Program-made: the position numbers and the translations under genes | Source: Pseudomonadota bacterium | Lineage (GTDB): Bacteria; Bdellovibrionota; Bacteriovoracia; Bacteriovoracales; Bacteriovoracaceae | Length of the DNA: 64,000 nucleotides | Assembly (NCBI GenBank): GCA_027487685.1 | Contig: JAIYDC010000019.1 | Span: 1 to 64,000, forward strand | Direction of reading: 5' to 3' | The notes under the pieces: model-generated | Told to the model about the DNA's origin: nothing | Databases searched by the model: none | What the model saw: the letters and a program-made list of their open reading frames with translations, nothing else | In this document: positions 1 to 64,000 of the stretch, one piece after another | How the letters are laid out: every line of letters begins with the position of its first letter | Position numbering within the stretch: the first letter of the stretch is position 1

Positions 1-412
1 ATTCGGTTACACCACTCTCTTTGAGAACCTTAAGCCTGTTCAAAGTTATAAAGCGTGCAATGCCTTGTCTACGCATTGAGGGGTCAACCATGATTCCCAT
101 TCCATACCAACCTTCGGGAGCAGGAAAGACCTTTTTTGCTTCGGGTAGACCTGAACTATGGTGATAACGGCAAAAGCCAACAACCTTTCCATCAAATTCT
201 GCTACATAAAGCCTATAAGTAGGATCAGTTTCCACGAGATCAAGTTCTTTAACAGTTTTTTCAGAAATCTGAGACAAGTCATCCAATGGATTACGAATCG
301 CCATGAGAGTTATAATTGCATCTCGATCATTTTGAGCAGCGATGCGAAACTTCAGGTTCAATGGTGGAGCTTTACTTTTTGTTGTTGGGTCAAATGGTTC
401 ATCTTGTTTCAT
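1..412 (-). CDS. GNAT-family N-acetyltransferase (3' end beyond window)
   Basis: Partial gene running off the left edge; about 137 codons are visible from the ATG at 412, preceded by AAAAGG six bases upstream. The translation has a GNAT layout: strand-helix start around residues 20-35 (LKFRIAAQNDRDAI), a central strand (YRLYVAEFDGKVVGFCRY), then MGIMVDPSMRRQGIARFI, which matches the acetyl-CoA-binding motif A (V-x-P-x-x-R-x-x-G-I/A). The substrate cannot be told. The first ~20 residues are a polar extension before the fold. The family is clear; whether the gene is complete beyond the window is unknown. Confidence 0.8.
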   Translation of the reverse strand, partial: MKQDEPFDPTTKSKAPPLNLKFRIAAQNDRDAIITLMAIRNPLDDLSQISEKTVKELDLVETDPTYRLYVAEFDGKVVGFCRYHHSSGLPEAKKVFPAPEGWYGMGIMVDPSMRRQGIARFITLNRLKVLKESGVTE

Positions 413-480
413 GCATAACCTTTTATTCTTGAATTATAGCAACATGTACAAAAGTTACAATCACTTAGAGTCGATAATGG

Positions 481-500
481 GCATGGCAGAGATGCCATGC
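481..500. repeat. Perfect inverted repeat, 8-bp stem, GAGA loop
   Basis: GCATGGCA-GAGA-TGCCATGC is a perfect stem with a GNRA-class tetraloop. It lies upstream of the divergent acetyltransferase gene and just before repeat copy A. It is followed by A-rich rather than T-rich sequence on the plus strand, so it is not a plus-strand intrinsic terminator. It might be an operator or an RNA hairpin; its role is unknown. Confidence 0.5.
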
Positions 501-516
501 TGTAAAAAAGTCTAAA

Positions 517-655
517 GGATCAACTTCCACCCTATTTTTAAATTCAGTTTCAATCTTCGCAAAAATTAAAAAATACGAGAAGCCCAGTTTAAACCCACTA
601 GGCTTTATTTAATTTCGGGACGGTTACAACACAAACCGCCGACAGCCTGAAACAG
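517..655 (+). repeat. Dispersed intergenic repeat, copy A
   Basis: This copy shares with copy B (4441) the blocks GGATC-ACC--CCACCC, ATTCAGTTTCRATCTTCGCAA and the hairpin core GCCCAGTTTAAACCCACTAGGC followed by TTTATTT. It also shares GACAGCCTGAAACAG (641-655) with copy D, at nearly the same distance from the hairpin (56-58 bases). The hairpin plus T-run resembles an intrinsic terminator embedded in a longer repeat. Confidence 0.7.
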
Positions 656-924
656 GCACCCTACTGCATATACAGAAACCTAGAGTGGAGGCCCGCGAAT
701 CACGAAATAAAGAAGCTACCGTAAATGACTCGGCGAAACTTCAATGGGGACCACTCGAAACAGAGAAGAGATGCAGGCAGGTCGTTATTAAATTATCTGA
801 AGCTTAAAGAAGGATTTAGAATGAATTTTATTCTCTTTAATCAGGTACATTCCCATGAGCCTAACACAATATTAACTCTTTAATCTATTTTACTTCGCTA
901 TATTAGGAGCATTAGAATTAACCG

Positions 925-2118
925 ATGGGACAGATGAAATTTTTATTTGCAACACTAATCACGGTTAGCACTTTTTCAACATTCGCAGAGACACTCCGCT
1001 TAGAAAATTTATCATATTACAAAGACGGGGTTGTCCTCGAACATAAGCCTACACATTTCAAGACAAAATTTCGTTTCAGAGTTCAAAACAGATTTACTTA
1101 TGAGACAGAATCAGACACAGAATTCAAATCAAAACTGGCAGGCTTCGAAGTAAGAAGAATGCGCCTTCGACTTGAAGGAAATGTCCTAGATCCTAGATTG
1201 TTATACAAACTACAGTTGTCTTTTACTCGTGGGGATATGGATTATGACCGTACTCAGTATCCAAATATTCTTCGAGATGCCGTGGTTGGTTGGAAACTGA
1301 GTGATGCCACAACATTGTGGTATGGACAAACAAAACTTCCTGGAAACAGGCAGCGTGTTGTTTCATCAGGGGCCCAACAGTTTGTTGACCGATCTTTAGT
1401 GAATGCAACTTTTAATTTAGATCGGGATGTAGGGGCTCAGGTCCATCATCAGATAGGCCAGGAAAAACCACTATGGATAAAAATGGCGATATCAAACGGA
1501 GACGGAAGATCAACTGAAAATAAAGATAACGGACTTGCTTACACTTCTCGAATCGAGTGGCTTCCACTCGGCAGTTTTAAAGATGAGGGTGATTATTTCG
1601 AAGCAGATCTTGCTCGTGAAATTGAACCCAAGATCTCGTTTGGTGCCGTATATTCAGTAAATAAAAAAGCGACTCGCCCAGGTGGGCAAATTGGTACCCA
1701 GTTTACGACCAAAGGATTTGGCAAAGACCTCGAGACCTGGTTTGCTGATTTCCTCTTGAAATACCGTGGATTATCTTGGTCTACCGAGTATGCAAGACGT
1801 TGGACAGGTGACGCCGTTTTTAAAGATGGAACAAAAGATGTTGCTATATACAAAGGCGAAGGGGTTAATACCCAAATCGGTTACGTGTTTGAAAACAATG
1901 TTGAACCGGCAATCCGAATAACAAAACTTTGGGCACGAAAAGAAACTCTCAGTGTGGAAAATGATCGAAATCAATATGCTGTAGCCTTAAGTAAATACTT
2001 TAACCGCCATACAGTGAAAGTGCAAACTGACTTAACTTATGATGAGCAACGCAACAGAGTGAATAACATCTACGACAACGCTTGGATTTATCGCCTGCAA
2101 TTAGAAATCGGTATCTAG
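925..2118 (+). CDS. OprO/OprP-like outer-membrane porin
   Basis: The 397-residue product (394 if the second ATG at 934 is used, which places the signal peptide MKFLFATLITVSTFSTFA at the N-terminus) is a predicted outer-membrane beta-barrel of the phosphate-selective porin O/P family. Support comes from the family-like start of the barrel (FKTKFRFRVQNRFTYE), a stretch FEVRRMRLRLEGNV typical of OprP-type barrels, alternating polar/hydrophobic strands throughout and a C-terminal strand ending YRLQLEIGI. No phosphate-specific gene is adjacent, so substrate preference is unknown. AGGAG at 905-909 is rather far from either ATG. A clear terminator follows at 2184. Confidence 0.8.
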   Translation: MGQMKFLFATLITVSTFSTFAETLRLENLSYYKDGVVLEHKPTHFKTKFRFRVQNRFTYETESDTEFKSKLAGFEVRRMRLRLEGNVLDPRLLYKLQLSFTRGDMDYDRTQYPNILRDAVVGWKLSDATTLWYGQTKLPGNRQRVVSSGAQQFVDRSLVNATFNLDRDVGAQVHHQIGQEKPLWIKMAISNGDGRSTENKDNGLAYTSRIEWLPLGSFKDEGDYFEADLAREIEPKISFGAVYSVNKKATRPGGQIGTQFTTKGFGKDLETWFADFLLKYRGLSWSTEYARRWTGDAVFKDGTKDVAIYKGEGVNTQIGYVFENNVEPAIRITKLWARKETLSVENDRNQYAVALSKYFNRHTVKVQTDLTYDEQRNRVNNIYDNAWIYRLQLEIGI

Positions 2119-2183
2119 TTATGCTGCTGAATAACCATAGATACTACCTATTATTACTCTAGGGATACCCTTGTGGGAACAAT

Positions 2184-2207
2184 GACGGCCATAAAAAGGC
2201 CGTCTTT
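2184..2207 (+). terminator. Rho-independent terminator after porin gene
   Basis: GACGGCC-ATAAAAA-GGCCGTC is a perfect 7-bp GC-rich stem followed by TTT, 65 bases after the porin stop codon. It separates the porin from the opposite-strand isocitrate dehydrogenase gene. Confidence 0.8.
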
Positions 2208-2248
2208 CATAATTGTTAGCTTTGATACTAAAATCCAAATAAGATTTC

Positions 2249-2285
2249 AAATTCAGTCATGATCTTCGTAAAAAGCAAGAGATAC
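2249..2285 (+). repeat. Dispersed intergenic repeat, partial copy E
   Basis: Only the left half of the repeat is present: AAATTCAGTCATGATCTTCG followed by an A-rich tract and GATAC. It abuts, and slightly overlaps, the 3' end of the isocitrate dehydrogenase gene and lacks the hairpin half seen in copies A-D. Confidence 0.5.
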
Positions 2286-4186
2286 TAACTCAGAAATGTC
2301 CCCATACCTTGCCCGTAACTTTCCCCGTAACCCATAGTTATCTTCCCAGTGATAAGATTTTTGTAAGAATGGAGTCCTTCGAATTTAATTCGCTTCACTC
2401 CAGCAAGCTCTATGTCTTCCATCACTCTTAAAAGCGAGCTTCGTAGCATGGCCTCATCGTTTATGCCGTTGTCTTTTCGATTAAAAATAACTCGACAGCG
2501 CATTTGATCAACTAGATCTGGGTTCATGATAAACGGGTAAACCGATTGACCTCTATTTGAAATCATCTCTAGGCTGCACTGATGTTTTTGGCAGATAGCA
2601 TCGATCTTCTTTCCAAGCACTCGGCATATGGCAACGATCAATGATTTGTGGTGGTCAGCTATCAATGAAACAGATTGCTGAATATCTTTCCACGTGCGTT
2701 TTAAAAATTCAGAATTAAACTTTGTCAAATCTGATGATTGAATAACCTTCGCAAGAACCTCAGGAGTCGAGAAGGTCTTATTAAGATACTGGGGATAGTG
2801 AGTGAGTACTTGATCAGTTACCGCCTTAAACCAAAGCGCATAATCATACATCTCTTGCAAGGTGCAGAAATAATCAAGGTTAAAAACTTCATTCACATTT
2901 ATGCCGCTCGCCTCCTGGAACGCCTGAAGCACCTCTGGATCTTCTTTGCCTGTCCACTTAACAAAAATATCCATACCCAACGTTTTTTCTTCAACTTTAG
3001 GATTCAGGTAAGGTCTCGTTCTACTCAGTTTCGCGATCCAGCCATCGCCAGCTTTTAGTTCTGACACGTCAAGAAGTCGTTTAAACTTCTCAACCGGAAC
3101 AGGTTGGTTATTTTTTATCAACTTAATTCTAGTGATGACTTCCTCAGTAAACTGATTAGTGTTTAAAACTTTTTTTGTAGTTGGATTAGACTCACCATTC
3201 ATCGAAAATGCCAAGTCTCGAGTGTGTAGACCCTCTTCGAGAGTCGAAAGCCACGCTCGCTGAATCATATCTTTTGCTTTAAGATTTTTGTCTCCACCGA
3301 TGTGCTCAAGCATCAGAAGTGCTGCCTGTAGAAGTCCCGAGGGATTTGCGATGTGTTCCGTGCCTTGGTTGTCTCGACCTCCAGGCAAAATGCTTGGGCC
3401 AGTTCCATGGATCGCCTCGAACATAGCGCCATGATAGCCGATATTGGAGGATCCCCCGAGTCCCAAAGAGCCGGTGAGTGCGGTCGTAATATCGGATAAA
3501 ATATCGCCGAAAAGATTTTCAGTGACAATAACTTGGTAAGCCGTGGGATTGGTCGCCACTTTAGCCATTCCGTCATCGATGATTTGCGAAGATGTTGTAA
3601 CAGTTGGATACTGAAGGGCCATCTGGTTGAAAATCTCGAGAAATGTTCCTTCCGTCTTTTTCAAAATGTTGCCCTTATGCATGCAACAAATTTTCTTTTG
3701 GTGATCATTTGCATATTCAAATGCAGATCGAATTATCTTATGCATGCCCGTTAGCGACTTGAGACTAATGGCTTGAATAGTGTCAGTGGTAAGTTGATGT
3801 TCAATCGCTGCGTAAAGACCTTCTTCATTTTCCCTAAATACAGTGATGTCTTGGGCAGGAAAATGCGTTTTTATGATCGGCTCGAAGCTTTGCGATCTTC
3901 TAAAGTTGATAAAAAGTCCGTGGCCTTTTCTAGAAGTTACGTTGAAACTTTTCTTTCCTTCCGTTGCGATCGGCGTTTCAGTTGGCCCCTTGAGCATCAC
4001 ACCGTATCGTTCAAAATCAGTCATCGCTTCTTCGATGTCTTGTGAGCTGGCATCCTTACCAAGTTTACGATCGAGGAATTTCAAATCCGCATCTGCCGCC
4101 TTGAGGATGCTCTTCACAGACTCCGTTATAGCTGGACCGATTCCATCACCAGGAATCACAACAACAGTTTTCGAGTTTTCGTTCAT
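2285..4186 (-). CDS. icd: NADP-type isocitrate dehydrogenase with extended C-terminal domain
   Basis: Oxidative decarboxylation of isocitrate to 2-oxoglutarate in the TCA cycle. The N-terminal ~340 residues are a full isocitrate/isopropylmalate dehydrogenase fold: PGDGIGP at 13-19, SFNVTSRK as substrate loop, FRENEEGLYAAIEH, and the family signature around NLFGDILSDITTALTGSLGLGGS. The ~290-residue C-terminal region includes LGMDIFVKW and MISNRGQSVYP, which resemble the C-terminal domain of Thermus-type IDH but are separated by roughly 130 extra residues. At 633 aa it is well above the ~500 aa of Thermus-type enzymes. AAGGA lies nine bases before the ATG. IDH is favoured over isopropylmalate dehydrogenase because of that C-terminal domain. 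Confidence 0.85.
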   Translation of the reverse strand: MNENSKTVVVIPGDGIGPAITESVKSILKAADADLKFLDRKLGKDASSQDIEEAMTDFERYGVMLKGPTETPIATEGKKSFNVTSRKGHGLFINFRRSQSFEPIIKTHFPAQDITVFRENEEGLYAAIEHQLTTDTIQAISLKSLTGMHKIIRSAFEYANDHQKKICCMHKGNILKKTEGTFLEIFNQMALQYPTVTTSSQIIDDGMAKVATNPTAYQVIVTENLFGDILSDITTALTGSLGLGGSSNIGYHGAMFEAIHGTGPSILPGGRDNQGTEHIANPSGLLQAALLMLEHIGGDKNLKAKDMIQRAWLSTLEEGLHTRDLAFSMNGESNPTTKKVLNTNQFTEEVITRIKLIKNNQPVPVEKFKRLLDVSELKAGDGWIAKLSRTRPYLNPKVEEKTLGMDIFVKWTGKEDPEVLQAFQEASGINVNEVFNLDYFCTLQEMYDYALWFKAVTDQVLTHYPQYLNKTFSTPEVLAKVIQSSDLTKFNSEFLKRTWKDIQQSVSLIADHHKSLIVAICRVLGKKIDAICQKHQCSLEMISNRGQSVYPFIMNPDLVDQMRCRVIFNRKDNGINDEAMLRSSLLRVMEDIELAGVKRIKFEGLHSYKNLITGKITMGYGESYGQGMGTFLS

Positions 4187-4698
4187 GAAAATAATCCTTG
4201 AAACAAAGTCTAAATTTAGCCTAAGAATAACTCAACGAAAGATCGAAACCAATAGGAATACAGTCATTGCGCAACACGCCAAAAGAGGTTGCTATAAACC
4301 AATCGCAAATAAACCAGCGCAGAAATGATAATTGGAACTAAACAAGGATTCAAATCGATGTACGAACATTTCTTCAAGACATTGATAATTTACAATTGAA
4401 AAGTGTAGCAGAAATGATTATTTGTAAACGATTGTCTCCTGGATCGACCGCCACCCCATTTTATATTCAGTTTCGATCTTCGCAAGAAGTGAAAAATACT
4501 TAAGGCCAGTTTAACCCACTGGGTTTTCTTTATCTCAAGTCGTTTACTCTATTAATAGTGCCATATAACCCCATTAAGTTTTAGCGTCCCAAGGCACCCA
4601 AGGTGACAAGTCCCGGCAATTTTGGACAGATATGTATCCTTTATAAAAAGTTTTAGGATTAATAGGAGATAGTTATTGATAACCATAGGCTTTAGGAC
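4187..4698. other. Gene-free stretch between icd and barrel protein, with repeat copy B
   Basis: About 510 bases separate two genes pointing away from each other. It must hold promoters for both icd and the 4699 gene. Repeat copy B (4441-4535) lies in the middle. No small ORF with a good ribosome binding site was seen. Confidence 0.5.
4441..4535 (+). repeat. Dispersed intergenic repeat, copy B
   Basis: This is the best match to copy A: GGATCGACCGCCACCCCATT, then ATTCAGTTTCGATCTTCGCA and AGAAGTGAAAAATAC, then the hairpin core GGCCAGTTTAACCCACTGGG with a following T-rich run. The right-hand GACAGCCTGAAACAG block of copies A and D is not recognisable here. Confidence 0.7.
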
Positions 4699-5319
4699 AT
4701 GCTTAAGATTTTGCTATTACTCGCTGTGACTTTTTCATCCATAGATTCGAAAGCTTACAGTGGTGGGTCAGGCGGTAGCCCTTCCTTGAGCCGTATTGGA
4801 TTTCGCTTCCTTGGGAATCTAAAACTTCAACACGGAACTCTAGGCTCTAATGATGGTTCAGTGAAGAAACGCAAAGTGAATAGTATTGGTGCTGAGGCAA
4901 TTGGCGGTATAAATCTTGGGCCATTGATTTTAGGGGCCGGCGCTGAGTATTCCAAACTCTTTCAGATGACTGATCCCGATGATGTTTCTGATACAAATCT
5001 TTCAGGTGGCATAACTCAATTTTCAGGAGTCGCGGGTTTTGCCTTTGGTAAACTTTGTCTCTTAGGAAAATATTATTTTAAGTCGAGCCTTTCGTTAGAT
5101 CAAAAAAGTCCTGCGGATGAAAAGGTTCAGTACCTTTCGCCAGATGCATCCTATGGAATTTCCATCCTCTATCGCCCCGGCGGAAGATCATTTTGGGGAA
5201 TTGATTACAACAACATTAATTTCTCGAAAGAAGATCGCGCAGGAACAACGAACAATTTCAGTGCGGATGAAACAATGAACCTTTCAACTTTTGGAATATC
5301 TTATGGCTTCATGTTTTAA
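4699..5319 (+). CDS. Predicted outer-membrane beta-barrel protein
   Basis: The 206-residue product has an N-terminal signal peptide (LKILLLLAVTFSSIDSKAY) and a body made of short amphipathic segments rich in Gly, aromatic residues and charged turns, ending in ...FGISYGFMF with a C-terminal aromatic residue. This is typical of small barrels recognised by the BAM machinery. A Gly/Ser-rich patch (GGSGGSPS) follows the signal peptide. No family was recognised. Its 3' end overlaps the next gene by 17-29 bases, so the two are probably co-transcribed and translationally coupled. Confidence 0.65.
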   Translation: MLKILLLLAVTFSSIDSKAYSGGSGGSPSLSRIGFRFLGNLKLQHGTLGSNDGSVKKRKVNSIGAEAIGGINLGPLILGAGAEYSKLFQMTDPDDVSDTNLSGGITQFSGVAGFAFGKLCLLGKYYFKSSLSLDQKSPADEKVQYLSPDASYGISILYRPGGRSFWGIDYNNINFSKEDRAGTTNNFSADETMNLSTFGISYGFMF

Positions 5320-6598
5320 AACTGTCATCACCAATATATCCCTTGGGCTTTCATTAACTTTGCTAACATCGTGCCTCGTCCATGAAGATGGGTTTGCACC
5401 TGGAACATTATCTGAAAATGACATCTCTAACATTTCTGTGGCCACTGGTGGCTCCCACTCTTGTTCAACATTTGATGGCTCCGTACGCTGTTGGGGATAT
5501 GGGTTTCATGGTCAATTGGGATATGGAAACAATTTTACGATTGGAGACAATGAAACTCCTCAAGCTGCAGGCGATGTTGATGTTGGAGGGACTGTTACTC
5601 AATTAGCTGTTGGTGATTTTCATACCTGTGCCCTATTGAGTACCGGGAATGTCCGATGCTGGGGACAAGGTTTTTACGGACAACTGGGTTATGGTAACAC
5701 CTCAGATATCGGTGATAACGAGTCACCAGCTTCTGCAGGGAACGTCAATGTAGGAGGGACAGTCATTCAGTTAACCGCGGGTGATGCCCACACTTGCGCT
5801 CTTCTAAGTGATGGGAATGTACGCTGCTGGGGCTCCGGAACAGACGGTCGATTGGGATATGGGAATACGAATTCTATTGGAGATAATGAATCTCCGGCTT
5901 CAGCTGGAAATGTAGATGTGGGTGGGACAGTCACTCAAATTTCCGCGGGTAATAGACATACTTGTGCTCTTCTTAGTTCTGGCAATGTTCGTTGTTGGGG
6001 CGCAGGAGCAGATGGCCGGATGGGTCATGGTGATACTAGTAATATCGGAGACGACGAAACGCCAGCTTCGGCTGGGAATATAATCATCGGTGGCACCGTC
6101 ACCCAGATAAGCGCCGGAGGACATCATACATGCGCCCTTTTAAGCACAGGTAACATTCGTTGTTGGGGAAGAGGAAGTGCCGGACGATTAGGCTATGGAA
6201 ACACGTCGAACATCGGTGACAATGAAAGTCCAGCATCTGCAGGTGATGTAAATGTAGGTGGCACAGTGACTAAAGTCGACTCGGGGACTCAGCTGACTTG
6301 TGCTCTTCTGAGTACAGGTAATGTTCGTTGCTGGGGTGATGCACCAGTAAGTCCCTTAGGGTATGGCAATTCCAATACCATCGGAGACAATGAATCTCCC
6401 GCTTCAGCTGGTGATATTAACGTCGGAGGCACAGTAAAAAACATCTCCGCTGGTTACGCTCATGTTTGCGCTCTCATGAGCACGGATCACATCCGTTGCT
6501 GGGGAGCAGGAACTGATGGTCAATTGGGTTACGGAAATCTTTTATCCATCGGAGATATGGAAGTTCCTGCTACTGTAGGTGATGTTGATGTATGGTAA
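5303..6598 (+). CDS. RCC1-repeat (seven-bladed propeller) lipoprotein
   Basis: The start is taken at the ATG at 5303 (a Met four codons upstream is also possible), which gives a signal peptide ending in the lipobox LLTSC, so the mature protein should be lipid-anchored. The rest is seven tandem repeats of about 56 residues, each with the pattern H-x-C-A-L-L-S-x-G-N-V-R-C-W-G followed by G-x-L-G-Y-G-N and IGDNE-P-ASAG-V-VGGTV. That is the RCC1 blade consensus, and seven blades would close one propeller. The sixth blade is degenerate after CWG. Paired Cys in each blade (HTCAL/RCWG) could form disulfides. The binding partner is unknown; the neighbour is a barrel protein, so an outer-membrane assembly is plausible. 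Confidence 0.85.
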   Translation: MASCFKTVITNISLGLSLTLLTSCLVHEDGFAPGTLSENDISNISVATGGSHSCSTFDGSVRCWGYGFHGQLGYGNNFTIGDNETPQAAGDVDVGGTVTQLAVGDFHTCALLSTGNVRCWGQGFYGQLGYGNTSDIGDNESPASAGNVNVGGTVIQLTAGDAHTCALLSDGNVRCWGSGTDGRLGYGNTNSIGDNESPASAGNVDVGGTVTQISAGNRHTCALLSSGNVRCWGAGADGRMGHGDTSNIGDDETPASAGNIIIGGTVTQISAGGHHTCALLSTGNIRCWGRGSAGRLGYGNTSNIGDNESPASAGDVNVGGTVTKVDSGTQLTCALLSTGNVRCWGDAPVSPLGYGNSNTIGDNESPASAGDINVGGTVKNISAGYAHVCALMSTDHIRCWGAGTDGQLGYGNLLSIGDMEVPATVGDVDVW

Positions 6599-6895
6599 GC
6601 ACCTTGTTAACAAAGCAAATGTAAAACTTGGAAGCTCCAAAGCTTGGGTCGAGCTATGCTTTCATCGTCGGCCAACATTTAGCTTCATTCCTATATTGTC
6701 TCAAAAAGATAGGTCGGGGGAAGTGGATGAAGCGTCATTAAAAATTCAGCCGCAATATCCGCAAGAAGTGTAAGACACGAAACTCCAGTTGAACCCACTG
6801 AGCTATCTTATCTCAGGGTTAATATGGCCAGGAATCGGCGACACCCTGCAGCACAACCTTCTCTAATTGAAGATTCAGGATGCTCTTCACAGCCT
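6599..6895. other. Gene-free stretch between convergent genes, with repeat copy C
   Basis: Non-coding sequence between the 3' ends of the RCC1 lipoprotein and the subtilase. It contains repeat copy C, whose degenerate hairpin may serve as terminator. No other element was seen. Confidence 0.45.
6742..6854 (+). repeat. Dispersed intergenic repeat, copy C (diverged)
   Basis: Shares AAATTCAG, CCGCAAGAAGTG, the core CCAGTTGAACCCACTGAGCT and, at the same offset as in copies A and D, GACACCCTGCAGCAC (compare GACAGCCTGAAACAG). The stem is more degenerate than in B or D. Confidence 0.6.
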
Positions 6896-7852
6896 CTAAT
6901 ACTTATTGGCAGGAAGACGATTTACTTTTCTTTCCGCAAACTCAAAAGCTCGAGCAGCATCTAATTTCCCTGCTCCTGCAACTTTCCCTTCAAAACTTTT
7001 AACTTTAAGGACCGAACCAACAATGATTTCTTTGATCTGAGGACCGGTCAAATTGGGATACCTTGCTTTAATAAGAGCTGCAACTCCAGTAACAAATGCC
7101 GTCGCCTGGCTTGTACCGGTCATATAAGCAGTCTTATTACCGATATAAGCACCTCTGATCCTGTATCCCGGAGCAGCTATATCTACAGATCGAATACCAA
7201 AATTAGAAGATGAAACAATCTTCAATTGATCATCGTAACCTGCGACGGTGATTACATTACTTAGACCATAATTGGCCGGATACGAAGGATGATCTGGGTC
7301 ATCTATGTTCTCGCCTCTGTTCCCTGCGGCTGCAATAACAAGTATTCCCTTACTCCTCGCCTCTTGAAGTACTTTAAGCTCGTCAAGCGCATTTCCTGAC
7401 CCAGCAGATGAATAATTGATGAAATCAACTTTTGCATTAATGGCAAATCTTATGGCCTTTATTGTGGCCCTAATGCTTTGGTCTGCTGTCTGGTTCGCAT
7501 CATAATATTTCAAGGGAAGAATTCGCACATCTGGATAAATTGATTTAATAATACCGGCGATATGAGTTCCATGCCCATTAACATCGTTAGAAGTGGTTTT
7601 TGTGAAATCGACAGTAGGAGCAATGTTATTTGCCAAGAATGAATGTTGAGAATCAATGCCAGTATCGATGACGGCAACAAGGACTGATTTATGGGTCTTA
7701 TAATTTTTCCAAGCCTTTTCAAGGTTAATCGAAGCAAGACCCTTGTCTGGATCTAGTCCCCAGCTAGCAAACCTTGATAATAGCAACTCGTTCTGCTGAG
7801 CATGAACTGAGAATGTAAAAAAAAGGACTACAATTATAAAATATGACTTCAT
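6896..7852 (-). CDS. Secreted subtilisin-like serine protease (S8 family)
   Basis: The 318-residue product has a cleavable signal peptide (SYFIIVVLFFTFSVHAQ) and a complete S8 catalytic set: Asp63 in VIDTGID, His94 in NGHGTHIAG, oxyanion Asn178 in AAAGNRG and Ser248 in MTGTSQATAFVTG. There is almost no room for a classical I9 propeptide (only ~25-30 residues between signal and catalytic domain), so maturation may be minimal. It is divergently transcribed from the BlaI-type operon and shares its 226-base upstream region with the BlaI-like operators. Likely periplasmic or extracellular proteolysis; substrate unknown. Confidence 0.9.
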   Translation of the reverse strand: MKSYFIIVVLFFTFSVHAQQNELLLSRFASWGLDPDKGLASINLEKAWKNYKTHKSVLVAVIDTGIDSQHSFLANNIAPTVDFTKTTSNDVNGHGTHIAGIIKSIYPDVRILPLKYYDANQTADQSIRATIKAIRFAINAKVDFINYSSAGSGNALDELKVLQEARSKGILVIAAAGNRGENIDDPDHPSYPANYGLSNVITVAGYDDQLKIVSSSNFGIRSVDIAAPGYRIRGAYIGNKTAYMTGTSQATAFVTGVAALIKARYPNLTGPQIKEIIVGSVLKVKSFEGKVAGAGKLDAARAFEFAERKVNRLPANKY

Positions 7853-8016
7853 ATATTGTCTTAAGCAACACGAGGGCCAAAAGAATCATGTCATTTCAGG
7901 CACCTAGACTGCAAAGTCCTATACAGTTGTATAAGTGATGAACTATTTCAGAATTATTCTGTCGGGTGCTCTGGTGACTAGCAGGCCGTAAAGGAAATTG
8001 GGCCTAAAGCCCAGCA

Positions 8017-8034
8017 CTACTAACTTTTTAGTAG
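8017..8034. promoter_or_regulatory. Putative BlaI-type operator 1 (imperfect)
   Basis: CTACTAACTTTTTAGTAG is an imperfect dyad (7 of 9 positions pair) lying 45 bases upstream of the repressor gene. It shares the CTACTAA/TTAGTAG half-sites with the perfect operator 22 bases downstream, i.e. about two helical turns centre to centre. Autoregulation by the BlaI-like product is inferred. Confidence 0.65.
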
Positions 8035-8038
8035 ACTC

Positions 8039-8056
8039 CTACTAATTAATTAGTAG
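8039..8056. promoter_or_regulatory. Putative BlaI-type operator 2 (perfect palindrome)
   Basis: CTACTAATTAATTAGTAG is a perfect 18-bp palindrome, 22 bases upstream of the repressor start codon. BlaI/MecI/CopY repressors bind TACA/TGTA- or TACTA-type dyads as dimers and commonly repress their own operon. Two tandem sites allow cooperative binding and could also repress the divergent protease gene. Confidence 0.75.
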
Positions 8057-8078
8057 ACTCTCTATCAGAGGTACAAGT

Positions 8079-8468
8079 ATGTCTGAAAAACGTAAAATTA
8101 AAATCGACAAGCCACTCACTGAGGCCGAACTTCCACTTATGAATGCCGTTTGGAACTTGGGACCATGTACTGTCAAAGACGTACTTATTGAAGTCTCAAA
8201 AGAAAAGGAACTCGCCTACACTTCAGTCGCAACTATCGTGAAGATTTTAGAGACTAAAGGGTTCTTAAAGAGCTTTAAGTCTGACAAGGCCCATACCTAT
8301 GAGGCCTTAATCTCTAGAGAAGAGTACGGATCACAAAGCTTGAATCATCTTGCTGACAATATATTTGACGGCGATCGCTCGATGATGGTGATGCGTCTTC
8401 TAGAGACCGGTAATCTTAGTAAGAAAGACCTCGAGGTCATCCGTAAAGCTCTCAACTCAAGGCTGTAG
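8079..8468 (+). CDS. BlaI/MecI/CopY-family transcriptional repressor
   Basis: A 129-residue winged-helix repressor. Residues ~15-60 (LPLMNAVWNLGPCTVKDVLIE...YTSVATIVKILETKGFL) match the PenR DNA-binding domain: the LMNAVW start, the recognition helix around TSVATIVKIL and the wing. The C-terminal ~50 residues would be the dimerisation part that BlaR1-type proteases cleave or trigger. The start codon follows two tandem operators, and the sensor-protease gene begins two bases after its stop. It lacks the metal-binding Cys tail of CopY, so a beta-lactam or cell-wall signal fits better than copper. Confidence 0.9.
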   Translation: MSEKRKIKIDKPLTEAELPLMNAVWNLGPCTVKDVLIEVSKEKELAYTSVATIVKILETKGFLKSFKSDKAHTYEALISREEYGSQSLNHLADNIFDGDRSMMVMRLLETGNLSKKDLEVIRKALNSRL

Positions 8469-8470
8469 CC

Positions 8471-10495
8471 ATGAACCTATTTTTGCAGCTAAATCTTCTC
8501 ATAGGTATAAGTGGTGTTCTCTTTGTTCTAGCAGAGAAATTTCTCCAATACATGTCCGTGAGGATTTCATTTACCAAAGCACTTCGATTTGCTCAGTTGA
8601 TTTTTATTCTTTCACTAACTCTTCCATTGATATTGAAACTGCTCCCATCGACTTCAATACGAGGAGTGCCATCTAAAACATTTACTGCATACTCTGAAGG
8701 CATGTCTCAGACTTTATCCGTCGATAAGGTTATTACTCAGAAGCCAATTATTACTACTTCCTCATCCAACTCAAAAGATGTTGGATTTGAATTTGATTAC
8801 ACCTTAATTGCACTTTTAATCTGGCTTGTAGGTTTTTGTTATTTCTTCTTCAGATTCGCCGTCAATTACTTCCAAGTCAGACGACTTCTTTCATCCTCAG
8901 TTCCAATTAAAACCTACAAAAGAGTCAAGATCGTTGCATCTGAAGAAGTTTATGTTCCGTTCTCAGTTAGAATGCCCAAGGGCATATGGGTAGTTGTTCC
9001 TGTACTTTTGCTATCGGAAAAGAAAGACCTAGATCTGGCCATACAACATGAAATCCAACATCACCGCCAAGGTGACACTGCGTGGGCAGTGTTTATGGAG
9101 CTAGTAGGTAGTTTTCTATATTTTAATCCAGCAGTTTATTTATGGAAAAACATCATTACTGAATTACAAGAATTGTCCTGTGATGAATCTCTTATCGGCC
9201 GAGAAGAGATTTCTTCCCATGATTACGGCAGTTGCCTTTTAAGAGTGGCAGAGGCAGCACTTGAGCATCGTCATATGTATGCAGGTACAATATCCATGGC
9301 GGCGATCATTAAGGACTCCAACTATTTTAAGAAGTTTCTATTAAGGAGAATTGAAATGATCACCGAGAAAAGTTCTCACACCAAGCCATGGATTACGATT
9401 TCGGCTAGTTTATTTATTATATTAGCTTCAGTCGCAGCGGCGATTGGTTCTGAGAAACTCATCAGAGGAAAAAGAAACATTAATCCTGGAATAGTAAAAG
9501 TGGAGAAGGAGATCCAGAAGATCACAGATGAAGCTCTGACCAGAGCACTTTCAAGAATGAAAGCAACTGCTGGATTTATCATTGTAACCGAGCCATCTAC
9601 TGGAAGGATATTGGCCGTTGCCAATATGGATCTAAAGAGCAAAAGGAAAGGTCACTGGATTCTACATGAACTTATGGAATCAGGCCCGATTGCTAAGCCC
9701 ATTATGGTGGCAGAGGCACTTGAGCTAGGTAAAACTGATCTTACCTCACAGCACAATTGTGAGAATGGTAAGTATGCATACAAAGGAACTACTTACAGAG
9801 ACTGGAAAGACGGTGGATGGAATTCACTTACAACCTCTGAAACTCTTGAACTATCCAGTAACATCTGCAGCATCAAAATTGCCCAGCTATTAGGCGAAGA
9901 TAGGCTTTCTTCCATGCTGGAAAAATTTGGCTTTGGTGAGGGTGGTACGGCCAGTTCTTTTCCAGAAGCTCTTCCAGGTGAGCGTCCTATCAGTGGCAGC
10001 CAACTACTTCCTCAAGCGGCAATCGGACTTGGATTTAAAAGTTCTGTCATTGAAACCCTTCAGGCATATGGAGCAATCGCCAATGGAGGAACACTTATGG
10101 AGCCAGTTTCACCTACTGAGAAGCCAAAAGTTTTAAGACATGTACTTTCTAAAAAGTCTATTTTACAGCTACATCAGCTACTCCAAAATGTAGTTCTACA
10201 TGGCACAGGAAAAAGAGCACAAAGTGATCTTTATACTACCGCCGGGAAGACATCGACGGTACTTAACAAAGAATTTGCAGGAGTCAGCGGATATCGATCA
10301 AAAGAGATGGCCAATATCGCGGGATTCATAGGCTTTGCACCTGCTCAAAATCCAATTATTGTAGTCTATGTTGGGATTATAAATCCCAATACTGATGGCA
10401 CAGGTGCCCATGGAGGTTATCATGCGGCCCCCGTGTTCAGAGAGGTTGTAGAAAACGTCCTTACACATATGAAAGTAGCACCTGACAAGATCTAA
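8471..10495 (+). CDS. BlaR1-type M56 protease fused to degenerate penicillin-binding transpeptidase domain
   Basis: The 674-residue predicted sensor-transducer spans the inner membrane. Hydrophobic segments near residues 5-20, 35-55 and 115-135 precede the M56 zinc protease domain with HEIQH (His193, Glu194, His197) and the third ligand Glu239 in SCDES. A further membrane segment (~310-330) leads to a periplasmic domain that aligns with class B PBP/FtsI transpeptidases: ESGPIAKP, SSNICSIKIA (SxN motif) and TAGKTST (KTG region). The FtsI-type S-x-x-K serine is proline here (Pro406; Lys409 kept), and KTG is KTS, so covalent beta-lactam acylation looks impossible. Normal BlaR1 carries a class D-like sensor instead. 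It likely controls the repressor in response to a cell-wall ligand. Confidence 0.85.
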   Translation: MNLFLQLNLLIGISGVLFVLAEKFLQYMSVRISFTKALRFAQLIFILSLTLPLILKLLPSTSIRGVPSKTFTAYSEGMSQTLSVDKVITQKPIITTSSSNSKDVGFEFDYTLIALLIWLVGFCYFFFRFAVNYFQVRRLLSSSVPIKTYKRVKIVASEEVYVPFSVRMPKGIWVVVPVLLLSEKKDLDLAIQHEIQHHRQGDTAWAVFMELVGSFLYFNPAVYLWKNIITELQELSCDESLIGREEISSHDYGSCLLRVAEAALEHRHMYAGTISMAAIIKDSNYFKKFLLRRIEMITEKSSHTKPWITISASLFIILASVAAAIGSEKLIRGKRNINPGIVKVEKEIQKITDEALTRALSRMKATAGFIIVTEPSTGRILAVANMDLKSKRKGHWILHELMESGPIAKPIMVAEALELGKTDLTSQHNCENGKYAYKGTTYRDWKDGGWNSLTTSETLELSSNICSIKIAQLLGEDRLSSMLEKFGFGEGGTASSFPEALPGERPISGSQLLPQAAIGLGFKSSVIETLQAYGAIANGGTLMEPVSPTEKPKVLRHVLSKKSILQLHQLLQNVVLHGTGKRAQSDLYTTAGKTSTVLNKEFAGVSGYRSKEMANIAGFIGFAPAQNPIIVVYVGIINPNTDGTGAHGGYHAAPVFREVVENVLTHMKVAPDKI

Positions 10496-10899
10496 TTTGT
10501 TTTAATTGCAGCTGATAGAAGCAAGATCCCCGGAAGGTGTGAAAGACACTAAAGCTCAGTTTAACCCACTGGGCTTTTTTTATGTTTAGAATGAATACTT
10601 GAGATTCCGTGACAGCCTGAAACAGATTTCACCCCTTAGGGATAGTATGGAAAACTACGAACTAAGGACTTTCCAATTGTGAATGATAATTACACAAAGT
10701 TTTGCACTACTTAACCGAAACCAGCTGATGATTAGTTGCTAGATCAGTCCCCTACCCAGCAATACCCTCTATCCAATCGAAATTTCAATGTTTTATTCTG
10801 TGCTTAAACGTTTGACGGCCAAGTAGACTTTACAGGCCAGAGCGGAGAACTTTTCCTATCGACATAATATGTATCAAATTTAGTTAGGTCAGGAGAACT
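10496..10899. other. Gene-free stretch with repeat copy D
   Basis: About 400 bases between same-strand genes. Repeat copy D just after the blaR-like stop carries the strongest hairpin/T-run of the family and probably terminates that operon. The remaining ~270 bases would carry the promoter of the lipoprotein gene, whose ribosome binding site AGGAG precedes the ATG at 10900. Nothing else was seen. Confidence 0.5.
10523..10625 (+). repeat. Dispersed intergenic repeat, copy D (terminator-like)
   Basis: Shares GTGTGAAAGACAC (similar to copy C), the core GCTCAGTTTAACCCACTGGGC followed by TTTTTTT, and GACAGCCTGAAACAG (10611-10625, identical to copy A). The stem here is GCTCAGT/ACTGGGC with one G-U pair and a long T-run, so it should work as an intrinsic terminator. 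Confidence 0.7.
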
Positions 10900-13047
10900 A
10901 TGAATTTCATTTATATGGGTATCTCATTAGTAGCATTAGTTTCGTGCGGTAACCCACACCTTAATCTATCTCAAAAAAAGTTAGAAAAGTTGACTCCAAG
11001 TTTGAGTTCACAAGACTTAAATGTGAGAAATCCCGATGGCGGAAATGATCTTTCTGTTGTGACATCGGCAAATTCAATTAATAGCTCTTTGAATGTTAAA
11101 AATCCCAACTCGGAAGAAATTGTTGTTACTTACGCTTTTGAAAAAGGTGATCATTTTCGTTTTAATGGCGGAAACTTTCCTGGAACTTACGGAAGTTGTT
11201 CTTCCAATCAACTTCCTTCAGCAAACTGTAACCTTGACATTGAATTCTTCGCGACTGCTCCAGGTGTTTATGTCGATAATTTGGTCGTGACATACTCACT
11301 TAAGTCTAACCCTGGACTTAAAACAACAAAGGCGATCTCACTACGCGGTGAAAAACTCTCAGACAATCTCTCTCCCATCATCCTATCGCCAATGGATGGT
11401 GGATCAGAAATGGATTTTAAAACTGCAGGCACTCCATTTTCATCTGAGCTCAACCAGAAAAATCCAAATAATGAAGACGTTATCGTTTCTTACAAATTTG
11501 AAAAAGGTTCAAATTTTAGATTCAAAGGCGGGAATTTTCCTGGAACATCTGGGAACTGTTCAGCTGAACAACTTCCAGATGCAAATTGCAAAATGGAAAT
11601 TGAATTCTTTGCAGATGAACCAGGAAGATACACAGACAACCTGACCGCTACTTATGCACTCAAATCAATCCCTTCTCAAACGAAAGAAGTTAAAATGCCT
11701 CTCGTAGGTGAGATCGTTGCACCTCTACCTTCTTCGCTAAGTGTCAAACTAATCGGTGGTGGTAGTTCATTCAATTTTGGTTCTCAACCAGTTAACTTAT
11801 CCGTGCGCACTGACCAAATCCTGCTAGAGAACACAGGAAAAACAGATCAATACTTAGATGTTAAACTTATTGGCGGTCAGCCTTTCAGGATGAACAATCA
11901 CTGCCCAGCGGTTCTTATTCCGGCCGCTACTTGTACTATTGATGTACACTACGTTTCAACTGATGTCGGGACTCATAATGATATAATAAGAGTGACACAT
12001 CATAAGCCTTCAGGTTCAGACAGTGTAATTGATTTTCCAGTTACGGGTACAACAGTAGCTTCACCTTTAACTCCAGGGAAGTTGGTCCTAGGTACTGCTG
12101 AAGCAGGAAACATCGATTACGGCACAATCCTTTCTGGTACTGAATCTCGCAAACTTGTAGAGATATCTAATATCGGACAAATGCCGGTGATCTTAAAAAG
12201 CCAAGGTATAAATGGCGACTCATTTATCTTCAGCGGTGGAAGCTACCCTGGGTCTAGAGGAACTTGCGGTCAGATCATTCTTCCTGGAAGCTGTTCTCTT
12301 GACCTCGCCTTCCTTCCAAGCGCCCCAGGAACTTTCAACGGTGGAGTTCTAATTGTCCCTACTGAAGGAAGTGCTTTGAACATTGCTATTAAAGGAAAAG
12401 CTAAAAATCACGATGGCAACAACTGCTTTAAGATTGAAGAAAGACAAGTTTTGGCAAGATCAAGCAATAGTGCTGCAGGAATTAGTTTCCCTTACTTGAG
12501 ATCCGCCCGGGGTACTAAATCCACTCTAGAAGTACTCTACGGAACAACAACGAACGCACGCATCCCGAATCTTAACCGATATACTGTTAAAGATGCGATG
12601 GTATTTGTAACCTTCGATATCCCAGAAATACCTGAGGAAATCGTTGGAATGGATGTTAACCTAGATGTTACAAAAGTTGTTCAAGACGGTTTCAAAGATA
12701 CTGAATCATTATGTCTTTCAGCATCAGGCATCAAGAAATGCTCAGGACGGCGATTTACGCTTGCTAGCTGGAAGAAGCTTAACAACCCTAACTTCTGGGA
12801 TGAATACTCAACTCCAGTGACGACGACTTATGAAGATGAGTTCAGTAAGAATGCCTCTGGGTGTGGAACTTACACTTGCTTCTACCTAGAGAAGAGACTT
12901 TCTGCTAACGAAATTTTCCATCTGTCGGCCCCAGAACTGAGGGCCCTAGGCAACAACTCTGTGAACCTTATTTTCTCTGATGACACCCGTTTGCGCACTA
13001 TTCCATCACTAATCGTTAGGGTAAAAAAACCTGTTAGCTGTCAGTAA
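10900..13047 (+). CDS. Repeat-containing lipoprotein with Ig-like (ASH/choice-of-anchor type) domains
   Basis: The 715-residue product begins with a lipoprotein signal (FIYMGISLVALVSC, Cys16). Residues ~35-490 are about four Ig-like beta-sandwich repeats. The first two are near-duplicates sharing EKGxxFRFxGGNFPGTxGxCS, CxxxIEFFA and PGxYxDNLxxTY. They resemble ASH/choice-of-anchor D modules that sit in surface or periplasmic scaffolds. The C-terminal ~220 residues (from CFKIEERQVLARSS) form a separate Cys-containing domain that I do not recognise. AGGAG lies ahead of the ATG. A strong terminator follows, then an OmpA-like gene. Probably a surface or periplasmic structural or adhesion protein. 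Confidence 0.7.
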   Translation: MNFIYMGISLVALVSCGNPHLNLSQKKLEKLTPSLSSQDLNVRNPDGGNDLSVVTSANSINSSLNVKNPNSEEIVVTYAFEKGDHFRFNGGNFPGTYGSCSSNQLPSANCNLDIEFFATAPGVYVDNLVVTYSLKSNPGLKTTKAISLRGEKLSDNLSPIILSPMDGGSEMDFKTAGTPFSSELNQKNPNNEDVIVSYKFEKGSNFRFKGGNFPGTSGNCSAEQLPDANCKMEIEFFADEPGRYTDNLTATYALKSIPSQTKEVKMPLVGEIVAPLPSSLSVKLIGGGSSFNFGSQPVNLSVRTDQILLENTGKTDQYLDVKLIGGQPFRMNNHCPAVLIPAATCTIDVHYVSTDVGTHNDIIRVTHHKPSGSDSVIDFPVTGTTVASPLTPGKLVLGTAEAGNIDYGTILSGTESRKLVEISNIGQMPVILKSQGINGDSFIFSGGSYPGSRGTCGQIILPGSCSLDLAFLPSAPGTFNGGVLIVPTEGSALNIAIKGKAKNHDGNNCFKIEERQVLARSSNSAAGISFPYLRSARGTKSTLEVLYGTTTNARIPNLNRYTVKDAMVFVTFDIPEIPEEIVGMDVNLDVTKVVQDGFKDTESLCLSASGIKKCSGRRFTLASWKKLNNPNFWDEYSTPVTTTYEDEFSKNASGCGTYTCFYLEKRLSANEIFHLSAPELRALGNNSVNLIFSDDTRLRTIPSLIVRVKKPVSCQ

Positions 13048-13071
13048 TAATTTAGATATAGTTGACTGACT

Positions 13072-13097
13072 GCCCCCCTCTTAGAGGGGGGCTTTTT
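13072..13097 (+). terminator. Strong rho-independent terminator
   Basis: GCCCCCCTC-TTA-GAGGGGGGC is a perfect 9-bp, almost all-GC stem with a 3-base loop followed by TTTTT, 25 bases after the lipoprotein stop codon. Confidence 0.9.
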
Positions 13098-13116
13098 ATT
13101 TCAGGGGATTTTTGTC

Positions 13117-14382
13117 ATGTTGAAAATTATTGCTTTGACCTTAGTACTCTTTAGTACAACATCATGGGCCCTGGATTTAAAAGGATTTCAGTTTACAGAT
13201 GCTTATCGATACTCAACCTTGGAAGATTCATATACTGAAAAATTCAATGGAAAGAATGTTTTCCTTGGAAGCTACGCCTATGTCAGATCGCCCTTTTACT
13301 ACACAGACTCAAGCGTAAAATCCTTCAAAAAAGATATCATCAATTATAACAATGTTCTTTCACTGGGCTACTCACGTTATCTCACGGATAAATTGGCGAT
13401 GGGTCTTGATGTCGTTGGTATCAACAATAAAGTCTACGACAAACAGTTTACTTCTTTTGGGGATATTAATCTTCGAGCTAAATATCTTCTTACGGAGAGA
13501 TCAAGAGAATGGGGACTATCAGTAAACCCATTCATAACTCTACCCACAGGTAAAAAAACGAATTTCACCACAGCAAGAAGTCCGGGACTTGGTTTACGTT
13601 CTGTTCTTGAAAAGCATTTTAGCCAATGGCATTGGCTTGCATCAGCTGGTTATGAACACAATCCCAAAAAAAACTATCTCATCGTTGATCAAAGAAACCT
13701 TCTCTTGACTCAACTTGGGGTATCTTACGACCTCACGTCTACCTGGAATGCAAATGCTGAAATCATCCGAAACTTCACTCTCCAAGCTGATAACCGGCAG
13801 GATGAGGGAGACTATTTCCTCACTATGAAAAATAAAACCACATCTAACATATCTCTTTTCGGTGGTGCGGGTATCGCAGGGGCAGAGAAAGTTGAAAGAA
13901 ACAACTACAATTTGTTTGCAGGATTTAAATGGCAAGAAGATGCTGAGAAAGAAAGACCAACTCAAGTTCAAGAACCAGTTAAACCGGCACAAACAAAAGT
14001 AGCTCCGACGAAGCCTCAAAGAAGAGCTCAAGAAAATCAGTACGGAAAATTGATTGCGATTGATAATATCTATTTCAGCAACAATAGTTTTGTCATCACA
14101 AAACCCGAGTTACAAAAATTGATGCGAGTCGTTCACGCCCACGCCATTCTTGGAAGCAAGTTCAGTAAAGTCATCATCGAGGGTTATGCAAGTACCCTCG
14201 GGGATACGGCGAAGAACGAAGTTCTTGCTCTGAGAAGAACTGAACAAGTCATGAACATCCTCAAGTCCAAGGGAATCGAAGCAGAAAAAATGGCGACTGT
14301 TAGCTACGGTGATCAAACTCAACAGGATCCAGAAGAGTGGAAAAATCGTAAAGTACAATTCAGAGTTTACCAAAGCCACTAA
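13117..14382 (+). CDS. OmpA-family outer-membrane protein
   Basis: The 421-residue product has a signal peptide (LKIIALTLVLFSTTSWA) and an N-terminal ~260-residue barrel with alternating strands and conserved features of transporter-like barrels (GDINLRAKYLL, FITLPTGKKT). A Pro/Gln/Lys-rich linker follows (~275-310), then a C-terminal OmpA peptidoglycan-binding domain: IDNIYFSNNSFVI, VIIEGYASTLGDTAKNEVLALRR, VSYGDQ and NRKVQFRV. Such proteins tie the outer membrane to peptidoglycan. It is separated from the upstream lipoprotein by a strong terminator, so it probably has its own control. Confidence 0.85.
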   Translation: MLKIIALTLVLFSTTSWALDLKGFQFTDAYRYSTLEDSYTEKFNGKNVFLGSYAYVRSPFYYTDSSVKSFKKDIINYNNVLSLGYSRYLTDKLAMGLDVVGINNKVYDKQFTSFGDINLRAKYLLTERSREWGLSVNPFITLPTGKKTNFTTARSPGLGLRSVLEKHFSQWHWLASAGYEHNPKKNYLIVDQRNLLLTQLGVSYDLTSTWNANAEIIRNFTLQADNRQDEGDYFLTMKNKTTSNISLFGGAGIAGAEKVERNNYNLFAGFKWQEDAEKERPTQVQEPVKPAQTKVAPTKPQRRAQENQYGKLIAIDNIYFSNNSFVITKPELQKLMRVVHAHAILGSKFSKVIIEGYASTLGDTAKNEVLALRRTEQVMNILKSKGIEAEKMATVSYGDQTQQDPEEWKNRKVQFRVYQSH

Positions 14383-14425
14383 ATCGTAGGCACTTGTAGC
14401 AGAAGGTCTAACCAAAGGTTAAAAC

Positions 14426-15481
14426 ATGAAAGAGACAAGAGTTAGCAAAAAACTAGATATTAAATATCCCATTATCCAGGGACCTTTCGGGGGTGGTTTA
14501 TCTTCCACCAAACTCCTAGCAACCGTTTCAAATGCAGGGGGCCTCGGATCATTTGGAGCTCACTACTTGCCACCGGATGAAATCAAAATACTTTGTAGAG
14601 AAATTTTAACTCTGACGGAAAAACCTTTCGCGATTAATCTCTGGGTAAGTGATCAAGACGATAATGGTCTTCATATGAGTCGAACAGATTTTGAAAAAAC
14701 CTATGTAGTCCTGAAGCCATACTTTGATGAATTGAATCTCCCTAAGCCTGAATACCCCTCACGTTTTGGAGAGAAATTTACCGAACAAATCGAAGCCATC
14801 CTGGAAGTAAGGCCACCTGTATTTAGTTTTGTATTTGGAATTCCTGATGTCGCGATACTGGCTGAGTGTCGAAGAAGAAATATTATCACCATGGGCACAG
14901 CAATCACTCCTGATGAAGCCATGGCTCTAGATGAGGCAGGGGTAGACATCATTGTTGCCACAGGCCTGGAGGCCGGAGGACATAGAGTATCATTTCTTAA
15001 AGAAGCAGAGAAATCACTTTATGGAACCTTGTCACTCATCCCTCAAACTGTGGATCGTGTTAAGGCGCCAGTTATTGCAGCTGGCGGTATCGCCGACTTG
15101 CGAGGAGTGAAAGCAGCACTGGCACTAGGTGCAGAGGGTGTTCAAATTGGTACTGCCTTTCTCGCTACGGAAGAATCCAACGCCAGTAATCTCCATCGCT
15201 TAAAACTCTTTAGTCCCGATGCTAGACACACAGGCCTGACTCGAGTTTACTCAGGAAGGCTTGCAAGAGGGATTGAAAATCGGATGATGCTTGAGCATGA
15301 AGTACATGCACCTTATCCTGCTCAGGGCTGGTTTACTGGAATAATAAAAGCTGAAGCAACTAAGCAAGGGCGTACAGACCTTATGTCATTGTGGTGTGGG
15401 CAAAGCGCTCCTTTGATCAAATACCATAATGCGGAAGAAGTTTTTAAGTCCTTAATAATAGAGAACATCCTCGTGGAATGA
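14426..15481 (+). CDS. Nitronate monooxygenase (2-nitropropane dioxygenase family)
   Basis: The 351-residue FMN-dependent TIM-barrel enzyme would oxidise alkyl nitronates to carbonyl compounds and nitrite, a cytosolic detoxification. Family marks are YPIIQGPFGGG at the start, SNAGGLGSFGAH (~34-45), ATGLEAGGHR (~178-187, the FMN/substrate loop with the conserved His), AAGGIADLRGVKAALALGAEGVQIGTAFLAT (~218-248, phosphate binding) and a C-terminal tail. AAAGG precedes the ATG. Length fits class I enzymes. It stands alone between the OmpA-like gene and argR. Confidence 0.88.
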   Translation: MKETRVSKKLDIKYPIIQGPFGGGLSSTKLLATVSNAGGLGSFGAHYLPPDEIKILCREILTLTEKPFAINLWVSDQDDNGLHMSRTDFEKTYVVLKPYFDELNLPKPEYPSRFGEKFTEQIEAILEVRPPVFSFVFGIPDVAILAECRRRNIITMGTAITPDEAMALDEAGVDIIVATGLEAGGHRVSFLKEAEKSLYGTLSLIPQTVDRVKAPVIAAGGIADLRGVKAALALGAEGVQIGTAFLATEESNASNLHRLKLFSPDARHTGLTRVYSGRLARGIENRMMLEHEVHAPYPAQGWFTGIIKAEATKQGRTDLMSLWCGQSAPLIKYHNAEEVFKSLIIENILVE

Positions 15482-15494
15482 GGCTTACACCAGT

Positions 15495-15531
15495 AAATTC
15501 AGTCCTGATCTCAGAAAGTACAGAACGATAC
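15495..15531 (+). repeat. Dispersed intergenic repeat, partial copy F
   Basis: AAATTCAGTCCTGATCTCAG, an AAAG/ACAG tract and CGATACAA resemble the left half of the family, especially partial copy E. The hairpin half is missing. It lies between the 3' ends of convergent genes and is the last copy I can find in the window. Confidence 0.35.
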
Positions 15532-15558
15532 AAATGCTTCGTTCACCCGTCTAATTTT

Positions 15559-16005
15559 TTATTTTAATACTCGATTAATGTCTTTCAGGGCGTCCGAAAT
15601 TTTTGCGATCTTCATGGGGGTGACAAAGATGGTGTCATCTCCAGCTACTGTTCCCAAGACTGTTAAGCGGCATTCATAATCAATAAAGCCCGCCACAAAC
15701 ATAGCACTTCCAGGATGCGTTTTAATAACAATCATCGCCTCATTATACTGTACGGAAAGGACCTGATCAGATAGTGATCCACGGTATGAACCTCTTGGAT
15801 GGTCAACATTGCGATAGACCTGTTTCCCTCCTGCAAATTCTTTGATCACTCCCATATCATTTAAAATTCGCGAGACTGTTGACTGGGTGATCTTGAAGCC
15901 CTTGCTTTTCAGATGACTAGCGATCTCCGTTTGCGTACCAACAAACCCGTCACTAATAAGACCTCTGAGAACTTCTTTTAACTTACGCTTTTCTTGAATA
16001 TTCAT
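15559..16005 (-). CDS. argR: Arginine repressor
   Basis: The 148-residue product has the classic ArgR layout: an N-terminal winged helix (residues ~5-65, TQTEIASHLKSKGFKITQSTVSRILNDMG, with the S-x-x-T-Q-S-T-V-S-R recognition region), a short linker with a GS-Y stretch, and a C-terminal oligomerisation/arginine-binding domain (VLGTVAGDDTIFVTP with the G-T-x-A-G-D-D-T-I motif). It is divergent from argG, with two ARG-box-like sites in the 95-base gap, so autorepression and control of argGH by arginine are expected. Confidence 0.95.
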   Translation of the reverse strand: MNIQEKRKLKEVLRGLISDGFVGTQTEIASHLKSKGFKITQSTVSRILNDMGVIKEFAGGKQVYRNVDHPRGSYRGSLSDQVLSVQYNEAMIVIKTHPGSAMFVAGFIDYECRLTVLGTVAGDDTIFVTPMKIAKISDALKDINRVLK

Positions 16006-16007
16006 AA

Positions 16008-16021
16008 TGTATATTTATGCA
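16008..16021. promoter_or_regulatory. ARG box 1 (ArgR operator)
   Basis: TGTATATTTATGCA fits the ARG consensus core TGAAT-wwww-ATTCA with two mismatches. It lies immediately upstream of argR. Its centre is 20 bp from the second box, the spacing expected for one ArgR hexamer binding adjacent sites. Confidence 0.75.
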
Positions 16022-16027
16022 TAAAAA

Positions 16028-16041
16028 TGAATGGTTATGCA
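16028..16041. promoter_or_regulatory. ARG box 2 (ArgR operator)
   Basis: TGAATGGTTATGCA keeps a perfect left half (TGAAT) and ATGCA on the right. It is paired with the box at 16008 in the argR-argG divergent region, 60 bases from the argG start codon. Confidence 0.75.
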
Positions 16042-16100
16042 ATAATGTTTTGTCTTGAGCTGTCGAGCAAAGCTATATCTCCACCACAAGGAGAAATACG

Positions 16101-17291
16101 ATGAAGAAAAAATGTGTTCTAGCTTATTCCGGTGGACTCGATACTTCGGCGATCATTCCGTGGCTTCAAGAGAATTGTAACCTTGATGTCATTGCTTATT
16201 GCTGTAACGTCGGCAATCTACCACCAGCACAGTTCCTCAAAGAAAGGGCTATAAGACTTGGCGCTTCTGAGTTCGTTTATGAGGAAGCTGAATCCGAATT
16301 CGTACAAGAGTATGTTAATCCGATGCTTCAAAGCGGAGCTACTTATTATGATGACTACTTTCTAGGAACGGCCATCGCAAGACCTCTCATAGCAAAGAAG
16401 GTCTCAATATTCGCAAAAGATATTCAAGCTGATTTCATAGCCCATGGAGCAACTGGCAAAGGTAATGACCACTTGAGATTTGAGAGGGCCTGGGCTTATC
16501 TTTGTCCAAACATTAATGTTATCGCTCCATGGAAGATTTGGGACTATCGCAGCCGCGAGGAACTAGTTTCTTACCTCAAAGAAAAAAACTTTGTGTGGGG
16601 TGATAGTTCGAAACGCTATAGTGTTGACGTAAATACATTTCACCGCTCTTGTGAGGGCGGTGAGCTAGAAGATATTCAGATTCCATATTCGAGGAATGAA
16701 GTTCATGAATGGCTTTCCTTTGGAGCTAAGAAACCTGAAGACATTCTACTTACGATTAATAAAGGTATTGTCGTTGCAGTTAACGGAGAAAGTCTTACTC
16801 CCCATGAGACACTAGCACTTTTAAATAAGAAGGCAGGCAAATTCGGTATCGGGCTTTGTGACATCGTAGAAGAAAGATCGAATGGGATCAAGAGTCGAGG
16901 GATCTACGAAACTCCAGGTGGAACTCTTATTCACACAGTAATCAAGGCGATGAAGCAAATATGCTGGAGCCGAGAATTATATTCCATCTCGCAGATGATG
17001 GCGGACAGGTATGGGCAACTCATCTACGACGGTTTGTGGTTCGGTGACTCTCGACATGCCTTACAAAGCTTCTTCGTCCAGGCGTGTGAAATGCTTTCAG
17101 GGGAGATTCATCTGGAACTTAACCCAGGGGTCGTTAGAATCCTTAAAAGGAGCAGTCCGAACTCCCTCTATAAACCCCAAATAGTATCCTTTGAATCTGA
17201 TTCGCTGGATATTCACAAAGCGGCTTTGGGATATACAAAAATCATGAATCTTTCCTCTCTAATTCAAGGCAAGAGGGAGGCAGGTATATGA
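16101..17291 (+). CDS. argG: Argininosuccinate synthase
   Basis: ATP-dependent condensation of citrulline and aspartate to argininosuccinate. The 396-residue product has the PP-loop AYSGGLDTS (~8-16), ATGKGNDHLRFE (~114-125) matching the family's ATGKGNDQVRFE, and NVIAPWKIWD. AAGGAG is placed well ahead of the ATG. It overlaps argH by four bases (ATGA), so the two are translationally coupled and share the ARG-box promoter. argB, argC, argD, argF and argJ are not in the window. Confidence 0.95.
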   Translation: MKKKCVLAYSGGLDTSAIIPWLQENCNLDVIAYCCNVGNLPPAQFLKERAIRLGASEFVYEEAESEFVQEYVNPMLQSGATYYDDYFLGTAIARPLIAKKVSIFAKDIQADFIAHGATGKGNDHLRFERAWAYLCPNINVIAPWKIWDYRSREELVSYLKEKNFVWGDSSKRYSVDVNTFHRSCEGGELEDIQIPYSRNEVHEWLSFGAKKPEDILLTINKGIVVAVNGESLTPHETLALLNKKAGKFGIGLCDIVEERSNGIKSRGIYETPGGTLIHTVIKAMKQICWSRELYSISQMMADRYGQLIYDGLWFGDSRHALQSFFVQACEMLSGEIHLELNPGVVRILKRSSPNSLYKPQIVSFESDSLDIHKAALGYTKIMNLSSLIQGKREAGI

Positions 17292-18592
17292 AAGTTCTAT
17301 CCACTGCACTTAATCATAAACAGTCAGAACATTTCTACCAGATCACTCATGGAGTCGACTGCGATCCCTACCTTTACCTGGAAGAAATACAGGTTCAAAA
17401 AGCATGGGCAGATGGTCTAAGAAATATAAATGTCCTAACTCCTGATGAGGCCTCAGATGTTCATCGCATCCTGAACTCCATCTCTGAAGAGATTCAAGAA
17501 GAGAAATTTAAATGGGATATTCACGATGAAGACATTCACATGAATATTGAGAGATTCATGACCAAACATCTTGGTGATTTAGGGAAGAAATTGCACTTAG
17601 GTAGATCCCGCAATGATCTCATCGCTACCACTCTTAAGAAGTATCTTGCGAACTACTGCATACAGATAAATCTTAAAATTCAACAGATTGTGAGTGCATT
17701 ACTGCAAAACGCAAAGAGGGACATTGACATTATTGTCCCATCATACACTCACGCTCAAGCTGCACAACCAATCCGAATGGGGCATTTCTGGAATTATCAT
17801 GCCTTAAATTTTGCTAATGACCTAAGACGATTTCGGTACGTTCATGAGAAACTTATGGATGTTATGCCATTAGGTTCTGGTGCCATCGCTGGAACTCATC
17901 TAGCTTTGGATCTCGAAGAAATCGCTGGGGAATTGGGGTTTAAGCATGCACCACTCAATAGTATCCACGGTGTTACTGACCGAGACGACGCAATAGAGTT
18001 CGCTAATGCCATCTCCATCTTCTCACTTCACGTAGTTAAGTTCTGCGATGATGTGATCTTTTGGTCTTCTACCCCAGTGAATATCATTAAACTTAGCCCA
18101 CGGTGGTCATCTGGCTCCTCCATGATGCCAAACAAAAGAAATCCTGATCTTTATGAGATTCTTAGGGCAAGGTTTAAAAAAATAACCGATCTAGGAAGCC
18201 AAACCATGAAGCTGACAAGCGGCTGTATTTCCGGTTATGCTTCTGATCTCCACGAGCTAAAGAAGAATCTCATTGAAGTCATAAATCACCTTCAGGAGGT
18301 TCTTCCTGTCTTGCCAGAAGCATTCGAATCTCTTGAAATTGACACTTTCTCGGCCGAACAGCAGCTTTTAAAGGGAAATATCCTTGCTACTGACATCGCC
18401 AATAATTTTGTTGAAGATGGTCTAACCTTTAGAGACGCTTATGGGAAAGTTGCGGAGCTAGTCACATCCTGCAAGGTACCTAGAGGGGTCGGCGATTTTG
18501 AAAAATCGGTGGAAAGAAAAAAAAATCGAGGTGGAACCTCAAGAGAAAGAGTGCAGGAGACATCAAGGCTTATGGATTTACTCCTGTCTTAG
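17288..18592 (+). CDS. argH: Argininosuccinate lyase
   Basis: Cleaves argininosuccinate to arginine and fumarate, the last step of arginine synthesis. The fumarate-lyase signature GSSMMPNKRNP is at ~276-286, with LGRSRNDLIAT (~100-110) and YTHAQAAQP (~155-163, catalytic His) also present. The start ATG overlaps the argG stop. Length (434 aa) is slightly below the usual ~460; the C-terminus ends with a short basic tail (ERKKNRGGTSRERVQE) in place of the usual end domain. Confidence 0.93.
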   Translation: MKVLSTALNHKQSEHFYQITHGVDCDPYLYLEEIQVQKAWADGLRNINVLTPDEASDVHRILNSISEEIQEEKFKWDIHDEDIHMNIERFMTKHLGDLGKKLHLGRSRNDLIATTLKKYLANYCIQINLKIQQIVSALLQNAKRDIDIIVPSYTHAQAAQPIRMGHFWNYHALNFANDLRRFRYVHEKLMDVMPLGSGAIAGTHLALDLEEIAGELGFKHAPLNSIHGVTDRDDAIEFANAISIFSLHVVKFCDDVIFWSSTPVNIIKLSPRWSSGSSMMPNKRNPDLYEILRARFKKITDLGSQTMKLTSGCISGYASDLHELKKNLIEVINHLQEVLPVLPEAFESLEIDTFSAEQQLLKGNILATDIANNFVEDGLTFRDAYGKVAELVTSCKVPRGVGDFEKSVERKKNRGGTSRERVQETSRLMDLLLS

Positions 18593-18829
18593 AGTTTGAT
18601 AACTCGGAATGAATGAACCTCGTCATTGTACAGTCACGTATCAAACGCTCGTATAAAAATCAAGGGCTTACGTTTCGGGTTGCGGTGACGAAGTTATGTC
18701 TCTGCAAATGTTTGTCCCTTGCAAATAGCCTAAAGTACTCGCAGTAACATTCATTAAATTATTATAGAGCATAGGCCGATAAGTAATCAGCAACAAAAAT
18801 GATAGGTCTTTGCAAAGAGAGGCAGCAGT

Positions 18830-21319
18830 ATGGGTAATCTGATAAATCCATCATCTAGATTTAAAGCCGAACATTCTTCATTTAAAAATCCAATTAAAAT
18901 TCCGGCCCTGCTTACCGCTTTTGTCATAGGACTATCTCTATTTCAAAACGTTGCCATTGCTTCCACTCCGATTAATCAAGTAACCACATTAAGGAATGCT
19001 ACACTCCGAGCATTACTTGAGCCAGAACAGTGTCGGGCAGCCTTTTCGGGGGTCTCAGCTAACATACTACGCGGACGCGGAAATGTTGTTCTTGATACAT
19101 TTAAGTTGGCTCCAGACCTAGACCTCTCAAAAAACAGCTCGGTTCCCTCTTTGGGATACACAGTTAGCCAGGTATCCCTGCAGTCCCTTCAGCCTATGGT
19201 CTCTCTCGATAGGACCGAATCTATAAAGGCAACATTGGTCTTTTCAGGCACCCGGAGAAATGGCAGTCAGATTACATTTAGAATTGGAGAATTTAAATTC
19301 GACTTCGCTTCAAATAAGGCATTTGTTGGCTGTCAGCCCCGAGGTTACGTCGTTTTTGGTTTAAAGAATGTACTCGAGGCTCGGGCCGCTATTGAAATAT
19401 CTCGATCAAGAGAGGCGATATTCGATTATAATAGGATTGTTGCTGATGCGATTGATCGCAGCAAGAAACCTTCGTTTGCCATTGAAGTTCCTGCCCGTGG
19501 AAATATCGGCTGGGCAGTTATGGATAGGATCTATTCCTATGGAACTACACATTTGCTTAAACAACACTCAGAATTGGTTACAGGAGAATTGTTAACGAGG
19601 GTAGACGATTACAGTGCAAGAGTTAGAGAGGAACTGTTAACAGTTGCTAATGGATCTTCAGCTGCAAATACTCCGAGAGATGTTAATTTTCAAGATTGGT
19701 CACAAAAAGGGTTGCTAGAGAATGCCCAAATTGCACTCGGAGTGGCCGCTGGCCTGGATTGGTACCGTGAATCACTTTCCCCCGATGAACGACTTCAGAT
19801 CAGAGCCGCGCTTATCCGGAAGTCATTCAATATATTCTACGGAAATTTTCAATCTGAACGAGGAGATAAGCCTACAACATTTGCTGGTCCGTATAATGCG
19901 TGGTGGATTCGGTCCAGAAGCAACTGGAATCTGGTAAATAACGGATCTATGCTGGTCATGTTGAAGGTTCTAGCTTTCGAAGTTAACCCAAGAAGTGAAC
20001 CTGAACTTGCGACGCAGATACAGAATCTATTCCATTGGATCACGCGCGAGTGGAAGAGCGGTGAGCCGTCCTCACTTTCATTCGGGATCCACATGCTATC
20101 TAATGGTGATGGAGGCTCATATGAGGGACCAAATTACTGGAACTATGCTATGCTTAACTTTGCTGCGATTATGGGGTCCTATTCTCTAAGTGAGGTTAAT
20201 TTAGGAACCGTCTTATCAAGAGAACATTTTTTGGCCGCGGCTAGATTTGCGCTTGCGATGCGAAATTCAAACGCAATTCAGTTTAATTACTCAGATACTG
20301 GTGAAAGAGCATCCAGTTATCCCCCGGTTTATATGCTTGGCAGACTTTCTCAGAATGCACAAGTTACTCTTGCTGAACTACGCTTGCAGAGAATAGTTAC
20401 TGCGCTTGATTCTAGAGTGAGTCTCGAGGACGCATTGGATTTATTTTGGCGCCGAGATGAAGATTTGAGAACTAATCCTTCTTCTACGTTACTACCGCAA
20501 GTTGCAATTTTCCCAAATACCTCTGTTGGCCGAGTGTCCGAAACATCTTCACAGTCTAATATGTATCTTGGCTTCAAAGGCGGGACCTCCGATTCACAAC
20601 ACCGACAGTCAGAGAATGGCAGCTTCGTGTTTGATGCCAATGGTGTGAGATTTGCCTCCGATTTAGGTCCTGATAGTTATTCTCTTCCAAATTATGGAGC
20701 TTGGTCAATCTACTACCGGCAGAGGGCGGAAGGGAACAACTGTTTGTCAGTAAATGGAGAGCTTCAAACGAATAGGGCAAACAGCACAATTGGTTTTTCA
20801 GAATCTGATGGTATCGTCAACACTTGGACCAACTTGCAAACTGCGTACCAAAACTCTACCGGGATATTTGGAAGAAATCTAAGGAATTATTTTAGGCACT
20901 TTTTCACCAATACCCGCCCAGGTCAGGCACAGCTAACAGTCCAGGACGAATTCACTCTTGCACCTACTAGTGAAACATTGCCAATTGTAACTTGGAATAT
21001 GCATACTCAGTCAAATGTAGTAATCGAAGCTTCAAAAGCTCCCCAAGCTCAAAATAGATTAATTCTCCAACATTCCTCAGGAAAACGGATATCCGTTGTT
21101 GTCGATCTACAGAATGCAAAACTTGTGAGCATGGAATTAGTTTCGCCGCCTGCTATGAACTCACCCGGGCTTACAATCAGGGGCGTTACCTATTTACAAG
21201 GTTCCGGTCCTCTCCGCTCCGATATGAAAGTCCTCCGAATTAGAGTCCAACCCAACAATATGGGCCAACCAAATGTAATCAGGGTGAATTTGACGCCGGC
21301 AAACTCAGCTCTCTATTGA
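18830..21319 (+). CDS. Heparinase II/III-like polysaccharide lyase, secreted
   Basis: The 829-residue product has a long n-region followed by a hydrophobic segment (~24-44, LLTAFVIGLSLFQNVAIAS), so export is likely. An all-helical toroid domain carries NWNLVNNGSML (Asn365 region) and GGSYEGPNYWNYA (Tyr431 region), both typical of alginate/heparin lyases. It is followed by a beta-sandwich domain with DSQHRQSENGSFVFDANGVRFASDLG (His591), the heparinase II/III core. It probably cleaves a uronate-containing polysaccharide by beta-elimination. It stands alone, with no sugar transporter or sulfatase nearby, so the product may simply be released. A terminator with a long loop follows. Confidence 0.8.
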   Translation: MGNLINPSSRFKAEHSSFKNPIKIPALLTAFVIGLSLFQNVAIASTPINQVTTLRNATLRALLEPEQCRAAFSGVSANILRGRGNVVLDTFKLAPDLDLSKNSSVPSLGYTVSQVSLQSLQPMVSLDRTESIKATLVFSGTRRNGSQITFRIGEFKFDFASNKAFVGCQPRGYVVFGLKNVLEARAAIEISRSREAIFDYNRIVADAIDRSKKPSFAIEVPARGNIGWAVMDRIYSYGTTHLLKQHSELVTGELLTRVDDYSARVREELLTVANGSSAANTPRDVNFQDWSQKGLLENAQIALGVAAGLDWYRESLSPDERLQIRAALIRKSFNIFYGNFQSERGDKPTTFAGPYNAWWIRSRSNWNLVNNGSMLVMLKVLAFEVNPRSEPELATQIQNLFHWITREWKSGEPSSLSFGIHMLSNGDGGSYEGPNYWNYAMLNFAAIMGSYSLSEVNLGTVLSREHFLAAARFALAMRNSNAIQFNYSDTGERASSYPPVYMLGRLSQNAQVTLAELRLQRIVTALDSRVSLEDALDLFWRRDEDLRTNPSSTLLPQVAIFPNTSVGRVSETSSQSNMYLGFKGGTSDSQHRQSENGSFVFDANGVRFASDLGPDSYSLPNYGAWSIYYRQRAEGNNCLSVNGELQTNRANSTIGFSESDGIVNTWTNLQTAYQNSTGIFGRNLRNYFRHFFTNTRPGQAQLTVQDEFTLAPTSETLPIVTWNMHTQSNVVIEASKAPQAQNRLILQHSSGKRISVVVDLQNAKLVSMELVSPPAMNSPGLTIRGVTYLQGSGPLRSDMKVLRIRVQPNNMGQPNVIRVNLTPANSALY

Positions 21320-21348
21320 TGAGTGCCAGGTGATTTGTAACATCTTTT

Positions 21349-21400
21349 CCCCATCTTCTTGCACCTCTAAATTAAGCTGAATGAAGATGGGGAGATTTTT
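21349..21400 (+). terminator. Terminator after lyase gene
   Basis: CCCCATCTTC (21349-21358) pairs perfectly with GAAGATGGGG (21383-21392) across a 24-base loop and is followed by AGATTTTT. Confidence 0.75.
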
Positions 21401-21788
21401 GCCAACTAAAAATCAACATGATTCGCTCCAAAAACTCCATTAGCAAAGCTTTAAGAACTCTACTATCAAGGATCGACTAAGTCCTCAGAGGATTCGCTAG
21501 CACTGCCAATTACATATCAGCTGGCGCGTGCATTTCACATTCCACCAGGCAGGAGAAGTATGGTTAAAGACATGCATGAGGACATGTTCTTCATAAGTTT
21601 TTCTTATTATAATCGTTAAATACAAAATGCTTAATATAAAAGCCATCTATGAATGGCAAAGATTTACTTTATCTTGCGACTTTATACAAAAGCCTGAGGC
21701 TTTGATGGCGCTTTTTTGGGTAGGGGGGCGTACTTTTTTTCCAAGAGATGAGAGGATGAAAAATAATAAACTACACAAAAATTATGGC

Positions 21789-21810
21789 ACTAAACTGAAC
21801 GCAGTTTAGT
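21789..21810 (-). terminator. Hairpin terminator for the minus-strand gene cluster
   Basis: ACTAAACTG-AACG-CAGTTTAGT is a perfect 9-bp stem with a 4-base loop, directly after the stop codon at 21811 on the minus strand. Read on that strand it is followed by GCCATAATTTTTG, a loose T-rich tail. Confidence 0.6.
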
Positions 21811-22905
21811 TTAGTTGGGTACGGCGTGGCCTTCAATCTTTTTATACCAAGAATAGTTCAGAAAACCTTTCCCAATGGTGATGGTGACAAATCGTGCGTT
21901 GGATAGTTCCGCATACTTTAATCCTGAGATGCGGATGCGATTGGGAAGGTAGATCTCCGTAGAATTTCGAGGTGCATTAACTTCAAGATAGTAAGCATAA
22001 TTCCTTCGGTCTTTATGGTCCTTGTACTCTTGTTCATAGGTTCCGAGTACCTTTGCTCTAATTTCCCAAGGGACGCTCTTATCTAAACCGATGTTGACGT
22101 CGCGCACGAGGGAAAGACCACCGATCGGTGTGGATAGGACTAGAACAACAGCACTCTCAATCATCACCCGGTGGGCGCGGGAGGATCCTCGCAGAGCGAC
22201 TATCACAAGAGCTACGAATGACACCGTCAGGAGGATCCCTACGGCGAGGCCAGAATTGATGATCGGAATCGGATACAAATGTAGGTCTTCTCGGAAGAAG
22301 TACCATTCAAAGAATCCAGTCCAGGCATAGGCGGCCAATGAATAGATAAGAGCTTCGATGATGAAAATTTTGACCGCAAACGGATCCGGCCTTAATTCTC
22401 TACTGAGACGTCCTAGCTCGCCGAGCGATTGCAGGAGTGCTAAGCACCTTTGAGCTAAGTCCAGAGGAGTCTTTTGACTTACACCGAATTAGCACCAAAG
22501 CGTGGTTCCATCCCAGGAAATTCTCTGACAGCCTTGGCCGAAAAGACCACGAATAACTTCGCGAAGCTTCGGATCTCCTTTGATAACTTGGTGAAACGCC
22601 GGCGCATCGCTGGCAATTTAAAACGACTGATCGAAGTCTCCGTCCCCGGTTTGGACTTCTTCGTTCATCATCAGGCTCTTAAAAAGACGATCCCAGTAAC
22701 CTTCCTTTGTGATCGTGAACACCGAGGGACACTTGAAATCGATCCCGACCCGCGTGCCAACAAGGACATTACTTTTCTTTTGCTGGTGGATGAAATAGGG
22801 ATTCCCCTCAACTTCGCCACTTGAGAACCCTCTGGAAAGAACTTTTCCCCGAAGTCGATAAAAGAAGGCTCCGAACATGACGGCCAGCTTGATGAGAATC
22901 CACAT
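21811..22905 (-). pseudogene. Membrane-protein gene interrupted by two in-frame TAA codons
   Basis: One continuous reading frame of 365 codons runs from the ATG at 22905 to the stop at 21811, but carries TAA at 22620-22618 and at 22491-22489. Between and around the stops the frame still reads as normal protein: GDFDQSF-stop-IASDAPAFHQVI, TTLWC-stop-FGVSQKTPLDLAQ, then FAVKIFIIEALIYSLAAY. Two C-terminal membrane segments (~IINSGLAVGILLTVSFVALVIVAL and VMIESAVVLVLSTPI) are followed by a soluble tail. No indel is involved, so this is either two nonsense mutations (decaying gene) or stop-codon readthrough. It starts nine bases after the catalase-like gene. Function not recognised. Confidence 0.65.
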
Positions 22906-22914
22906 GAGCGTGTC

Positions 22915-23904
22915 CTATTTAGGACGAAGCTCGTGTCGGAAGAAGATTCCTTCGTCTCCGAACTCGGACGCCAAGAACTCGGACGTCGTCACGAGGTCGC
23001 CGACGTGCTCAGAGTCCTTCAAGAAGGTTTCAACGTCGCTCGGCGCGTATTGCGAATAGTCGTAGGAACGGTGCTTCTCCGAAAGAATGCGCACTTGATA
23101 GATCGTTCTCCCAGCAGGGATGCTGAGTAGATCCTCGCGTACATCGTGCTCCTCCGAGGAAAACTTTAGCTCCGGATGTGGGACGAAGAAGATCTGGCGC
23201 GGAGAAACGGCGGCCTCTGGCCTTTTGCCTTGGGCGTCCACCGAGGCCATGTCATTCACCGCAAGTTCCTCTGGGTATCCAGAAACGCGACGGAAAATTT
23301 TGTGAACGAGCTTTTGCCCAAGGCCCGCACTTATGGGAACGATGTTCGACATCGGGTGCTTGAAGAAATTGAAGTCTTTTTCCTGGCCTTCGAGGGAAAC
23401 AAGTGCGGAAACGTTAGCACTGGGTGCCCCATCTCGGAGAACCTTAAGTGCCAATCCCGGAGCGACTGGTCTTGATCCGACCGGTCTATAGGTCAGAGAC
23501 AGGCGCACAAGTGCGCACTCCGCTCCCTGAAAGATGCCCGTGTACTTTGAACTTATAGGGACAAGCTTAACCTTTGCCAAGACGCCGCGATGGTGGAGGT
23601 ATTTCTTCCAGCCTGGAGGCGAGAAGTCGGAATGCAAGCTTCCTTTCTTGTCGATCTCTTGAACGCTCATGCCAAGGAGCTGCGGAAACCCGAACTTACT
23701 GTGGGGGGGAAGCTCCCGGTGTACGCTCGCCACGGCTTTCTCCCAAAGAACCTCTTGCTTTTCGCAGCCTCGGAGCTCTTCGTAGTTCGCGGGGATGGAC
23801 GCCGGTGAACGAGGTTCACCGTTTTGGGTCTCGTTGAAGAGCATCGCGGCGGTCGCCAAGAGGACTACTCCAGCTGAAAGACCAAGGTAAGTTTTCTTAT
23901 TCAA
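22915..23904 (-). CDS. Exported catalase-like heme-domain protein
   Basis: The 329-residue product starts at TTG (23904) behind a good GGAGG, with an N-terminal membrane anchor/signal (~5-24). The core resembles the catalase/allene-oxide-synthase superfamily: KYLHHRGVLAKVKLVP fits the distal-His strand (compare VVHAKGAG in catalases), FQGAECALVRLSLTYRPVG, PGLALKVLRDGAPSANVSAL, and GQEKDFNFFKHPMSN (the catalase-type FF-x-P/N region). A clear proximal heme Tyr motif was not found, so catalytic type is uncertain. It is next to an alpha-dioxygenase-like heme enzyme and an Mpo1-like protein, which favours a role on lipid hydroperoxides over H2O2. Confidence 0.55.
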   Translation of the reverse strand: MNKKTYLGLSAGVVLLATAAMLFNETQNGEPRSPASIPANYEELRGCEKQEVLWEKAVASVHRELPPHSKFGFPQLLGMSVQEIDKKGSLHSDFSPPGWKKYLHHRGVLAKVKLVPISSKYTGIFQGAECALVRLSLTYRPVGSRPVAPGLALKVLRDGAPSANVSALVSLEGQEKDFNFFKHPMSNIVPISAGLGQKLVHKIFRRVSGYPEELAVNDMASVDAQGKRPEAAVSPRQIFFVPHPELKFSSEEHDVREDLLSIPAGRTIYQVRILSEKHRSYDYSQYAPSDVETFLKDSEHVGDLVTTSEFLASEFGDEGIFFRHELRPK

Positions 23905-24003
23905 GCTTCCTCCGCACCAAAAAGACCGGCAAAAACGATAAGTTAATTAAATGATACCTAGGCCGTAAACCATATGGGGAAAAAACTTCGTGCCTACTCC
24001 CAG

Positions 24004-24432
24004 CTAGGCTTTGGAGATCAACCTAGATTTGAACTTCGCCATGATCCATGCGGGTCCAACCAAAAGAAACAAGAGGTTCTGAAGGAAAGATGGGTTTTTA
24101 CCCTCGACTTTATGGCCCCAGAACTGACCGATCCACGCCAGGACAAAGAGAAGAATGTTTGTTTTCAGGAAATGCTCAAAAGGGGCAAAAATGTAGCAGG
24201 TGCTAAGAGAAATTAAGATCAGTATGATCATGAGGGAGAAATAAGAGCGAAGAGATCGGTAATAGAAGATCAAAGATAACCCGCTCAACCCCACCGCCAG
24301 GAACGGGGAAATGGAATAGAAAAAGGCCACTACATTGAAGAATATGATGGGTACACAAATATAATGCACGAGTTGATTGGTCTTATTTTGATGGGAAGAG
24401 GAATAGGTCAAAATCAAGTCATTCTCACTCAT
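24004..24432 (-). CDS. DUF962/Mpo1-like membrane protein
   Basis: The start is the ATG at 24432 with GGAG six bases ahead. The 142-residue product has about four membrane segments and the family landmarks: Y-S-S-S-H-Q-N-K-T-N-Q-x-x-H near the N-terminus (His14, His23), His87, and WIGQFWGHKVEGKNPSF (His107) followed by a terminal segment LLVGPAWIMAKF. Yeast Mpo1, of this family, is an Fe-dependent dioxygenase that converts 2-hydroxy fatty acids to aldehydes one carbon shorter; these His residues would be the metal ligands. It is divergent from the alpha-dioxygenase-like gene with only ~75 bases between start codons. Confidence 0.82.
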   Translation of the reverse strand: MSENDLILTYSSSHQNKTNQLVHYICVPIIFFNVVAFFYSISPFLAVGLSGLSLIFYYRSLRSYFSLMIILILISLSTCYIFAPFEHFLKTNILLFVLAWIGQFWGHKVEGKNPSFLQNLLFLLVGPAWIMAKFKSRLISKA

Positions 24433-24508
24433 TTTTTTCTCCAACGGTTTTCATTTATCACGTTATTATAGAAGAAATGTAATTTTGATCGAAGTAAAAG
24501 GAATTTAC

Positions 24509-26599
24509 ATGAAAAAAATTATCTCTGTTGGGGCCGTAGCTACCGGACTTTTGGTCGTGTCTTGCGCATTAAATAAGACCAAACCGGTTACGACGGCAAA
24601 AAATCATCAAACTGCTGACCGAATGCCTACTTCAGAGGATGCTGAAGAATCTCCCTGGACGACCTGGTCCAGGAGAGGAACCGTCGGTGGCCTCTACGTC
24701 CTAAAGGGGATCCGAGAGAACCTTCTGAAAATCAGCCTTCACGACCCACACATCGACTACTCGAGTTACGCTCCTGTCGACTGCTCAAAGCAGAATACCA
24801 GGTTTAGAAGCGCCGATGGGACTTGTAACAATCTTGCCAATCCAAACGTGGGTGCCGCTGGAGTAGCCTTCGGCCGTAACGTAGCTCCGGAGTTCATCGA
24901 CCAAGATGCCGAAGAAAAATTGATGACTCCAAACCCTGCTGAGATCTCAAAAGAATTTTTCACAAGAGATGAGTATAAAGAAGTCCCATTTTTGAATATG
25001 CTCGCTGCAAGCTGGATTCAATTCATGAATCACGACTGGCTTACGCATGGTCCGAACGCAACGGAGAATCCACACCGCGTACCAATGCCCGATGGATCAG
25101 AGGTCACCGTAGATCGTACGAAAGAAACCGTGACAAGATCTGGGGTTAAAGGGACCTTCAGTAAAGTGACGAACAACGATGTGACGCACTGGTGGGACGG
25201 TTCCCAGATTTACGGCAGCAACCAGGCCGAGCAGAATAGTCTACGATCCTTTGAAAAAGGGAAGATGATCACTGTTATAGAAAACGGAAGAGAGCTCCTC
25301 CCGAAGGGAACTGACCTGAATCCGGCGAACAATCGATTGAATCACGGCCACGAGCTCACTGGGTTTCGAGATAACTGGTGGGTTGGCCTTAGTATGCTCC
25401 ACCACCTCTTCGTTAAAGAGCACAACGCGATCGCTGAAATGCTCATCAAGAGGCACGTGACCTTTGACGAGGGGTCGAAGAAATGGATCTGGAACCAAGC
25501 GGGTCTTTTAAACAGAATAGGTAACGCTGTCAGGACAAACGACAGAGATGTCTTTTCTTTCACTGACAAACAGCTCGATGAGCACGTGTTCCAGACCGCT
25601 CGCTTGATCAACGCTGCAGTCATGGCGAAGATCCACACCGTCGAATGGACTCCAGCGATTCTCCCGAACAAAGTTTTGAAGAAGGCGATGTACACCAACT
25701 GGTACGGCCTTGCGAACCCGCAGACGTGGTCAAAATTGATTAAGAATATCCCTGGATTTAACAAAGTTAAATGGTTCGAGGATCTAAATACCGGGTATAC
25801 CATCGGCGGGATCGTCGGTGATAGAACAAACGACTACGGTGTTCCCTACAGTATTACGGAAGAGTTCACTTCCGTGTACCGTCTTCACTCCCTCCTGCCT
25901 GAGAAGCTTTACTTCAAAAAGCTTGATAATCAGAACGAAGTCGAAGCCGTTCCATTCGGAGCGACTCGAAACGAGAAGACATACTCCATCATGGCGAACA
26001 ATGACTTAAAAGACTTGTTCTACTCATTCGGGACACAAAAGCCCGGCCAGCTTGTGCTTAACAACTTCCCTCAGTTCATGCAGAAGTTAACCATCCCGGG
26101 TCACGGCGTGATGGACCTTGCGATGGTTGACATCATTCGAGACCGCGAGAGAGGTGTTCCTCGCTACAATCAATTCCGGAGAGGAATTGGTCTTAGACCG
26201 ATCCGCAAGTACGCTGACTTTTTCCTTGATGGAAAGGCCAAGGATGCACGCCAAGAGGCGATTCTGGCCAAGTTCAACAGCGTTTACGGGAAAGATGCCC
26301 AGGGGAATGATAATGTCGAAGACGTAGACCTCCTAGTAGGAACATCTGCTGAAGAAGTACGCCCACTAAACTTTGGCTTCGGCGAAACTCAATTCCACAT
26401 CTTCGTGCTGATGGCTTCAAGACGCTTAATGGCGGACAGATTCTACACAGCTAACTACCGCAAAGAGTACTACACTCAAGCGGGTCTGGATTGGATTGAC
26501 AACGAGGGCTACATGCACAAGGTCATAGTCCGTCACATGCCTGAACTAAAACCGAAATTAGAAGGTCTTGAAACTGCTTTCTATCCTTGGAAAAACTAA
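24509..26599 (+). CDS. Fatty-acid alpha-dioxygenase-like heme enzyme (animal peroxidase superfamily), lipoprotein
   Basis: The start is taken at the ATG at 24509 (AAAAGG seven bases upstream), which gives the lipoprotein signal KKIISVGAVATGLLVVSC. The 696-residue product follows plant alpha-dioxygenases along its length: RFRSADGTCNNLANPNVG...FGRNVAPE, AASWIQFMNHDWLTHG (distal heme His175), THWWDGSQIYG, and EEFTSVYRLHSLLP with the catalytic Tyr457 and proximal His460 in the Y-R-x-H arrangement of alpha-DOX. Such enzymes add O2 to the alpha carbon of fatty acids, giving 2-hydroperoxy acids. Membrane anchoring on the periplasmic side suggests action on exogenous or prey lipids. A terminator follows. 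Confidence 0.85.
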   Translation: MKKIISVGAVATGLLVVSCALNKTKPVTTAKNHQTADRMPTSEDAEESPWTTWSRRGTVGGLYVLKGIRENLLKISLHDPHIDYSSYAPVDCSKQNTRFRSADGTCNNLANPNVGAAGVAFGRNVAPEFIDQDAEEKLMTPNPAEISKEFFTRDEYKEVPFLNMLAASWIQFMNHDWLTHGPNATENPHRVPMPDGSEVTVDRTKETVTRSGVKGTFSKVTNNDVTHWWDGSQIYGSNQAEQNSLRSFEKGKMITVIENGRELLPKGTDLNPANNRLNHGHELTGFRDNWWVGLSMLHHLFVKEHNAIAEMLIKRHVTFDEGSKKWIWNQAGLLNRIGNAVRTNDRDVFSFTDKQLDEHVFQTARLINAAVMAKIHTVEWTPAILPNKVLKKAMYTNWYGLANPQTWSKLIKNIPGFNKVKWFEDLNTGYTIGGIVGDRTNDYGVPYSITEEFTSVYRLHSLLPEKLYFKKLDNQNEVEAVPFGATRNEKTYSIMANNDLKDLFYSFGTQKPGQLVLNNFPQFMQKLTIPGHGVMDLAMVDIIRDRERGVPRYNQFRRGIGLRPIRKYADFFLDGKAKDARQEAILAKFNSVYGKDAQGNDNVEDVDLLVGTSAEEVRPLNFGFGETQFHIFVLMASRRLMADRFYTANYRKEYYTQAGLDWIDNEGYMHKVIVRHMPELKPKLEGLETAFYPWKN

Positions 26600-26614
26600 C
26601 CGCACTTGATCTCA

Positions 26615-26640
26615 GGAGAAGGCCTAGGCCTTCTCCTTTT
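26615..26640 (+). terminator. Terminator after alpha-dioxygenase-like gene
   Basis: GGAGAAGGCCTAGGCCTTCTCC is a perfect 22-bp palindrome followed by TTTT, 16 bases after the stop codon. Confidence 0.85.
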
Positions 26641-26672
26641 CATTTGCCCCCTAAACCAGCTATACTTTCTCA

Positions 26673-27440
26673 ATGAATCTCACTTGGTTAGGGACAGCAG
26701 GCTTCATCGTTAAGAGTCCGGAGGGCGAGATTGCCTTTGATCCTTTCCTCTCCCGCGGCTCAGGTGCCAAATCCCCTTTCACTCCTCAATCATTCCAGAA
26801 CACTCGCGCGCTTTTCGTCGGGCACGGCCATTTCGACCATACCTTTGATGTCCCTGAAATCGTCGCTGGATCTGATTTAAAAGTGTTTGCACCAGGGCTC
26901 ACGGGTCAGGTCCTCAGGCTACGCGGAGTACCCGCCTTGCGCCTCATCAAGGCCTCCAATGATGAAACTCTCTTTAAACCATATAAGATGCGTGCTTTTC
27001 ACAGCTCTCATTCAAAATTCGACCTCCCCCTGGTCTTAAGCACTATGAAAAGGTGTGGGGTTAAAGGATGCCTGGAGGCCTGCCATCTCGGACTCGCCTA
27101 CCCCAAGGGGCTGGTCCAAACCTACTTCTTTGAACTGAAAGGAAAGAAAGTGCTTTTCATCAGCTCAGCGGGTTGCACCAACCAGGAGCTTGAAACCTAC
27201 CGGAAGCTCGAAGTGGACTATCTCCTGGCCCCACTTCAAGGGCACACTTCAATCCAGCAAATCGCTGCCCGGATGACCTCGATCATCAATCCTAAGGTTG
27301 TTATACCTCACCATCACGATGACTTCTTCCCCCCTCTGTCCCAGAGCATTTCTGTCGAAGGGTATAAAGAACAGCTCACTTCACATGGGTTCCAAGGAAA
27401 GGTGCTCGAGATTCCTCTCTTTGACGACGCCCAAATCTAA
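26673..27440 (+). CDS. Metallo-beta-lactamase-fold hydrolase (UlaG/NAPE-PLD-like)
   Basis: The 255-residue cytosolic protein has the MBL zinc motif GHGHFDHTFD (~50-59) and later ligands in the HSSHSKFD, SSAGCTN and PHHHDDF regions. The compact start NLTWLGTAGFIV and the DPF motif are typical of UlaG/RomA or N-acylphosphatidylethanolamine phospholipase D relatives. No Shine-Dalgarno is seen before the ATG. A lipid role would fit the neighbouring alpha-dioxygenase gene but is only inference. Confidence 0.75.
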   Translation: MNLTWLGTAGFIVKSPEGEIAFDPFLSRGSGAKSPFTPQSFQNTRALFVGHGHFDHTFDVPEIVAGSDLKVFAPGLTGQVLRLRGVPALRLIKASNDETLFKPYKMRAFHSSHSKFDLPLVLSTMKRCGVKGCLEACHLGLAYPKGLVQTYFFELKGKKVLFISSAGCTNQELETYRKLEVDYLLAPLQGHTSIQQIAARMTSIINPKVVIPHHHDDFFPPLSQSISVEGYKEQLTSHGFQGKVLEIPLFDDAQI

Positions 27441-27452
27441 GCCTCAGTGAAT

Positions 27453-27477
27453 AAAAAAACCCCAGACTAGCTGGGGT
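27453..27477 (-). terminator. Terminator for minus-strand lipoprotein gene
   Basis: Read on the minus strand: ACCCCAG-CTAGT-CTGGGGT followed by TTTTTT, 25 bases after the stop codon at 27503. Confidence 0.85.
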
Positions 27478-27502
27478 CGATGCGAGAATCTTGGTGGAAT
27501 AA

Positions 27503-28537
27503 TTATCTGCTGCCTTCTCCGTTTTCTGGGTGCTCATAATACATGAGAAAGTCATCAGGATTTTCAGGATTAATCAAGGCAAGCTCTACGACATCCTGAT
27601 TTAAGGATTTCGATGCATCAAAAATGTCGATGAAGAGTCCAATTCTTCCCTGAACGATTTCCTTAGTCTTCTCATCCCCGGTGCCTGACTGGAACAAGAA
27701 CATACCATCTCGTGGCTCCGTGGCGGTGAAATGACCTTGTAAGAAGGCAGAAAGTGGATTGGTGAACATCTTGCTGCGTTTATCAGTGGAGAGGTGGGAC
27801 ATATTTGGATTGAGCTTAAATTCCGCGTGGTCCTTGCCTTCCACTTGTGAGAGGTCCAAAACGACATCGTCTACTTTGTGGTACTGGGACAGATAGGGGC
27901 CGGGCAAATAGTTCTTTCTCCAAGTAGATTCGAGCTTCGCCTTTTCATAGGCCAACTTGGCCGTGCCGTACTGAATGCCATTAGATTTATTGTCATCCTT
28001 CTTTGGGAAGAAAATCTCCTCTGGCCCATCTTCTCTGACACTGCTTATCGTCGCTCCTTCTAAGGGATGCTTCAGATTATCGTCAGTTGAGAGCGTGAGC
28101 ACCCGAGGAGTCCCTACTCTTTTCGCTTCAATGCGGTCCTCGACAACACTCAGAGGCCACATGTTATAAGAACCTGCCACTTCGCCAGGCACAACCTCGT
28201 AGGCGGAGATGTTGCTGGTGATGTGCTTCAGGTACCCTGTACGGTTAGCAATGAACGGAAGTTTGTTAGAGGCGATGTAGCTTGGTGCCATTTTCAAGAG
28301 GTCCACGTACTCGAGTAAAATACCATGGTACTTTTCAGGCTCCCCTTCTACAGCTTGGAGGTAGATCCGAATCGCAGGTTTATTTGGCCCACGGCGACCA
28401 GGTTTATACTGAGCAACCCCCAAGTAAGTGCCGTTGAGGTCTCGACTGATCGAGGCTATCTTCCTTGAATCATTTTTAGTCGTACTTGCGCAAGAGACGA
28501 TGAAGAACAGGGAGAGGTAGAAAGGAATTCGTATCAT
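27503..28537 (-). CDS. Hypothetical lipoprotein
   Basis: The start is chosen at the ATG at 28537 (GGAG six bases ahead), which places the lipoprotein signal IRIPFYLSLFFIVSC at the N-terminus; an upstream in-frame start at 28564 would add nine residues. The 344-residue mature region is polar, without recognised domains, and contains segments such as LNGTYLGVAQYKPGRRGPNKPAIRIYL that suggest a beta-rich fold. I cannot assign a function. A clear terminator follows the gene. Confidence 0.65.
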   Translation of the reverse strand: MIRIPFYLSLFFIVSCASTTKNDSRKIASISRDLNGTYLGVAQYKPGRRGPNKPAIRIYLQAVEGEPEKYHGILLEYVDLLKMAPSYIASNKLPFIANRTGYLKHITSNISAYEVVPGEVAGSYNMWPLSVVEDRIEAKRVGTPRVLTLSTDDNLKHPLEGATISSVREDGPEEIFFPKKDDNKSNGIQYGTAKLAYEKAKLESTWRKNYLPGPYLSQYHKVDDVVLDLSQVEGKDHAEFKLNPNMSHLSTDKRSKMFTNPLSAFLQGHFTATEPRDGMFLFQSGTGDEKTKEIVQGRIGLFIDIFDASKSLNQDVVELALINPENPDDFLMYYEHPENGEGSR

Positions 28538-28638
28538 AGTTGCTCCGATGAAAACTGGGACCAATATAGCTTTTAAAAGTATGTCACCCTTGAGTAGCAG
28601 GGGGAAGGAGCGACAATATTTTCCTTAATTCTGACGGA

Positions 28639-29124
28639 TCAAGCACTTAGAGAGCAGATCCTCTTTAAGTTCAGATCGGATTCCATAAGGCGATCGAATT
28701 CGTCAGCTACTTTGAGAGGATCGTTACTTAAGTCAGTACCAAAGACCTTTGTAAGATTCTGCTGAAGGCTCAAGAAAACCTTATCTTGATCAGAAGCATT
28801 ACAACCATACAGGAAAGCAGCTGCGGCCAAATAGTCACCTTCTGCACGGACAATGTCTCCTTTCAGATAGGCTGCATTATCGGCAACGAAAAACTTTCGT
28901 TCATCCTCAGAAATCCCACCGATCATCCGGCAGTCACCGGTGGAAGTAAGAAACTGGGAAGAAAAGGTTGAGACAGAAAAGAGCTTGTAATAGATCTTCT
29001 CCGTCTTTCCCAAGCCTTTGCCGCCTCCGGGGAACACTTTGGCACATCTCTTTCCACTGAAGGCAAAGGAATCGTGAGCACTAAAATAAAACATGAGAAA
29101 AAACAGGATGAGGTAACGCTTCAT
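28639..29124 (-). CDS. Secreted DUF3015-like protein (paralogue 1)
   Basis: The 161-residue product has a signal peptide (KRYLILFFLMFYFSAHDSFAFS) and a DUF3015-like core: SSQFLTSTGDCRMIGG (the S-T/S-T-x-x-C signature), an ADNAAYLKGDIVRAEGDYLAAAAFLYGC stretch, and a final Cys in KRICSLSA. Three to four Cys are conserved with the neighbouring paralogue at 29144-29629, so disulfides are likely. The family is common in Bdellovibrio-type and gammaproteobacterial genomes; no function is established. The two copies are in tandem, 19 bases apart. Confidence 0.7.
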   Translation of the reverse strand: MKRYLILFFLMFYFSAHDSFAFSGKRCAKVFPGGGKGLGKTEKIYYKLFSVSTFSSQFLTSTGDCRMIGGISEDERKFFVADNAAYLKGDIVRAEGDYLAAAAFLYGCNASDQDKVFLSLQQNLTKVFGTDLSNDPLKVADEFDRLMESDLNLKRICSLSA

Positions 29125-29143
29125 ACATTCTCCACTTAAGTGA

Positions 29144-29629
29144 TCAAACGTCTGCTAAATTACAGAGCTGAAGGATTTCAGTATCTGACTGCATAATGGT
29201 GTGCAGTGCTTCTGAAGCTTTTAACGGGTAATGATCCAACTGTGCTCCAAAAATTTTGGTCACGTTTTTCTGGAGTCTCAAAGCGACGCTTCCAATGACC
29301 CCAGGTTCGCAGCCATAAAGAAAAGTCATGGCCGAGAGATAGTCTCCTTCTGCACGGACGATGTTGTTTCTTATATGACCTGCATTGTGAGCAATGAATT
29401 GCTTCTTCTCACCATCAGATACCCCGCCGATCATTTTGCAGCTACCGGTCGATGTAAAAAACTGCCCCGTCGAGGTCGTTGAGTAAAACAACCTCATAAA
29501 ACCCTGCTCGGCCTTTCCCATGTAGTTGGGGGGAACGAATAACTTAGCACAGCGAGATGCCTTGAAGGCATGGGCCATCTGAAGCGGCAGCAGGATCAGG
29601 AATAAAATGAAATAGTGTGATAACTTCAG
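29144..29629 (-). CDS. Secreted DUF3015-like protein (paralogue 2), apparent CTG start
   Basis: An ATG at 29578 would leave no signal peptide. The frame extends 17 codons upstream to a CTG at 29629 and gives a textbook signal peptide (KLSHYFILFLILLPLQMAHA, cleavage before F). AGGAGGG sits five bases before that CTG, and the resulting length, 161 aa, equals the paralogue downstream. No ATG, GTG or TTG is available at this place. The core FFTSTGSCKMIGGVSDGEKKQF and IVRAEGDYLSAMTFLYGC matches paralogue 1. Function unknown; secreted, probably disulfide-bonded. Confidence 0.7.
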   Translation of the reverse strand: MKLSHYFILFLILLPLQMAHAFKASRCAKLFVPPNYMGKAEQGFMRLFYSTTSTGQFFTSTGSCKMIGGVSDGEKKQFIAHNAGHIRNNIVRAEGDYLSAMTFLYGCEPGVIGSVALRLQKNVTKIFGAQLDHYPLKASEALHTIMQSDTEILQLCNLADV

Positions 29630-29738
29630 GCAACCCTCCTTGGGCCAAGAAGACTCTTCCTAGGTCTAGTAGTATTGTAGGTGAGAGCAAAATATTTGCA
29701 TCAAATTTTCAAGCCACAAGGCCGAGACTTACGGTCAG

Positions 29739-31562
29739 CTAAAAAAAGAAGTAGCTCGCGAGTTGAAATTCATGCTGACCACTTTCCGTGTAAATAAGAC
29801 TACTCGCCCCAACTCCATACTTGATGGTTGAAAAGCGGATTTCATTAGAAAGGAAGGACTCATTCTGACTTTCATCCCTTAGACCAAAGAAAGTATGACC
29901 TTTGAGATTAGAGGCCAATCGCAGATAGAATCCGATGTCTCCCCCCACCGTCGGCTTGAACTTATCATCCGAAGTGGAACGATAGACTGCCTCTAGGGTC
30001 GGCAGTAGGTAGGCAGTCATGCTGGAAAATTTTCTTGCAAGACCTAGTCCTCCGGAAAGGCCATGTTTTTGCCTCTCACTCCCCTGAAAATGATCCCGCC
30101 AGCCCCCGGCCCGGGCCTTCCATGAAAGAGCACTCTTCGATTCACTCATGTCTCGCAGGTTAAGCATGTTCACCAGTGAATACTCTTCGACCTGAAAACG
30201 ATGCCCATCACTGAGGCCAACAATGTTGAACACCTCGAGACTTGTGTCGGACAGATAGGATGTGTGGTTGTCCATAATGTCATGTAAAGCTCCACGGATG
30301 CCAAAAGTCGTCCAAGCTTCCCTGGCCCGATTCAAATATCCTAACTTAAGCCGACGAGAGCCATGCCCTTTGTGTGGTGCGCTTCCTAAGAGGTAGTCAT
30401 AATTGGGCTTAGGCGAGCGCAGCGGTATGCTGGCGCGAGCTAGCATGAGACGTTGCTGGAGCTTCAACGTCCGGACATCTTCTTCAAGGAGTTTCTTCTC
30501 TTGATCGATCTCGAGCTTCAGAAGGGCCGCATCTAGCAAGGCTGCTGCCTTCGACCTCTCATCTTGTGCGAATAGGTCTGGGTTCTCGATGACTCGTGGG
30601 AGGCTCTTTAGGTCTTTATCAGAGAGAGACTCACTTAAGTGCATAGAGACTCTCTCGGGTGACGGTCTAAAGCTCACAGATCTTATGAGACCTTCCTTCT
30701 CGATGACCTTGAGTGTATCCGACGGCAAGACGTAGAACCGCGAAAGCTGGGCCACGAGATTGAGTTCAGGCTTCGCGGCTTCAAGAACTGTGAGCATGTG
30801 GTAAGAGCAGTTCTCCGTCATAAAATAGTAATCAAAGTGATTCCGACCAAGCTCCCAGAGGTGATCCACCAAGAAATCGACTTCTTCCTGATTGAAGTTG
30901 AGCTGATAGCTCCAGAGATCCCTCATTTCGGAATTATTGTATTCGTGAACTTTTGCGTAGTACGGAATCGCGCGGAACTCTCCGGGAAACCCACCAGTGA
31001 GTCCTTTAAAAATGTAAGCAATGACTCCTGACGAACCGGTCTCCGCCGCGTAGCTTACGCCAGTGTCTATGAGCTCATGGGCCGGACTCGGCTCTTCGGT
31101 TTTCCCGAGCCGCATGAACGTGTGTCCAAAGCTGGAGGCCGGGTTAGAGAGAAAGTAACTGGAGAAAACGATGTAGACCGAGCGAGCAGAGACCTGCTTT
31201 CTGAACTCATCAAGTCGATGACACTTTGTCTTCTGCGGGGGGAGTGCAAACCCCGTTTTTCTTAGCCATCGGACCCGAGCAGGAAAACGGCAAAAGCTAT
31301 TCCTGTCCTCTTCATGATCTTGCTGTTCCAGAGAAAGAATAAGAGCGGCGAGTTCCTCCTCTGGGGAGTTTCTACCTCCTGGAGAGAGGAAGAAATCTTT
31401 GCCATCTGCCTGGGAAACATAAGCTCCAGGCCACTGCTTTTGATAATGGAGAAGCTTGAGCCATTGAGGGTCCCGCGAATGAACGCGGGCGCTGAGAGCT
31501 GAGGAACTAAAAAGCGCCAGGGTAATTAAAGCGCCGAATACTTTTCTGGTCATCGGTTCCAA
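29739..31562 (-). CDS. DUF4105 (Lnb N-terminal-like) exported protein
   Basis: The 607-residue product (604 from the second ATG) has a signal peptide (FGALITLALFSSSALSA). The central part carries the DUF4105 marks: SSYFLSNPASSFGHTFMRLG, VSYAAE, GLTGGFPGEFRAIPYYAKVHEYNNSEMRDLWSYQL and FMTENCSYHML, with a conserved His and an N-C-S-Y Cys that could form an active site like that of NlpC-type enzymes. The C-terminal ~230 residues look like outer-membrane strands and end in LASYFFF, so the protein may be membrane-inserted. Function in the family is unestablished. Confidence 0.8.
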   Translation of the reverse strand: MEPMTRKVFGALITLALFSSSALSARVHSRDPQWLKLLHYQKQWPGAYVSQADGKDFFLSPGGRNSPEEELAALILSLEQQDHEEDRNSFCRFPARVRWLRKTGFALPPQKTKCHRLDEFRKQVSARSVYIVFSSYFLSNPASSFGHTFMRLGKTEEPSPAHELIDTGVSYAAETGSSGVIAYIFKGLTGGFPGEFRAIPYYAKVHEYNNSEMRDLWSYQLNFNQEEVDFLVDHLWELGRNHFDYYFMTENCSYHMLTVLEAAKPELNLVAQLSRFYVLPSDTLKVIEKEGLIRSVSFRPSPERVSMHLSESLSDKDLKSLPRVIENPDLFAQDERSKAAALLDAALLKLEIDQEKKLLEEDVRTLKLQQRLMLARASIPLRSPKPNYDYLLGSAPHKGHGSRRLKLGYLNRAREAWTTFGIRGALHDIMDNHTSYLSDTSLEVFNIVGLSDGHRFQVEEYSLVNMLNLRDMSESKSALSWKARAGGWRDHFQGSERQKHGLSGGLGLARKFSSMTAYLLPTLEAVYRSTSDDKFKPTVGGDIGFYLRLASNLKGHTFFGLRDESQNESFLSNEIRFSTIKYGVGASSLIYTESGQHEFQLASYFFF

Positions 31563-31726
31563 ATAACAGGTTAGAGGAGTACCTCTTTAATATAGAATTT
31601 TGAGGTGTCATCGGCAATGAGACCGATTGAAATGAATGAACACCTATTAGGGCCGGAGGTTCCGTATTCGGTGGGTTTATCATCGTGCGCCTTTCCATAT
31701 TTGGCCATCCCATTACAATTCCTCCT

Positions 31727-32506
31727 ATGAAGCTAAAATCCCTTGGTCTTAGAACAGACCTCATCTTCACAAGGCAAGACGGAGAGATCCACGATCGTGG
31801 AAGCTACATCGTCGTTAAGACGAACTCAAACCCGAATTTTTTCTGGGGAAACCTGCTGGTCTTTGACACCCCACCTACGCCCAATGTCCTACCGGACTGG
31901 GAACGTCTTTTTGATCAAGAATTCATCGGAACTGCTAGTCAGCATAAAACCTTCGCCTGGGACTCGGAAGTGATCGGAGAGGTCAAACAATTCGAGGAGG
32001 GCCTTTACCGATTTGAACGAAGCCTCGTATTGACGGCCACGGTCGATCAGATAGTCCCACCAGCGCACCTTAACTTAAGCCTCCGTATCCGCACTATCAA
32101 AGATTCTGAATGGGAGAGCGTCATTAGAGTGCAGTCGGCGACGAATCCTCAGTATGGTGCCTTCTACGCTAAGCAGGCCCATACGTACCAGAAGATGATA
32201 AGAGATGGAGTAGGTCTATGGTTCGGGGCCTACTTAGGCGATCTCCTGGTTGGAAGTCTGGGACTTTTTAGAGAGGATGAGATCGGACGCTTTCAGATCG
32301 TAAGCACTGATCCTGCCTTTCAGCGGCAAGGAATTTGTGGGACCCTCGTTAACCGGGCGTCGCAATATGCTTTGTCCGATATGGGGCTCAAGAAGCTTGT
32401 CATGGTCGCGGATGAAAACTATCACGCTGCCAGAATCTACGAATCGGTGGGGTTAAAAAAAAAAAAAAAAATGTATGGGGTTTGCTGGCCTGGGCCTAAT
32501 CCATAA
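31727..32506 (+). CDS. GNAT-family acetyltransferase with 17-A homopolymer near its 3' end
   Basis: The start is placed at the ATG at 31727 because KLKSLGLRTDLIFTR looks like the true N-terminus; an in-frame GTG at 31685 would add 14 residues. The 259-residue product has an N-terminal ~120-residue domain and a C-terminal GNAT domain with FQIVSTDPAFQRQGICGTLVNRAS (CoA-binding motif A). An uninterrupted run of 17 A bases at 32455-32471 encodes Lys5 in GLKKKKKMYG, just before the last 12 residues. Slippage here would change or truncate the C-terminus. Substrate unknown. Confidence 0.75.
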   Translation: MKLKSLGLRTDLIFTRQDGEIHDRGSYIVVKTNSNPNFFWGNLLVFDTPPTPNVLPDWERLFDQEFIGTASQHKTFAWDSEVIGEVKQFEEGLYRFERSLVLTATVDQIVPPAHLNLSLRIRTIKDSEWESVIRVQSATNPQYGAFYAKQAHTYQKMIRDGVGLWFGAYLGDLLVGSLGLFREDEIGRFQIVSTDPAFQRQGICGTLVNRASQYALSDMGLKKLVMVADENYHAARIYESVGLKKKKKMYGVCWPGPNP

Positions 32507-32627
32507 ACGAGGGAAGACGGTTCTCACCCATAGATTTGGGATACGAGTTTACAAACCACTCGATTTGCCGAAGAAAATGATTAGCAAAGTCGCTGGATAA
32601 CTATAGAATCCCTAGCAGCGGAAAAAT

Positions 32628-32861
32628 ATGAAAGACAAAAATCTGACCCCCTCAAAAGACCCTCTCCACGGGAAGACCCTCGAGTCCATTCTCACCGAGC
32701 TGGTTGATTTCTACGGCTGGGAACAACTTGGAAACATGATCAATATCCGGTGCTTTCAGTCTGATCCCAGCATGAAATCGAGCCTTACCTTTCTTCGCAA
32801 AACCCCCTGGGCCAGGAAAAAGGTCGAGGACCTCTATCTGCACATGAAAAGTTCTCTGTGA
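32628..32861 (+). CDS. VF530-like DUF2132 protein
   Basis: The 77-residue product matches the small DUF2132 (VF530) family: [57 protein letters not shown]. The family fold was reported to resemble DNA-binding proteins, but its role is not established. Its stop overlaps the ATG of the next gene by four bases, so they are translationally coupled. Confidence 0.88.
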
Positions 32862-33706
32862 AGACCTCCCCCTTCTTTTCTGTTTGCCGCAAGCTCGTTC
32901 GTCAAGGAGATGAGTTTCTTGCTCACCATTCTGTCGGCTTTCATAAGCGAGCGACAGAGCTCTTGTGCCAGGTAAAACTCCCTGAACTCTATAATTACTC
33001 AGAGCTAGTTGAGTACTCCTTTCGAGACCAGTTCCGGCACGAACAAAATTTCACTTCCTCCGAATTTAGCAACCTCCCCTTAACCGTCGTACGGGGCGAG
33101 CACTGTTTCATCGACGTATACTTCTGGAGACGAAATCCAACCACTATCCACAACCATCATTTCACGGGAGCATTCCAGTGTCTTCACGGGAAGAACCTCG
33201 ATACAGAATTTTCCTTCCGGAAGTCTAGTCAGCTAACGCGATTCCACTCCCTAGGGGACCTCGTCGAGCACCAGACTCGAGAGGTCAATTCTGGGGATAT
33301 CCAGACCATAGACCTTCAGGATAAGTTCATTCACCAGAATCACCATCACGGGGATCTCACCGTAAACCTCTGCTTCCGAACTCCTGATGCTCAGGGGAAG
33401 AACTTAGCGAACTTTCTTTATTCAGGGCTTCGATATGAGAAAGATCGGGCCGCATTGGCGCGGGCCAAGCGACTTTATGATTTTGCCCTCATCGATGATC
33501 TTAATCCGAAGAAGCTCAACATTACCCTAAGTGATGCCTTCAATTTTATTCTCAATACTCATGGTTCGGGTACTTCACATCCACGGATTCTTAGTCTTCA
33601 AAAACTTCTTCAGAAAAAAATTAATCAAGAAACAGGGACTGATATTTTAAAGCTTCTTCACGCCCATGACCAACGTCTTGAGGAAATTCAGTCAGAGTAT
33701 GAGTAG
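32858..33706 (+). CDS. Cupin-like hypothetical protein
   Basis: The 282-residue cytosolic protein has no signal peptide. The middle part looks like a cupin metal site: [17 protein letters not shown] (His cluster, ~93-109), then [31 protein letters not shown] (~147-178) as the second cupin motif. The spacing of His residues would allow a mononuclear metal centre, as in cysteine-dioxygenase-type cupins. The C-terminal ~90 residues are helical. The coupling to a DUF2132 gene is the only context; no substrate can be named. Confidence 0.55.
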
Positions 33707-33746
33707 ACCCTGTCCCCATGATGAATGTCCGAATAATCTTGCCTGA

Positions 33747-34382
33747 TTAATCTTCCAGACGAATGTCTGAAAGATTAACTTCAAAACTTTGCTTAGAATC
33801 GTCTCCGTCAATAGAGATCCATAGCGCGGCAACATCTATAGGACCTTCAAAGATCTCTTCGATGGAGAACTCAGGCGTCGCAAGACCTACGATTCTTTCT
33901 ACAAAATACTTCGAAAGAGGGTGCTCTCGCTCTTTCCAACGGAGTGTCTGAGAAGAGAGATTTAGGAATAACACTTTTTCGATCCCTGCGTTTTTAGGTG
34001 CTAGAGATTGAAGCTTCAAAACCCAGTCCGGGGCAATTTTCCGCTCGAACCACCCTAGCCTAGTTTTACCTGGGAGGACGAGGCCAACTCTCAAAACGAA
34101 ATCGTCGGCACCCTTTTCTCCTTGTTCGAGACCAGTCGGGAACTTAAGAACGCCCCTGACTGTACCTTTAAAGTTAATCTTTTTGATTCGCTGATGAGTG
34201 CTCAAGGGATAGATTACTGGTGAAGCTGAACTCTTGACGGAGATTTCCATCCCCTGCTCAGACCACGTAACAGTATTGGCCTTGATGTTCTTGTAAGAAA
34301 GGACTTCCCAGCCCAACGGACTTTTTACAGGGATGACGAGAACACCAAGCATTGAAAGGTATGCTGAAAATCTTATAAACAT
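33747..34382 (-). CDS. Hypothetical exported protein
   Basis: The 211-residue product has an N-terminal signal-like segment (FIRFSAYLSMLGVLVIPVKS) and a beta-rich body with amphipathic strands (INFKGTVRGVLKF, DDFVLRVGLVLPG, FEVNLSDIRLED). It lies 12 bases after the TVP38-reductase fusion gene on the same strand, so it is probably in the same transcript. No domain was recognised with confidence. Confidence 0.55.
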   Translation of the reverse strand: MFIRFSAYLSMLGVLVIPVKSPLGWEVLSYKNIKANTVTWSEQGMEISVKSSASPVIYPLSTHQRIKKINFKGTVRGVLKFPTGLEQGEKGADDFVLRVGLVLPGKTRLGWFERKIAPDWVLKLQSLAPKNAGIEKVLFLNLSSQTLRWKEREHPLSKYFVERIVGLATPEFSIEEIFEGPIDVAALWISIDGDDSKQSFEVNLSDIRLED

Positions 34383-34394
34383 ATATTCCTTTAA

Positions 34395-36524
34395 CTAACC
34401 TCTTCTCCAAGTATGAAACCATTTCAGCAAGCGGAGTACCTGCTCTGGCCGATGGGCCTTCTTCCAATTTCCTGCGGTGTATTTTATCGCCTCCGGGAAT
34501 GTGGGATAAGCATGAATAGTTCCAAGAATTTTATTGAGACCAATCTTGTGTTTCATCGCCAGTGTAAACTCTCCCAGGAGCTCACTGGCCCTCGTGCTGA
34601 CGATGGTCGCCCCCAGGATCTGATCCGATCCTTTGGCGACGATCACCTTGATCAGACCATGGTCTTCATCCTCAGTAATGGCCCGGTCTAAATCGGAAAG
34701 TTCGTAGTGAACGAGTTCGTGTGGGATTCCTCGATCTTTTGCCTCTGTCTCAGAAAGACCTACCCGTGCAATTTCGGGGTCCGTAAAAGTACACCAGGGA
34801 ATAACTCGGTAGTCTGCCTTGAAAGAGACGAGTGGCGCGAACAGGGCATTCACCGCCGCGAACCAGGCCTGATGAGCTGCCGTATGGGTAAACTGGTAGG
34901 GACCTGCACAATCCCCGACCACGAAAATGTTTGGATACTTGGTCCGCATGTAATCGTCGTGTGCAAATGTTCCAGTTTTAGAAATATCTAGTTTGAGTTT
35001 CTCTAATCCCGGAAGTTTCGTATTCGCTCGACGTCCAAGTGCTACGAGACAGTAATCAAATGCAAGCTCGAGCTCTTGACCATGAGACTCGGCGACGAGG
35101 ATCTCTTGATCATTCTTCTTCATGAATCTGACAGCTGTATGATTCCGATAGATGCGGACACCCTCTGATAATAACTTTTCGACGACAATGCTAGAAACAT
35201 CCGAGTCTTCGCGCGGAAGAATCTGTGGTCCGGCCTCGACCATTGTAACCTGAGTACCGAGCCTCTGAAAGGACTGCGCTAACTCCACTCCGATGGGTCC
35301 CCCCCCTAAAACCACAAGTCTCTTAGGAAGCTCTCTCAACTCCCAAATTGTATCGGACGTAAGGAACCGGGCATCGGCCAGACCGGGGATCGGAGGGAGT
35401 AAAGGCTTCGCCCCAGTGGCAAGAATGATATTTCTCGTAGAATGGACTTGGCCATTCACTCGGACTTCCCAAGGACTTAAAATCTCGGCCTCTCCGCTGA
35501 TGCAATGGACTCCAAGTTCGGTGTACCTTTCCACTGAGTCATGGGGCTCGATCTTAGAAATGATCTTCTTTATCCTTGCCATGACTTTGGTAAAGTTGGC
35601 CTCTGAGCTTTGAACCTCGATCCCATATTTCTGCGAGTTCTTAATGAGGTTTGCAACTTTAGCACTCTTGATGATCGCCTTACTAGGAACGCACCCCGTA
35701 TTGAGACAATCTCCGCCCATCTTGTGTTTTTCGATCAACGCGACTTTTGCATTCACAGCGGCACTAATATAGGCACTCACGAGGCCTCCGGCCCCTGCTC
35801 CGATAGCGATCACATCGTAATCAAACGACCTGGGCCTGCTCCATCCTTTAAAGATTCTTCTTTTTCGGAGAACCTTAAGAACTGAATTTAAGAGAATCGG
35901 GATCACTCCAAGGAGTGCAAATGATACGACGAATGAAGGCGATAAAATTCCTGAAACGGACTCAAGCTTGGCCAGCTGAGTGCCGGCGTTAACGTAAGCA
36001 AATGTTCCAGGGAGCATGCCCACTTGGCTCACGAGAAAAAATCTCCAGGCCTTGAAATCCGTAAGTCCCATGAGAATGTTGATCAAGAAAAATGGGAATA
36101 CAGGAACTAAGCGCAATCCGAAAAGATAAAGGCTACCTTCTCGTTCGACACCAGCATTAATCCGCGCCAAATTTTCAGCGTACTTGGCCTTTATGAAATC
36201 TTGGAATAAAAACCTCGCTGCCAGGAATGCAAGTGTTGCACCTATAGTGCTAGCGAAGGAAACGATGATCATCCCGTGGTACAAGCCTAGAAACGCTCCC
36301 CCCGCCAAAGTCATAATCGAAGCACCCGGAAGAGAGAGACCAGTAATAAGAATATAGAGACTAAAATAGGCCAGGGAAAAGAAGAATGGATCGCGCGCAT
36401 AGGAGTTCCGGAAAGCTTCAGAGTTCCCTTTCACATAATCAATACTTAGATAATCTGTTAGCCCCCATTTAAATGATAAAGCGATGAGAACTCCGAGAAG
36501 CAAAACCAAAAGAGCTTTTTTCAT
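34395..36524 (-). CDS. TVP38/TMEM64-pyridine nucleotide-disulfide oxidoreductase fusion
   Basis: The 709-residue membrane flavoenzyme has residues ~1-215 as a TVP38/DedA-type multi-spanning domain (GLSLPGASIMTLAGGAFLG, GLRLVPVFPFFLINILMG). A basic linker leads to a mercuric-reductase-like flavoprotein: GAGAGG (FAD, ~242-247), GGDCLNTGCVPSK with redox Cys273 and Cys278, a second GGGPIGVELA NAD site, GDCAGP, and the C-terminal HAYPTFPE with the partner His-Glu. All key residues are present, so an active NAD(P)H-dependent thiol/quinone-type oxidoreductase at the membrane is expected. The N-terminal Cys domain of true MerA is absent, so mercury is not implied. Confidence 0.88.
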   Translation of the reverse strand: MKKALLVLLLGVLIALSFKWGLTDYLSIDYVKGNSEAFRNSYARDPFFFSLAYFSLYILITGLSLPGASIMTLAGGAFLGLYHGMIIVSFASTIGATLAFLAARFLFQDFIKAKYAENLARINAGVEREGSLYLFGLRLVPVFPFFLINILMGLTDFKAWRFFLVSQVGMLPGTFAYVNAGTQLAKLESVSGILSPSFVVSFALLGVIPILLNSVLKVLRKRRIFKGWSRPRSFDYDVIAIGAGAGGLVSAYISAAVNAKVALIEKHKMGGDCLNTGCVPSKAIIKSAKVANLIKNSQKYGIEVQSSEANFTKVMARIKKIISKIEPHDSVERYTELGVHCISGEAEILSPWEVRVNGQVHSTRNIILATGAKPLLPPIPGLADARFLTSDTIWELRELPKRLVVLGGGPIGVELAQSFQRLGTQVTMVEAGPQILPREDSDVSSIVVEKLLSEGVRIYRNHTAVRFMKKNDQEILVAESHGQELELAFDYCLVALGRRANTKLPGLEKLKLDISKTGTFAHDDYMRTKYPNIFVVGDCAGPYQFTHTAAHQAWFAAVNALFAPLVSFKADYRVIPWCTFTDPEIARVGLSETEAKDRGIPHELVHYELSDLDRAITEDEDHGLIKVIVAKGSDQILGATIVSTRASELLGEFTLAMKHKIGLNKILGTIHAYPTFPEAIKYTAGNWKKAHRPEQVLRLLKWFHTWRRG

Positions 36525-36671
36525 TGAAACCTTTAACGCTTAACGCCCCTGAAATTTTTAGATCGTAACATTTGAGCAATTTTGGGACAAATAATTACAA
36601 GATAAATAAAACGCCTCTAGAAAACCTCCTTACCTAGACGTAGTTATCTCCGAACAGATAGAGTCAAAGGT

Positions 36672-37334
36672 ATGAGTCTTTCTTTATTAACCCTCTCTCT
36701 TTTTTTAGCTGCTTGCACCTCTTTTCGAGGGCAGAAGCAAGTCCCGTGCGCTGATGATTCGGAGCGCTCTCAGACTCGGTCTAATGAATTGAAAGAGATC
36801 GCAGCAGCGGATCAAAAGGACAGAGACGATTTCTTTGAGCAAACCTCTGAAGGACTTCGCAACCTATCAGCTAGAGACTCCCAAAGGCGTCAGCGAGTTG
36901 GAGAGATTTTCCGCGAGGGCTGCTTCATCACGGCCCAGGACTTTGCAGCAGGAGCGCTCGTTTTTCAGCACGGAGATGCTCCGGAGCATTATCTTCAGGC
37001 ATTCCACTGGGCAAATCGCGCGGCAGATCTTGGTGATAATTCCCAGCGGCAGTTGGCCACATCTGCCATTGATAGGTACTTGATCGCGCGGGGTCGACGG
37101 CAGCTCTTTGCTAGCCAGGCCCATAAGGCGAATCTCTCCAAAGATGGTTGCTGGTGTCTTCGGCAAGTCGAAATGAGTTATCCAGATGAGAAGCGCAAAA
37201 CTATAACGGGAAGAACTCTCTTTGAGGCGCGAAAATGGATCCAGAAACTTAACCATGCTCGCCATTGTCCTAGCACGGACTGTGAAGAGAATCTTGAACC
37301 TTCTCCAGAAGGGTCAGTGCCAGGGCTCTGGTAA
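36672..37334 (+). CDS. Lipoprotein with DUF6624-like domain
   Basis: The 220-residue product has a short lipoprotein signal (SLLTLSLFLAACTS, lipobox LAAC). The body resembles the DUF6624-type helical domain: D-x-x-D-R-x-x-x, RRQRVGEIF, AAGALVFQHGDAPEHYLQAFHWANRAADLGDNSQRQLATSAIDRYLIARGRRQLFAS. Three Cys in GCWCLRQ and HCPSTDC near the C-terminus may pair. Function unknown. It is followed 11 bases later by a GNAT gene on the same strand. Confidence 0.6.
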   Translation: MSLSLLTLSLFLAACTSFRGQKQVPCADDSERSQTRSNELKEIAAADQKDRDDFFEQTSEGLRNLSARDSQRRQRVGEIFREGCFITAQDFAAGALVFQHGDAPEHYLQAFHWANRAADLGDNSQRQLATSAIDRYLIARGRRQLFASQAHKANLSKDGCWCLRQVEMSYPDEKRKTITGRTLFEARKWIQKLNHARHCPSTDCEENLEPSPEGSVPGLW

Positions 37335-37345
37335 GGGAGGATATC

Positions 37346-38128
37346 GTGCAGATCACAGAGAGAATTATTGAAGATTCGATTCTCGCTCCTTTAGGGGCAG
37401 CTTCTCTTCGGCCCGATACCAAAATTATTTCAGGCCGGAACTGGTACCAGGTTATGACCCCTTCAGTGAAAACAGAGTCACTGAATGAAGTCATCATTTC
37501 ACGGATCGAAAAAAGCGACCTGGAGCAAAAAGTCCGCGAGGTCTTCGCAATGTACGCAGAGCACTCCCTACCCTTCAAGTGGCTAACCGGACCCATGTCA
37601 GCACCTGATGAGCTCCGGGCCATGATCGCTCCCCTCGCAGAAACCTCATGGGGTTTCCGTGGGATGGCGGCGAGCTGCGATCTAGAGCTTGCCGGACCGG
37701 CAGAGGCCACAACGGAGCTGTTAACAGAACATAACTTAGATGCCTTCCTGGCGGTTTTCATAGAGGGGTGGAACCAGAGGGAGTTTAGTGACAATTTTGA
37801 GCGAGAGTTCCGACAAGCTCTCCTCCCTAACTCTCAAAGGGCCTACTACCTCTCGCGCTACAAGGGCGAAGCGGCCGGGGTAGCAGGTACTATTTTTAAG
37901 CCGACCTATGGGTACCTCACGAGTAGTGTCGTTCTTTCTAAGTTCCGAGGGCTAGGGATCTATAAGTCGCTGGTGCGGGAAAGATTAAGTGATCTTCGCG
38001 CACGGGGATTTACTCATGCTGTTACCCAGGCGAGGGAGGCCACCTCGGCACCAATCCTTGAACGCCTTGGTTTCGCAACAACTTTCAAAGGCACGGTCTA
38101 TCGTTTTGCCGCCGGAACGCGGATCTAG
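37346..38128 (+). CDS. GNAT-family acetyltransferase (GTG start)
   Basis: The 260-residue product starts at GTG behind GGGAGG. The N-terminal ~110 residues form a first, degenerate GNAT-like half. The C-terminal half carries TSSVVLSKFRGLGIYKSLVRERLSDL (motif A, R-G-x-G-I-Y) and ILERLGFATT. Tandem-GNAT proteins of this size often act on amines or peptides. Substrate unknown; probably co-transcribed with the preceding lipoprotein gene. Confidence 0.75.
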   Translation: MQITERIIEDSILAPLGAASLRPDTKIISGRNWYQVMTPSVKTESLNEVIISRIEKSDLEQKVREVFAMYAEHSLPFKWLTGPMSAPDELRAMIAPLAETSWGFRGMAASCDLELAGPAEATTELLTEHNLDAFLAVFIEGWNQREFSDNFEREFRQALLPNSQRAYYLSRYKGEAAGVAGTIFKPTYGYLTSSVVLSKFRGLGIYKSLVRERLSDLRARGFTHAVTQAREATSAPILERLGFATTFKGTVYRFAAGTRI

Positions 38129-38144
38129 CCTAGCTTCGCCGGAC

Positions 38145-39029
38145 TCACTTCACCATTGTCGGTGCTTCCTGAGCTCGATCTGAGCGAGCGAAATACCAGA
38201 TGAGGCCGACACCGAAGAACGTATAGTGCCTGTTCTTAAAGAGTGGGCTGTCTTGGTAAACGGCCCCATCGAGATAATCATAACGAAGGAAGGGAAGAAT
38301 AAGGACCTGGCCAAGGCGCTTTGAGAGCACCACACTTCCTGAAACTCCACTGTACCCGCGCCGCCCTCGGTAAGCCTGTCTTGTGGCAGTGGCCTCACCA
38401 GAAGTAACTCCGTAAAAGTGATTATGGAAGTTCCCCGACCCGTACTGAGGGCCGACAGATAGTTCCGTCGCCCACCCTGCCGTTGCACTCCGAGCGCGGG
38501 TCAAGTAATTGAGATAGGGAATCGAGTAATAACCCACATGATCCAGGTACGTAAGGTTCGTCGTGTACACCGCTCGGTAGGGCATCTCTAAATTAAGGAA
38601 TTGGTTGTTGTCCTTTGAGCGCCAGAGATAATAGCGAACCATGGGACCGAGTTCGATGGTAGGGTCCAGGTCCTTCATCCCACTCCGGAGTCGATCTGCA
38701 TCACTGTTAACATTAAGACCTAGCGAGAAACTCAGATCGAGGGTTAAATTGCCTGCACGAAGGATGTGGCCCCGGACGTAGCCGTTTTCCGCTTCGACGT
38801 TTTCCCCCCGGTAGGTATAGGACACGAGCGGGAACAGGTACCATTTATTTTGAGGAGATCCCCGGTAATTATCGGTACGGAAAGGAAGTGCACCCACGCC
38901 GAACTCCCAGAGGCTAAGCTCACGATTCTCGGCGATAGCAATTGAGGCGAGGAATTGGGACAGGATGAGGATGACGAGTTTTTTCACTGAGCTCAGGGTA
39001 ATTATTGTGATGTCATAATTCAAGTTCAT
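38145..39029 (-). CDS. MipA/OmpV-family outer-membrane protein
   Basis: The frame codes for up to 294 residues; the best signal peptide (KKLVILILSQFLASIAIA) begins at a GTG at 38987, so the true product may be 280 aa. The mature part matches MipA/OmpV: LWEFGVGALPFRTDNYRGSPQNKWYLFPLVSYTYRGE, GLNVNSDADRLRSGMKDLDPTIELGP, and a final strand HYTFFGVGLIWYF. MipA-type proteins scaffold murein hydrolase/synthase complexes in E. coli. A short polar tail (SDRAQEAPTMVK) follows the last strand, which is unusual for a barrel. Confidence 0.85.
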   Translation of the reverse strand: MNLNYDITIITLSSVKKLVILILSQFLASIAIAENRELSLWEFGVGALPFRTDNYRGSPQNKWYLFPLVSYTYRGENVEAENGYVRGHILRAGNLTLDLSFSLGLNVNSDADRLRSGMKDLDPTIELGPMVRYYLWRSKDNNQFLNLEMPYRAVYTTNLTYLDHVGYYSIPYLNYLTRARSATAGWATELSVGPQYGSGNFHNHFYGVTSGEATATRQAYRGRRGYSGVSGSVVLSKRLGQVLILPFLRYDYLDGAVYQDSPLFKNRHYTFFGVGLIWYFARSDRAQEAPTMVK

Positions 39030-39118
39030 ATTCGACGCTTGTCTAAGAGAGATTGCCTGGAAGAAAATCTAAAATCTGGCAAGTGACATAAAGATGCATT
39101 GGTTGATACCGTGACTTC

Positions 39119-39574
39119 ATGGAAATCAGTTATCGACGTGCAGACTTTACAAACAACTCAGAACTTCGAATCATCGGAGAGGTTGACGCTCGAATTCCAC
39201 TCGCCTACGACACAGGCCACGTATTCGCAGAAGCGTCGATTTCTGCACGACTCGACTTCTATCAGCAACTCGCTGAGGATGACTTCTTTGATGTTGCCAC
39301 GGCAGGCAATGACCTCATTGGTTTCCACATCATCCGAAAGACACCCTATCCGCCGGAGTTATTCATCGGAAGCATCATAAGTCTCTGGGTCCATCCCGAT
39401 TACCGGGGGAAAGGCATTGCAGGCAATCTCAAAGCTCGAGGGGAATACTGGGCCAGGGCCAAAAGTTTGGAGTTTTTACAAACTCAGGTCCATGTTCAAA
39501 ATCAGCGTATGATCGAGGTGAACCGAGAGCATGGCTATGAGGTCGCGTACCTTAACCTTCGTAAGCAGCTCTAG
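39119..39574 (+). CDS. GNAT-family acetyltransferase
   Basis: The 151-residue single-domain GNAT has EISYRRADFTNNSELRII at the start, SLWVHPDYRGKGIAGNLKARGEYWA (motif A, complete R-G-K-G-I-A) and VHVQNQRMIEVNREHGYEVA (motif B). The 3' end overlaps gluQ on the other strand by four bases. It is the nearest of three GNAT genes around gluQ. Substrate unknown. Confidence 0.85.
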   Translation: MEISYRRADFTNNSELRIIGEVDARIPLAYDTGHVFAEASISARLDFYQQLAEDDFFDVATAGNDLIGFHIIRKTPYPPELFIGSIISLWVHPDYRGKGIAGNLKARGEYWARAKSLEFLQTQVHVQNQRMIEVNREHGYEVAYLNLRKQL

Positions 39575-40404
39575 AGAACTCCACACAAACTTTGGAGTCT
39601 TGGCAACAGTGTCAATAAGTCTGAGGCCGAGCGAAGCTCTGTCACACCCCATTGATTTCCGAACATAGTCCAAATCTCTTTAGGGCTTGTTCCGCGCCTC
39701 ATGAGACGGAGGAGATCTCCGTCGCTTCGAGACTTTGATAGCTTCTTGCCGTCGGGTGCCACGACAAGGGCATGATGAAACACAGTAATGCTTTTAAAGG
39801 GATCACTTTTCAGACTTTGAGAAAGATCCTTTTGGACTGTGGTGCTTTCCAGGAGATCCTCGCCTCGGACGATGAGATTAATCCCCAGCTTTTCCTCATC
39901 GTGAACGCAGGTGAGGTGGTAGGCGGGAAGGTCCTCACGCCGCCAGAGAATGAAATCCCGGGCCGGTGTCATAGGACTCCGGAAACGGATCGCAGATTCC
40001 TGGGGAGCGAAGTTGTGCTTTAGGTTCCGACAGTGCCCGTCGTAGTAATGTCCGCCGGTGCGCTGGACAATTTCTTGTCGAGAGCAACGACAAACATACT
40101 GAGGGAATGGAGTTAGGAAGCGGCGATAGTCTTCGATCCGCGATGGCTGATCCGAGAACTCCTCGTCCCAGTCAAGTCCAAGGTAATGGAGGAGTTCTCG
40201 AGTGTCTTGAGCGAAGCGAGGGTCACAGCGGTCGCGGTCGATATCATCAAAGCGAAGCCAGAGTTTCCCGCCTCGCTGACGAACCATGGCCCAGGTAAGG
40301 GCAAAGTTTAGGAGATTGCCCCAGTGGAGTTCTCCGTTGGGAGTAGGTGCGAGTCGAGAGACGGGAAAGGAAGGTAACTCAAGCATGGTCTTAATTGTAC
40401 TCAA
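39571..40404 (-). CDS. gluQ: Glutamyl-Q tRNA(Asp) synthetase-like (truncated GluRS)
   Basis: The 277-residue protein contains only the catalytic part of glutamyl-tRNA synthetase: SRLAPTPNGELHWGNL (HIGH-type motif), LRFDDIDRDR, a zinc-like CRCSRQEI...YYDGHC cluster (~107-125), LIVRGEDLLESTTVQ and KKLSKSRSDGD (KMSKS-type). It lacks the anticodon-binding C-terminal domain, as expected for GluQ-RS, which glutamylates queuosine in tRNA(Asp). The canonical HIGH is HWGN here. The gene starts two bases after a RimJ-like GNAT gene and is probably coupled to it. Confidence 0.83.
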   Translation of the reverse strand: MSTIKTMLELPSFPVSRLAPTPNGELHWGNLLNFALTWAMVRQRGGKLWLRFDDIDRDRCDPRFAQDTRELLHYLGLDWDEEFSDQPSRIEDYRRFLTPFPQYVCRCSRQEIVQRTGGHYYDGHCRNLKHNFAPQESAIRFRSPMTPARDFILWRREDLPAYHLTCVHDEEKLGINLIVRGEDLLESTTVQKDLSQSLKSDPFKSITVFHHALVVAPDGKKLSKSRSDGDLLRLMRRGTSPKEIWTMFGNQWGVTELRSASDLLTLLPRLQSLCGVL

Positions 40405-40406
40405 TG

Positions 40407-41012
40407 CTATCGGATCCTGACGGAAATCTTAGCAAGGTCCCCACGGTACTTCATACCAATGTCCTCACAGGTCAGTGCATAAACTACAATATCTTTCCAC
40501 TCACCGTTCAGGAAGAGGGCGCGCTTCTTCAACCCCTCTTTCCGAAACCCCATTGAGCGAGCAAGAAAGATCGAGCGCCGATTAGTGGGCGCAATACCCG
40601 CCTCAATACGGTGGAGACGAAGATCAGAAAACCCAACAGCGAGGCCTGCACTAACCATCTCCTTCCCGAATCCTTGGCCCCACCAGGAATTTAAAACCCG
40701 GTAACCCAAGTAAGCATTTTGAAAAACCCCACGAGAAAGATCCATCAGTGCAACCATTCCAACGAGTTTCCCATCCGACTTTCGAAAAGCTGCGAAGTCG
40801 TAGAAATCCCCGCGCCGGCGCTGGTCTCGCTGAAGTGCCAGGAGCTTTCGGAAATGAGAGCGTGAAAGCTCAGTCAGACTGCGAGGACTCAGGTCCCATT
40901 CGTTCCTTGCAGGGGATAGGCCTAAGTAAGCCTCACGCCAAGTCTCGTAATCTTCTGCCCGGTAAGGCCTCATGATCAGGCGTTTAGTTCGCTTTTCAAT
41001 AGAGTTGTCCAT
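40407..41012 (-). CDS. RimJ/RimL-type GNAT acetyltransferase
   Basis: The 201-residue product begins KRTKRLIMRPYRAEDYETWREAY and carries NAYLGYRVLNSWWGQGFGKEMVSAGLAVGF (motif A) and HRIEAGIAPTNRRSIFLARSMGF, the pattern of ribosomal-protein N-alpha-acetyltransferases. It ends two bases before the gluQ start. Substrate (ribosomal protein or other N-terminus) is not certain. Confidence 0.85.
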   Translation of the reverse strand: MDNSIEKRTKRLIMRPYRAEDYETWREAYLGLSPARNEWDLSPRSLTELSRSHFRKLLALQRDQRRRGDFYDFAAFRKSDGKLVGMVALMDLSRGVFQNAYLGYRVLNSWWGQGFGKEMVSAGLAVGFSDLRLHRIEAGIAPTNRRSIFLARSMGFRKEGLKKRALFLNGEWKDIVVYALTCEDIGMKYRGDLAKISVRIR

Positions 41013-41111
41013 AGGCTAATGATCGATGAGAACCAGACTAAAGTCCATCGGGACATGTTCGAATTTACCTAGCCTTACTGCATCGCCACTCAATGGTAGA
41101 ATAAGAAGACC

Positions 41112-41660
41112 ATGCAAGCGCCGAAAGATCCCATGAAGCCGATCGAATCCCTGTTTGACATCCAGGAGACCACAACTCGCGACGACAAGGTCGAGATCGT
41201 AGCAACTCTTCTCGGTTCCTTTATCGTCGGGGCATCGTTCGCGAAGGAGTTCTTTTTAAACGGACGCTTCGAGATCCGAATCTTCCTGTTTGGTGTCTCG
41301 TGTTTTGTCCTCTTCATCACTGTCTCTTTGGTGGCACGAGTTTGGATACAGATCTTCGATATGCGGAAAAAGTTGATAAGTTGTCTCTGGTTCTTCTTTT
41401 TTTTCCTTGGCAACTTCGCTGCGGTCGACCTGTTTAATCATCAATTCCTGGATCGTAAGTTTCAAGGCGACATCCGGTATGAAACCATCATTTTTCTCGC
41501 CAGCTATACCATCGCTACAAACCTCCTTTATCGGATCAACAAACAAATCCTCCTCGCCACACTTCGGCAGAAAACCATCTATAAGTACCTTCTGGCACCC
41601 ATAAACGGCCTCTCCCTGGGAGTTATCATAACGGGGATCATCGTCTGGGCTTTTAACTAG
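41112..41660 (+). CDS. Hypothetical four-segment membrane protein
   Basis: The 182-residue product has a polar N-terminus of ~25 residues, then hydrophobic segments around IVATLLGSFIVGASF, IFLFGVSCFVLFITVSLVA, LISCLWFFFFFLGNFAAV, FLASYTIATNLLY and GLSLGVIITGIIVWAF. No family was recognised. No clear partner gene; the next gene begins after 150 bases. Confidence 0.55.
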   Translation: MQAPKDPMKPIESLFDIQETTTRDDKVEIVATLLGSFIVGASFAKEFFLNGRFEIRIFLFGVSCFVLFITVSLVARVWIQIFDMRKKLISCLWFFFFFLGNFAAVDLFNHQFLDRKFQGDIRYETIIFLASYTIATNLLYRINKQILLATLRQKTIYKYLLAPINGLSLGVIITGIIVWAFN

Positions 41661-41810
41661 TTGCGGAGCCACCTTCGCAGAGTGACAACCTAGAGCAGAA
41701 AAAAATTAAGGATCAATATTGGGTGAATGACCTTCCCTTCGCTAGTATCGGAAGGATTCATTTCCATTCGATCTTCGATAGTAACCAAGGCCAACGAGGG
41801 AGAGACCAAA

Positions 41811-42659
41811 ATGAGAACAACTATTCTTTTTATCCTTTTGTTCATCATCAGCGCTGCATCCGCTGCAAGCAGTCTGACCCACGTGGGCACAGTCATCAAA
41901 ATCGATCATGGTTCCAAATTCGATGAGGAAACCCATGTCTACCTAAGCAATGGTTATGTGCTTAAGCTCAAATCACGAGACTCGGGTAACAAGGCGAGGG
42001 CACTAGAAGGAGCCCAGGCCAAAGGCAAGATGATCAGGGTCAAAGTAGACCATGGGCGTTGGATCAAATCTGTGGCAATCCTTCGTGTTCCTGAAGCAGA
42101 GTCGACACCAGAGATTAGCGTACCGATAAATTATTCCCCGACTGTTCTGGAATCTAATGCAGAGGCCTCCCAGATCTTTACCAGGCTTCGTCCGAATCCC
42201 CGCCAGAAGTCACAGTGCTACAACCGCGCTCACGTCTGGGCCTACGAATCTAAAATGTCATCCAACCTCGACTCTCAAAAGGTCTTTTTATTCTTCACCA
42301 GACGCTACATTCGGGAGTTTAACTTCGAATGGTGGTTCCACGTTTCTCCCTATACCTTGGTTAAGGGTCCTGAGGGCGCCAATCTCGAACGAGTCTTGGA
42401 CTATCGGTTTACGAAGAGGCCCCATGGGGTAAAAGAGTGGACGGATATCTTCATGCGCAACAAAGTCACATGTCCAGTGATTGCGCTCTACTCAGAGTAC
42501 GAAAGAAACGAGTCTATAGGATACTGCTACCTCCAAAAAGAAAGCATGTACTACCTCCAACCATTAGATCTCGACAACCTTGAACGGACTGGGCGGATGA
42601 AAACAGACTGGCTGAACTACGAGTTACGGCGGGCGTACCGTGACGGCTTTAATCTCTGA
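41811..42659 (+). CDS. Secreted protein-glutaminase-like deamidase
   Basis: The start is taken at the ATG at 41811 (GGGAGAG ahead; signal peptide RTTILFILLFIISAASAAS); a longer open frame begins at 41727. The 282-residue product ends in a domain with CYNRAHVWAYE (Cys136), WWFHVSPY (His177) and VLDYRF (Asp197). Order and spacing (41 and 20 residues) match the Cys-His-Asp triad of Chryseobacterium protein-glutaminase as I recall it (156/197/217), an enzyme that deamidates glutamine in folded proteins. Residues ~20-110 form a beta-rich N-terminal part that could be a pro-region covering the active site. Confidence 0.75.
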   Translation: MRTTILFILLFIISAASAASSLTHVGTVIKIDHGSKFDEETHVYLSNGYVLKLKSRDSGNKARALEGAQAKGKMIRVKVDHGRWIKSVAILRVPEAESTPEISVPINYSPTVLESNAEASQIFTRLRPNPRQKSQCYNRAHVWAYESKMSSNLDSQKVFLFFTRRYIREFNFEWWFHVSPYTLVKGPEGANLERVLDYRFTKRPHGVKEWTDIFMRNKVTCPVIALYSEYERNESIGYCYLQKESMYYLQPLDLDNLERTGRMKTDWLNYELRRAYRDGFNL

Positions 42660-42965
42660 GGGAGGGTGACGATAAAGATCCCCTCATCCTCAAAACTCGC
42701 TGACGATAAGGAGTAGGCACTGGAACGCGGCCCAGGAAAGGACTACGGTATAAACAACTTTTTCTACGGTGATTTCTGGTGGCCGGTTTTTTCTTCTCAT
42801 CGAGGTAAATCTATCGTCTCCGGCCTTGAAGAAATGAAGGAATTTATTTCATTTAGGTCGATTTCGATAAAATCGATTGGAAACTGTTTATCAATTCAAC
42901 AGATCTTCATCGGCGTCGTCATTGTAAACAAAGAATAGCTACCCTCGGCATGTGTATTGATAACT
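42660..42965. other. Gene-free stretch between convergent genes
   Basis: About 300 bases with no convincing ORF. A small hairpin TCGATTT-CGATA-AAATCGA (42858-42876) without a good T-run is the only structure noted. No strong terminator was found for either flanking gene. Confidence 0.4.
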
Positions 42966-44015
42966 CTAGTCAGTGAGGCAATCTGAGCCGACAGTGTAGC
43001 TACCCGAAAGCCATTCGGCGATTTCACGGGCAGCAGGATCGGAAAACTGACCCACTTCCTGGAGGAGATGGGTCGTTTCTCCTGGGGTCAGAAAATCAAG
43101 ACCACGAGTCCGAAAGTCATCGCTGTGACGAAGAAGAAAGTCTCCGAACTCTGGCGACGTTAGCTCATTGATTGCCTTACGAAAGGCCGCCTCAGCGTCC
43201 GCTTGGCCTGTGACTACAAACAGCGAAGAGAGGTAAAGGATCTTGGAAAGCTCTGGCTGGTTCATGAGGTTGAGCCCTAAGGCGTCCACAAGCGAAAAGC
43301 ACTCTGGCAGGCGTCCTGTGAAAGGTGTCAGCTTAAGGAATTTGCAGTTTTTAGGGCCGTCGTTAGCGTAGAGATTCTCCCATAAAAAGGGGCGGCGCTT
43401 GAGGAGTTCAGTGGTCTCACGAAGGTGATCAGCGGGGATCTCTGGAGAGATGACCTTCGGTCCCGTCCAAACAATAGATACGTCTCGCGGGATTCCTGTT
43501 GCGAGTTCCTGGAGATAGCCGGGAGGTCGTTGCCCAAAGACCTTATCCAGAATTGGATCTGGGGAATAAAACGAGGGGCAGAAGACAAGCTGACCACGGA
43601 ATTGTGATCGAATAAGGTCCACGACCTCTAGTTGAGTCCGGGCCAGGTTAGGGGTCACCGGCATGTCATCAAAAAAGAGGCCCAGGAGATCAATCTGAAG
43701 TCCTTGCAGGAGAGACAGCTTCTCCGATAAGGCGGCACGGTCGGCAGCCTCAATCTTTGATCCGAGGCCAAAAGGGCTAAATCCAATGCCGAATCGCACT
43801 CCAGCAGAATGAAAGTTTAAGCGCAGCTCTGAAAGTTCACTGAGATAATCTAAATCCCAGGAATCACGCCACTTCTTCCGAAGATGGGGGTCTTGCTTAG
43901 GGGCGTAGATATAAAAGTCGCCTCCATGCTTAGCGAGAAATGAAGCGTAACTTAACCGCGCCGCTCGTGGCCACTTCGGACCAAAAAAACCTTCAATGAC
44001 TCCCGTTTTTATCAT
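42966..44015 (-). CDS. GH84-type beta-N-acetylglucosaminidase (hyaluronidase/O-GlcNAcase family)
   Basis: The 349-residue product has KTGVIEGFFGPKWPR at the N-terminus (GH84 entry motif, usually EGFYG-PW), GIGFSPFG, the catalytic Asp pair at Asp116-Asp117 in LFFDDMP, and FLWENLYANDG matching the W-D-N-x-x-x-N-D substrate loop. No signal peptide is seen, so it appears cytosolic, unlike many hexosaminidases. It would remove beta-linked GlcNAc from peptidoglycan-, chitin- or hyaluronan-derived fragments or from proteins, by substrate-assisted catalysis. Confidence 0.85.
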   Translation of the reverse strand: MIKTGVIEGFFGPKWPRAARLSYASFLAKHGGDFYIYAPKQDPHLRKKWRDSWDLDYLSELSELRLNFHSAGVRFGIGFSPFGLGSKIEAADRAALSEKLSLLQGLQIDLLGLFFDDMPVTPNLARTQLEVVDLIRSQFRGQLVFCPSFYSPDPILDKVFGQRPPGYLQELATGIPRDVSIVWTGPKVISPEIPADHLRETTELLKRRPFLWENLYANDGPKNCKFLKLTPFTGRLPECFSLVDALGLNLMNQPELSKILYLSSLFVVTGQADAEAAFRKAINELTSPEFGDFLLRHSDDFRTRGLDFLTPGETTHLLQEVGQFSDPAAREIAEWLSGSYTVGSDCLTD

Positions 44016-44027
44016 GCAGAGAGCGTA

Positions 44028-44399
44028 TCATTGGGCGCAGGAGTCTTCAAACCCTGAAGGGCAGGAAAAAAATTTTCCCTTGGTACGGCGTCCGCCGCGG
44101 ATGGGCACACAAAGGTGAATGTCCGTTTCCTGGGTCACACAACCATCGATGAAACTCGGTGGGCAATTCAAAGCTAGCTGGAGATCACAGCCAGGGCCTT
44201 CCTCAAGCGGAAGGCACTGGTGATGGTGGCCATTTTGAGAGACGCAACCATCTAGGTAGCCTGGCGGGCAGACAAACGGAAGATCAACGATACAAGATAC
44301 CTCGGCCTTGGGCACACACTGGTGACGACCTATAAAGGAGTTTGGTACGGGAGTCATACTGGTAGAGGCGAGATAGAAGATGCCTGCAAGGAACTTCAT
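44028..44399 (-). CDS. Small exported Cys-rich repeat protein
   Basis: The start is the ATG at 44399 with GGAGG just ahead. The 123-residue product has a short signal-like segment (KFLAGIFYLASTSMTPVPN) and then three copies of a Cys-rich unit of about 40 residues: C-P-P-G-Y-L-D-G-C-V-S-Q...HHHQCLP, CPPSFIDGCVTQ...IHLCVP, CPSGFEDSC. Paired Cys suggest disulfide-knotted repeats. No known family was recognised. It lies 12 bases upstream of the GH84 gene on the same strand and probably shares its transcript. Confidence 0.6.
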   Translation of the reverse strand: MKFLAGIFYLASTSMTPVPNSFIGRHQCVPKAEVSCIVDLPFVCPPGYLDGCVSQNGHHHQCLPLEEGPGCDLQLALNCPPSFIDGCVTQETDIHLCVPIRGGRRTKGKFFSCPSGFEDSCAQ

Positions 44400-44560
44400 A
44401 GAATACCTCCGGACTCGGAGTACCACGTGCGGGTCTCGTCAAAACACTTAACCTTGGCCAAATTTGGTGCCGGAACAGGAAGTTTTTACATCTTGGGAGG
44501 GGATTTAAGAAATCAGGAATGGATCTCGTGTATAAAATTGAGAAAAAATCAGGAGTATTT

Positions 44561-44857
44561 ATGAAGCTAATCCTTGCAACCTTTCTTACTCTCGTAAGTC
44601 TCAGTGCGGCGGCAAATTGCAATCGCGAAGCGCAGTTCATAGGCACAGTAACCAATCTCTCTGTCGGTGAGTCGACCTTTAGCTTCCAACTCAAGCACGG
44701 TAGCTGGTTCATTCCAAGTCAAACTTGCCCACTCTTTGAACAGGAGTTTGAATCAGCAGTCATAATTCTTCCAGGAAGACCGAACTTGATCGACGGGGAA
44801 GAAATCTCTGGCGTCCTCGTTTTCGACCAGGCCACGCAGTCTTACAAGATAGACTAG
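44561..44857 (+). CDS. Small secreted hypothetical protein
   Basis: The ATG at 44561 follows AGGAG. The 98-residue product has a signal peptide (KLILATFLTLVSLSAAA) and a compact mature part with two Cys (ANCNREAQF and SQTCPLFEQ) and beta-rich pattern. Function unknown. A longer open frame from 44519 lacks a signal at its start. Confidence 0.6.
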   Translation: MKLILATFLTLVSLSAAANCNREAQFIGTVTNLSVGESTFSFQLKHGSWFIPSQTCPLFEQEFESAVIILPGRPNLIDGEEISGVLVFDQATQSYKID

Positions 44858-44907
44858 AGCGACCAAAAAAGATTGGCCAGTTAGAATCCTGATCCTGGGG
44901 GTGAGGG

Positions 44908-45411
44908 ATGATAATCTATGACACCAACAATTTTAAGACTCTGCCCTGGAAGAATGGTGGCGGAGTCACCTCCGAACTCTACCGCTTTCCGGAAGAAGGG
45001 GATTTTGACATCCGAATATCTGTAGCGACAGTTGAGGTGCCCGGACCTTTCTCTCATTATTCTAGGATTAAACGATGGCTCCTTCCACTCAGCGGAGAGG
45101 GTTTAGAGCTCAGCATTCAAGGAAAGACTCTTCATCTAAGGCCTGGAGGTGAAGCTTTGGAATTTTCAGGAGAAGACGAGGTGTATTGCCATCTTCTAGG
45201 AGGTCCTGTGACGGACTTTAACGTGATGATTAAGCAAGGTAAGGGGGAAGTCATCGTAAAGAGCTGGGGTACAACTGAGTATCATCATTGTAACGCTGAT
45301 GAGCTCTTCTTATACTTTCCCGGAGACAAAAAACTTTACCACCTCAACCGGGGAGAAACTCTCGAAGCGAGCACTCCCCGGATTAGCGTCGAGCACTACC
45401 GAAGTGAGTAG
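44908..45411 (+). CDS. hutD: HutD-family protein
   Basis: The 167-residue bicupin is of the HutD/Ves type: FKTLPWKNGGGVTSELYRFP (the W-K-N-G-G-G-V-T-x-E family start), DFDIRISVATVEVPGPFS, GLELSIQGK and FNVMIKQG. HutD is linked to histidine-utilisation regulation in other bacteria, but no hut genes are in this window, so the role here may differ. Its 3' end overlaps the opposite-strand gene by 16 bases. Confidence 0.85.
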   Translation: MIIYDTNNFKTLPWKNGGGVTSELYRFPEEGDFDIRISVATVEVPGPFSHYSRIKRWLLPLSGEGLELSIQGKTLHLRPGGEALEFSGEDEVYCHLLGGPVTDFNVMIKQGKGEVIVKSWGTTEYHHCNADELFLYFPGDKKLYHLNRGETLEASTPRISVEHYRSE

Positions 45412-46235
45412 TAAACAAAGGGTTCCTTAATTTTAAGCTTCTCGCTCTCATTCTTTTTCAGCTCGTCGAAAACTCGACTCGTGATGTTCAGGAATCCGAA
45501 CTTTACTTCCGAGATTCTAAGCGCCAAAACACCTTTTGCCTGATCGTAACTCGCTGTTCCTGTACTGGTGACTTTTCCAGAAATCTGCGCTCTCACGTCG
45601 GCCGCAAGGTTATACTTACCGGCGTTGATTCGAAGGTCAAGGCCATTGATTTGAAAGGCAGCCTTCGCGCCCGGATCTACAGAAAATTCTTCTCCTAAAA
45701 TCGAGGTCAGAGCTCTAGGAAGAACAGCATCAACCGCAGCTGAGTTAAATCGTCCTGCCTTCAAAGAGAGTTTCTGAAGACACCCATTGAGGAGCTGGTC
45801 CAAGACCTGTTCACTTCTCGGCTCCCTAGCACAGTCTAGCAAGAGGTTCTCCAACCGGAGATTATCATCTACAGAATTAAACTGTCCTCTGGCCAGCGAA
45901 GCCGCAACCTTTTGAGCAAGGGTCAGGTTGAAACCAGAGACAGTCATTGTCTGTGCATTCACCATAAAGGACGGTGCTCCGGAAAAAATAAACTCCTGCG
46001 ATTCAGCACCGGAGGCAACGATCCGAAAGGCCTGATCAATTCGATCAACGGTCACATCGAGCTTCTGGTCCATGACGAAGCTCCGTGAAAACGCCCTTGC
46101 CGTACCAGTCCCGGTTGGATCCTTGTAGGTGAAATTGAAGTCCGTTACTTGGAGATTCTGGACTGGGGCCAGGTTTGTTGCTTGGGTGTTGGTTAGTGAT
46201 GACATGAGAGTAAGACCAATCAGCAGATTTTTCAT
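45396..46235 (-). CDS. Exported hypothetical protein
   Basis: The 279-residue product has a signal peptide (KNLLIGLTLMSSLTNTQAT) and a repetitive beta-rich mature part with recurring motifs (TVSGFNLTLAQKVAAS, LENLLLDCA, GLDLRINAGKYNLAADVRAQISGKV), resembling lipid-binding or AsmA-like periplasmic folds. One Cys pair is visible (DCAREPR and NGCLQK). AAGGA precedes the ATG. No firm family. Confidence 0.55.
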   Translation of the reverse strand: MKNLLIGLTLMSSLTNTQATNLAPVQNLQVTDFNFTYKDPTGTGTARAFSRSFVMDQKLDVTVDRIDQAFRIVASGAESQEFIFSGAPSFMVNAQTMTVSGFNLTLAQKVAASLARGQFNSVDDNLRLENLLLDCAREPRSEQVLDQLLNGCLQKLSLKAGRFNSAAVDAVLPRALTSILGEEFSVDPGAKAAFQINGLDLRINAGKYNLAADVRAQISGKVTSTGTASYDQAKGVLALRISEVKFGFLNITSRVFDELKKNESEKLKIKEPFVYYSLR

Positions 46236-46444
46236 GGTGTTCCTTTGTTAGACTTGACTAAGGCCTCATCGGGAAACGGAAACTGCCGAATTAGATAGCG
46301 CGGTCAACTGATCATTTCCTGGAATAATTTGCCGCTTTAAAACGATCAGTCTTAATCCAATCAGACTTTTTTACCTCTCTGAACGAAAACGCAAAAATGA
46401 GAGACAATTGAAGAGGTTTTAACTTCGTTTGACAGGAGAATTTC

Positions 46445-47977
46445 ATGAAAAAGTCACTCGTAAGCGTAGCCGCTGTGGCACTGCTATCGACCTCAATACA
46501 CGCGGCAGGACCGGCGGGGAACCTCGATTACCGAGCACTAAGAATTCCCGATGTATCTCCCGTTCCGGCCGATGAAAGCGAATTCATGAAAGAAAAGAAG
46601 GAGTGGGGCCGGCAAAAGCGTAAGCTCGCGAGTGATTTGACCTTTAGTGAGAGTGACCTATCCCCGGACTACCAGAAACTAAGAGATGAATGGCTGTCGG
46701 TTAAAAATGGTGATGAAATGGAGGCCCTTCTTCGTAAGAGTAACCAGGACTATGACAAATACTCAGAAGACGCCCGCTACTTCATTTCTCAGCTCCAGTT
46801 GGCACTTCCTCTTCGTGGGATCATCTGGCGCCTCCGGCCACTGTTTGAAAATAGCAAGGGATTCTTGGGTAACAAGTCCACTCACGTAGGTGCTGTGCAA
46901 GCGGTAAGGACAACAATCTCAGCCCTTAAGCTTCTGCTCCCTAGCCGTCAAACTGATGCGGCCATTCAATTTTTCACTGAGCCCTCTGGAGAAATGGGTA
47001 GGGAGCATCAGTTCAAATCTATTCCTCAACTCCAGCAGTTCCTCATGAGTAATCTCGCAACTGCACTCGAGGTCTCAATCAACAGGATCACGGCTATCTC
47101 CCGAAACAGTGCACAGAAAATGTTTGTCTGGGATAACAAGATGACCTTCGGTCGTGCTACCTTCGGAGATGACCTCCAGCGCTTTAAAGGGAACGGGGCG
47201 GCAGAGATCTACTTCACCTTGGCCACACTCCAGCGGGCTCACCACGACATACTAGTCTACTGTGCCTACAACCAAGATTACTCTATTGCACTCGCCGGAG
47301 AGCTGGGCACCCATCTCGGCATTGACTCAAGCATATTCGCCTCACGCCAAGAGGACCTAGGGATTACAGATCGTGAACGTGTTGCCATCGTTCAGAAGGC
47401 GACCCAGGCCAAGCGATTCCTTGAGCTAAGGAACTACGGTGGAACGACCTACGGATCAAACCTCATGAAAGAAGCTTACGACGCGCTCAAGAACTCGGTT
47501 GTCTACGCTGAGCGCTCTTATGACTTCCTTCAAATGGGTGAATCCAGCAAGGCACATGCCATAAATCCCATCTTCTTCCAGCAGCAGCTTGCTCCTAACC
47601 TACCAAACGGAATTCAAAACATGAAAGCCGTGGTCTCAGGCCCAGCAGAGGTCAGGGATCCAGTTACAGGGGATACCGTCTCTCTCAATCTTCCGGCGTT
47701 TTATCTCAATCCCCCTCAATCATTGGCGGTGCTACTCCCAACCGCCTTTGAAGCTGGCGAGCCTCATAAGATCATTAAGAATAAAAAAGGCGAAGACCTC
47801 AAGGTTAGGAATTACACCCATGGTCGCTCTATTGCATGGGACAACAGCGCCTGGAAAAATTACGTCCCAAGTGCCGAAGGTAAAACTCCAGGGTATATGG
47901 CCGAGGCACGTAGGGTGCTAAAATTTAGCTTCGGTACCTCACTGGTCTTTGGTCTACCGGACTTCTTCGTTCATTAA
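46445..47977 (+). CDS. Exported hypothetical protein at head of oxygenase operon
   Basis: The 510-residue product has a signal peptide (KKSLVSVAAVALLSTSIHAA). The mature protein is largely helical in its first ~330 residues (e.g. YFISQLQLALPLRGIIWRLRPLFE, LMSNLATALEVSINRITAIS), with a later segment PVTGDTVSLNLPAFYLNPPQSLAVLLP. I do not recognise any domain. AGGAG precedes the ATG. Its stop lies only 11 bases before the first Rieske gene, so it is probably the first gene of the oxygenase operon and may act on the product in the periplasm. Confidence 0.6.
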   Translation: MKKSLVSVAAVALLSTSIHAAGPAGNLDYRALRIPDVSPVPADESEFMKEKKEWGRQKRKLASDLTFSESDLSPDYQKLRDEWLSVKNGDEMEALLRKSNQDYDKYSEDARYFISQLQLALPLRGIIWRLRPLFENSKGFLGNKSTHVGAVQAVRTTISALKLLLPSRQTDAAIQFFTEPSGEMGREHQFKSIPQLQQFLMSNLATALEVSINRITAISRNSAQKMFVWDNKMTFGRATFGDDLQRFKGNGAAEIYFTLATLQRAHHDILVYCAYNQDYSIALAGELGTHLGIDSSIFASRQEDLGITDRERVAIVQKATQAKRFLELRNYGGTTYGSNLMKEAYDALKNSVVYAERSYDFLQMGESSKAHAINPIFFQQQLAPNLPNGIQNMKAVVSGPAEVRDPVTGDTVSLNLPAFYLNPPQSLAVLLPTAFEAGEPHKIIKNKKGEDLKVRNYTHGRSIAWDNSAWKNYVPSAEGKTPGYMAEARRVLKFSFGTSLVFGLPDFFVH

Positions 47978-47988
47978 GCGGTAAAACG

Positions 47989-48999
47989 ATGGCGTATGCA
48001 GCAAAGATTAAGCACTTTGGGGAGCAAGGATTCGTCCCGGATGGGTGGTATTGGCTCGTACGCTCTACCGAGGTCAGAATAAAGAAAGCTGTTCCCGCGA
48101 AGTTCCTCGGAACGGAACTTGTTCTCTTCCGGGGAGAAGACCAAGTCGTACGCGCCTTCGACGCCCACTGCCCGCACATGGGGGCGCACCTATGCGACGG
48201 ATTTGTCGAGGGTAACTCGATCCGCTGCCCCTTCCATTTCTGGAAGTATGATCAGAGCGGAAAATGTGTCGAAATCCCAGCCCAGAAGGACAACGCTACG
48301 ATCCCGAGTCTTCGGTCACATAAAGTTGCGGAAGCATATGGACTTATCTGGATTTGGACTGGAGATCCGAACGACTCCGAGGAAGTCCCCGTCATTCCAG
48401 AGCTCCGAGGGATTCCGATAGAAAGTACACTTGGAGCACAGTTCACAAAGAACTGTCACCCGAATGTGGTGATGATCAACGCCATCGACATCCAACACTT
48501 TAGGTCCGTGCATCAGCTTATCGTCGACCTTGAGATGAAGGTCACACCCCTCTCAGACCGGTGCATTCAGTTCTCGAATGTGACTCCCCTGCCTGAGAAA
48601 AATCTGCTACTGCGAATTGCCAAGCGCTTTTATCATAAGGCACTCACCTATGAGATGACCTACTGGTGGGGACACACAGGCTCAGTCATGGTGGGCCCGG
48701 ACTTTCTTCATTTCTACATCATCTTCGCGCTGAGACCCACGCTCGATGGAAAGACGGAGGGCCAGACACTCCTCGTGACGAAGAAAAGAAGTGGTCTTTT
48801 TGGAAGTCTCATCAATCCCGTTCTCCTCTTCGCAACCAAGCTCGTAGGTAATTACTTCGCCAAGGGAGACACCATCATTTTCTCTCGAATAAAATTCAAG
48901 TTCCAGACTCCAATCCGGGCCGACAAGGCGATCATCGACTTCGTCGAGCACTATGAAAAACAAAAATCTTCCGATACCTATAAGGTGGAATCCGCATGA
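47989..48999 (+). CDS. Rieske non-heme iron oxygenase 1 (KshA/cholesterol-desaturase type)
   Basis: The 336-residue terminal oxygenase has [2Fe-2S] ligands Cys61 and His63 (CPHMGAHL) and Cys80 and His83 (CPFHFW), and mononuclear iron ligands in AIDIQHFRSVH (Asp167 bridge, His170, His175). The CPHMG-x-x-L form and size resemble KshA and DAF-36/Neverland-type sterol oxygenases more than dihydroxylating dioxygenases. A hydrophobic C-terminal stretch (LINPVLLFATKLVG) could touch the membrane. It overlaps the next gene by four bases. The substrate is unknown; a hydrophobic one is likely. Confidence 0.87.
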   Translation: MAYAAKIKHFGEQGFVPDGWYWLVRSTEVRIKKAVPAKFLGTELVLFRGEDQVVRAFDAHCPHMGAHLCDGFVEGNSIRCPFHFWKYDQSGKCVEIPAQKDNATIPSLRSHKVAEAYGLIWIWTGDPNDSEEVPVIPELRGIPIESTLGAQFTKNCHPNVVMINAIDIQHFRSVHQLIVDLEMKVTPLSDRCIQFSNVTPLPEKNLLLRIAKRFYHKALTYEMTYWWGHTGSVMVGPDFLHFYIIFALRPTLDGKTEGQTLLVTKKRSGLFGSLINPVLLFATKLVGNYFAKGDTIIFSRIKFKFQTPIRADKAIIDFVEHYEKQKSSDTYKVESA

Positions 49000-50186
49000 A
49001 CCGAAATCTAAGTCAGCGCCACGACATCAGCCTCGCCGATGATCCGAAGACTCAGAAGCGCCTAGAGCTCGCTTTGAAACGCAGTAAGGAGTTGGATCAA
49101 ACACAGAATATGGACGCTGCTTCAAAGTCTTTTAACTACGAAACCTGTAAAGACGAATATTGGAATCCAGAGAAATTCTCACTTCTCTACAAAACCTGGA
49201 TCTGGGATCAGGCCACCCCTGCCCAAAGAGTAAAACTTAACCAGCTCTTCTGGGTCTCCTACTATTCACAAATCATCTCGGCAGAGATTGCGACGATCTT
49301 CTTTAATCAAACAAGTGCCGCCGCCCTTTACGGCATCGAAGACTTCAGGATCGTCTGTGACACACTCGATCTGGAATCAACTCAAGAGAGGGCCCACATC
49401 CACGCCTTCAAGACCGTGGCCGAGAGATTCGAGCAGGAAAATTTCGGAAAAAGGATCTTTACCTACCCTATGCGCACACCGTTTGAGAAGACCATGCTCT
49501 ACAGCGACCTCTCCGAATTCCAGCAGTGGTGGCGTAAGTGGCAGCTAAGATTTTTCACCATGATCTCCAGTAACTCGGCATTCATTGGCTGCCAGTACTT
49601 CACAGTCCGGGGTCTCCGGACGCTCAATGGCAAGATCGTTCAGCACCAGCTCTCGCGATTTTATAGCGAGCACCCGGATAAAGAAAATTCTCCTGTTCCG
49701 TCACAGATCAGTTACTTTCACTTTATCGATGAGTCATTCCACTTCAATACCTCAACCGTTGTCTCCCATGATGTAATCAACTCACTCCCAAAGCCTTCAA
49801 AGCTTGAAATGTACATTGGCAACATGGCCCTCAGAGGGTGCCAAATGGACCATTACAACTTCTCCACCGCCATCAATGGAATCTTTTGGTACGATCCTGC
49901 ACTCTTCGAGAGCATCTATCAGGTGCTAAGGTCGCCGATCTTCGGTATGTCCCGGGATGCAGCACTGCACGCCATGGAGAAGTCCTTCTGTGAGGAAAGC
50001 GAAGGGATGCTTGCAAGTCATAAGACCCACCGTGAATCCGTCGACAGCTACCGCGCCTACCTTCAGGACTTCAATTACATAAGCCGCGAGAATAAAGAAC
50101 TCACCCTCATGGCGAGCAACGGCCTGGCCAAGCACCTTTCGACAAACCGCCGGGCATTCGCGGCCTTCCGCCGGAGTGCCGCTTGA
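48996..50186 (+). CDS. AurF-like diiron oxygenase
   Basis: The 396-residue product has the four-helix diiron pattern of p-aminobenzoate N-oxygenase-like proteins: Glu97 in SAEIATIFFNQ, Glu131 and His134/His136 in QERAHIHAF, and Glu246, His249 and His258 in FIDESFHFNTSTVVSH. AurF and CmlI of this family oxidise aryl amines to nitro groups; other members act on alkyl substrates. It overlaps Rieske 1 upstream (ATGA) and the ferredoxin downstream. N-oxygenation of an amine intermediate is plausible but not proven. Confidence 0.75.
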   Translation: MNRNLSQRHDISLADDPKTQKRLELALKRSKELDQTQNMDAASKSFNYETCKDEYWNPEKFSLLYKTWIWDQATPAQRVKLNQLFWVSYYSQIISAEIATIFFNQTSAAALYGIEDFRIVCDTLDLESTQERAHIHAFKTVAERFEQENFGKRIFTYPMRTPFEKTMLYSDLSEFQQWWRKWQLRFFTMISSNSAFIGCQYFTVRGLRTLNGKIVQHQLSRFYSEHPDKENSPVPSQISYFHFIDESFHFNTSTVVSHDVINSLPKPSKLEMYIGNMALRGCQMDHYNFSTAINGIFWYDPALFESIYQVLRSPIFGMSRDAALHAMEKSFCEESEGMLASHKTHRESVDSYRAYLQDFNYISRENKELTLMASNGLAKHLSTNRRAFAAFRRSAA

Positions 50187-50479
50187 AGCCTTGCAGAGTT
50201 GAGTTTCCGGGGACAGACAAATCTCCGGTGGATTTGGAATCGGGAGCAAATCTATCTGAGAAGCTCACGATTCATAACTCTCCTATACTCTTCGGTTGCC
50301 GCATCGGAATCTGCGGGACCTGCGCAGTCGAGGTCGTTGCAACTGACGGTCCCCTTCCAGAGCGTACTTTTGATGAGGCCCAGTTCCTTGAGGCGATGGC
50401 GCCCGGCCAGGATTCAGTCCGATTAGCATGCCAAATCCGAATTAACACAAATATGAAAATAAGGAAAACGCAGGTCTAA
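50183..50479 (+). CDS. [2Fe-2S] plant-type ferredoxin
   Basis: The 98-residue product starts at TTG overlapping the upstream stop (TTGA). The cluster ligands are Cys39, Cys44 and Cys47 in GCRIGICGTC, and Cys83 in LACQIR, the C-x4-C-x2-C...C spacing of plant-type ferredoxins. It is embedded between two oxygenase genes with no own promoter and is the likely electron donor for the Rieske and perhaps diiron enzymes. No ferredoxin reductase is encoded in the cluster. Confidence 0.9.
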   Translation: MKPCRVEFPGTDKSPVDLESGANLSEKLTIHNSPILFGCRIGICGTCAVEVVATDGPLPERTFDEAQFLEAMAPGQDSVRLACQIRINTNMKIRKTQV

Positions 50480-51492
50480 TGAATCGCGAGGACTACTGGT
50501 ACATAGCCGCCGAATCTAAGGAGATTCCGATTAACGGAGTGGTCTCGCGAAGCATCCTTGGTGAATGGCTTGCGGTCTTTCGAAACGAGTCGGGAGAACT
50601 TGCTGCCCTTCAAGACCGTTGCCTTCATCGAACCGCTCAGCTCTCTCGGGGACAAGTCGTGGGGGGCCATTTGCAGTGCCCATATCATGGCTGGACTTAC
50701 GCTCGGGACGGAAATGTCTCCCGCATTCCCTCTATGGGAACAGAGTTTCGTGCGGGAAGTAAGTGCGCTAAGACCTATGAAGTCATAGAGAACGAAGGAT
50801 ACGTCTATGTCCGCTTGCGATCAGGTAGCGCATCCTCCCCGTTTCAAATGCCTTGCCACGGCGAGCGAGGTTATACGACGATCCGCCTTCAAAACCGATT
50901 TAGGAACAATGTCACCAACTGTGCTGAAAACTTCGTCGACATCCCCCATACGACTTTTGTGCATCCAAAGATCTTCCGGGACGCAAAGCACGAAGCCTTT
51001 GGGGCCGTGATCGTTCGGGAGAACGGTAGAGTGAAGGTAACCTATCAAAACGAACGGAAGAACTTCGGATGGTTCTCGTGGTTCCTCAACCCGAAGGGTA
51101 TTGAGATCGGTCACACCGATGAGTTCTTCGCTCCGAATGTTACAAGCGTGCACTACCGCTTCGGAGGAAAAAACCACTTTATCATCACTTCGCAATCCGT
51201 CCCCGTTTCTGAGGACGAAACTCTTGTCTACACGGATCTTACCTATAACTACGGCATATGGACTCTCCCGAGCCGCCCCCTAGTGCGATGGCAGGCCCAG
51301 GTCATCATTGATCAGGATGTCGAAATTCTCGACAACCAGATGAAGACAATTAAAAAGTATGGGGCCAACTTTCAGAATTCACCTGCGGACATCATTCATA
51401 CCTGGATCGAATCCATCCAGGCCGAGATTGCCGAGGGACGGGACCCACGTGATCTGCCTCGACGGGAGACAGAGATTAGGTTCTGGGTATGA
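50479..51492 (+). CDS. Rieske non-heme iron oxygenase 2 (VanA/PaO-like type)
   Basis: The 337-residue product has [2Fe-2S] ligands Cys48 and His50 (CLHRTAQL) and Cys67 and His70 (CPYHGW). The catalytic region NCAENFVDIPHTTFVH provides Asp154, His157 and His162. This motif type belongs to the vanillate demethylase/pheophorbide oxygenase branch, distinct from Rieske 1 and 3. The start overlaps the ferredoxin stop (TAATG). It probably carries out a monooxygenation or demethylation of the pathway intermediate. Confidence 0.87.
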   Translation: MNREDYWYIAAESKEIPINGVVSRSILGEWLAVFRNESGELAALQDRCLHRTAQLSRGQVVGGHLQCPYHGWTYARDGNVSRIPSMGTEFRAGSKCAKTYEVIENEGYVYVRLRSGSASSPFQMPCHGERGYTTIRLQNRFRNNVTNCAENFVDIPHTTFVHPKIFRDAKHEAFGAVIVRENGRVKVTYQNERKNFGWFSWFLNPKGIEIGHTDEFFAPNVTSVHYRFGGKNHFIITSQSVPVSEDETLVYTDLTYNYGIWTLPSRPLVRWQAQVIIDQDVEILDNQMKTIKKYGANFQNSPADIIHTWIESIQAEIAEGRDPRDLPRRETEIRFWV

Positions 51493-52226
51493 CCACCGTC
51501 ATCCTCTTTCTTACCTTCTCTGCAATCACCCTCACAGGACTCCTGAAAGAGGAGGGCCGTCGGGCGTTTTTTGACCGTGGCGGTGATGACTGGTTTCTCG
51601 ACCTTTTTGGACTCTTCATTCAGGGAGTGATTGTCCCGGCCGTTCCATTTTTAGTAGCACCCCTACTCGCTATCACTTTACCTTCACTCAAACAGAGCAT
51701 CGATATGAGCACTCCTCTCCAGTTTCTATTGAGCTTCGTGCTGGTGGACTACATCTATTACTGGAATCACCGTTACTTCCATACGAGGAAACTTTGGGAT
51801 CTTCACCGGGTTCATCACTCGGCACGGCACCTCGATGTATTCGTTACATCCAGGAATAGTTTCCTCACATCCTTTCTTTTCGTTTACATCTGGGGTCACT
51901 GTACCGCTCTCTTCCTTCTTAAAGACAGTACCGGATTCTCACTTGGACTTGCCCTGACCTTTGCCCTGGATCTGTGGCGTCACAGTGGACTATCCGTGAA
52001 TCCTGGATTGAGAGGTGTTCTTTCTCCGGTATTGATTCTTCCAACAGAGCATATCCTCCACCACTCTCCAACCGGTCGAAATCGAAACTTCGGGGCAAAC
52101 CTGTGTTGGTGGGACAAGATCCATGGGACTTACTCCGCGGAAGAGGTCCCTAATCGAAACCTCGAACGAATCTCAAGCACCAATCTTTGGCGAGAGATTT
52201 TTTGGCCATGGAGGCGTCGTCCATGA
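51489..52226 (+). CDS. Fatty-acid hydroxylase/sterol desaturase-family membrane diiron enzyme
   Basis: The 245-residue membrane protein has segments near 2-20, 33-65 and 78-95 and the eight-His diiron pattern: HRYFH (~97-101), HRVHH (~109-113), then later HILHH near 197 and other His. The family oxidises C-H bonds on sterols, fatty acids or carotenoids. It overlaps Rieske 2 by four bases. The combination with a KshA-like Rieske enzyme suggests a lipid or terpenoid-type substrate. Confidence 0.85.
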   Translation: MTTVILFLTFSAITLTGLLKEEGRRAFFDRGGDDWFLDLFGLFIQGVIVPAVPFLVAPLLAITLPSLKQSIDMSTPLQFLLSFVLVDYIYYWNHRYFHTRKLWDLHRVHHSARHLDVFVTSRNSFLTSFLFVYIWGHCTALFLLKDSTGFSLGLALTFALDLWRHSGLSVNPGLRGVLSPVLILPTEHILHHSPTGRNRNFGANLCWWDKIHGTYSAEEVPNRNLERISSTNLWREIFWPWRRRP

Positions 52227-52831
52227 GCTTCGGAGGTCGACTCGTTTCCCTTTTCCCTGCGCTCTATCTAGGCATCATCTTGTGGCAGATTGGGAATTGC
52301 CTAGATCACTTTCATCCTCTCGATGGCGTAATCCTCATCGTTCTCACCTACCTGCTCCCACTTGTGGCATATCGGATTCATTTTTTATTTTTTCCCTTTG
52401 GAGATGGCTACTGGCCACTCGCAGAAAAAAAATATAATCCATGGTGGGCGGCGCATATGTTTCAATTCCCGTTCATCGCTTGTCCTTGGCTTGAATCCCT
52501 CCTCCACTTTCTACCTGGCCTCTATTCCCTTTGGCTGCGGGCGTGGGGAAGTAAGATAGGAAAGAATGTGTACTGGACTCCCCGGGTAGAGGTAGTGGAC
52601 CGAGGTCTCATTGAAATCGGCGATCACGTGGTGGTGGGCCACATCAGCGCATTTTGCTCCCATATGGTAGCGGATGTTGAGGGGGCGCCAGCTCTGGTGA
52701 TAAAAAAGATTCACATCGGTGAGCGTTCATTGATCGGAGCGGACTCCCAGCTAGGCCCAGGAGCAGTCGTTCCTCCCCGGACAAAGCTCAAGCCAAAAAC
52801 TCGTCTCTATTGGCGCGGGGAGTGGCCTTGA
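52223..52831 (+). CDS. Membrane-anchored hexapeptide-repeat (LbH) acyltransferase-like protein
   Basis: The start is taken at the ATG overlapping the previous stop (52223, ATGA). The 202-residue product has two N-terminal membrane segments, a linker, then a left-handed beta-helix: IGKNVYWTPRVEVVDRGLIEIGDHVVVGH...KKIHIGERSLIGADSQLGPGAVVPPRTKL, with repeated [I/V]-G-x-x-x-x-[I/V] steps. Such domains occur in acetyl/acyltransferases. Only about four to five coils are present, so it is short. The acceptor is unknown. Confidence 0.75.
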   Translation: MSFGGRLVSLFPALYLGIILWQIGNCLDHFHPLDGVILIVLTYLLPLVAYRIHFLFFPFGDGYWPLAEKKYNPWWAAHMFQFPFIACPWLESLLHFLPGLYSLWLRAWGSKIGKNVYWTPRVEVVDRGLIEIGDHVVVGHISAFCSHMVADVEGAPALVIKKIHIGERSLIGADSQLGPGAVVPPRTKLKPKTRLYWRGEWP

Positions 52832-54222
52832 GAATCCGTCTCCTCATAATAAAGCTCATTTTGAACCTTCTTGTTTTACGCCGACGCCGGGCCTTCGTTC
52901 GTGCCTGCGAGAATCCGACTCAGGCACAGGCACATCTTAAAAGAGAGCTCTTGAGTGATGCTCTCATGCCACTTCCTTTAAAGGCCACTGACTATACCTA
53001 CTACCAAAATCTTCCGAGACTCACGCGAGCACCGCCATTATTTTTCGAGACGACCTCTGGTACCACTGGAGCCAAGAAACGCATCCCCTATACCCGTCGC
53101 CTTATAAAATCATTTGAATCAATGTTTCTTCTTTGGACGCATGATCTTCTCTCATTTTCAGGGATTCCCTTAAAAACAGGGCGAATCTTTGTAAGCATTT
53201 CTCCCCTGATAGGGGATGCGATCAACGATGATCGCCGTTACCTCTCAAAAGGAATAAACCTACTCCTCTCACCATTTCTGGTGTCAGATCTCAAACAGCA
53301 CAAGGCCCAAAGCGGAGAGGAATTCTTACTCCGAATAGCTCAAGACCTCGTTCGGGCGAGAGATCTCGAGGTCATTTCAGTCTGGAGTCCGAGCTATCTC
53401 GTCTCTCTCTTGGACTTTATGGAGAGGAATAAGGCAGTCCTCGGTCTTTCAGAAGTTGATCCTTCTGTTCTCTGGCCTGAACTCAAACTCATCTCTTGCT
53501 GGACTCATGCTCAAGCGGAACGCTCTGCAGAGCATCTTCGTAAAAAATTTCCGAAAGTCATGATTCAACCCAAGGGACTCCTTATGACTGAGGGGCCGGT
53601 AACAATTCCTTGGAGTGAGGCCGGAGGGAGCATTCCGTTAGTGACCGAGACACTCATAGAATTTCTAGACGAAGAAGAGCAGTTCGTACCTATGGGACAC
53701 CTAGAGCAGGGCCGTACTTATCGCGTCGTGACCTCCAGTGGCAACGGGTACCTCCGCTATGACACCAGAGACCTCGTCTTAGTGACAGGCCGATATAAAA
53801 AAGTCCCTGTGCTAAAATTTGTTGGGCGCATCGGTTGCTCGGTAGATTTGGTGGGGGAAAAATTAAGTGATCTTCTCTTGAGAGAGACCTTCCAGGGACT
53901 GCCGGATGAAGTCACCGTGATTCCAGAGATCATCGTAGGTAGGGCCGGCTACGCCATCCTATGCAGCTTGAGTTCTAAGGTTGATTGGGAAGAAAAACTC
54001 AAATCGATACACCACTACCGATTAGCACGCGAACTTGGTCAACTAGGGGCTGCGCGTTTGATCCAGGTTTCCAGTCCTACGGAAGCTTATCTTCTTTTCT
54101 GTCAGGAGAACGGCATGGTTCTGGGGGACATCAAAGAACGTATCCTCATCAACGACCTCAAGCAGGCTCAGCAATTCCTAGAATGGCTTGCGCGAGCGTA
54201 TCCGTCATCTCAGGAAGCGTAA
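52828..54222 (+). CDS. GH3-family acyl-amido synthetase-like enzyme
   Basis: The likely start is the TTG at 52828 overlapping the previous stop (TTGA); GTG at 52822 is an alternative. The ~464-residue product has ATP-binding and adenylation features of the GH3/ANL superfamily: FETTSGTTGAKKRIPYT, LLMTEGPVTIPW, GNGYLRYDTRDLVLVTGRY and KFVGRIGCSVDLVGEKLSD. GH3 enzymes adenylate a carboxylic acid and join it to an amino group. Here it would activate or amidate the acid intermediate. Its 3' end overlaps the convergent ferritin-like gene by 65 bases. Confidence 0.8.
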   Translation: MRIRLLIIKLILNLLVLRRRRAFVRACENPTQAQAHLKRELLSDALMPLPLKATDYTYYQNLPRLTRAPPLFFETTSGTTGAKKRIPYTRRLIKSFESMFLLWTHDLLSFSGIPLKTGRIFVSISPLIGDAINDDRRYLSKGINLLLSPFLVSDLKQHKAQSGEEFLLRIAQDLVRARDLEVISVWSPSYLVSLLDFMERNKAVLGLSEVDPSVLWPELKLISCWTHAQAERSAEHLRKKFPKVMIQPKGLLMTEGPVTIPWSEAGGSIPLVTETLIEFLDEEEQFVPMGHLEQGRTYRVVTSSGNGYLRYDTRDLVLVTGRYKKVPVLKFVGRIGCSVDLVGEKLSDLLLRETFQGLPDEVTVIPEIIVGRAGYAILCSLSSKVDWEEKLKSIHHYRLARELGQLGAARLIQVSSPTEAYLLFCQENGMVLGDIKERILINDLKQAQQFLEWLARAYPSSQEA

Positions 54223-55105
54223 GCGGCGCGAGAGTTCCATTGTGCGTAAGTTCATCCGAAACAGTCCGTGGAAGACTCTTATATACAAGATGGCCGATAA
54301 TTTCGAGCTTACCCGCTGTGACGGACACAGCATTAGTCTCGTGCAGGAAACTTCGAAAATCACCAGTTCCCTGGAACCCCACATACTGCGAGACTTCCTG
54401 GCAGACTGTGTAGGGACCGATTTTTACCATAGAGATCAACCGCTCAAGGTAACTCAAGATACTTTCTGCATCCGAGTTGGAAAGGGTAACGTCTCGGAAC
54501 AACACAACGCCGGCGGAGTGGTGACGTATTTCATCCTTAACTATACTTTTAAAGACGTTTGCAACCGTCTCGTCGAAACATGATTTAGCTAGAGTCTTGT
54601 AATAGTTTAGGCCCCAGCCTTCTAACAGAATTTGAATGAGAAGCAGGTGCCCAGGCTTGGTGGCCTCAGCAATAATCTCTCCGATCAAAAGCGCGAAGGA
54701 AGGAATCTGCTCAGGGGCGGTCGAAAATCCACCGATGCTTTCAATCATTCGAAGATGCCGCGTCTCTTCCTCTCCAACGAAAGAGAAAAACTGACGCTCT
54801 TCCCTGGAGGTGGACGCAAGATTCATTTTCCCCGCATAGGCCATTCCGGCGCACTCGATGAAGTAGGCTTCTTGCAGAACCTTTTGGCCAAGGGCGGTGA
54901 GGACTGCGTGCTTTGTAACATCATTGAGGTCTCTCCAATGCTTAGAACTGGTTAAGTTAAAAAAGTCCTCCCCCCAAAGAGGCCGTTCGAATCGCCGTGA
55001 AGGCAACAGTGTCTCCCCATGGACCTTCGCTGTTTGCTCCAAGAGCGTCAGAAAATCGCGCTGATCAGATTCATGCTTTTCAGGAAAGACATTCAGCTTC
55101 TTCAT
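54158..55105 (-). CDS. Ferritin-like diiron enzyme
   Basis: The 315-residue helical protein has two E-x-x-H units and extra Glu ligands: Glu79/Glu84 (LQEAYFIEC), EEETRH (Glu114, His117), Glu162 (LLEGWGLNYY) and DEIRHH (Glu192, His195). This is a diiron oxidase/oxygenase fold of the ferritin-like superfamily, longer than a simple ferritin. It is the last gene of the minus-strand operon and overlaps the SDR gene by four bases and the GH3-like gene antisense by 65 bases. Likely another oxygenation or desaturation step. Confidence 0.75.
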   Translation of the reverse strand: MKKLNVFPEKHESDQRDFLTLLEQTAKVHGETLLPSRRFERPLWGEDFFNLTSSKHWRDLNDVTKHAVLTALGQKVLQEAYFIECAGMAYAGKMNLASTSREERQFFSFVGEEETRHLRMIESIGGFSTAPEQIPSFALLIGEIIAEATKPGHLLLIQILLEGWGLNYYKTLAKSCFDETVANVFKSIVKDEIRHHSAGVVLFRDVTLSNSDAESILSYLERLISMVKIGPYTVCQEVSQYVGFQGTGDFRSFLHETNAVSVTAGKLEIIGHLVYKSLPRTVSDELTHNGTLAPLTLPEMTDTLAQAILGIAEPA

Positions 55106-55950
55106 GTTTGGGCCTTGAGGAAAACCATGCGGAACACACGATCCATGAGTGTAAAGTAAACGCGGGAGGGTAAGCAGTGTTTAAGAAAATAGGAGAGACG
55201 TCCGTCTTTTCCGAAGACCTTCCTCATAGGGAGCCTCTTTTGAAGCGAGAGACGCAGGATACCTTCGGAGACTTCGCTGGGTTGCTGGGGTTTACGCTTG
55301 GATATTTTCCCGTGGAGATCTTTGTAATTCATGAACTGGGCATGGTAAGCCGACTGAGCTCCAGGGGAACTCCAGCGGAGGTTGGACCCAAAGTTTGTTC
55401 GGAAGCCTCCTGGCTCGATCAAACAGACCTGAACACCAAAGGGAGCGAGTTCACCTCGGAGAGATTCAGTGAGACCTTCGACCGCATATTTACTGGAGCA
55501 ATAGAGACTCGTCAGGGGAAATCCCATAAAACCGAAAACCGAAGAGAAGTTAAAGATCTTCCCTTGAGTCTGCCGAAGAGCTGGGAGAAAAGCACGGGTA
55601 ACGGCAACGGTGCCAAAGAAGTTCACTTCCATTTGGTAACGAATTTCTTCCTCGGTAAGATCTTCAAGAGCGCCGAAGAGTCCGTAGCCGGCGTTATTTA
55701 TCAGTATGTCGATGGTACCAAGGCGATTAGCGACGGTGGCCGCGGCCATGGCAATTTCACTCTTTTGAGTCACATCAAGAGTAAGTTCCATGAAGCGATC
55801 AGGATGGTTTTTACGCTCGAATGAGAATACCTCATTTCGCTCTGTGAGATTCCGTCCTGTCGCGATAACGTAGTCACCGTTTTGTAGGAAGGCTTCCGTC
55901 AGAAGCTTGCCGAAGCCCGAGGTCGCCCCGGTAATTAGAACTGTTCTCAT
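55102..55950 (-). CDS. Short-chain dehydrogenase/reductase
   Basis: The 282-residue classical SDR has TGATSGFG (7-14), NNAGYG (85-90), the active-site Ser136 in FNFSSVFG and Tyr150 with Lys154 in YCSSK. The C-terminal tail of ~60 residues is basic and hydrophobic. It overlaps both neighbours by four bases. It would reduce a ketone or oxidise an alcohol formed by the oxygenases. Confidence 0.92.
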   Translation of the reverse strand: MRTVLITGATSGFGKLLTEAFLQNGDYVIATGRNLTERNEVFSFERKNHPDRFMELTLDVTQKSEIAMAAATVANRLGTIDILINNAGYGLFGALEDLTEEEIRYQMEVNFFGTVAVTRAFLPALRQTQGKIFNFSSVFGFMGFPLTSLYCSSKYAVEGLTESLRGELAPFGVQVCLIEPGGFRTNFGSNLRWSSPGAQSAYHAQFMNYKDLHGKISKRKPQQPSEVSEGILRLSLQKRLPMRKVFGKDGRLSYFLKHCLPSRVYFTLMDRVFRMVFLKAQT

Positions 55951-56675
55951 CGAGTCCTCACTTTGAGAGCTTTTTTCAGTGCATACTTAAAAGGCATCCA
56001 GAAAGTCATTCGGGCGACACAAGCAAGCTCATCACCTTTCCTCCAGCCTGGATTGCGCCTCTGAAAGAAATCGACTCGCGGCTCCCGTAAAAGTTCTGGT
56101 GTAATGTCTGCCACCTGATCCTTGAGCGCGCAGGCGACTCCATTGAAGTGAATCACTCCCGAAGATGGATCGTAATTCCCACCAAATTTATTGCCATAGA
56201 ATTCGTCCATGAGCTGACGGTACTCTTGAGGCGTCTCACGATCAACACGTGGGTAGTGTGTGGCGAAGTTCTTCGCCATTAAAAGATAAGTCTTGTAGCC
56301 CTTTGAGATAAGGAACCAATAAACAGGCGTTCCAGCGCTCCGAATGTTGAGCTTCCAAAGATACTTAAGAAACTCTATCCCTAAGGCACCAGAGCCCCAG
56401 TAGTCACGGCCGATGACCGTGTCTCCGCTATAGACTCCGATGATCTTTCTTCCGGACTTTGTGAGCGTAATCCGAAGGAGCGTTGAGAACCCCTGGAGCA
56501 CATGGGTCCGAGAATCTCTAAGCAGGATTACATGATTCTTCTCAAGTAGATCATGTTCAAACGACTCCCGGGTGTGGTTTTGGTAGTACTCAGAAAAGAG
56601 CTCATACATGCGGTCGATCTCAACCCGCGAGAGCTTCTTGACACGAACTGTAGCAGCAACAAGTTCCTTCCTCAT
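55947..56675 (-). CDS. Acyltransferase-like protein, GNAT-type fold suspected
   Basis: The start is placed at the ATG at 56675, which overlaps the Rieske 3 stop (ATGA). The 242-residue cytosolic protein has a pattern seen in GNAT-like folds: VEIDRMYELFSEYYQNHTRESFEHDLLEKNHVILLRDSRTHVLQGFSTLLRI and GVYSGDTVIGRDYWGSGALGIEFLKYLW in the place of motif A. The exact family is not recognised. Position between an oxygenase and an SDR suggests it works on the same compound. Confidence 0.5.
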   Translation of the reverse strand: MRKELVAATVRVKKLSRVEIDRMYELFSEYYQNHTRESFEHDLLEKNHVILLRDSRTHVLQGFSTLLRITLTKSGRKIIGVYSGDTVIGRDYWGSGALGIEFLKYLWKLNIRSAGTPVYWFLISKGYKTYLLMAKNFATHYPRVDRETPQEYRQLMDEFYGNKFGGNYDPSSGVIHFNGVACALKDQVADITPELLREPRVDFFQRRNPGWRKGDELACVARMTFWMPFKYALKKALKVRTR

Positions 56676-57727
56676 AAGAGCTTCCAAGGCGAAGGTGCCA
56701 GCTTATTTACATACTGGATGTACTGAGCGACTGGTCGGTCAATCGGAAGAAGGTTCGCTGGGAAAAATCGCATGTTCTCGTATACGGCGCCGTCTTCCCC
56801 CTGAAGTGCAAAAAAAGCACGCTTCGTCAGCCAGAGGAGAAAGTGCGAGATCAGCCGTCCAGTGATGCCGCGGCGGTGTGGGGTGAGGTAAATAGGCTGC
56901 ACAAGAGTCCGACCTTTCTCGATAGGCCGATACGCAAAGATCATATGCAGTGAGGGCCATTGATGTCCTCGGAAGACAGCGTTCCGCATAAGGGTAAGCA
57001 GACCATTATTCCCGTGATCATAGCGCATGGAATAGGAGTAGGTGTTACCGAGGAGAAAGCGCGCCAGTGATTCGCGCAGATTCCCGGTGCCGATCTTGCC
57101 GGTGAGAGTTATATCAATAAGGCCACCCCGGGTCTCCTCCGAGATATCTACTTCCATTTCGATATCGAGGTTATGAACAGTTTTAAGGTGCTGGGGATCG
57201 AGACCGTTGATCATAGTCACGTGATGATGGCAGCTGCGTTCATAACTTTTCCCAAACTCGACTTTAAGACCTTGTGACTCCGAAAAATCCGGAAAGCTCG
57301 CTAGTTCCGGGATCTGACCACTGGCCGGATAAACCCAGATCGCATTGTACTTTTCGCATACAGTGTAAGATCGGACCTTGGCCCGTTCAGGGATATCTGG
57401 CGCGCAGGGCACCTTGGCACAGGCGCCATCAACTCCGAATTCCCAGTGGTGAAAGAAACACCTGACGTTTTCTCCTACGACGGCACCACGCCCCAGGTGA
57501 GTCCCCATGTGCGGGCAGTACGCGTCGAGTGCCGCGAGCTTTCCCTGGGTGGTACGAAAGATCACCAGTTCCTGACCACAAAGCTGAAGTGACTTCACGG
57601 AACCGGACTTAAGTTCTTGAGATGGAAATGCGTAGTACCAACCAAGGGCCACTTCACCCCAATTATTAAATATGGGGAACTCGGAAATAGGTTGGGTCGT
57701 CTGGTTTTTAACTGAGTACATCTCCAT
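56672..57727 (-). CDS. Rieske non-heme iron oxygenase 3
   Basis: The start is uncertain: ATG at 57727 is used here (351 aa); ATG at 57721 or an upstream TTG at 57748 are alternatives, none with a good ribosome binding site. The [2Fe-2S] ligands are Cys71 and His73 (CPHMGTHL) and Cys90 and His93 (CFFHHW); the iron-site motif is GLDPQHLKTVH (Asp177, His180, His185). Close in type to Rieske 1 (shared CPHMG-x-H-L, similar middle and C-terminus), so the two may be paralogues. It heads the minus-strand operon. Confidence 0.85.
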   Translation of the reverse strand: MEMYSVKNQTTQPISEFPIFNNWGEVALGWYYAFPSQELKSGSVKSLQLCGQELVIFRTTQGKLAALDAYCPHMGTHLGRGAVVGENVRCFFHHWEFGVDGACAKVPCAPDIPERAKVRSYTVCEKYNAIWVYPASGQIPELASFPDFSESQGLKVEFGKSYERSCHHHVTMINGLDPQHLKTVHNLDIEMEVDISEETRGGLIDITLTGKIGTGNLRESLARFLLGNTYSYSMRYDHGNNGLLTLMRNAVFRGHQWPSLHMIFAYRPIEKGRTLVQPIYLTPHRRGITGRLISHFLLWLTKRAFFALQGEDGAVYENMRFFPANLLPIDRPVAQYIQYVNKLAPSPWKLL

Positions 57728-57847
57728 AATTTTAAGGGTTATCAACAATCGCGTCGAGGTGGTGAAATTTTCTTTGCCTGACCATTTCTCTCGCTGGCGT
57801 CAGGCCTGCAGGACAAAGCTAAGAGATTGGTAAAAAAGGAGAACGAT

Positions 57848-58108
57848 ATGATCTGGACTTTAATCGTCGGACTTGTTGTCGGTGTTATCGCCAAGATCAT
57901 GATGCCTGGGAAAGATCCCGGAGGATTCGTGATCACAATGATGCTAGGTATCCTAGGAGCGTTCGCTGCCAATTTCATTGGCACGGGCCTGGGATGGTAT
58001 ACGCAGGACGAACCGGTTGGTTTAGTGGCGTCAGTAGTGGGGTCTGTCCTCATCCTTGCCATTTATCGTGCTGCAACGGGAAATCGGCAACTCACCCATC
58101 GTCACTGA
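57848..58108 (+). CDS. GlsB/YeaQ/YmgE-family stress-response membrane protein
   Basis: The start is the ATG at 57848 with AAGGAG ahead. The 86-residue product has three hydrophobic segments (IWTLIVGLVVGVIAKIMMPG, GFVITMMLGILGAFAANFIG, LVASVVGSVLILAIYRA) and the K-x-M-M-P-G...G motif of the transglycosylase-associated family. The last 78 bases overlap the helicase gene on the opposite strand, an unusual 3'-to-3' coding overlap. Probably stress-induced; function unknown in detail. Confidence 0.88.
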   Translation: MIWTLIVGLVVGVIAKIMMPGKDPGGFVITMMLGILGAFAANFIGTGLGWYTQDEPVGLVASVVGSVLILAIYRAATGNRQLTHRH

Positions 58109-60493
58109 TTGGCCATGATGCTGACTCCAGAAGTCCCCGAGATCTCTTAGGATACTTCTGGAGACAAGCTCCCCCGGGGTTTCATGGAACCAATCTGCCG
58201 GCAGGGCGCGCGCATAACTCACATCGAGAAACCGATTGTCCATCAGGATGATAACTCCCTTGTCCGACTCGGTCCGAATGACCCGGCCTGCGGCCTGTAT
58301 CGCCTTGGCCATCGCCGGAACGATGTAAGCGTAGTCCTGCCCCGCCTGATATTCACGTTGATAATAATCCCGCATCCTTTCGCGCTCAAAGTCGAAGGCT
58401 GGAAGCGGTGGACCGATTACAAAGGCACCAATAACCATATCCCCGGGGTAATCGACACCTTCTGAAAAGACTCCACCTTGGACAGCAAAGAGCAGAACGG
58501 GTTCAGTTTTTGCGCGGAGACGATCGAGAGTCGCTTCCACTTCATCGTTTTGCATCGCCCGGTGTTGCTTCAAAATCCGCATTCCATGAGGTGCTACGAA
58601 GCGGTTTAAAACTTTTTCAAGGAAGTCGAAACTCGGGAAGAAGGCGAGATAATTTCCACTGCGAAGATTTGTGATCCGTGCCATGGCATCGGCGATCCGT
58701 GGATAATTCTTCTCGCGCTCGGAGTACCGGGTCGAGATCTGGGGAATGATCAGAACCTTTCGATGTGTAGGAGAGAAAGGAGAACGAAACTCCTCAGTCC
58801 AGAGGTCCACATCACCAAGGCCTGAGAGCTTGGCATAGTATTCAAAGGGCTTAAGGGTTGCAGAGAAAAGAACCAGGTGCTCAAAGCGCTCGTAGCGATC
58901 CCGTATTAACTTCGAGGCGTCACAGCAAGTGATCTTAATAGTCGAGTACCGTCCATCATTTTGACCAGTTATAAAAAACTCCGACTGACCGATGGAAATC
59001 TCTTGCAGGAGCTCCGTGAACTCTCCCCAGTAGAAAACAAGCCGCAGGACTACGTCGCGAGGCTTGATTTCGATGTCTGATTCAAGGTATTCATTCAGAA
59101 AGGCTCGAAGCTCGTCGCCAACCACTGCGAACCCCTCGAAGTCAGGAGCAACGGCCCTGGTCTCAATCTTATCTGGTGCTGCGGCCCGCAGAGTCGCCAG
59201 ACACTCATCTAGAAGGTCCACGCCTCGACGACGAAACTCTAGCGGCAACGCCAGAAAATCTTCCCGCAGTCCCTCCAGGAACTTTCCGGATAGTTCGGGC
59301 GAATAGTTCCCCATGGTCCTGGCCGGAAGATTGTGGGCCTCGTCAATAACGAGATTAGCCAGCCCCTCTTGAGCAAAGCCCGACGCGCTGATCTTTCCAA
59401 GTGCTGAGCGATGACCGAAGACATAATTATAGTCACAAACTACAACGTCGGCTTCTGGCACCGCCTCAAACTGCAACTCAAAGGGACATACTTCGTATTT
59501 CTCCGCCAGGTTTCGCATGACTTTGGCCGTGAGGCGCTTCCGTTTACGGAGCTCTCCTCCCAGGTCGTGGATTCTGAGCTTATCATAATAGTCACGGGCG
59601 TATTCGCAGTACTCGGGATTGCAGAGAGGCTCAGCCTTTAAGCAAAGCTTACTTTTTGCAGTGATAGTAAGAGACTTCGCCGGAGCCCCCGGAGTTTGCA
59701 GCTTCTCCACCGCCTCCTCAGCAACCGCCTGTTGACTATTTTTCGGAGTGAGGTAAATCACCCGCTGGCCTCGGGCGAGTGCCTCTTTGAGCGTAGGGTA
59801 AAGGACTCCGATAGTTTTCCCAAGTCCCGTGGGAGCTTGGAGCATCATTTTTTTTCCCCTCGCCATGCCAGTTTCGATGCTTGCCATGAGTTCAAGCTGA
59901 CCCGGGCGAGGTGCTGCGAAAGGAAAGGGTAGGGCGCGCCCGAGTTTGAGCCGGCGCCGAAGACGCTGCTCGGAGAGGACGGCATCCTCCTCCAGTTCCG
60001 CTAATCGCCGTTCGAGCCATGCTTCGGCTTCCTGAAGATCCCAGTAAACATCGAAGCTTTGAGTCTCTTTGCGGCGGGAAGAAACCAGGAGGAAAGCGAG
60101 TTCAGGTTTTACCTTGTGGATGCGGTGATAGCAAAGGCCATAACCAACAAGCTGGACAAAATAGGGATGATCGAAGCGTCTGTCTTTGATGAGCTTCGCG
60201 AGGTCAAAGATATTAAAACTCGACTTGATCTCTTCGATTCTTGGCCTCGGACCCGAGAAGAGGCCATCCATCCGCCCCGACACTTCGAAGCGATAATCTC
60301 CAGACTCAAAAACTGCCGAGATCGGGACTTCCGCTTGGTACGTGGGGTCCTCAGCTTGGCGTAGGTCCTGCAGCTCCTTATGAAGCTCACTTCCCTTCTC
60401 AAGAGTTGTTCCAGGATTAGATCCCGGTTCGATACTTCCCCGCCGCGGCGATGGCCGAGCAAAATCTTGGAGCGAGAGTTTGACAATTTTCAT
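58031..60493 (-). CDS. RecB-type nuclease fused to XPD/DinG-family Fe-S helicase
   Basis: The 820-residue product has a RecB/Cas4-type PD-(D/E)xK nuclease over residues ~1-130: His38, Asp76 (GRMDG), Glu88-x-Lys90 (IEEIKSS) and QLVGY (Q-x3-Y). The rest is a superfamily 2 Fe-S helicase: Walker A APTGLGKT (~220), an Fe-S Cys set in KLCLKAEPLCNPEYCEY...EVCPFE, Walker B VIDEAHNL, and C-terminal motifs VQGGVFSEGVDYPGD and QAAGRVIR. It is coupled to an Artemis-like exonuclease gene (ATGA overlap), so the pair probably acts in DNA repair or end processing. Both activities appear intact. Confidence 0.85.
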   Translation of the reverse strand: MKIVKLSLQDFARPSPRRGSIEPGSNPGTTLEKGSELHKELQDLRQAEDPTYQAEVPISAVFESGDYRFEVSGRMDGLFSGPRPRIEEIKSSFNIFDLAKLIKDRRFDHPYFVQLVGYGLCYHRIHKVKPELAFLLVSSRRKETQSFDVYWDLQEAEAWLERRLAELEEDAVLSEQRLRRRLKLGRALPFPFAAPRPGQLELMASIETGMARGKKMMLQAPTGLGKTIGVLYPTLKEALARGQRVIYLTPKNSQQAVAEEAVEKLQTPGAPAKSLTITAKSKLCLKAEPLCNPEYCEYARDYYDKLRIHDLGGELRKRKRLTAKVMRNLAEKYEVCPFELQFEAVPEADVVVCDYNYVFGHRSALGKISASGFAQEGLANLVIDEAHNLPARTMGNYSPELSGKFLEGLREDFLALPLEFRRRGVDLLDECLATLRAAAPDKIETRAVAPDFEGFAVVGDELRAFLNEYLESDIEIKPRDVVLRLVFYWGEFTELLQEISIGQSEFFITGQNDGRYSTIKITCCDASKLIRDRYERFEHLVLFSATLKPFEYYAKLSGLGDVDLWTEEFRSPFSPTHRKVLIIPQISTRYSEREKNYPRIADAMARITNLRSGNYLAFFPSFDFLEKVLNRFVAPHGMRILKQHRAMQNDEVEATLDRLRAKTEPVLLFAVQGGVFSEGVDYPGDMVIGAFVIGPPLPAFDFERERMRDYYQREYQAGQDYAYIVPAMAKAIQAAGRVIRTESDKGVIILMDNRFLDVSYARALPADWFHETPGELVSRSILRDLGDFWSQHHGQSVTMGELPISRCSTINGKDEDRPHY

Positions 60494-61524
60494 ATGAGGA
60501 CGAGATTTTCACCGGGCTTCGGGAGAAAAAGATCGAGGTGAAGATCTTCGATGGGAAAAGCTGCGATCCCGTCTCTCTTAAGCTTCCGTACCAGAGCACC
60601 ATCACGGTGCTGAACATAGACTCTCCTCGCCCCGGTCTCACGAATCGTCCGGTTAAGGTCATTCCAGTCAGCATGGTCAGACATGACGAAGCCTCGGTCA
60701 TAGCCGCGGCGGCTTCCATGCATCCATCCGGAAGCAAAGGCCGTCTGGAATTCTCCGAAGCGGGATGCCCATGCCTCACGAAGAATAGATGGAGGCGCAA
60801 GAATGAGCTCCCCGGAAAGTACATCACCAATGGGGAGAGCCTTTAGTTTGTCGGTTACAAGAACAGTCGGGGCCATGGTTCGATTCTGCCTTCGGTAGCA
60901 ATCCGTCAACTCGTGAATGGAGTCGTGAATGAGAACCGGTTTATGCGCCAAGGGTGCTAGTTCAGCAAGAATCCGCTGAGCCTTCCCGAGAGAATAGCCA
61001 AAGAGAATCGAGTTCCGACCTACGGATTCGTTTTCGCGCCACCAATCCCAAATATGTTTTCCGTGGGGAAGATCTTTTTCCCAAACGAACTTAGGCGTTC
61101 CGAAAGTCGCCTCGGTGATAAAGGTATCACAAGAAACAGACTCGAAAGGATCACAACTCGGATCTCGGTCTCGTTTGTAGTCACCGGACGCAACCCACAC
61201 TTCGCCGTCAACCTCGACCCTCACTTGGGCCGATCCCAGAATGTGGCCTGCAGAATGGAAGCTCACGCAAGCGCGGCCAAGAGAAAAGCTATCGCCATAG
61301 GCAAAAGTTTCAACGGCGATATTTTTTCCAATCCGAGTCCGCAGAAGGTCAACACCTTGGTCGACACAAATATACCTTTTACTTCCCCGCCGCGCATGAT
61401 CGCTGTGAGCGTGCGTGATCACCGCGACATCTACGGCGCGATGCGGGTCGATATAAAAGTCGCCGGCCGCGCAATAAAGCCCTTTTTCAGTCCAGGTTAG
61501 GAGCGGTGTGTTCGGAAAAATCAT
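60490..61524 (-). CDS. Ligase-associated DNA-damage-response exonuclease (Artemis/SNM1-like)
   Basis: The 344-residue metallo-beta-lactamase-fold nuclease has the zinc motif THAHSDHARRG (~37-47), HSAGHILGSAQV, the conserved GDYKRDRDPSCDPFE and the late MSDHADW motif of the ligase-associated exonuclease family. These proteins usually sit beside an ATP-dependent DNA ligase and an Lhr helicase; here a nuclease-helicase fusion occupies that place and no ligase is in the window. Stop and start overlap by four bases with the downstream gene. Confidence 0.88.
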   Translation of the reverse strand: MIFPNTPLLTWTEKGLYCAAGDFYIDPHRAVDVAVITHAHSDHARRGSKRYICVDQGVDLLRTRIGKNIAVETFAYGDSFSLGRACVSFHSAGHILGSAQVRVEVDGEVWVASGDYKRDRDPSCDPFESVSCDTFITEATFGTPKFVWEKDLPHGKHIWDWWRENESVGRNSILFGYSLGKAQRILAELAPLAHKPVLIHDSIHELTDCYRRQNRTMAPTVLVTDKLKALPIGDVLSGELILAPPSILREAWASRFGEFQTAFASGWMHGSRRGYDRGFVMSDHADWNDLNRTIRETGARRVYVQHRDGALVRKLKRDGIAAFPIEDLHLDLFLPKPGENLVLI

Positions 61525-61678
61525 GCCAGGATCTTTGCATAAGCGCAGGTGAAACTCAAGAAAGGGAGTGCGCCGCTTTGCGTACGAGGAACTGTATGAC
61601 CTTAAGGATACTTTAAGTGTGAGTCCCCGATTGAGGCCGGTATTAAAGAGCGGTGCTCACTATGACTTAGGAGGTTTT

Positions 61679-61960
61679 GTGGGAAAAAAGATTTACGTCG
61701 GTAACTTGCCATTCACTGCAACCAGTGAATCCCTTTCGGAACTCTTCGGCCGCTACGGCTCGGTAGATTCATCTAAAATTATCATGGATCGGGACACAGG
61801 CAGATCCAAGGGCTTCGGCTTTGTAGAGATGAGCGATACGAAGGCCTCTGACTCTGCGATCGCCGAACTTCATGGATCCGACTTTGAAGGACGATCACTA
61901 ACCGTAAACGAAGCAAGACCTATGGAAAAACGAGAAACTGGTTCGTTCACTCGCCGCTAA
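61679..61960 (+). CDS. RRM-family RNA-binding protein (short)
   Basis: The start is taken at the GTG at 61679 behind TTAGGAGG, giving a 93-residue single RRM; a frame from 61568 is open but its first 37 codons do not look coding. RNP2 is KIYVGNLPF and RNP1 is SKGFGFVEM. It is very similar to the following RRM gene but lacks the Gly-rich tail. Such bacterial RRM proteins act as cold- or stress-related RNA binders/chaperones. A strong terminator follows. Confidence 0.85.
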   Translation: MGKKIYVGNLPFTATSESLSELFGRYGSVDSSKIIMDRDTGRSKGFGFVEMSDTKASDSAIAELHGSDFEGRSLTVNEARPMEKRETGSFTRR

Positions 61961-61968
61961 CTGCTCTA

Positions 61969-62014
61969 GCATCGTCCGACGGTGAAAAATATTCCCTTCC
62001 CGTCGGACGATGCT
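61969..62014 (+). terminator. Long-stem terminator after first RRM gene
   Basis: GCATCGTCCGACGG (61969-61982) pairs perfectly over 14 bases with CCGTCGGACGATGC (61999-62012), loop of 16 bases, followed by only TT. It separates the two RRM genes. Confidence 0.75.
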
Positions 62015-62149
62015 TCAACTCTCAACTCGCTCCAAGATTTTTCAGATAAGATATTGAATGGACATTCATTGACTTGCCGTGTCGGAAAATATTAATCCTC
62101 GTTTACCTAAAATTCTTCTTAAATTTTATTAAGTAGCTAAATTTGTGCT

Positions 62150-62165
62150 ATCCTTGGTCAAGGAT
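62150..62165. promoter_or_regulatory. Palindrome in RRM gene 2 leader, possible operator
   Basis: ATCCTTG-GT-CAAGGAT is a 7-bp dyad with a 2-base centre, 105 bases before the second RRM start codon. The surrounding sequence is AT-rich and carries TTGACT at 62069. Either a repressor site or part of an RNA leader; the ~250-base gap suggests a regulated 5' leader. Confidence 0.4.
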
Positions 62166-62270
62166 TTGATGCTAATTAAGTCCTGATAATACATCTGTCG
62201 CTGTAAGTGTTCTTCGAGCGAGTTGCTCATGATCCTCTGAAAGCGCGTCCCTGGCCTTAAGGAGGTTTTC

Positions 62271-62663
62271 ATGGGTAACAAAATTTATGTTGGTAATCTT
62301 CCATTCACAGCTACAAGCGAGAACCTGAACGAGCTCTTCTCAAAGTTCGGCACTGTCGACTCTGCGAAAATCGTTATGGATCGTGACACTGGTCGTTCAA
62401 AAGGCTTCGGCTTTGTTGAGATGGCTTCTGGTGACGAAGCTGCTGCAGCTATCGACAAGCTGAACGGCTCTGATATGGGTGGCCGTTCACTCGTAGTTAA
62501 CGAAGCTCGTCCAATGGAGCCACGTACTGGCGGCTTCGGCGGCGGCGGTGGTGGTCGCGGTGGAGACCGTGGCGGCGATCGTGGCGGTCGTTCTGGCGGC
62601 GGCTTCGGCGGCGGCGGCGGTGGTCGTTCTGGTGGTGGAGACCGCGGTGGAAACCGTTGGTGA
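62271..62663 (+). CDS. Glycine-rich RRM RNA-binding protein
   Basis: The 130-residue product has an N-terminal RRM (KIYVGNLPF RNP2, SKGFGFVEM RNP1, ~1-85) and a C-terminal tail of Gly, Arg and Asp repeats (GGRGGDRGG, RSGGGFGG) ending in NRW. It resembles cyanobacterial and plant GRP proteins. The tail may drive RNA binding or condensation. AAGGAGG precedes the ATG, suggesting high expression, and a strong terminator follows. A duplicate of the gene upstream. Confidence 0.9.
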   Translation: MGNKIYVGNLPFTATSENLNELFSKFGTVDSAKIVMDRDTGRSKGFGFVEMASGDEAAAAIDKLNGSDMGGRSLVVNEARPMEPRTGGFGGGGGGRGGDRGGDRGGRSGGGFGGGGGGRSGGGDRGGNRW

Positions 62664-62691
62664 TCACTCACTGATCTAATCAATCAAAGAG

Positions 62692-62717
62692 AAGGGCCGG
62701 GAAACCGGCCCTTTTTT
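62692..62717 (+). terminator. Terminator after glycine-rich RRM gene
   Basis: AAGGGCCGG-GAAA-CCGGCCCTT is a perfect 9-bp stem with a GAAA (GNRA) tetraloop and a TTTTTT run, 28 bases after the stop codon. Confidence 0.92.
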
Positions 62718-62767
62718 ATTGACCTCGAATGTATACGCTCCAGTGAGACCGTAATAACATTTAAGTC

Positions 62768-63682
62768 ATGATCACAGAAAATCTGCTCCCAGGACGAAGC
62801 TTTGAGTGGTTCGACGTTCAGGAACCTCAACCTGATGACTTCGTAACCCTTTCAACAAAATTCGGTCTACCCTACCTCCTGGTTCAGGATACACTCAGGC
62901 CGGAACATCTTCCTAAGTATGAGATAACCGACGCAGGCCACTTTCTCATGATGAGGAGCTACGACAATGAATCAGGGCCAGAGGCAACTACGATCCAGGA
63001 GCTGACTCGAAAGATCTCCCTTTTTATTACTCCAGATCGTCTTGTTTCAATCCATCGAGTCCATTTCGAATACCTCGGAAAAGTGAGCGAACGGATTCGC
63101 AAGTCGGATGTTCCGAAGACGCTTCAGGGCCTGATTCACCAAATTGTCCTCGCTGTTATCCGCAGCTACGAGGAACCCATCGTCCGACTCCAGGATACGT
63201 TTGACGAGTTCGAGGAGGACGTTCTCGCGCGCAAATGCGAGACCCTTAATACCGCTCGTATTTACCACTTCCGCCGACAGCTCTTCGTTTTAAAGCGGAT
63301 ACTAAAGCAAACTAACGATGTACTCTACCGCTCCAAGGACCTGTGGGAGGAATATCCCTCGATGCTCCAAGATCTGAAAGAAAACCTTGATCAAGTCTAC
63401 TTCCGGCTCGACGAAATCTCAGATAACTTCGAGCACCTCTTTCAGCTCCACATCTCCCTCAACGATCAGCGCGCCAACGAGGTGATGAAGACACTCACAG
63501 TGTTCTCAAGCATCCTGCTTCCTCTCAATTTCATTGCCTCCTTCTACGGCATGAACTTCGAGCACATCCCTGGCCTCCATTCCGTGCACGCCCTCATCTG
63601 GGTGGTAGTGGTCATGATCCTAATAAGTGTCTCTGCGTTCTGGTTTTTTCAAAGGAAAGGCTGGTTTAATCGGGGCGAATAA
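62768..63682 (+). CDS. corA: CorA-family divalent metal transporter
   Basis: The 304-residue product has a cytosolic N-terminal domain (LTRKISLFITPDRLVSIHRV) with long helices (VLKRILKQTNDVLYRSKDLW...LDEISDNFEHLFQLHISLNDQRANEVMKTLTVFSSILLPLNFIASF), the GMN selectivity motif (YGMN, residues 260-263) and two C-terminal membrane segments. It would import Mg2+ or Co2+. Standard length for the family; standalone gene. Confidence 0.92.
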   Translation: MITENLLPGRSFEWFDVQEPQPDDFVTLSTKFGLPYLLVQDTLRPEHLPKYEITDAGHFLMMRSYDNESGPEATTIQELTRKISLFITPDRLVSIHRVHFEYLGKVSERIRKSDVPKTLQGLIHQIVLAVIRSYEEPIVRLQDTFDEFEEDVLARKCETLNTARIYHFRRQLFVLKRILKQTNDVLYRSKDLWEEYPSMLQDLKENLDQVYFRLDEISDNFEHLFQLHISLNDQRANEVMKTLTVFSSILLPLNFIASFYGMNFEHIPGLHSVHALIWVVVVMILISVSAFWFFQRKGWFNRGE

Positions 63683-63777
63683 TTATAAAAAACAAGGACA
63701 AGCCGCCAAGACGGTTAACTTTCCCGGGAGAACCGACGTAGAATATCGAGAAATTCAGCCTTACAAAGGATTTTAAG

Positions 63778-64000
63778 ATGTTAGACTCAATAGTCAGCTC
63801 CGGGTTGGTTCCCGATTTTCTTCTTCGGTCCGGAATCCGCCGCCTCCTTAAGGACCGCATCAGGGAGATCACGCCTTCTGCACCTCAGTCACTTGAGGAT
63901 GTTAAGCGAAAGTTCATTGAGATGATGAAGACTTCGCCCCTTGCCGTTCAGACGCGAGACGCAAATGAGCAACACTACGAAGTTCCGACAGAATTCTACC
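63778..64000 (+). CDS. Cyclopropane-fatty-acyl-phospholipid synthase-like methyltransferase (3' end beyond window)
   Basis: Partial gene: 74 codons from the ATG at 63778 (AAAGGA eight bases ahead). The visible part starts LDSIVSSGLVPDFLLRSGIRRLLKDRI and ends ANEQHYEVPTEFY, the entry motif (Q-H-Y-x-x-P-x-x-F/Y) of CFA synthase-like SAM-dependent methyltransferases. The SAM-binding part lies outside the window, so the call rests on this motif. Confidence 0.7.
   Translation, partial: MLDSIVSSGLVPDFLLRSGIRRLLKDRIREITPSAPQSLEDVKRKFIEMMKTSPLAVQTRDANEQHYEVPTEFY

Follow-up and report, generated by a model that had tools for sequence, protein, structure and literature searches.

The closest described systems to the locus reported here are BlaR1/BlaI and MecR1/MecI of Staphylococcus aureus and Bacillus licheniformis. 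When the SXXK serine of S. aureus BlaR1 is acylated, the EL1 loop leaves the sensor site, the M56 domain shifts towards cleavage of BlaI and the protease becomes active (PMC9834060). The sequence analysed here (the window) is a stretch of 64,000 nucleotides from a Pseudomonadota bacterium assigned to the Bacteriovoracaceae (GCA_027487685.1, contig JAIYDC010000019.1). It carries blaI followed by a gene for a BlaR1-like receptor with a class B penicillin-binding protein (PBP) as sensor (Table 1). The window copy differs from its relatives by Ser406Pro, a private and probably recent change that removes the nucleophile, and the receptor it encodes is probably uninducible or dead for signalling.

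Table 1. Features of the blaI-receptor unit in window coordinates.
Feature	Position	Strand	Remark
Operator 1, BlaI-type, CTACTAACTTTTTAGTAG	8017..8034	+	exact inverted repeat
Operator 2, BlaI-type, CTACTAATTAATTAGTAG	8039..8056	+	22 bp after operator 1
blaI repressor, 129 aa	8079..8468	+	Penicillinase_R PF03965, 1.2e-29; intact
M56 metalloprotease - class B PBP transpeptidase receptor, 674 aa	8471..10495	+	PF05569 and PF00905
M56 part, residues 1-332	8471..9466	+	M56-only model compared with BlaR1 cryo-EM structure 8exs
HEIQH zinc-binding motif, residues 193-197	9047..9061	+	intact; putative ligand role
FtsI/PBP3-like transpeptidase (sensor) domain, residues 346-674	9506..10492	+	class B PBPs are the best solved relatives
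Pro406 (CCG) at the SxxK serine position	9686..9688	+	Ser in all relatives
SxN motif, Ser462-Ser463-Asn464	9854..9862	+	intact
KTG-box variant Lys593-Thr594-Ser595 (KTS)	10247..10255	+	common to relatives and ordinary FtsI
Terminator-like hairpin, 10 pairs and T run	10551..10577	+	closes the two-gene unit

The repressor and its operators, taken to be intact in a preliminary description of the sequence, proved to be so. Both operators are exact copies of CTACTAA-N4-TTAGTAG placed in front of blaI, and the motif was also found 5' of blaI in relatives and on Legionella plasmids. Residues 13-127 of the repressor match S. aureus BlaI (1sd4) and MecI (1okr). The terminator-like hairpin behind the receptor gene limits the unit to two genes, blaI and the receptor gene. 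Staphylococcal BlaI is cut at an Asn-Phe bond, a site that may apply to the Gram-positive members only. The Asn-Phe of S. aureus BlaI and MecI aligns with Arg-Leu in the window repressor, so that a cleavage site, if any, must differ.

The reading frame of the receptor is intact and contains a Peptidase_M56 domain (residues 50-274) and a Transpeptidase domain (residues 368-660). Structure models reached a mean pLDDT of 83.7 for the whole protein and 80.1 for the M56 part. The latter has four predicted membrane helices (residues 2-27, 34-57, 110-142 and 306-332), and residues 58-108, about 50 residues modelled with low confidence, would occupy the position of the EL1 loop. In a profile search the M56 domain scored 1e-20 with PF05569. 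With phmmer the M56 part had no match among PDB sequences, but a fold search with the M56-only model succeeded: S. aureus BlaR1 (8exs) was matched with a Z score of 20.2 and 3.6 A over 243 residues, and the S. aureus BlaR1 cryo-EM structures stood far ahead of everything else. When the whole protein was used for the fold search, BlaR1 was absent among the matches listed because these are filled by the transpeptidase domain. This M56 fold, together with the repressor and operators, bears out the initial assignment of a BlaR1-type receptor. The M56 site had been described as intact on the strength of HEIQH and Glu239. The motif is present, with H193, E194 and H197 invariant in the alignments, but Glu239 is replaced by Gln in two relatives; Glu234 (9170-9172), also invariant, is the better candidate and the probable third zinc ligand.

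The periplasmic domain was recognised from the start as FtsI-type, and structural comparison agrees. The top solved relatives of the PF00905 domain are FtsI, PBP2 and PBP3, all with the class B PBP fold; the domain was matched to P. aeruginosa PBP3 with a Z score of 43.1 and 2.5 A over 325 residues in the fold search, and to 6hzi at 1.8e-28. The class B triad of SxxK, SxN and KTG reads PxxK, SxN and KTS in the window copy, the last two as previously noted. The third KTG position is Ser or Ala in most family members. In a scan of 27 ordinary FtsI-like proteins, six, from the same lineage, had KTST together with intact SxxK and SxN, and KTS was therefore rejected as an independent sign of a dead site. 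The SxN motif is SSD, SSF, SST or SSV in four other receptors (L084:4521-6545, L085:4868-6898, L112:1908-3476 and L116:2355-3128), all of which retain SxxK; a possible meaning of such changes is the tuning of sensors against turnover. Several members of the family thus depart from the SxN or KTG consensus, and acylation may differ in efficiency among them.

The replacement of the catalytic serine by proline, the central observation of the preliminary description, stands: in alignments with class B PBPs, Pro406 of the otherwise intact protein falls on their SxxK serine, and Lys409 is retained. No homologue shares it. All 14 other M56-transpeptidase proteins of the Bdellovibrionota that span the site have serine exactly there, as do both Legionella plasmid relatives, so position 406 does not vary freely. 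The nearest relative, a metagenome-assembled genome (MAG) named Bacteriovorax stolpii (L034, 87% identity), has TCG, from which the CCG of the window copy differs by one T>C transition; relatives at 62% and 72% identity have TCC and TCA. In the structure model Pro406 sits at the start of helix 405-418. Proline is structurally tolerable in the first turn of a helix, and so the fold of the domain is probably intact. Ser404 was considered as a substitute nucleophile and is unlikely to serve as one, since it lies two residues N-terminal of the site and more distant relatives have no serine there. As judged from the alignments, the loss of the serine is private to one genome and is not a sensing mode common to the family.

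A change of this kind could also arise as a sequencing or assembly error, or as the base of a minority strain, in which case the true residue would be Ser406 and the receptor an ordinary member of the family. A single transition that is missing from every relative and accompanied by no other sign of decay would be expected of such an error, and the assembly consists of 149 contigs with an estimated contamination of 3.7%. Set against this, the frame is intact over 674 codons, the neighbouring genes look sound and consensus sequence errors are rare. A base error is thus unlikely, and it is the main alternative to a genuine loss.

The age of the change was approached through constraint on the transpeptidase domain, with changes assigned to branches by means of outgroups. 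These polarised counts were used because a codon-model branch test, which was set aside, apportioned the silent changes poorly to the two branches, and its omegas were unstable. The window branch has 11 amino-acid changes (13 on the sister branch) and 22 silent changes (16 on the sister branch). Its dN/dS is about 0.15, and about 71 amino-acid changes would be expected if it were neutral. On these counts, a domain that was useless for most of the window branch is excluded; as the counts are small, neutral evolution over as much as about one third of the branch would still fit them. Three readings are left: the serine was lost recently, the base is wrong, or the domain keeps a role without its serine. 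Constraint does not separate the last from the other two. Recent loss or base error is preferred, because the change is missing in every relative and because BlaR1 signalling involves acylation. Divergence from L034 is uneven along the gene (window 8471-10495 compared with L034:5001-7022), with a dS of 0.24 in the M56 half and 0.56 in the PBP half. In the M56 half, 13 amino-acid changes fall on the window branch and 5 on the sister branch (p about 0.1). Either recombination or uneven constraint may underlie this pattern.

A retained non-catalytic role would also fit purifying selection on the window branch, and the preliminary description had proposed one. The system, it argued, looks functional but must sense something non-covalently, for example a peptidoglycan fragment that perhaps derives from prey. 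The intact M56 domain, BlaI and operators agree with this, as do two precedents. PBP2 S310A still forms a pre-acylation complex with ceftriaxone, as stated in the title of PDB entry 6xqv, and in B. licheniformis BlaI is inactivated by a dipeptide from peptidoglycan (PMC3305447). A family-wide adaptation would however be predicted to be shared, and the substitution occurs in no relative; KTS is normal in the FtsI proteins of the lineage, recent loss explains the constraint equally well and nothing points to prey peptidoglycan. The proposal is therefore not supported, and we consider it very unlikely. Also very unlikely is a switch confined to this strain, from covalent to non-covalent sensing, in which Pro406 blocks acylation and the M56 protease is still controlled through the constrained pocket, by binding of a beta-lactam or of a peptidoglycan ligand.

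Recent loss of an ordinary covalent sensor is the reading we retain. In the family, the SxxK serine would be acylated by a beta-lactam or a substrate-like ligand, the periplasmic domain would move, and the cytoplasmic M56 protease would be activated. BlaI would then be removed from the two tandem operators and the operon derepressed. In the window genome, induction would raise only the repressor and receptor themselves, because the operators were found at their own promoter alone. Ser406Pro (TCG>CCG) would break the first of these steps: the window copy most likely cannot be acylated, which would leave an uninducible or signalling-dead allele.

The output of the circuit was sought in a scan of the whole window genome. 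Exact operator matches were limited to operators 1 and 2. With up to two mismatches, nothing plausible was found outside the two BlaI cassettes of the genome and matches were fewer than with a reversed-pattern control, so that a wider BlaI regulon was rejected. In seven relatives the operator occurs almost only at their own blaI; three more sites with one mismatch were seen in genomes G013 and G111. With the operator only at its own promoter, the window circuit looks self-contained, the receptor and repressor controlling themselves. The window genome also has two OXA-like class D beta-lactamase genes, L126 (C8) and L130 (C77). Control of these genes by the operator was rejected, as no site with fewer than five mismatches lies near either, and a resistance output is thus not evident in the window genome. 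No class A beta-lactamase was found in 13 genomes. The divergent subtilase gene (6896-7852) was discarded as a target, since upstream neighbours are not conserved in relatives, and the genes beside the M56-PBP cassette in general are not conserved among them.

The confinement of the operators to their own promoter, complete in the window genome and nearly so in the seven relatives, and the lack of conserved neighbours would also be expected if the transpeptidase domain were output as well as sensor. The receptor would then be a PBP tethered to the membrane that induces its own production under a block of wall synthesis. Peptidoglycan peptidase genes 3' of cassettes in three relatives are in keeping with this and, as a lead noticed post hoc, hint at a wall-related output. 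An NlpC/P60 gene (L035:5829-6470) lies directly 3' of the M56-PBP cassette of G141, and M74 genes lie directly 3' of an M56-PBP remnant in G066 (L093:1701-2519) and of the lytic transglycosylase (M56-SLT) cassette described below in G094 (L088:5712-6449). The altered SxN of four relatives is odd for an enzyme, however, the window copy would have no activity, and degenerate operators were possibly missed. A dual role of this kind is rather improbable, and it is compatible with the explanation preferred for the family.

The M56-transpeptidase architecture or its remnants were found in about 16 of 369 genomes of the phylum, in several families. In the remnant of G066 (L093:2573-3178) the open frame covers no more than the C-terminal 202 residues, and the G066 genome retains no operator at up to one mismatch. 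Outside the phylum, two conjugative Legionella plasmids (NZ_CP045305.1 and NZ_LN681226.1) carry operons of blaI, an M56/transpeptidase gene and a class D beta-lactamase gene (L123:4378-7595 and L124:4300-7515). They share with the window locus the two-gene cassette, the operator motif (CTACTA-N6-TAGTAG, twice in tandem) and about 29% identity over 85-89% of the receptor. They differ in that the serine and KTG are intact and that the class D beta-lactamase gene, OXA-29 in L. longbeachae, follows directly, about 70 bp downstream of the cassette. As the best functional clue available, the position of the Legionella cassette before OXA-29 leads us to infer that the family senses beta-lactams or PBP inhibition. 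Neither the M56-PBP architecture nor that with a lytic transglycosylase was found described in the open-access papers searched, and BlaR1-like receptors that sense through a class B PBP appear to be undescribed in the open-access literature.

The second BlaI cassette of the window genome lies outside the window (L087:4596-6562, G000:C47). It resembles the M56-PBP cassette in that its repressor belongs to the same family, its operators are likewise in tandem and the M56 core is shared. It differs in that M56 is fused to a GH23 lytic transglycosylase domain (SLT, PF01464) in place of the PBP and in its operator, CAACTAA-N4-TTAGTTG, which the window genome has at the promoter of this cassette alone. 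In the M56-SLT protein the catalytic-type motifs ES, AG-W-F, DER and AYN are invariant, and about 48 of the 369 phylum genomes carry the cassette. It may be more novel than the M56-PBP receptor. The two cassettes together suggest that more than one kind of peptidoglycan enzyme has been taken up as a sensor by M56 receptors. Pro406 alone is a substitution in one genome. The lasting result is a patchy BlaR1-like family with a cell-division-type PBP as sensor, which seemingly regulates only its own operon in Bdellovibrionota and precedes OXA-29 on Legionella plasmids.

The window locus has in common with BlaR1/BlaI and MecR1/MecI an adjoining BlaI-family repressor with tandem dyad operators and a receptor built from a four-helix M56 metalloprotease with HExxH (supported here by PF05569, the 8exs match and HEIQH) and a C-terminal periplasmic PBP-fold domain. 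The NCBIfam model blaR1_generic matched residues 42-321 only, within the M56 part, at 34.4 bits, far short of the equivalog cut-off of 400. Given a BlaR1-like M56 fold joined to a class B PBP periplasmic fold, it would work like BlaR1 with a different sensor, FtsI/PBP3-like instead of the class D-like penicillin sensor of BlaR1 and MecR1. The window operon further differs from these systems in having neither a beta-lactamase nor a PBP2a gene, and, in the window copy only, the nucleophilic SxxK serine of BlaR1 and MecR1 is gone.

Follow-up and report, generated by a model that had tools for sequence, protein, structure and literature searches.

A candidate exported fatty-acid alpha-oxidation module linking an alpha-dioxygenase homologue to a catalase-fold protein in Bdellovibrionota

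We found that an alpha-dioxygenase homologue (DOX) is linked to a catalase-fold protein (CAT) and a lipoprotein of an unnamed family (LIP) in members of the Bdellovibrionota, and on balance we favor the reading of this locus as an exported module for fatty-acid alpha-oxidation, in which CAT handles the 2-hydroperoxide. The locus lies in a 64,000-nt stretch of contig JAIYDC010000019.1 (GCA_027487685.1; Bacteriovoracaceae, Bdellovibrionota), hereafter called the window, from a relative of predatory bacteria. A previous sequence-only reading had proposed that dioxygenase, Mpo1-like and catalase-like genes together might form a three-step pathway. All three genes are present in the window (Table 1), and the linkage of the dioxygenase to the catalase-fold protein stood up to analysis. 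However, the Mpo1-like gene proved to be an optional member, and two further conserved members, a metallo-beta-lactamase-fold hydrolase (MBL) and LIP, had been missed.

Table 1. Positions of the module genes and of the DOX signal peptide in the window
Feature	Position	Strand	Basis
CAT, catalase-fold protein with hydrophobic N-terminal anchor/signal	22915-23904	-	Predicted fold, conserved residues, DOX linkage
Mpo1-like membrane protein, optional member	24004-24444	-	PF06127
DOX, alpha-dioxygenase homologue	ORF 24485-26599, opening with TTG 24485; likely start ATG 24509	+	PF03098, PDB matches, conserved residues, lipobox
DOX lipobox signal peptide MKKIISVGAVATGLLVVSC	24509-24565	+	Sequence, pattern check
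MBL, UPF0173-type metallo-beta-lactamase-fold hydrolase	26673-27440	+	PF13483/PF12706, PDB match
LIP, lipoprotein of unnamed family, SC lipobox	27503-28564 (lipoprotein placed at 27503-28537)	-	Co-occurrence with DOX

DOX matched PF03098 (An_peroxidase) over its whole length (339 bits; profile positions 1-523 of 530), and its best PDB sequence matches were the alpha-DOXs of rice (4kvj, E = 5.6e-87) and Arabidopsis (4hhr, E = 2.5e-82), followed by lactoperoxidase (E = 6e-17). We then mapped its residues by alignment to the rice enzyme and by the residue list given in PMC8720084. The catalytic Tyr and the proximal His three positions on (rice Y379/H382) correspond to Y465/H468, the distal His (H157) to H183, the stacking Phe residues (F375 and F552) to F461 and F640, and rice F549 to F637; the carboxylate-binding His311/Arg559 and the positioning Thr316 correspond to H384, R647 and T389. 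All nine of these DOX residues were invariant among 20 diverse bacterial homologues. The residues named in the sequence-only reading fit numbering from ATG 24509, so that its His175, Tyr457 and His460 are H183, Y465 and H468 of the ORF. Its assignment of the gene was likewise borne out, and the sequence evidence makes a convincing case for an alpha-dioxygenase homologue. DOX is homologous over its whole length to the plant and cyanobacterial enzymes (rice OsaDOX 4kvj, Arabidopsis 4hhr, CalDOX and LepDOX) and keeps their catalytic Tyr, the two heme His, the carboxylate-binding His/Arg and the positioning Thr, but it is some tens of residues longer, carries a lipoprotein signal and belongs to a CAT/LIP/MBL module. 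Export or membrane anchoring of components had also been proposed, and the DOX lipobox, the N-terminal anchor/signal of CAT and the membrane character of the Mpo1-like protein agree with this.

CAT showed no Pfam, NCBIfam or PHROG family match and no PDB sequence match, and none of the 16 CAT members searched matched PF00199. Its predicted structure (pLDDT 81) was nevertheless similar to the catalase-related proteins 3e4y and 3e4w (Foldseek E = 3e-4 and 9e-4) and to catalases (VIA Z of about 10 over 186-207 residues), and the predicted fold is that of a catalase (beta-barrel). The claimed catalase likeness is therefore real at the level of the predicted fold, while a sequence family match and the proximal Tyr region are missing. 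Among 62 homologues, D93, H104, R134, K154, F181, R256, S313, D317 and H324 were near or fully invariant, and the distal-side positions were conserved in 62 (H104), 62 (R134), 60 (S136) and 57 (N164) sequences. The distal His, Arg-x-Ser and Asn stand in catalase register in a weak profile alignment obtained with a wider sequence set (pairwise E = 0.008); when the profile of the narrow CAT alignment was compared with that of four catalase-related proteins, no signal emerged, and alignment with catalases alone (only three sequences in the set) gave no sensible result. The proximal RxxxY heme-ligand helix, which is kept in related true catalase-superfamily members, is absent from CAT, whose family alignment ends with ...FFRHQ before this segment and contains an invariant C-terminal His (H324). 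Given that the distal residues are kept and the protein ends before the proximal Tyr helix, CAT does not qualify as an ordinary heme catalase; the usual chemistry of catalases or peroxidases should not be assumed, and heme binding and hydroperoxide chemistry are putative. On its model, CAT has the fold of the catalase-related hemoproteins (Mycobacterium avium 3e4w/3e4y and coral allene oxide synthase 1u5u), with the distal His, the Arg-x-Ser and the Asn in register; it differs from them in being exported, in showing no sequence family match and in carrying the C-terminal His in place of the proximal RxxxY segment.

The sequence-only reading had called for a survey of co-occurrence, with a lack of conserved linkage counting against it; the linkage of DOX and CAT was indeed kept in other genomes. 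Among 368 Bdellovibrionota genomes, DOX was found in 39 and CAT, counted in its close clade, in 38; both occurred in 35 (Fisher 6e-41, a statistic that ignores shared ancestry). LIP occurred in 37 genomes, 34 of which also carried DOX (Fisher 4e-39, with the same disregard of ancestry), and DOX, CAT and LIP occurred together in 34. In 29 of the 39 genomes, from 17 genera, CAT was no more than 5 kb away from DOX, with gene orders that were divergent, co-directional or overlapping, and three separate dioxygenase lineages, plus that of Calothrix, are each linked to CAT. The module was patchy within genera (for example, in four genomes of one genus, g1). Four dioxygenase genomes lacked a CAT of the close clade, three genomes carried LIP without DOX, and two (G053 and G057) carried CAT/LIP/MBL loci and no DOX. 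We counted these cases against the module reading, together with the missing proximal Tyr region and the divergent CAT homologues, most of which have neither a dioxygenase nor a steady partner nearby and whose neighbours show no common theme.

The MBL gene starts 73 bp after DOX and adjoins it in about 15 of the 39 genomes; it was also found in six CAT/LIP loci away from any dioxygenase. Its product has the metal motif HGHFDH, matches PF13483 (37.7 bits against a cut-off of 24) and PF12706, and is similar to UPF0173 hydrolases in the PDB (E = 2e-8); it shares the metallo-beta-lactamase fold and HxHxDH with these proteins (TM_1162, 3x2y) and differs by its dioxygenase linkage. LIP, like CAT, belongs to a family with no Pfam match, and its model (pLDDT 73.5) showed a weak similarity to a lipocalin-like barrel (Z of 8.3 at best, Foldseek E-values of 9e-3 or worse). 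In genome G163, a LIP homologue forms the N-terminal part of a fusion with DOX (L093/L066). The Mpo1-like gene is divergent from DOX and likely co-transcribed with CAT. Judged by its sequence (PF06127 at 59.9 bits, where the curated cut-off is 24), the product is a genuine Mpo1/PF06127 protein, which is similar to yeast Mpo1/DUF962 in family and membrane location but is longer, with an insert between the motifs and an optional linkage. His18, His27 and His111, candidate Fe ligands, were invariant in the six DOX-linked copies.

We also considered dioxygenase neighbourhoods outside the Bdellovibrionota. The dioxygenase/CAT pairing is repeated on a Calothrix plasmid. After the dioxygenase of a gammaproteobacterial MAG come two catalase-related proteins in which the proximal motif is retained; for one of them, coral allene oxide synthase is the closest PDB match (2.9e-5). 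The same dioxygenase is also followed by a homologue of a DyP-like peroxidase gene from Myxococcota, which likewise adjoins a dioxygenase. This locus is an independent pairing of a dioxygenase with hydroperoxide-handling folds. The dioxygenases of Calothrix and Phyllobacterium have patatin-like phospholipases in their vicinity, which would suit a supply of free fatty acids. CAT was not found in dioxygenase-bearing genomes of Myxococcota, Mycobacterium, Acidobacteria or Gammaproteobacteria, no CAT, LIP, MBL or Mpo1 was found near alphaproteobacterial plasmid dioxygenases, and a search for LIP on plasmids found none.

In the proposed pathway, the lipoprotein DOX would use a tyrosyl radical to add O2 to free fatty acids at C2, giving 2-hydroperoxy acids. 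CAT, in the same compartment, would take the hydroperoxide and reduce or rearrange it, so that less would decarboxylate spontaneously to the aldehyde one carbon shorter, and LIP may bind or present lipids. Where present, as at this locus, the Mpo1-like protein would convert the 2-hydroxy acid in the membrane to the acid one carbon shorter; the earlier proposal of an aldehyde product does not agree with work of the Kihara group on yeast, in which Mpo1 reportedly yields this acid. What we infer here is the substrate, the chemistry and cofactor of CAT, what LIP and MBL do and how one step feeds the next. We favor the exported module because of the computed identity and intact residues of DOX, its linkage and co-occurrence with CAT and LIP, the LIP-DOX fusion, the catalase fold of the CAT model, the pairing in the MAG, the phospholipase neighbours and the activity on fatty acids shown for cyanobacterial alpha-DOXs (PMC8720084).

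Other explanations were weighed against this module. CAT could be a non-catalytic, heme-free protein that binds the fatty acid, the hydroperoxide or the aldehyde product, or a scaffold for DOX, in which case the pathway would end in the aldehyde one carbon shorter, formed spontaneously. The family-wide absence of the proximal Tyr region favors such a role, the close DOX-CAT pairing also suits a binding partner, and the catalase fold of allene oxide synthase relatives has a lipid-sized cavity. However, the distal residues in catalase register, with His invariant and Arg, Ser and Asn nearly so, would be unexpected after a loss of heme chemistry, and the invariant H324 could replace Tyr as a ligand; we regard a heme-free CAT as rather unlikely. 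Somewhat less likely still is a role other than fatty-acid catabolism, in which the module would yield a reactive lipid, be it a 2-hydroperoxide, an aldehyde or a 2-hydroxy acid, that serves in signalling, defence or prey attack, with CAT and LIP used for self-protection or delivery. Its patchiness within genera and predicted exported location are consistent with this, as is, by analogy, the part of plant alpha-DOX in defence oxylipin formation (PMC9305512), but the module is absent from many Bdellovibrionota and is thus not needed for their lifestyle.

The linear scheme, in which dioxygenation is followed by catalase-like reduction and Mpo1 cleavage, seems improbable as a dedicated three-gene pathway. 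Mpo1 adjoins the dioxygenase here and at five other loci, in three arrangements, where chance alone would give about 0.12 such neighbours and would produce three or more with P = 2.5e-4. However, a linked copy is missing from 33 of the 39 dioxygenase loci, although PF06127 is present in 214 of the 368 genomes, and LIP and MBL, which lie outside the scheme, are linked more often. There is very little chance that DOX is an animal-type heme peroxidase instead of a fatty-acid dioxygenase. PF03098 includes peroxidases too, but we ruled this candidate out on two grounds: the catalytic Tyr and carboxylate-binding His/Arg are kept, and the PDB E-value to alpha-DOX surpasses that to lactoperoxidase by over 60 orders of magnitude.

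Alpha-dioxygenases have been characterized mostly from plants, and bacterial ones are already known. Our literature search found no report of a DOX/CAT/LIP module or of the CAT family, and none of the matches listed for alpha-dioxygenase with catalase-like gene clusters was relevant. It also found nothing linking alpha-dioxygenase to Bdellovibrio, with no mention in the excerpted alpha-DOX papers, and the excerpts of PMC8720084 and PMC9305512 name no bacterial pathway partners of the enzyme. As a tentative and bolder suggestion, CAT may be a new kind of catalase-fold enzyme, in which the distal heme pocket is kept, a short C-terminal tail with an invariant His replaces the proximal Tyr helix, and 2-hydroperoxy fatty acids are converted outside the cytoplasm, together with a lipoprotein partner of its own, as part of a bacterial alpha-oxidation pathway. 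On its predicted model, CAT would show a naturally occurring catalase fold from which the usual heme-ligand segment is missing. The locus and its relatives suggest a little-known bacterial pathway that oxidizes lipids outside the cytoplasm, and they give the bacterial alpha-dioxygenase concrete conserved partners in the unnamed CAT and LIP families, so that its role in bacteria becomes testable.

The alpha-dioxygenase homologue (DOX) matched PF03098 with 339 bits, and this match on its own would also suit a peroxidase. The two families could be told apart because PDB sequence comparison gave E-values of 5.6e-87 for rice and 2.5e-82 for Arabidopsis alpha-dioxygenase versus 6e-17 for lactoperoxidase. 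We then used the functional residues of the rice enzyme given in PMC8720084, and mapped them by hand from the printed PDB alignment (PDB chain index = rice number + 3). In DOX, they correspond to H183 (distal), Y465 (catalytic), H468 (proximal), H384 and R647 (carboxylate), T389 and F461/F637/F640, all of which are invariant among 20 bacterial homologues with identities down to 35%. A lipobox follows the ATG, and the residue numbers of the sequence-only reading were reproduced by a start at that ATG (24509). By sequence comparison, membership of the alpha-dioxygenase family is established, and the protein is predicted to be very likely active; cyanobacterial relatives are active (PMC8720084). 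DOX is a newly found bacterial representative of a family that was already known.

Genes and neighbouring features of the window locus
Feature	Position	Strand	Remark
DOX	24485-26599	+	ORF call; probable start ATG 24509
Mpo1-like (PF06127/DUF962)	24004-24444	-	ORF call
CAT (catalase-like)	22915-23904	-	ORF call
MBL, metallo-beta-lactamase-fold hydrolase	26673-27440	+	3' of DOX
LIP, lipoprotein	27503-28564	-	3' of DOX; probable start 28537
DUF3015 genes, two adjoining	28639-29578	-	tandem pair also kept in genome G088
Protein with Lnb N-terminal domain and DUF7840/DUF7843	29739-31562	-	
Heparinase II/III C-terminal match	18830-21319	+	weak, under curated cut-off

The Mpo1-like and CAT genes lie head-to-tail, 99 bp apart, on the strand opposite DOX. 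CAT showed no match in Pfam, NCBIfam, PHROGs or PDB by sequence (nor by profile in PDB). We modeled it with AlphaFold2 on 16 homologues (pLDDT 81); Foldseek retrieved the catalase-related structures 3e4y and 3e4w (3e-4 and 9e-4) and then allene oxide synthase (0.011), and VIA gave Z of about 10 to many catalases. On this model, CAT is predicted to be a catalase-fold protein. A weak profile alignment to a mixed catalase and catalase-related set (pairwise E 0.008) placed K101-x-x-H104, R134-x-S136 and PGLALK on the catalase R-x-x-H, R-x-S and RGFAxK. Among 62 homologues, H104, R134, K154, F181, R256, S313, D317, D93, G123 and H324 were nearly or fully invariant. True catalase-related proteins run on to a conserved segment, e.g. 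FNPWHAHPDNRPLGQINRIRALVY, bearing the proximal RxxxY heme ligand; this segment is absent from CAT, which ends earlier, at ...FFRHQ, so that CAT, on the tested features, is not one of the heme catalases. H324 is a candidate replacement ligand. The same genome (G000) also encodes, on another contig at C101:23561-24703 (L188), a lipoprotein-like catalase-related protein that retains RxxxY.

Each gene was searched for in one sample of 368 Bdellovibrionota genomes. DOX was found in 39, CAT in 64 (38 with E < 1e-38, here close CAT), LIP in 37 and PF06127 in 214; DOX occurred together with close CAT in 35, with LIP in 34 and with both CAT and LIP in 34. Fisher values for this sharing were extreme but ignore ancestry, and the loci themselves are the stronger evidence. 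The linkage of DOX and CAT proposed from the window recurs in other genomes: in the fetched loci that were scanned, no more than 5 kb separated CAT from DOX in 29 of the 39 DOX genomes, across 17 genera, in divergent, co-directional and overlapping arrangements. LIP lay inside 22 fetched DOX loci; in one of these, from G163, LIP and DOX form a single fused gene. In G030, G033, G036, G052 and G067, CAT and LIP, in most cases joined by MBL, form a block away from DOX, and CAT, LIP and MBL occur without DOX in G053 and G057. In a FastTree dioxygenase tree, whose branchings were read without support values, CAT-linked DOX fell into three separated Bdellovibrionota lineages interleaved with CAT-less dioxygenases. 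Protein distances of DOX, CAT and LIP were correlated (Mantel r 0.54-0.70, against a null maximum of 0.35). G028, where no dioxygenase was found, has a remnant of the module at C5:164869-165641: part of LIP, next to CAT sequence interrupted by four stop codons.

The finding is real and broader than first described, with LIP and MBL also in the module. LIP had no family match; its model (pLDDT 73.5) weakly resembled lipocalins and calycins (best Z 8.3), a score that common fold arrangements also reach, and the resemblance is not to be relied on. The nearest relatives of MBL were UPF0173 hydrolases, and its sequence carries no signal, unlike the exported parts of the module.

The sequence-only reading had also placed the Mpo1-like protein in one pathway with DOX and CAT. 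It is linked to DOX in six loci (the window; G088, G096 and G101, of one genus; G163; G195) in three arrangements. About 0.12 such neighbours are expected by chance, and finding at least three has a P of about 2.5e-4, so the linkage exceeds chance, yet it is optional: linkage held and constant membership did not. The reported product of yeast Mpo1 is an acid one carbon shorter.

Outside the phylum, the pairing with CAT recurs on plasmid pCAL6303.01 of Calothrix PCC 6303: some 1.5 kb, holding a transposase gene, separates a dioxygenase gene from that of a CAT homologue (41% identity to the window CAT), and GMC oxidoreductase and patatin-like phospholipase genes come next. Bacterial dioxygenases also repeatedly adjoin genes of peroxide-handling or fatty-acid-oxidising types. 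Downstream of the dioxygenase in a gammaproteobacterial MAG (L082:8439-13927) come genes for two catalase-related proteins retaining RxxxY, the first of which best matched coral allene oxide synthase in PDB, and a homologue of a DyP-like peroxidase gene. That peroxidase gene itself adjoins the dioxygenase in a Myxococcota MAG (L075) and has another homologue in L078. Lipoxygenase-family and guanylate-cyclase/AAA genes flank the dioxygenase in L079:2047-9435, and homologues of both do so in L080:2087-9889 (titled Mycobacterium and Acidobacteria MAGs). Since such neighbours recur, they support, without proving, a reading of CAT as a hydroperoxide partner.

Plasmids of Phyllobacterium (L195) and Rhizobium phaseoli (L194) encode longer peroxidase-family proteins containing the dioxygenase domain, beside patatin-like phospholipase, thiamine-pyrophosphate or cytochrome c genes. 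On Pseudomonas veronii plasmids (L155/L156, 5878-6858), a CAT homologue of 30% identity lies 3' of an NAD(P)/FAD-dependent oxidoreductase gene, with no dioxygenase within 6 kb.

In the alpha-dioxygenase literature consulted, no description of the conserved partnership of DOX with CAT and LIP was found, and to that extent it is undescribed. The testable question that the module raises is the chemistry of CAT.

Follow-up and report, generated by a model that had tools for sequence, protein, structure and literature searches.

An oxygenase-rich Bdellovibrionota gene cluster of the Rieske-containing CylC-homologue class and its possible amide lipid product

Gene content and organization of the locus

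The window (the whole 64,000-nucleotide stretch of Bdellovibrionota DNA that was analyzed) contains twelve genes organized in two convergent operons at positions 46445 to 57748, and all coordinates and strands held in an open reading frame check. On the forward strand, the first gene (g1, 46445..47977) encodes a 510-amino-acid protein with an N-terminal signal-like sequence and no Pfam match. It is followed by genes encoding a Rieske oxygenase (RO1; g2, 47989..48999; Pfam Rieske, 3e-23; CPH..CPFH and DIQHFRSVH), a ferritin-like diiron protein that we classify as CylC/NocO type, and as a putative halogenase, from its motifs, site residues, fold, and tree position (g3, 48996..50186), a plant-type [2Fe-2S] ferredoxin (g4, 50183..50479; Pfam Fer2, 2e-9; Cx4Cx2C) that is likely the electron donor of the cluster, and a second Rieske oxygenase with a VanA/PaO-like C terminus (RO2; g5, 50479..51492; Pfam Rieske and VanA_C, with the motifs). 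Next are genes for a membrane diiron enzyme of the FA_hydroxylase/sterol-desaturase family (g6, 51489..52226; Pfam, 8e-23; histidine boxes HRVHH and HILHH; weak NCBIfam OlsE match), a left-handed beta-helix (hexapeptide) protein that is a possible acyltransferase (g7, 52187..52831, start codon uncertain; Hexapep at 1.6e-5 is slightly below the Pfam cutoff and NRPS_term_dom at 1.6e-10 far below its own), and a GH3-family acyl-adenylating amide synthetase (g8, 52810..54222; GH3_M, 1.7e-11; GH3, 5e-10; SGTT). The GH3 N-terminal and central domains of g8 score 39.5 and 44.5 bits against a cutoff of 23.6, its C-terminal domain falls below the cutoff, and it has a weak PDB match to the GH3-1 auxin conjugase.

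On the reverse strand, g9 (54158..55105) encodes a second soluble diiron protein (Ferritin_2, 1.5e-6) in which E84, E114xxH117, E162, and E192xxH195 are invariant and whose profile matches an aldehyde deformylating oxygenase (5uxg, E = 8.5e-4). It is accompanied by genes for a short-chain dehydrogenase (SDR; g10, 55102..55950; adh_short, 1e-47; TGxxxGxG and YxxxK), a GNAT-fold acyltransferase (g11, 55947..56687), and a third Rieske oxygenase (RO3; g12, 56672..57748; Pfam Rieske, 4e-22; CPH..CFFH and DPQHLKTVH). The g11 product has no Pfam match and no sequence match among solved structures, and its fold is taken from an AlphaFold2 prediction (pLDDT 89) with GNAT matches up to Z 12.8 (LasI, 11.7).

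Pfam supports the three Rieske, Fer2, FA_hydroxylase, GH3, Ferritin_2, and SDR assignments. Each of the three Rieske proteins retains CxH..CxxH and DxxHx4H, and the catalytic motifs of the FA-hydroxylase, SDR, GH3, and both diiron enzymes are likewise intact. Coordinates, Pfam matches, and motifs thus agree with the inventory in the earlier note on this DNA, in which three Rieske oxygenases were listed beside two diiron enzymes and a membrane hydroxylase, together with a ferredoxin, GH3, SDR, hexapeptide, and exported protein in two convergent operons. The one gene that the note left without a name is g11, with its predicted GNAT fold. Its description of the operons as almost fully overlapping by 4 bp is roughly right: five junctions overlap by 4 bp, the others are −1, −16, −22, and −40 bp, and g1 and g2 are separated by an 11-bp gap. 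The GH3 and ferritin-like genes (g8 and g9) overlap convergently by 65 bp. Promoter and terminator scans gave nothing beyond the shuffled-sequence level. As the note had also stated, the twelve genes include no PKS or NRPS, nor do they encode an ACP or FAAL (no ACP, KS, or AMP-binding Pfam match).

Relatives of the Rieske oxygenases and a terpenoid substrate

The best solved relatives in profile searches were SxtDIOX, SxtT, and KshA for RO1 and SxtDIOX, SxtT, and DdmC for RO2. SxtT and SxtDIOX belong to the saxitoxin pathway, but the resemblance is at the family level only, and no other saxitoxin genes were recognized among the twelve. A sterol- or hopanoid-type terpenoid, part of the product class proposed in the earlier note, would be in keeping with the match of RO1 to KshA, with above-background scores of RO1 and RO3 against 4beta-methylsterol monooxygenase, and with the sterol enzymes included in the FA_hydroxylase family. 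However, the SdmA scores of these proteins are far under the curated cutoff (90 versus 600), and saxitoxin-pathway Rieske oxygenases outscore KshA for RO1, so that steroid enzymes are matched no better than those of saxitoxin biosynthesis. Moreover, no squalene-hopene or oxidosqualene cyclase match was found in this 97.7%-complete genome, although an imported or prey sterol is conceivable. We therefore consider modification of such a terpenoid very unlikely.

A putative CylC/NocO-type halogenase

The g3 product carries ExxQExxH (ESTQERAH, residues 127 to 134) and HxxDExxH (HFIDESFH, residues 242 to 249), the motifs used for mining dimetal-carboxylate halogenases, the first of which is absent from AurF (PMC12871659). 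ExxQExxH is invariant in 125 homologues of g3. When the residues reported for iron binding or activity in NocO (PMC12101540) were assigned to g3 by spacing, eight corresponded to E97, Q130, E131, H134, H242, D245, E246, and H249, and all eight are invariant across the 125 homologues. The genome encodes one g3 homologue.

The predicted structure of g3 (pLDDT 91.9) has the AurF/CmlI fold, with Z 17.3 and 4.0 Å over 291 residues against AurF, and the arylamine N-oxygenases AurF and CmlI are its closest solved folds (Z 16 to 17). In a Foldseek search with the model, AurF ranked second to third with no E value below 0.001, and the g3 profile had no match to solved structures by sequence. The earlier note had called the enzyme AurF-like and expected N-oxygenation, which would yield a nitro, N-hydroxy, or similarly oxidized nitrogen in the product; the shared fold and a weak Pfam AurF match are consistent with this. 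Yet that match (17.1 bits) lies below the cutoff of 29.6, the second-sphere Asp of AurF (D135 in DExxH) is Gln130 in g3, AurF E196 is not kept, the seventh metal ligand Glu is absent, the protein groups with CylC-type proteins, and no arylamine precursor genes occur among the twelve. An N-oxygenase is accordingly very unlikely; g3 instead bears the signature of CylC/NocO diiron halogenases (PMC12101540, PMC12871659), with which it shares the AurF-type ferritin-like fold, both motifs, and the conserved ligand set.

The sequence link to CylC and NocO runs through cyanobacterial homologues in FAAL/ACP contexts, not through CylC or NocO themselves. The g3 product is 27 to 29% identical to four cyanobacterial CylC-type homologues, two of which adjoin annotated FAAL/ACP genes, one ORFs of matching size and order, and one sulfotransferase/P450 genes. 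In the tree, g3 falls within a 110-row clade that includes the cyanobacteria with Rieske clusters (SH-aLRT 100), and a long branch separates this Rieske clade from the other clade. The two differ at a ninth site, NocO E252 (Gln216 in g3), which is Gln in 110 of 110 Rieske-clade members and Glu in all 15 others; Glu, or in a few cases Gln, is expected there, and g3 has the minority form. NocO E252 is essential and yet not an iron ligand, as the E252A variant is inactive though it retains iron (PMC12101540). Because of this, the chemistry of the Rieske clade may differ from that of NocO. The g3 product further differs from CylC/NocO halogenases, whose activity it is only predicted to share, in having no long inter-helix insert and no FAAL/ACP partners.

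These differences could also mean that, within the same lipid-amide pathway, Rieske-clade g3 proteins are diiron hydroxylases, desaturases, or other O2-dependent C-H oxidases. The clade-wide E-to-Q replacement at a position essential in NocO (PMC12101540), the missing carrier-protein partner, the long branch between the clades, and the remaining neighbors, all oxygenases, point in that direction, and we found no halogenation reported in the literature for any Rieske-clade member. On the other hand, the other eight site residues are invariant, including the halogenase-specific Q130 in place of AurF D135; a small Gln-bearing subset of CylC homologues has been reported and is still placed in the halogenase subfamily; and a site left open for halide would be expected to tolerate losing the seventh carboxylate. 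A non-halogenating g3 is therefore unlikely, though to be taken seriously.

Conservation and relation to known clusters

The cluster is kept as a block in same-genus relatives with identical flanks (HutD, DUF4403, and helicase genes), and its core set, judged by sequence, recurs across about eight phyla, with cyanobacteria and at least six more bacterial groups among its carriers. Among 50 full-length g3 loci, neighbors include the ferredoxin (50), the g9-type protein (47), RO1 (46), the FA-hydroxylase (45), GNAT (44), Hex (42), and GH3 (39), with two or more Rieske genes in 47, and of 52 loci examined for gene order, 48 share a single arrangement, ferredoxin-RO2-FA-hydroxylase-Hex-GH3. Partner-gene distances track those of g3 (Mantel r, 0.68 to 0.87), a correlation that partly reflects organismal kinship. 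At several loci, such as L088, most partners are absent nearby, whereas L124 has a compact operon. The cyanobacterium Calothrix sp. PCC 7103 (L073) carries the cluster and, in addition, a second homologue of the Glu type. The SDR and g1 lie outside the cross-phylum core: the SDR is nearly absent from cyanobacterial versions, and g1 accompanies the cluster only in Bdellovibrionota, halogenase-less relatives included. As three of the only four Rieske proteins of the genome are encoded here and the block is conserved in relatives and across phyla, the cluster is no chance grouping. Scattered homologues, which would have spoken against the earlier note, are not what the relatives show.

By its gene content, the locus is a Bdellovibrionota representative of the Rieske-containing CylC clusters known from cyanobacteria since 2021 (Eusebio et al. 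2021, PMC8406957), and the earlier statement that no known cluster matches does not stand. That study also placed a few, mostly deltaproteobacterial, homologues with Rieske and FA-hydroxylase neighbors in the same similarity cluster. Those clusters combine two to four Rieske genes, a single CylC homologue, and a sterol-desaturase/FA-hydroxylase-family enzyme with no carrier protein or PKS; here we found three Rieske genes, one g3 homologue that falls in the Rieske clade, g6, and likewise no carrier protein or PKS. Unlike the cyanobacterial clusters, the locus has two convergent operons and adds the SDR and the exported protein, which are mostly or wholly missing there. Our literature search found no product for Rieske-type CylC clusters. 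A CylC-dependent chlorinated lipid is made by the cyanobacterial nostochloroside (ngl) cluster, but that cluster is PKS based and includes a CylK homologue (PMC10849952), neither of which was recognized in our locus. Our analysis resolves the core to single genes, with GH3, GNAT, ferritin-like, and hexapeptide members, and traces how widely it has spread; new as well are the cross-phylum recurrence of the core in a largely constant order, the clade-wide Gln, and a second, halogenase-less family in Bdellovibrionota.

This second family comprises GNAT-GH3-RO2 clusters that also encode fatty-acid desaturases and PAP2. Since such related clusters without g3 exist, the halogenase-like step is optional. 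U0, a protein of 13 halogenase-less loci, was considered as a hidden diiron protein, but profile comparison gave no relation to g3 and a faint one to GNAT. A PKS/FAS origin of the skeleton was sought among the accessory genes of relatives, which encode only Mpo1-like proteins, an SBF transporter, an acyltransferase-domain protein (F10), a DegT aminotransferase, an amidohydrolase, a glycosyltransferase, and unrelated neighbors. Amidohydrolase, glycosyltransferase, and SnoaL-like genes occur near cyanobacterial copies at 5 to 16 loci and were not counted as core.

The host is a predatory-type bacterium. The locus might instead serve catabolism or detoxification and break down an aromatic compound or a lipid, for instance one derived from prey. 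Such a role would suit these hosts and the common use of Rieske oxygenases and SDRs in catabolism. The same gene order in phototrophic cyanobacteria, the conjugating, anabolic-type GH3 and GNAT enzymes, and the lack of ring-cleavage genes, beta-oxidation genes, and a dedicated reductase among the twelve make this reading highly improbable.

Proposed pathway

Gene content, conservation as a unit, the motif and clade of g3, and the GNAT fold of g11 come from sequence and comparison; from them we infer a substrate class, an order of steps, halogenation, and a product. We hypothesize, with a probability of about 0.5, that this is a biosynthetic locus of the Rieske-containing CylC-homologue class for an oxidized amide-containing lipid that probably carries chlorine or is cryptically chlorinated. 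Its amide skeleton would be built by g11, of the GNAT fold, and the GH3 enzyme (g8), with the fatty acyl group drawn from central metabolism. The twelve genes themselves supply neither a carrier protein nor a FAAL, PKS, or NRPS; without ACP or FAAL, the substrate would be presented differently from that in FAAL/ACP systems. The three Rieske oxygenases, the membrane FA-hydroxylase, and g9 would then oxidize the skeleton with electrons from the cluster ferredoxin, and the SDR (g10) could adjust an alcohol or ketone. The g3 enzyme would perform an O2-dependent radical C-H functionalization, most likely chlorination, as its predicted 3-His/3-Glu site would leave one iron position open for halide, and the chlorine might be retained or serve as a leaving group.

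The amide and lipid nature of the product is argued from family membership: Mpo1-like, fatty-acid desaturase, and PAP2 proteins occur in related clusters, the FA-hydroxylase is weakly OlsE-like, and g9 resembles ADO. Together with the FA-hydroxylase, GH3, and the GNAT fold, they make a lipid amide plausible; of the oxidized, nitrogen-containing lipid or terpenoid-like product suggested earlier, the terpenoid part is unsupported.

Implications

Diiron halogenases install chlorine at unactivated C-H bonds, and those that have been characterized act on ACP-tethered acyl chains. As the Rieske clade has no ACP partner, it may provide biocatalysts that work on their own, and the Glu-to-Gln change fixed in this clade offers a natural test of the role of the second-sphere residue. 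The wide and ordered conservation implies that the product is important to very different bacteria; a single cultivable carrier would suffice for its identification. More broadly, and at somewhat less than even odds, the cluster may represent a lipid pathway that has spread horizontally, occurs in about eight phyla, and readily escapes standard cluster finders, and in which carrier-independent, Gln-marked diiron halogenases and five other O2-activating enzymes would give predators and cyanobacteria alike an amide lipid that is chlorinated, openly or cryptically.

The oxygenase-rich cluster and its surroundings

As the earlier note had stated, the cluster comprises twelve genes, all of them present when the ORFs were checked. 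The upper-strand operon (46445-54222, +) encodes an exported protein (g1), Rieske oxygenase RO1, AurF-like g3, a ferredoxin (Fd, g4), Rieske oxygenase RO2, an FA-hydroxylase (FAH), a hexapeptide protein (Hex) and a GH3 protein, and the lower-strand operon (57748-54158, -) encodes Rieske oxygenase RO3, an unnamed 246-aa protein (g11), an SDR and a ferritin-like protein (g9). Five gene junctions overlap by 4 bp, the 3' ends of the two operons share 65 bp, and the metal-site motifs of the cluster proteins are intact in every case. Three of the four Rieske proteins in the genome lie inside the cluster, and g3 is the genome's single representative of its family. On whether the gene set is conserved as a block in other Bdellovibrionota, a question raised in the earlier note, same-genus genomes hold it flanked by the same genes; the cluster is therefore not an assembly artefact. 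Of all solved structures, SxtDIOX and SxtT, Rieske proteins of the saxitoxin pathway, give the RO1 (47989-48999) and RO2 (50479-51492) profiles their highest scores.

Elsewhere in the window, G+C falls from ~50% (1-22000) to ~42% (22000-64000), with a break at about 22 kb. As the low-GC side carries housekeeping genes (isocitrate dehydrogenase, argininosuccinate synthase and lyase), the drop could mark either a recent island or a chimeric MAG contig. A 704-aa protein (24485-26599) belongs to the animal haem peroxidase family (PF03098, 6.5e-101), which is uncommon among bacteria. A single 674-aa protein (8471-10495) fuses a BlaR1-type M56 peptidase domain with a penicillin-binding transpeptidase domain, and a 310-aa protein (41727-42659) has a Gln_deamidase_2 domain (1.1e-9).

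g3 and the CylC superfamily

The description of g3 as AurF-like held for its fold, since the predicted structure (pLDDT 91.9) best matches AurF and CmlI (Z 16-17; VIA-align 2), but not for its family, the Pfam AurF score of 17 bits falling short of the 29.6-bit cut-off. A Foldseek search with this model returned no match below E 0.001. The g3 active site includes E97, Q130-E131-xx-H134 and H242-xx-D245-E246-xx-H249, and its ExxQExxH motif tells halogenases from AurF (PMC12871659). Homologues were found by tblastn on cyanobacterial plasmids: two adjoin annotated fatty acyl-AMP ligase (FAAL) and acyl carrier protein genes together with PKS or PKS/NRPS genes, a third lies in an unannotated record whose neighbouring ORFs match in size and order, and a fourth adjoins a sulfotransferase and a P450. 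Such contexts are those described for CylC-type dimetal halogenases (PMC8406957). Motif, active-site residues, homologue contexts and fold match thus place g3 in the CylC superfamily, within a clade of putative halogenases.

The halogenase NocO has nine essential residues, of which six are iron ligands and Q128, E252 and D282 are non-binding (PMC12101540). The E252 position corresponds to Q216 in g3, an assignment anchored on the conserved K213 and on the distance to the Asp (29/30 residues). Among 125 distinct homologues, the eight other active-site residues are invariant, whereas position 216 is Gln in 110/110 of one clade (the Rieske clade) and Glu in 15/15 of the other. Two cyanobacterial genomes carry both a Rieske-clade copy and a second, Glu-type homologue; these two Glu-type proteins (L165, L166), which count among the 15, lack the FAAL-type long insert and form a separate early branch.

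Distribution and conservation

In our sample, g3 occurs in 28/291 Bdellovibrionota genomes, and strong, Rieske-type matches occur in 16/244 cyanobacterial genomes (including the two seed genomes) and 4/141 Myxococcota genomes. Scanning a single genome for each species gave 153 g3 loci; among the matches listed (80 of 153), hosts are mostly cyanobacteria, the others being Bdellovibrionota, Myxococcota, Elusimicrobiota, Acidobacteriota, Sericytochromatia, Planctomycetota and a gammaproteobacterial MAG. Partner genes co-occur with g3 in 39 to 50 of 50 full-length loci, apart from the SDR (11/50) and g1 (6/50), and Fd-RO2-FAH-Hex-GH3 are arranged alike, in order and in strand, at 48 of 52 loci with the full five. 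Pairwise partner distances track g3 distances (Mantel r 0.68 to 0.87; 0/500 permutations as high), with a contribution from host kinship. Phyla are intermixed in the g3 tree (e.g., Sericytochromatia nest within Bdellovibrionota), a sign of possible horizontal transfer, but the tree is unrooted and many of its forks are weak.

Relatives lacking the halogenase-like gene

The unnamed g11 has a GNAT fold (predicted structure, pLDDT 89; Z up to 12.8; LasI 11.7). GNAT and GH3 also occur in 27 of the 28 g3-bearing Bdellovibrionota genomes; in the exception (G189), the g3 region is only a 7-kb contig. In 39 other Bdellovibrionota genomes the GNAT occurs but g3 does not, and in 26 of these a GH3 gene lies no more than about 15 kb away. 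We read 20 such loci for gene content, and GNAT, GH3, RO2-like, g1-like and F17-like genes recurred, alongside fatty-acid desaturases, a PAP2 phosphatase and radical SAM proteins. GNAT-GH3-RO2 is therefore the common part, with the halogenase-like module as one variant. The halogenase-less loci (L177-L196; e.g., L181, L184 and L194) form a second Bdellovibrionota cluster family that also holds U1 (an FG-GAP/UnbV protein with an NQR2/RnfD domain) and U0 (a 374-aa protein). Mpo1-like genes are present in several loci. The associated genes point to a lipid, although none identifies the product itself.

Proposed pathway and implications

What the sequences show are the enzyme families and the g3 active site; from these we infer the substrate, order of steps, halogenation and product of a pathway. 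GNAT and GH3 would turn an acyl chain into an amide; the three Rieske oxygenases, FAH and g9, which retains all its diiron ligands and whose profile reaches aldehyde deformylating oxygenase (E 8.5e-4), would carry out several C-H oxidations; and g3 would run an O2-driven, probably halogenating, step, with g4 supplying electrons. The chief doubt concerns Q216: because NocO E252A keeps its iron and yet is dead (PMC12101540), the Gln-type enzyme may halogenate or may perform different chemistry.

The earlier note named no known cluster as a match, but this Rieske-type class was reported from cyanobacteria in 2021, where it outnumbered every other type of CylC cluster and had no assigned product; many members escaped antiSMASH and CORASON, so detection relied largely on manual work, and a few deltaproteobacterial relatives were mentioned (PMC8406957). 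Three things are new here: the gene-by-gene match to that class in Bdellovibrionota and further phyla, Gln at position 216 throughout the clade, and sister clusters that lack the halogenase-like gene. In the gammaproteobacterial MAG (L124), RO1, GNAT, SDR, ferritin-like, g3, Fd, RO2, FAH, Hex and GH3 genes plus another Rieske gene form a single 10.7-kb run on a single strand, a convenient expression construct. Calothrix sp. PCC 7103 (L073), with one Rieske-clade (Gln) and one second, Glu-type CylC homologue, offers a natural side-by-side comparison of the two forms.
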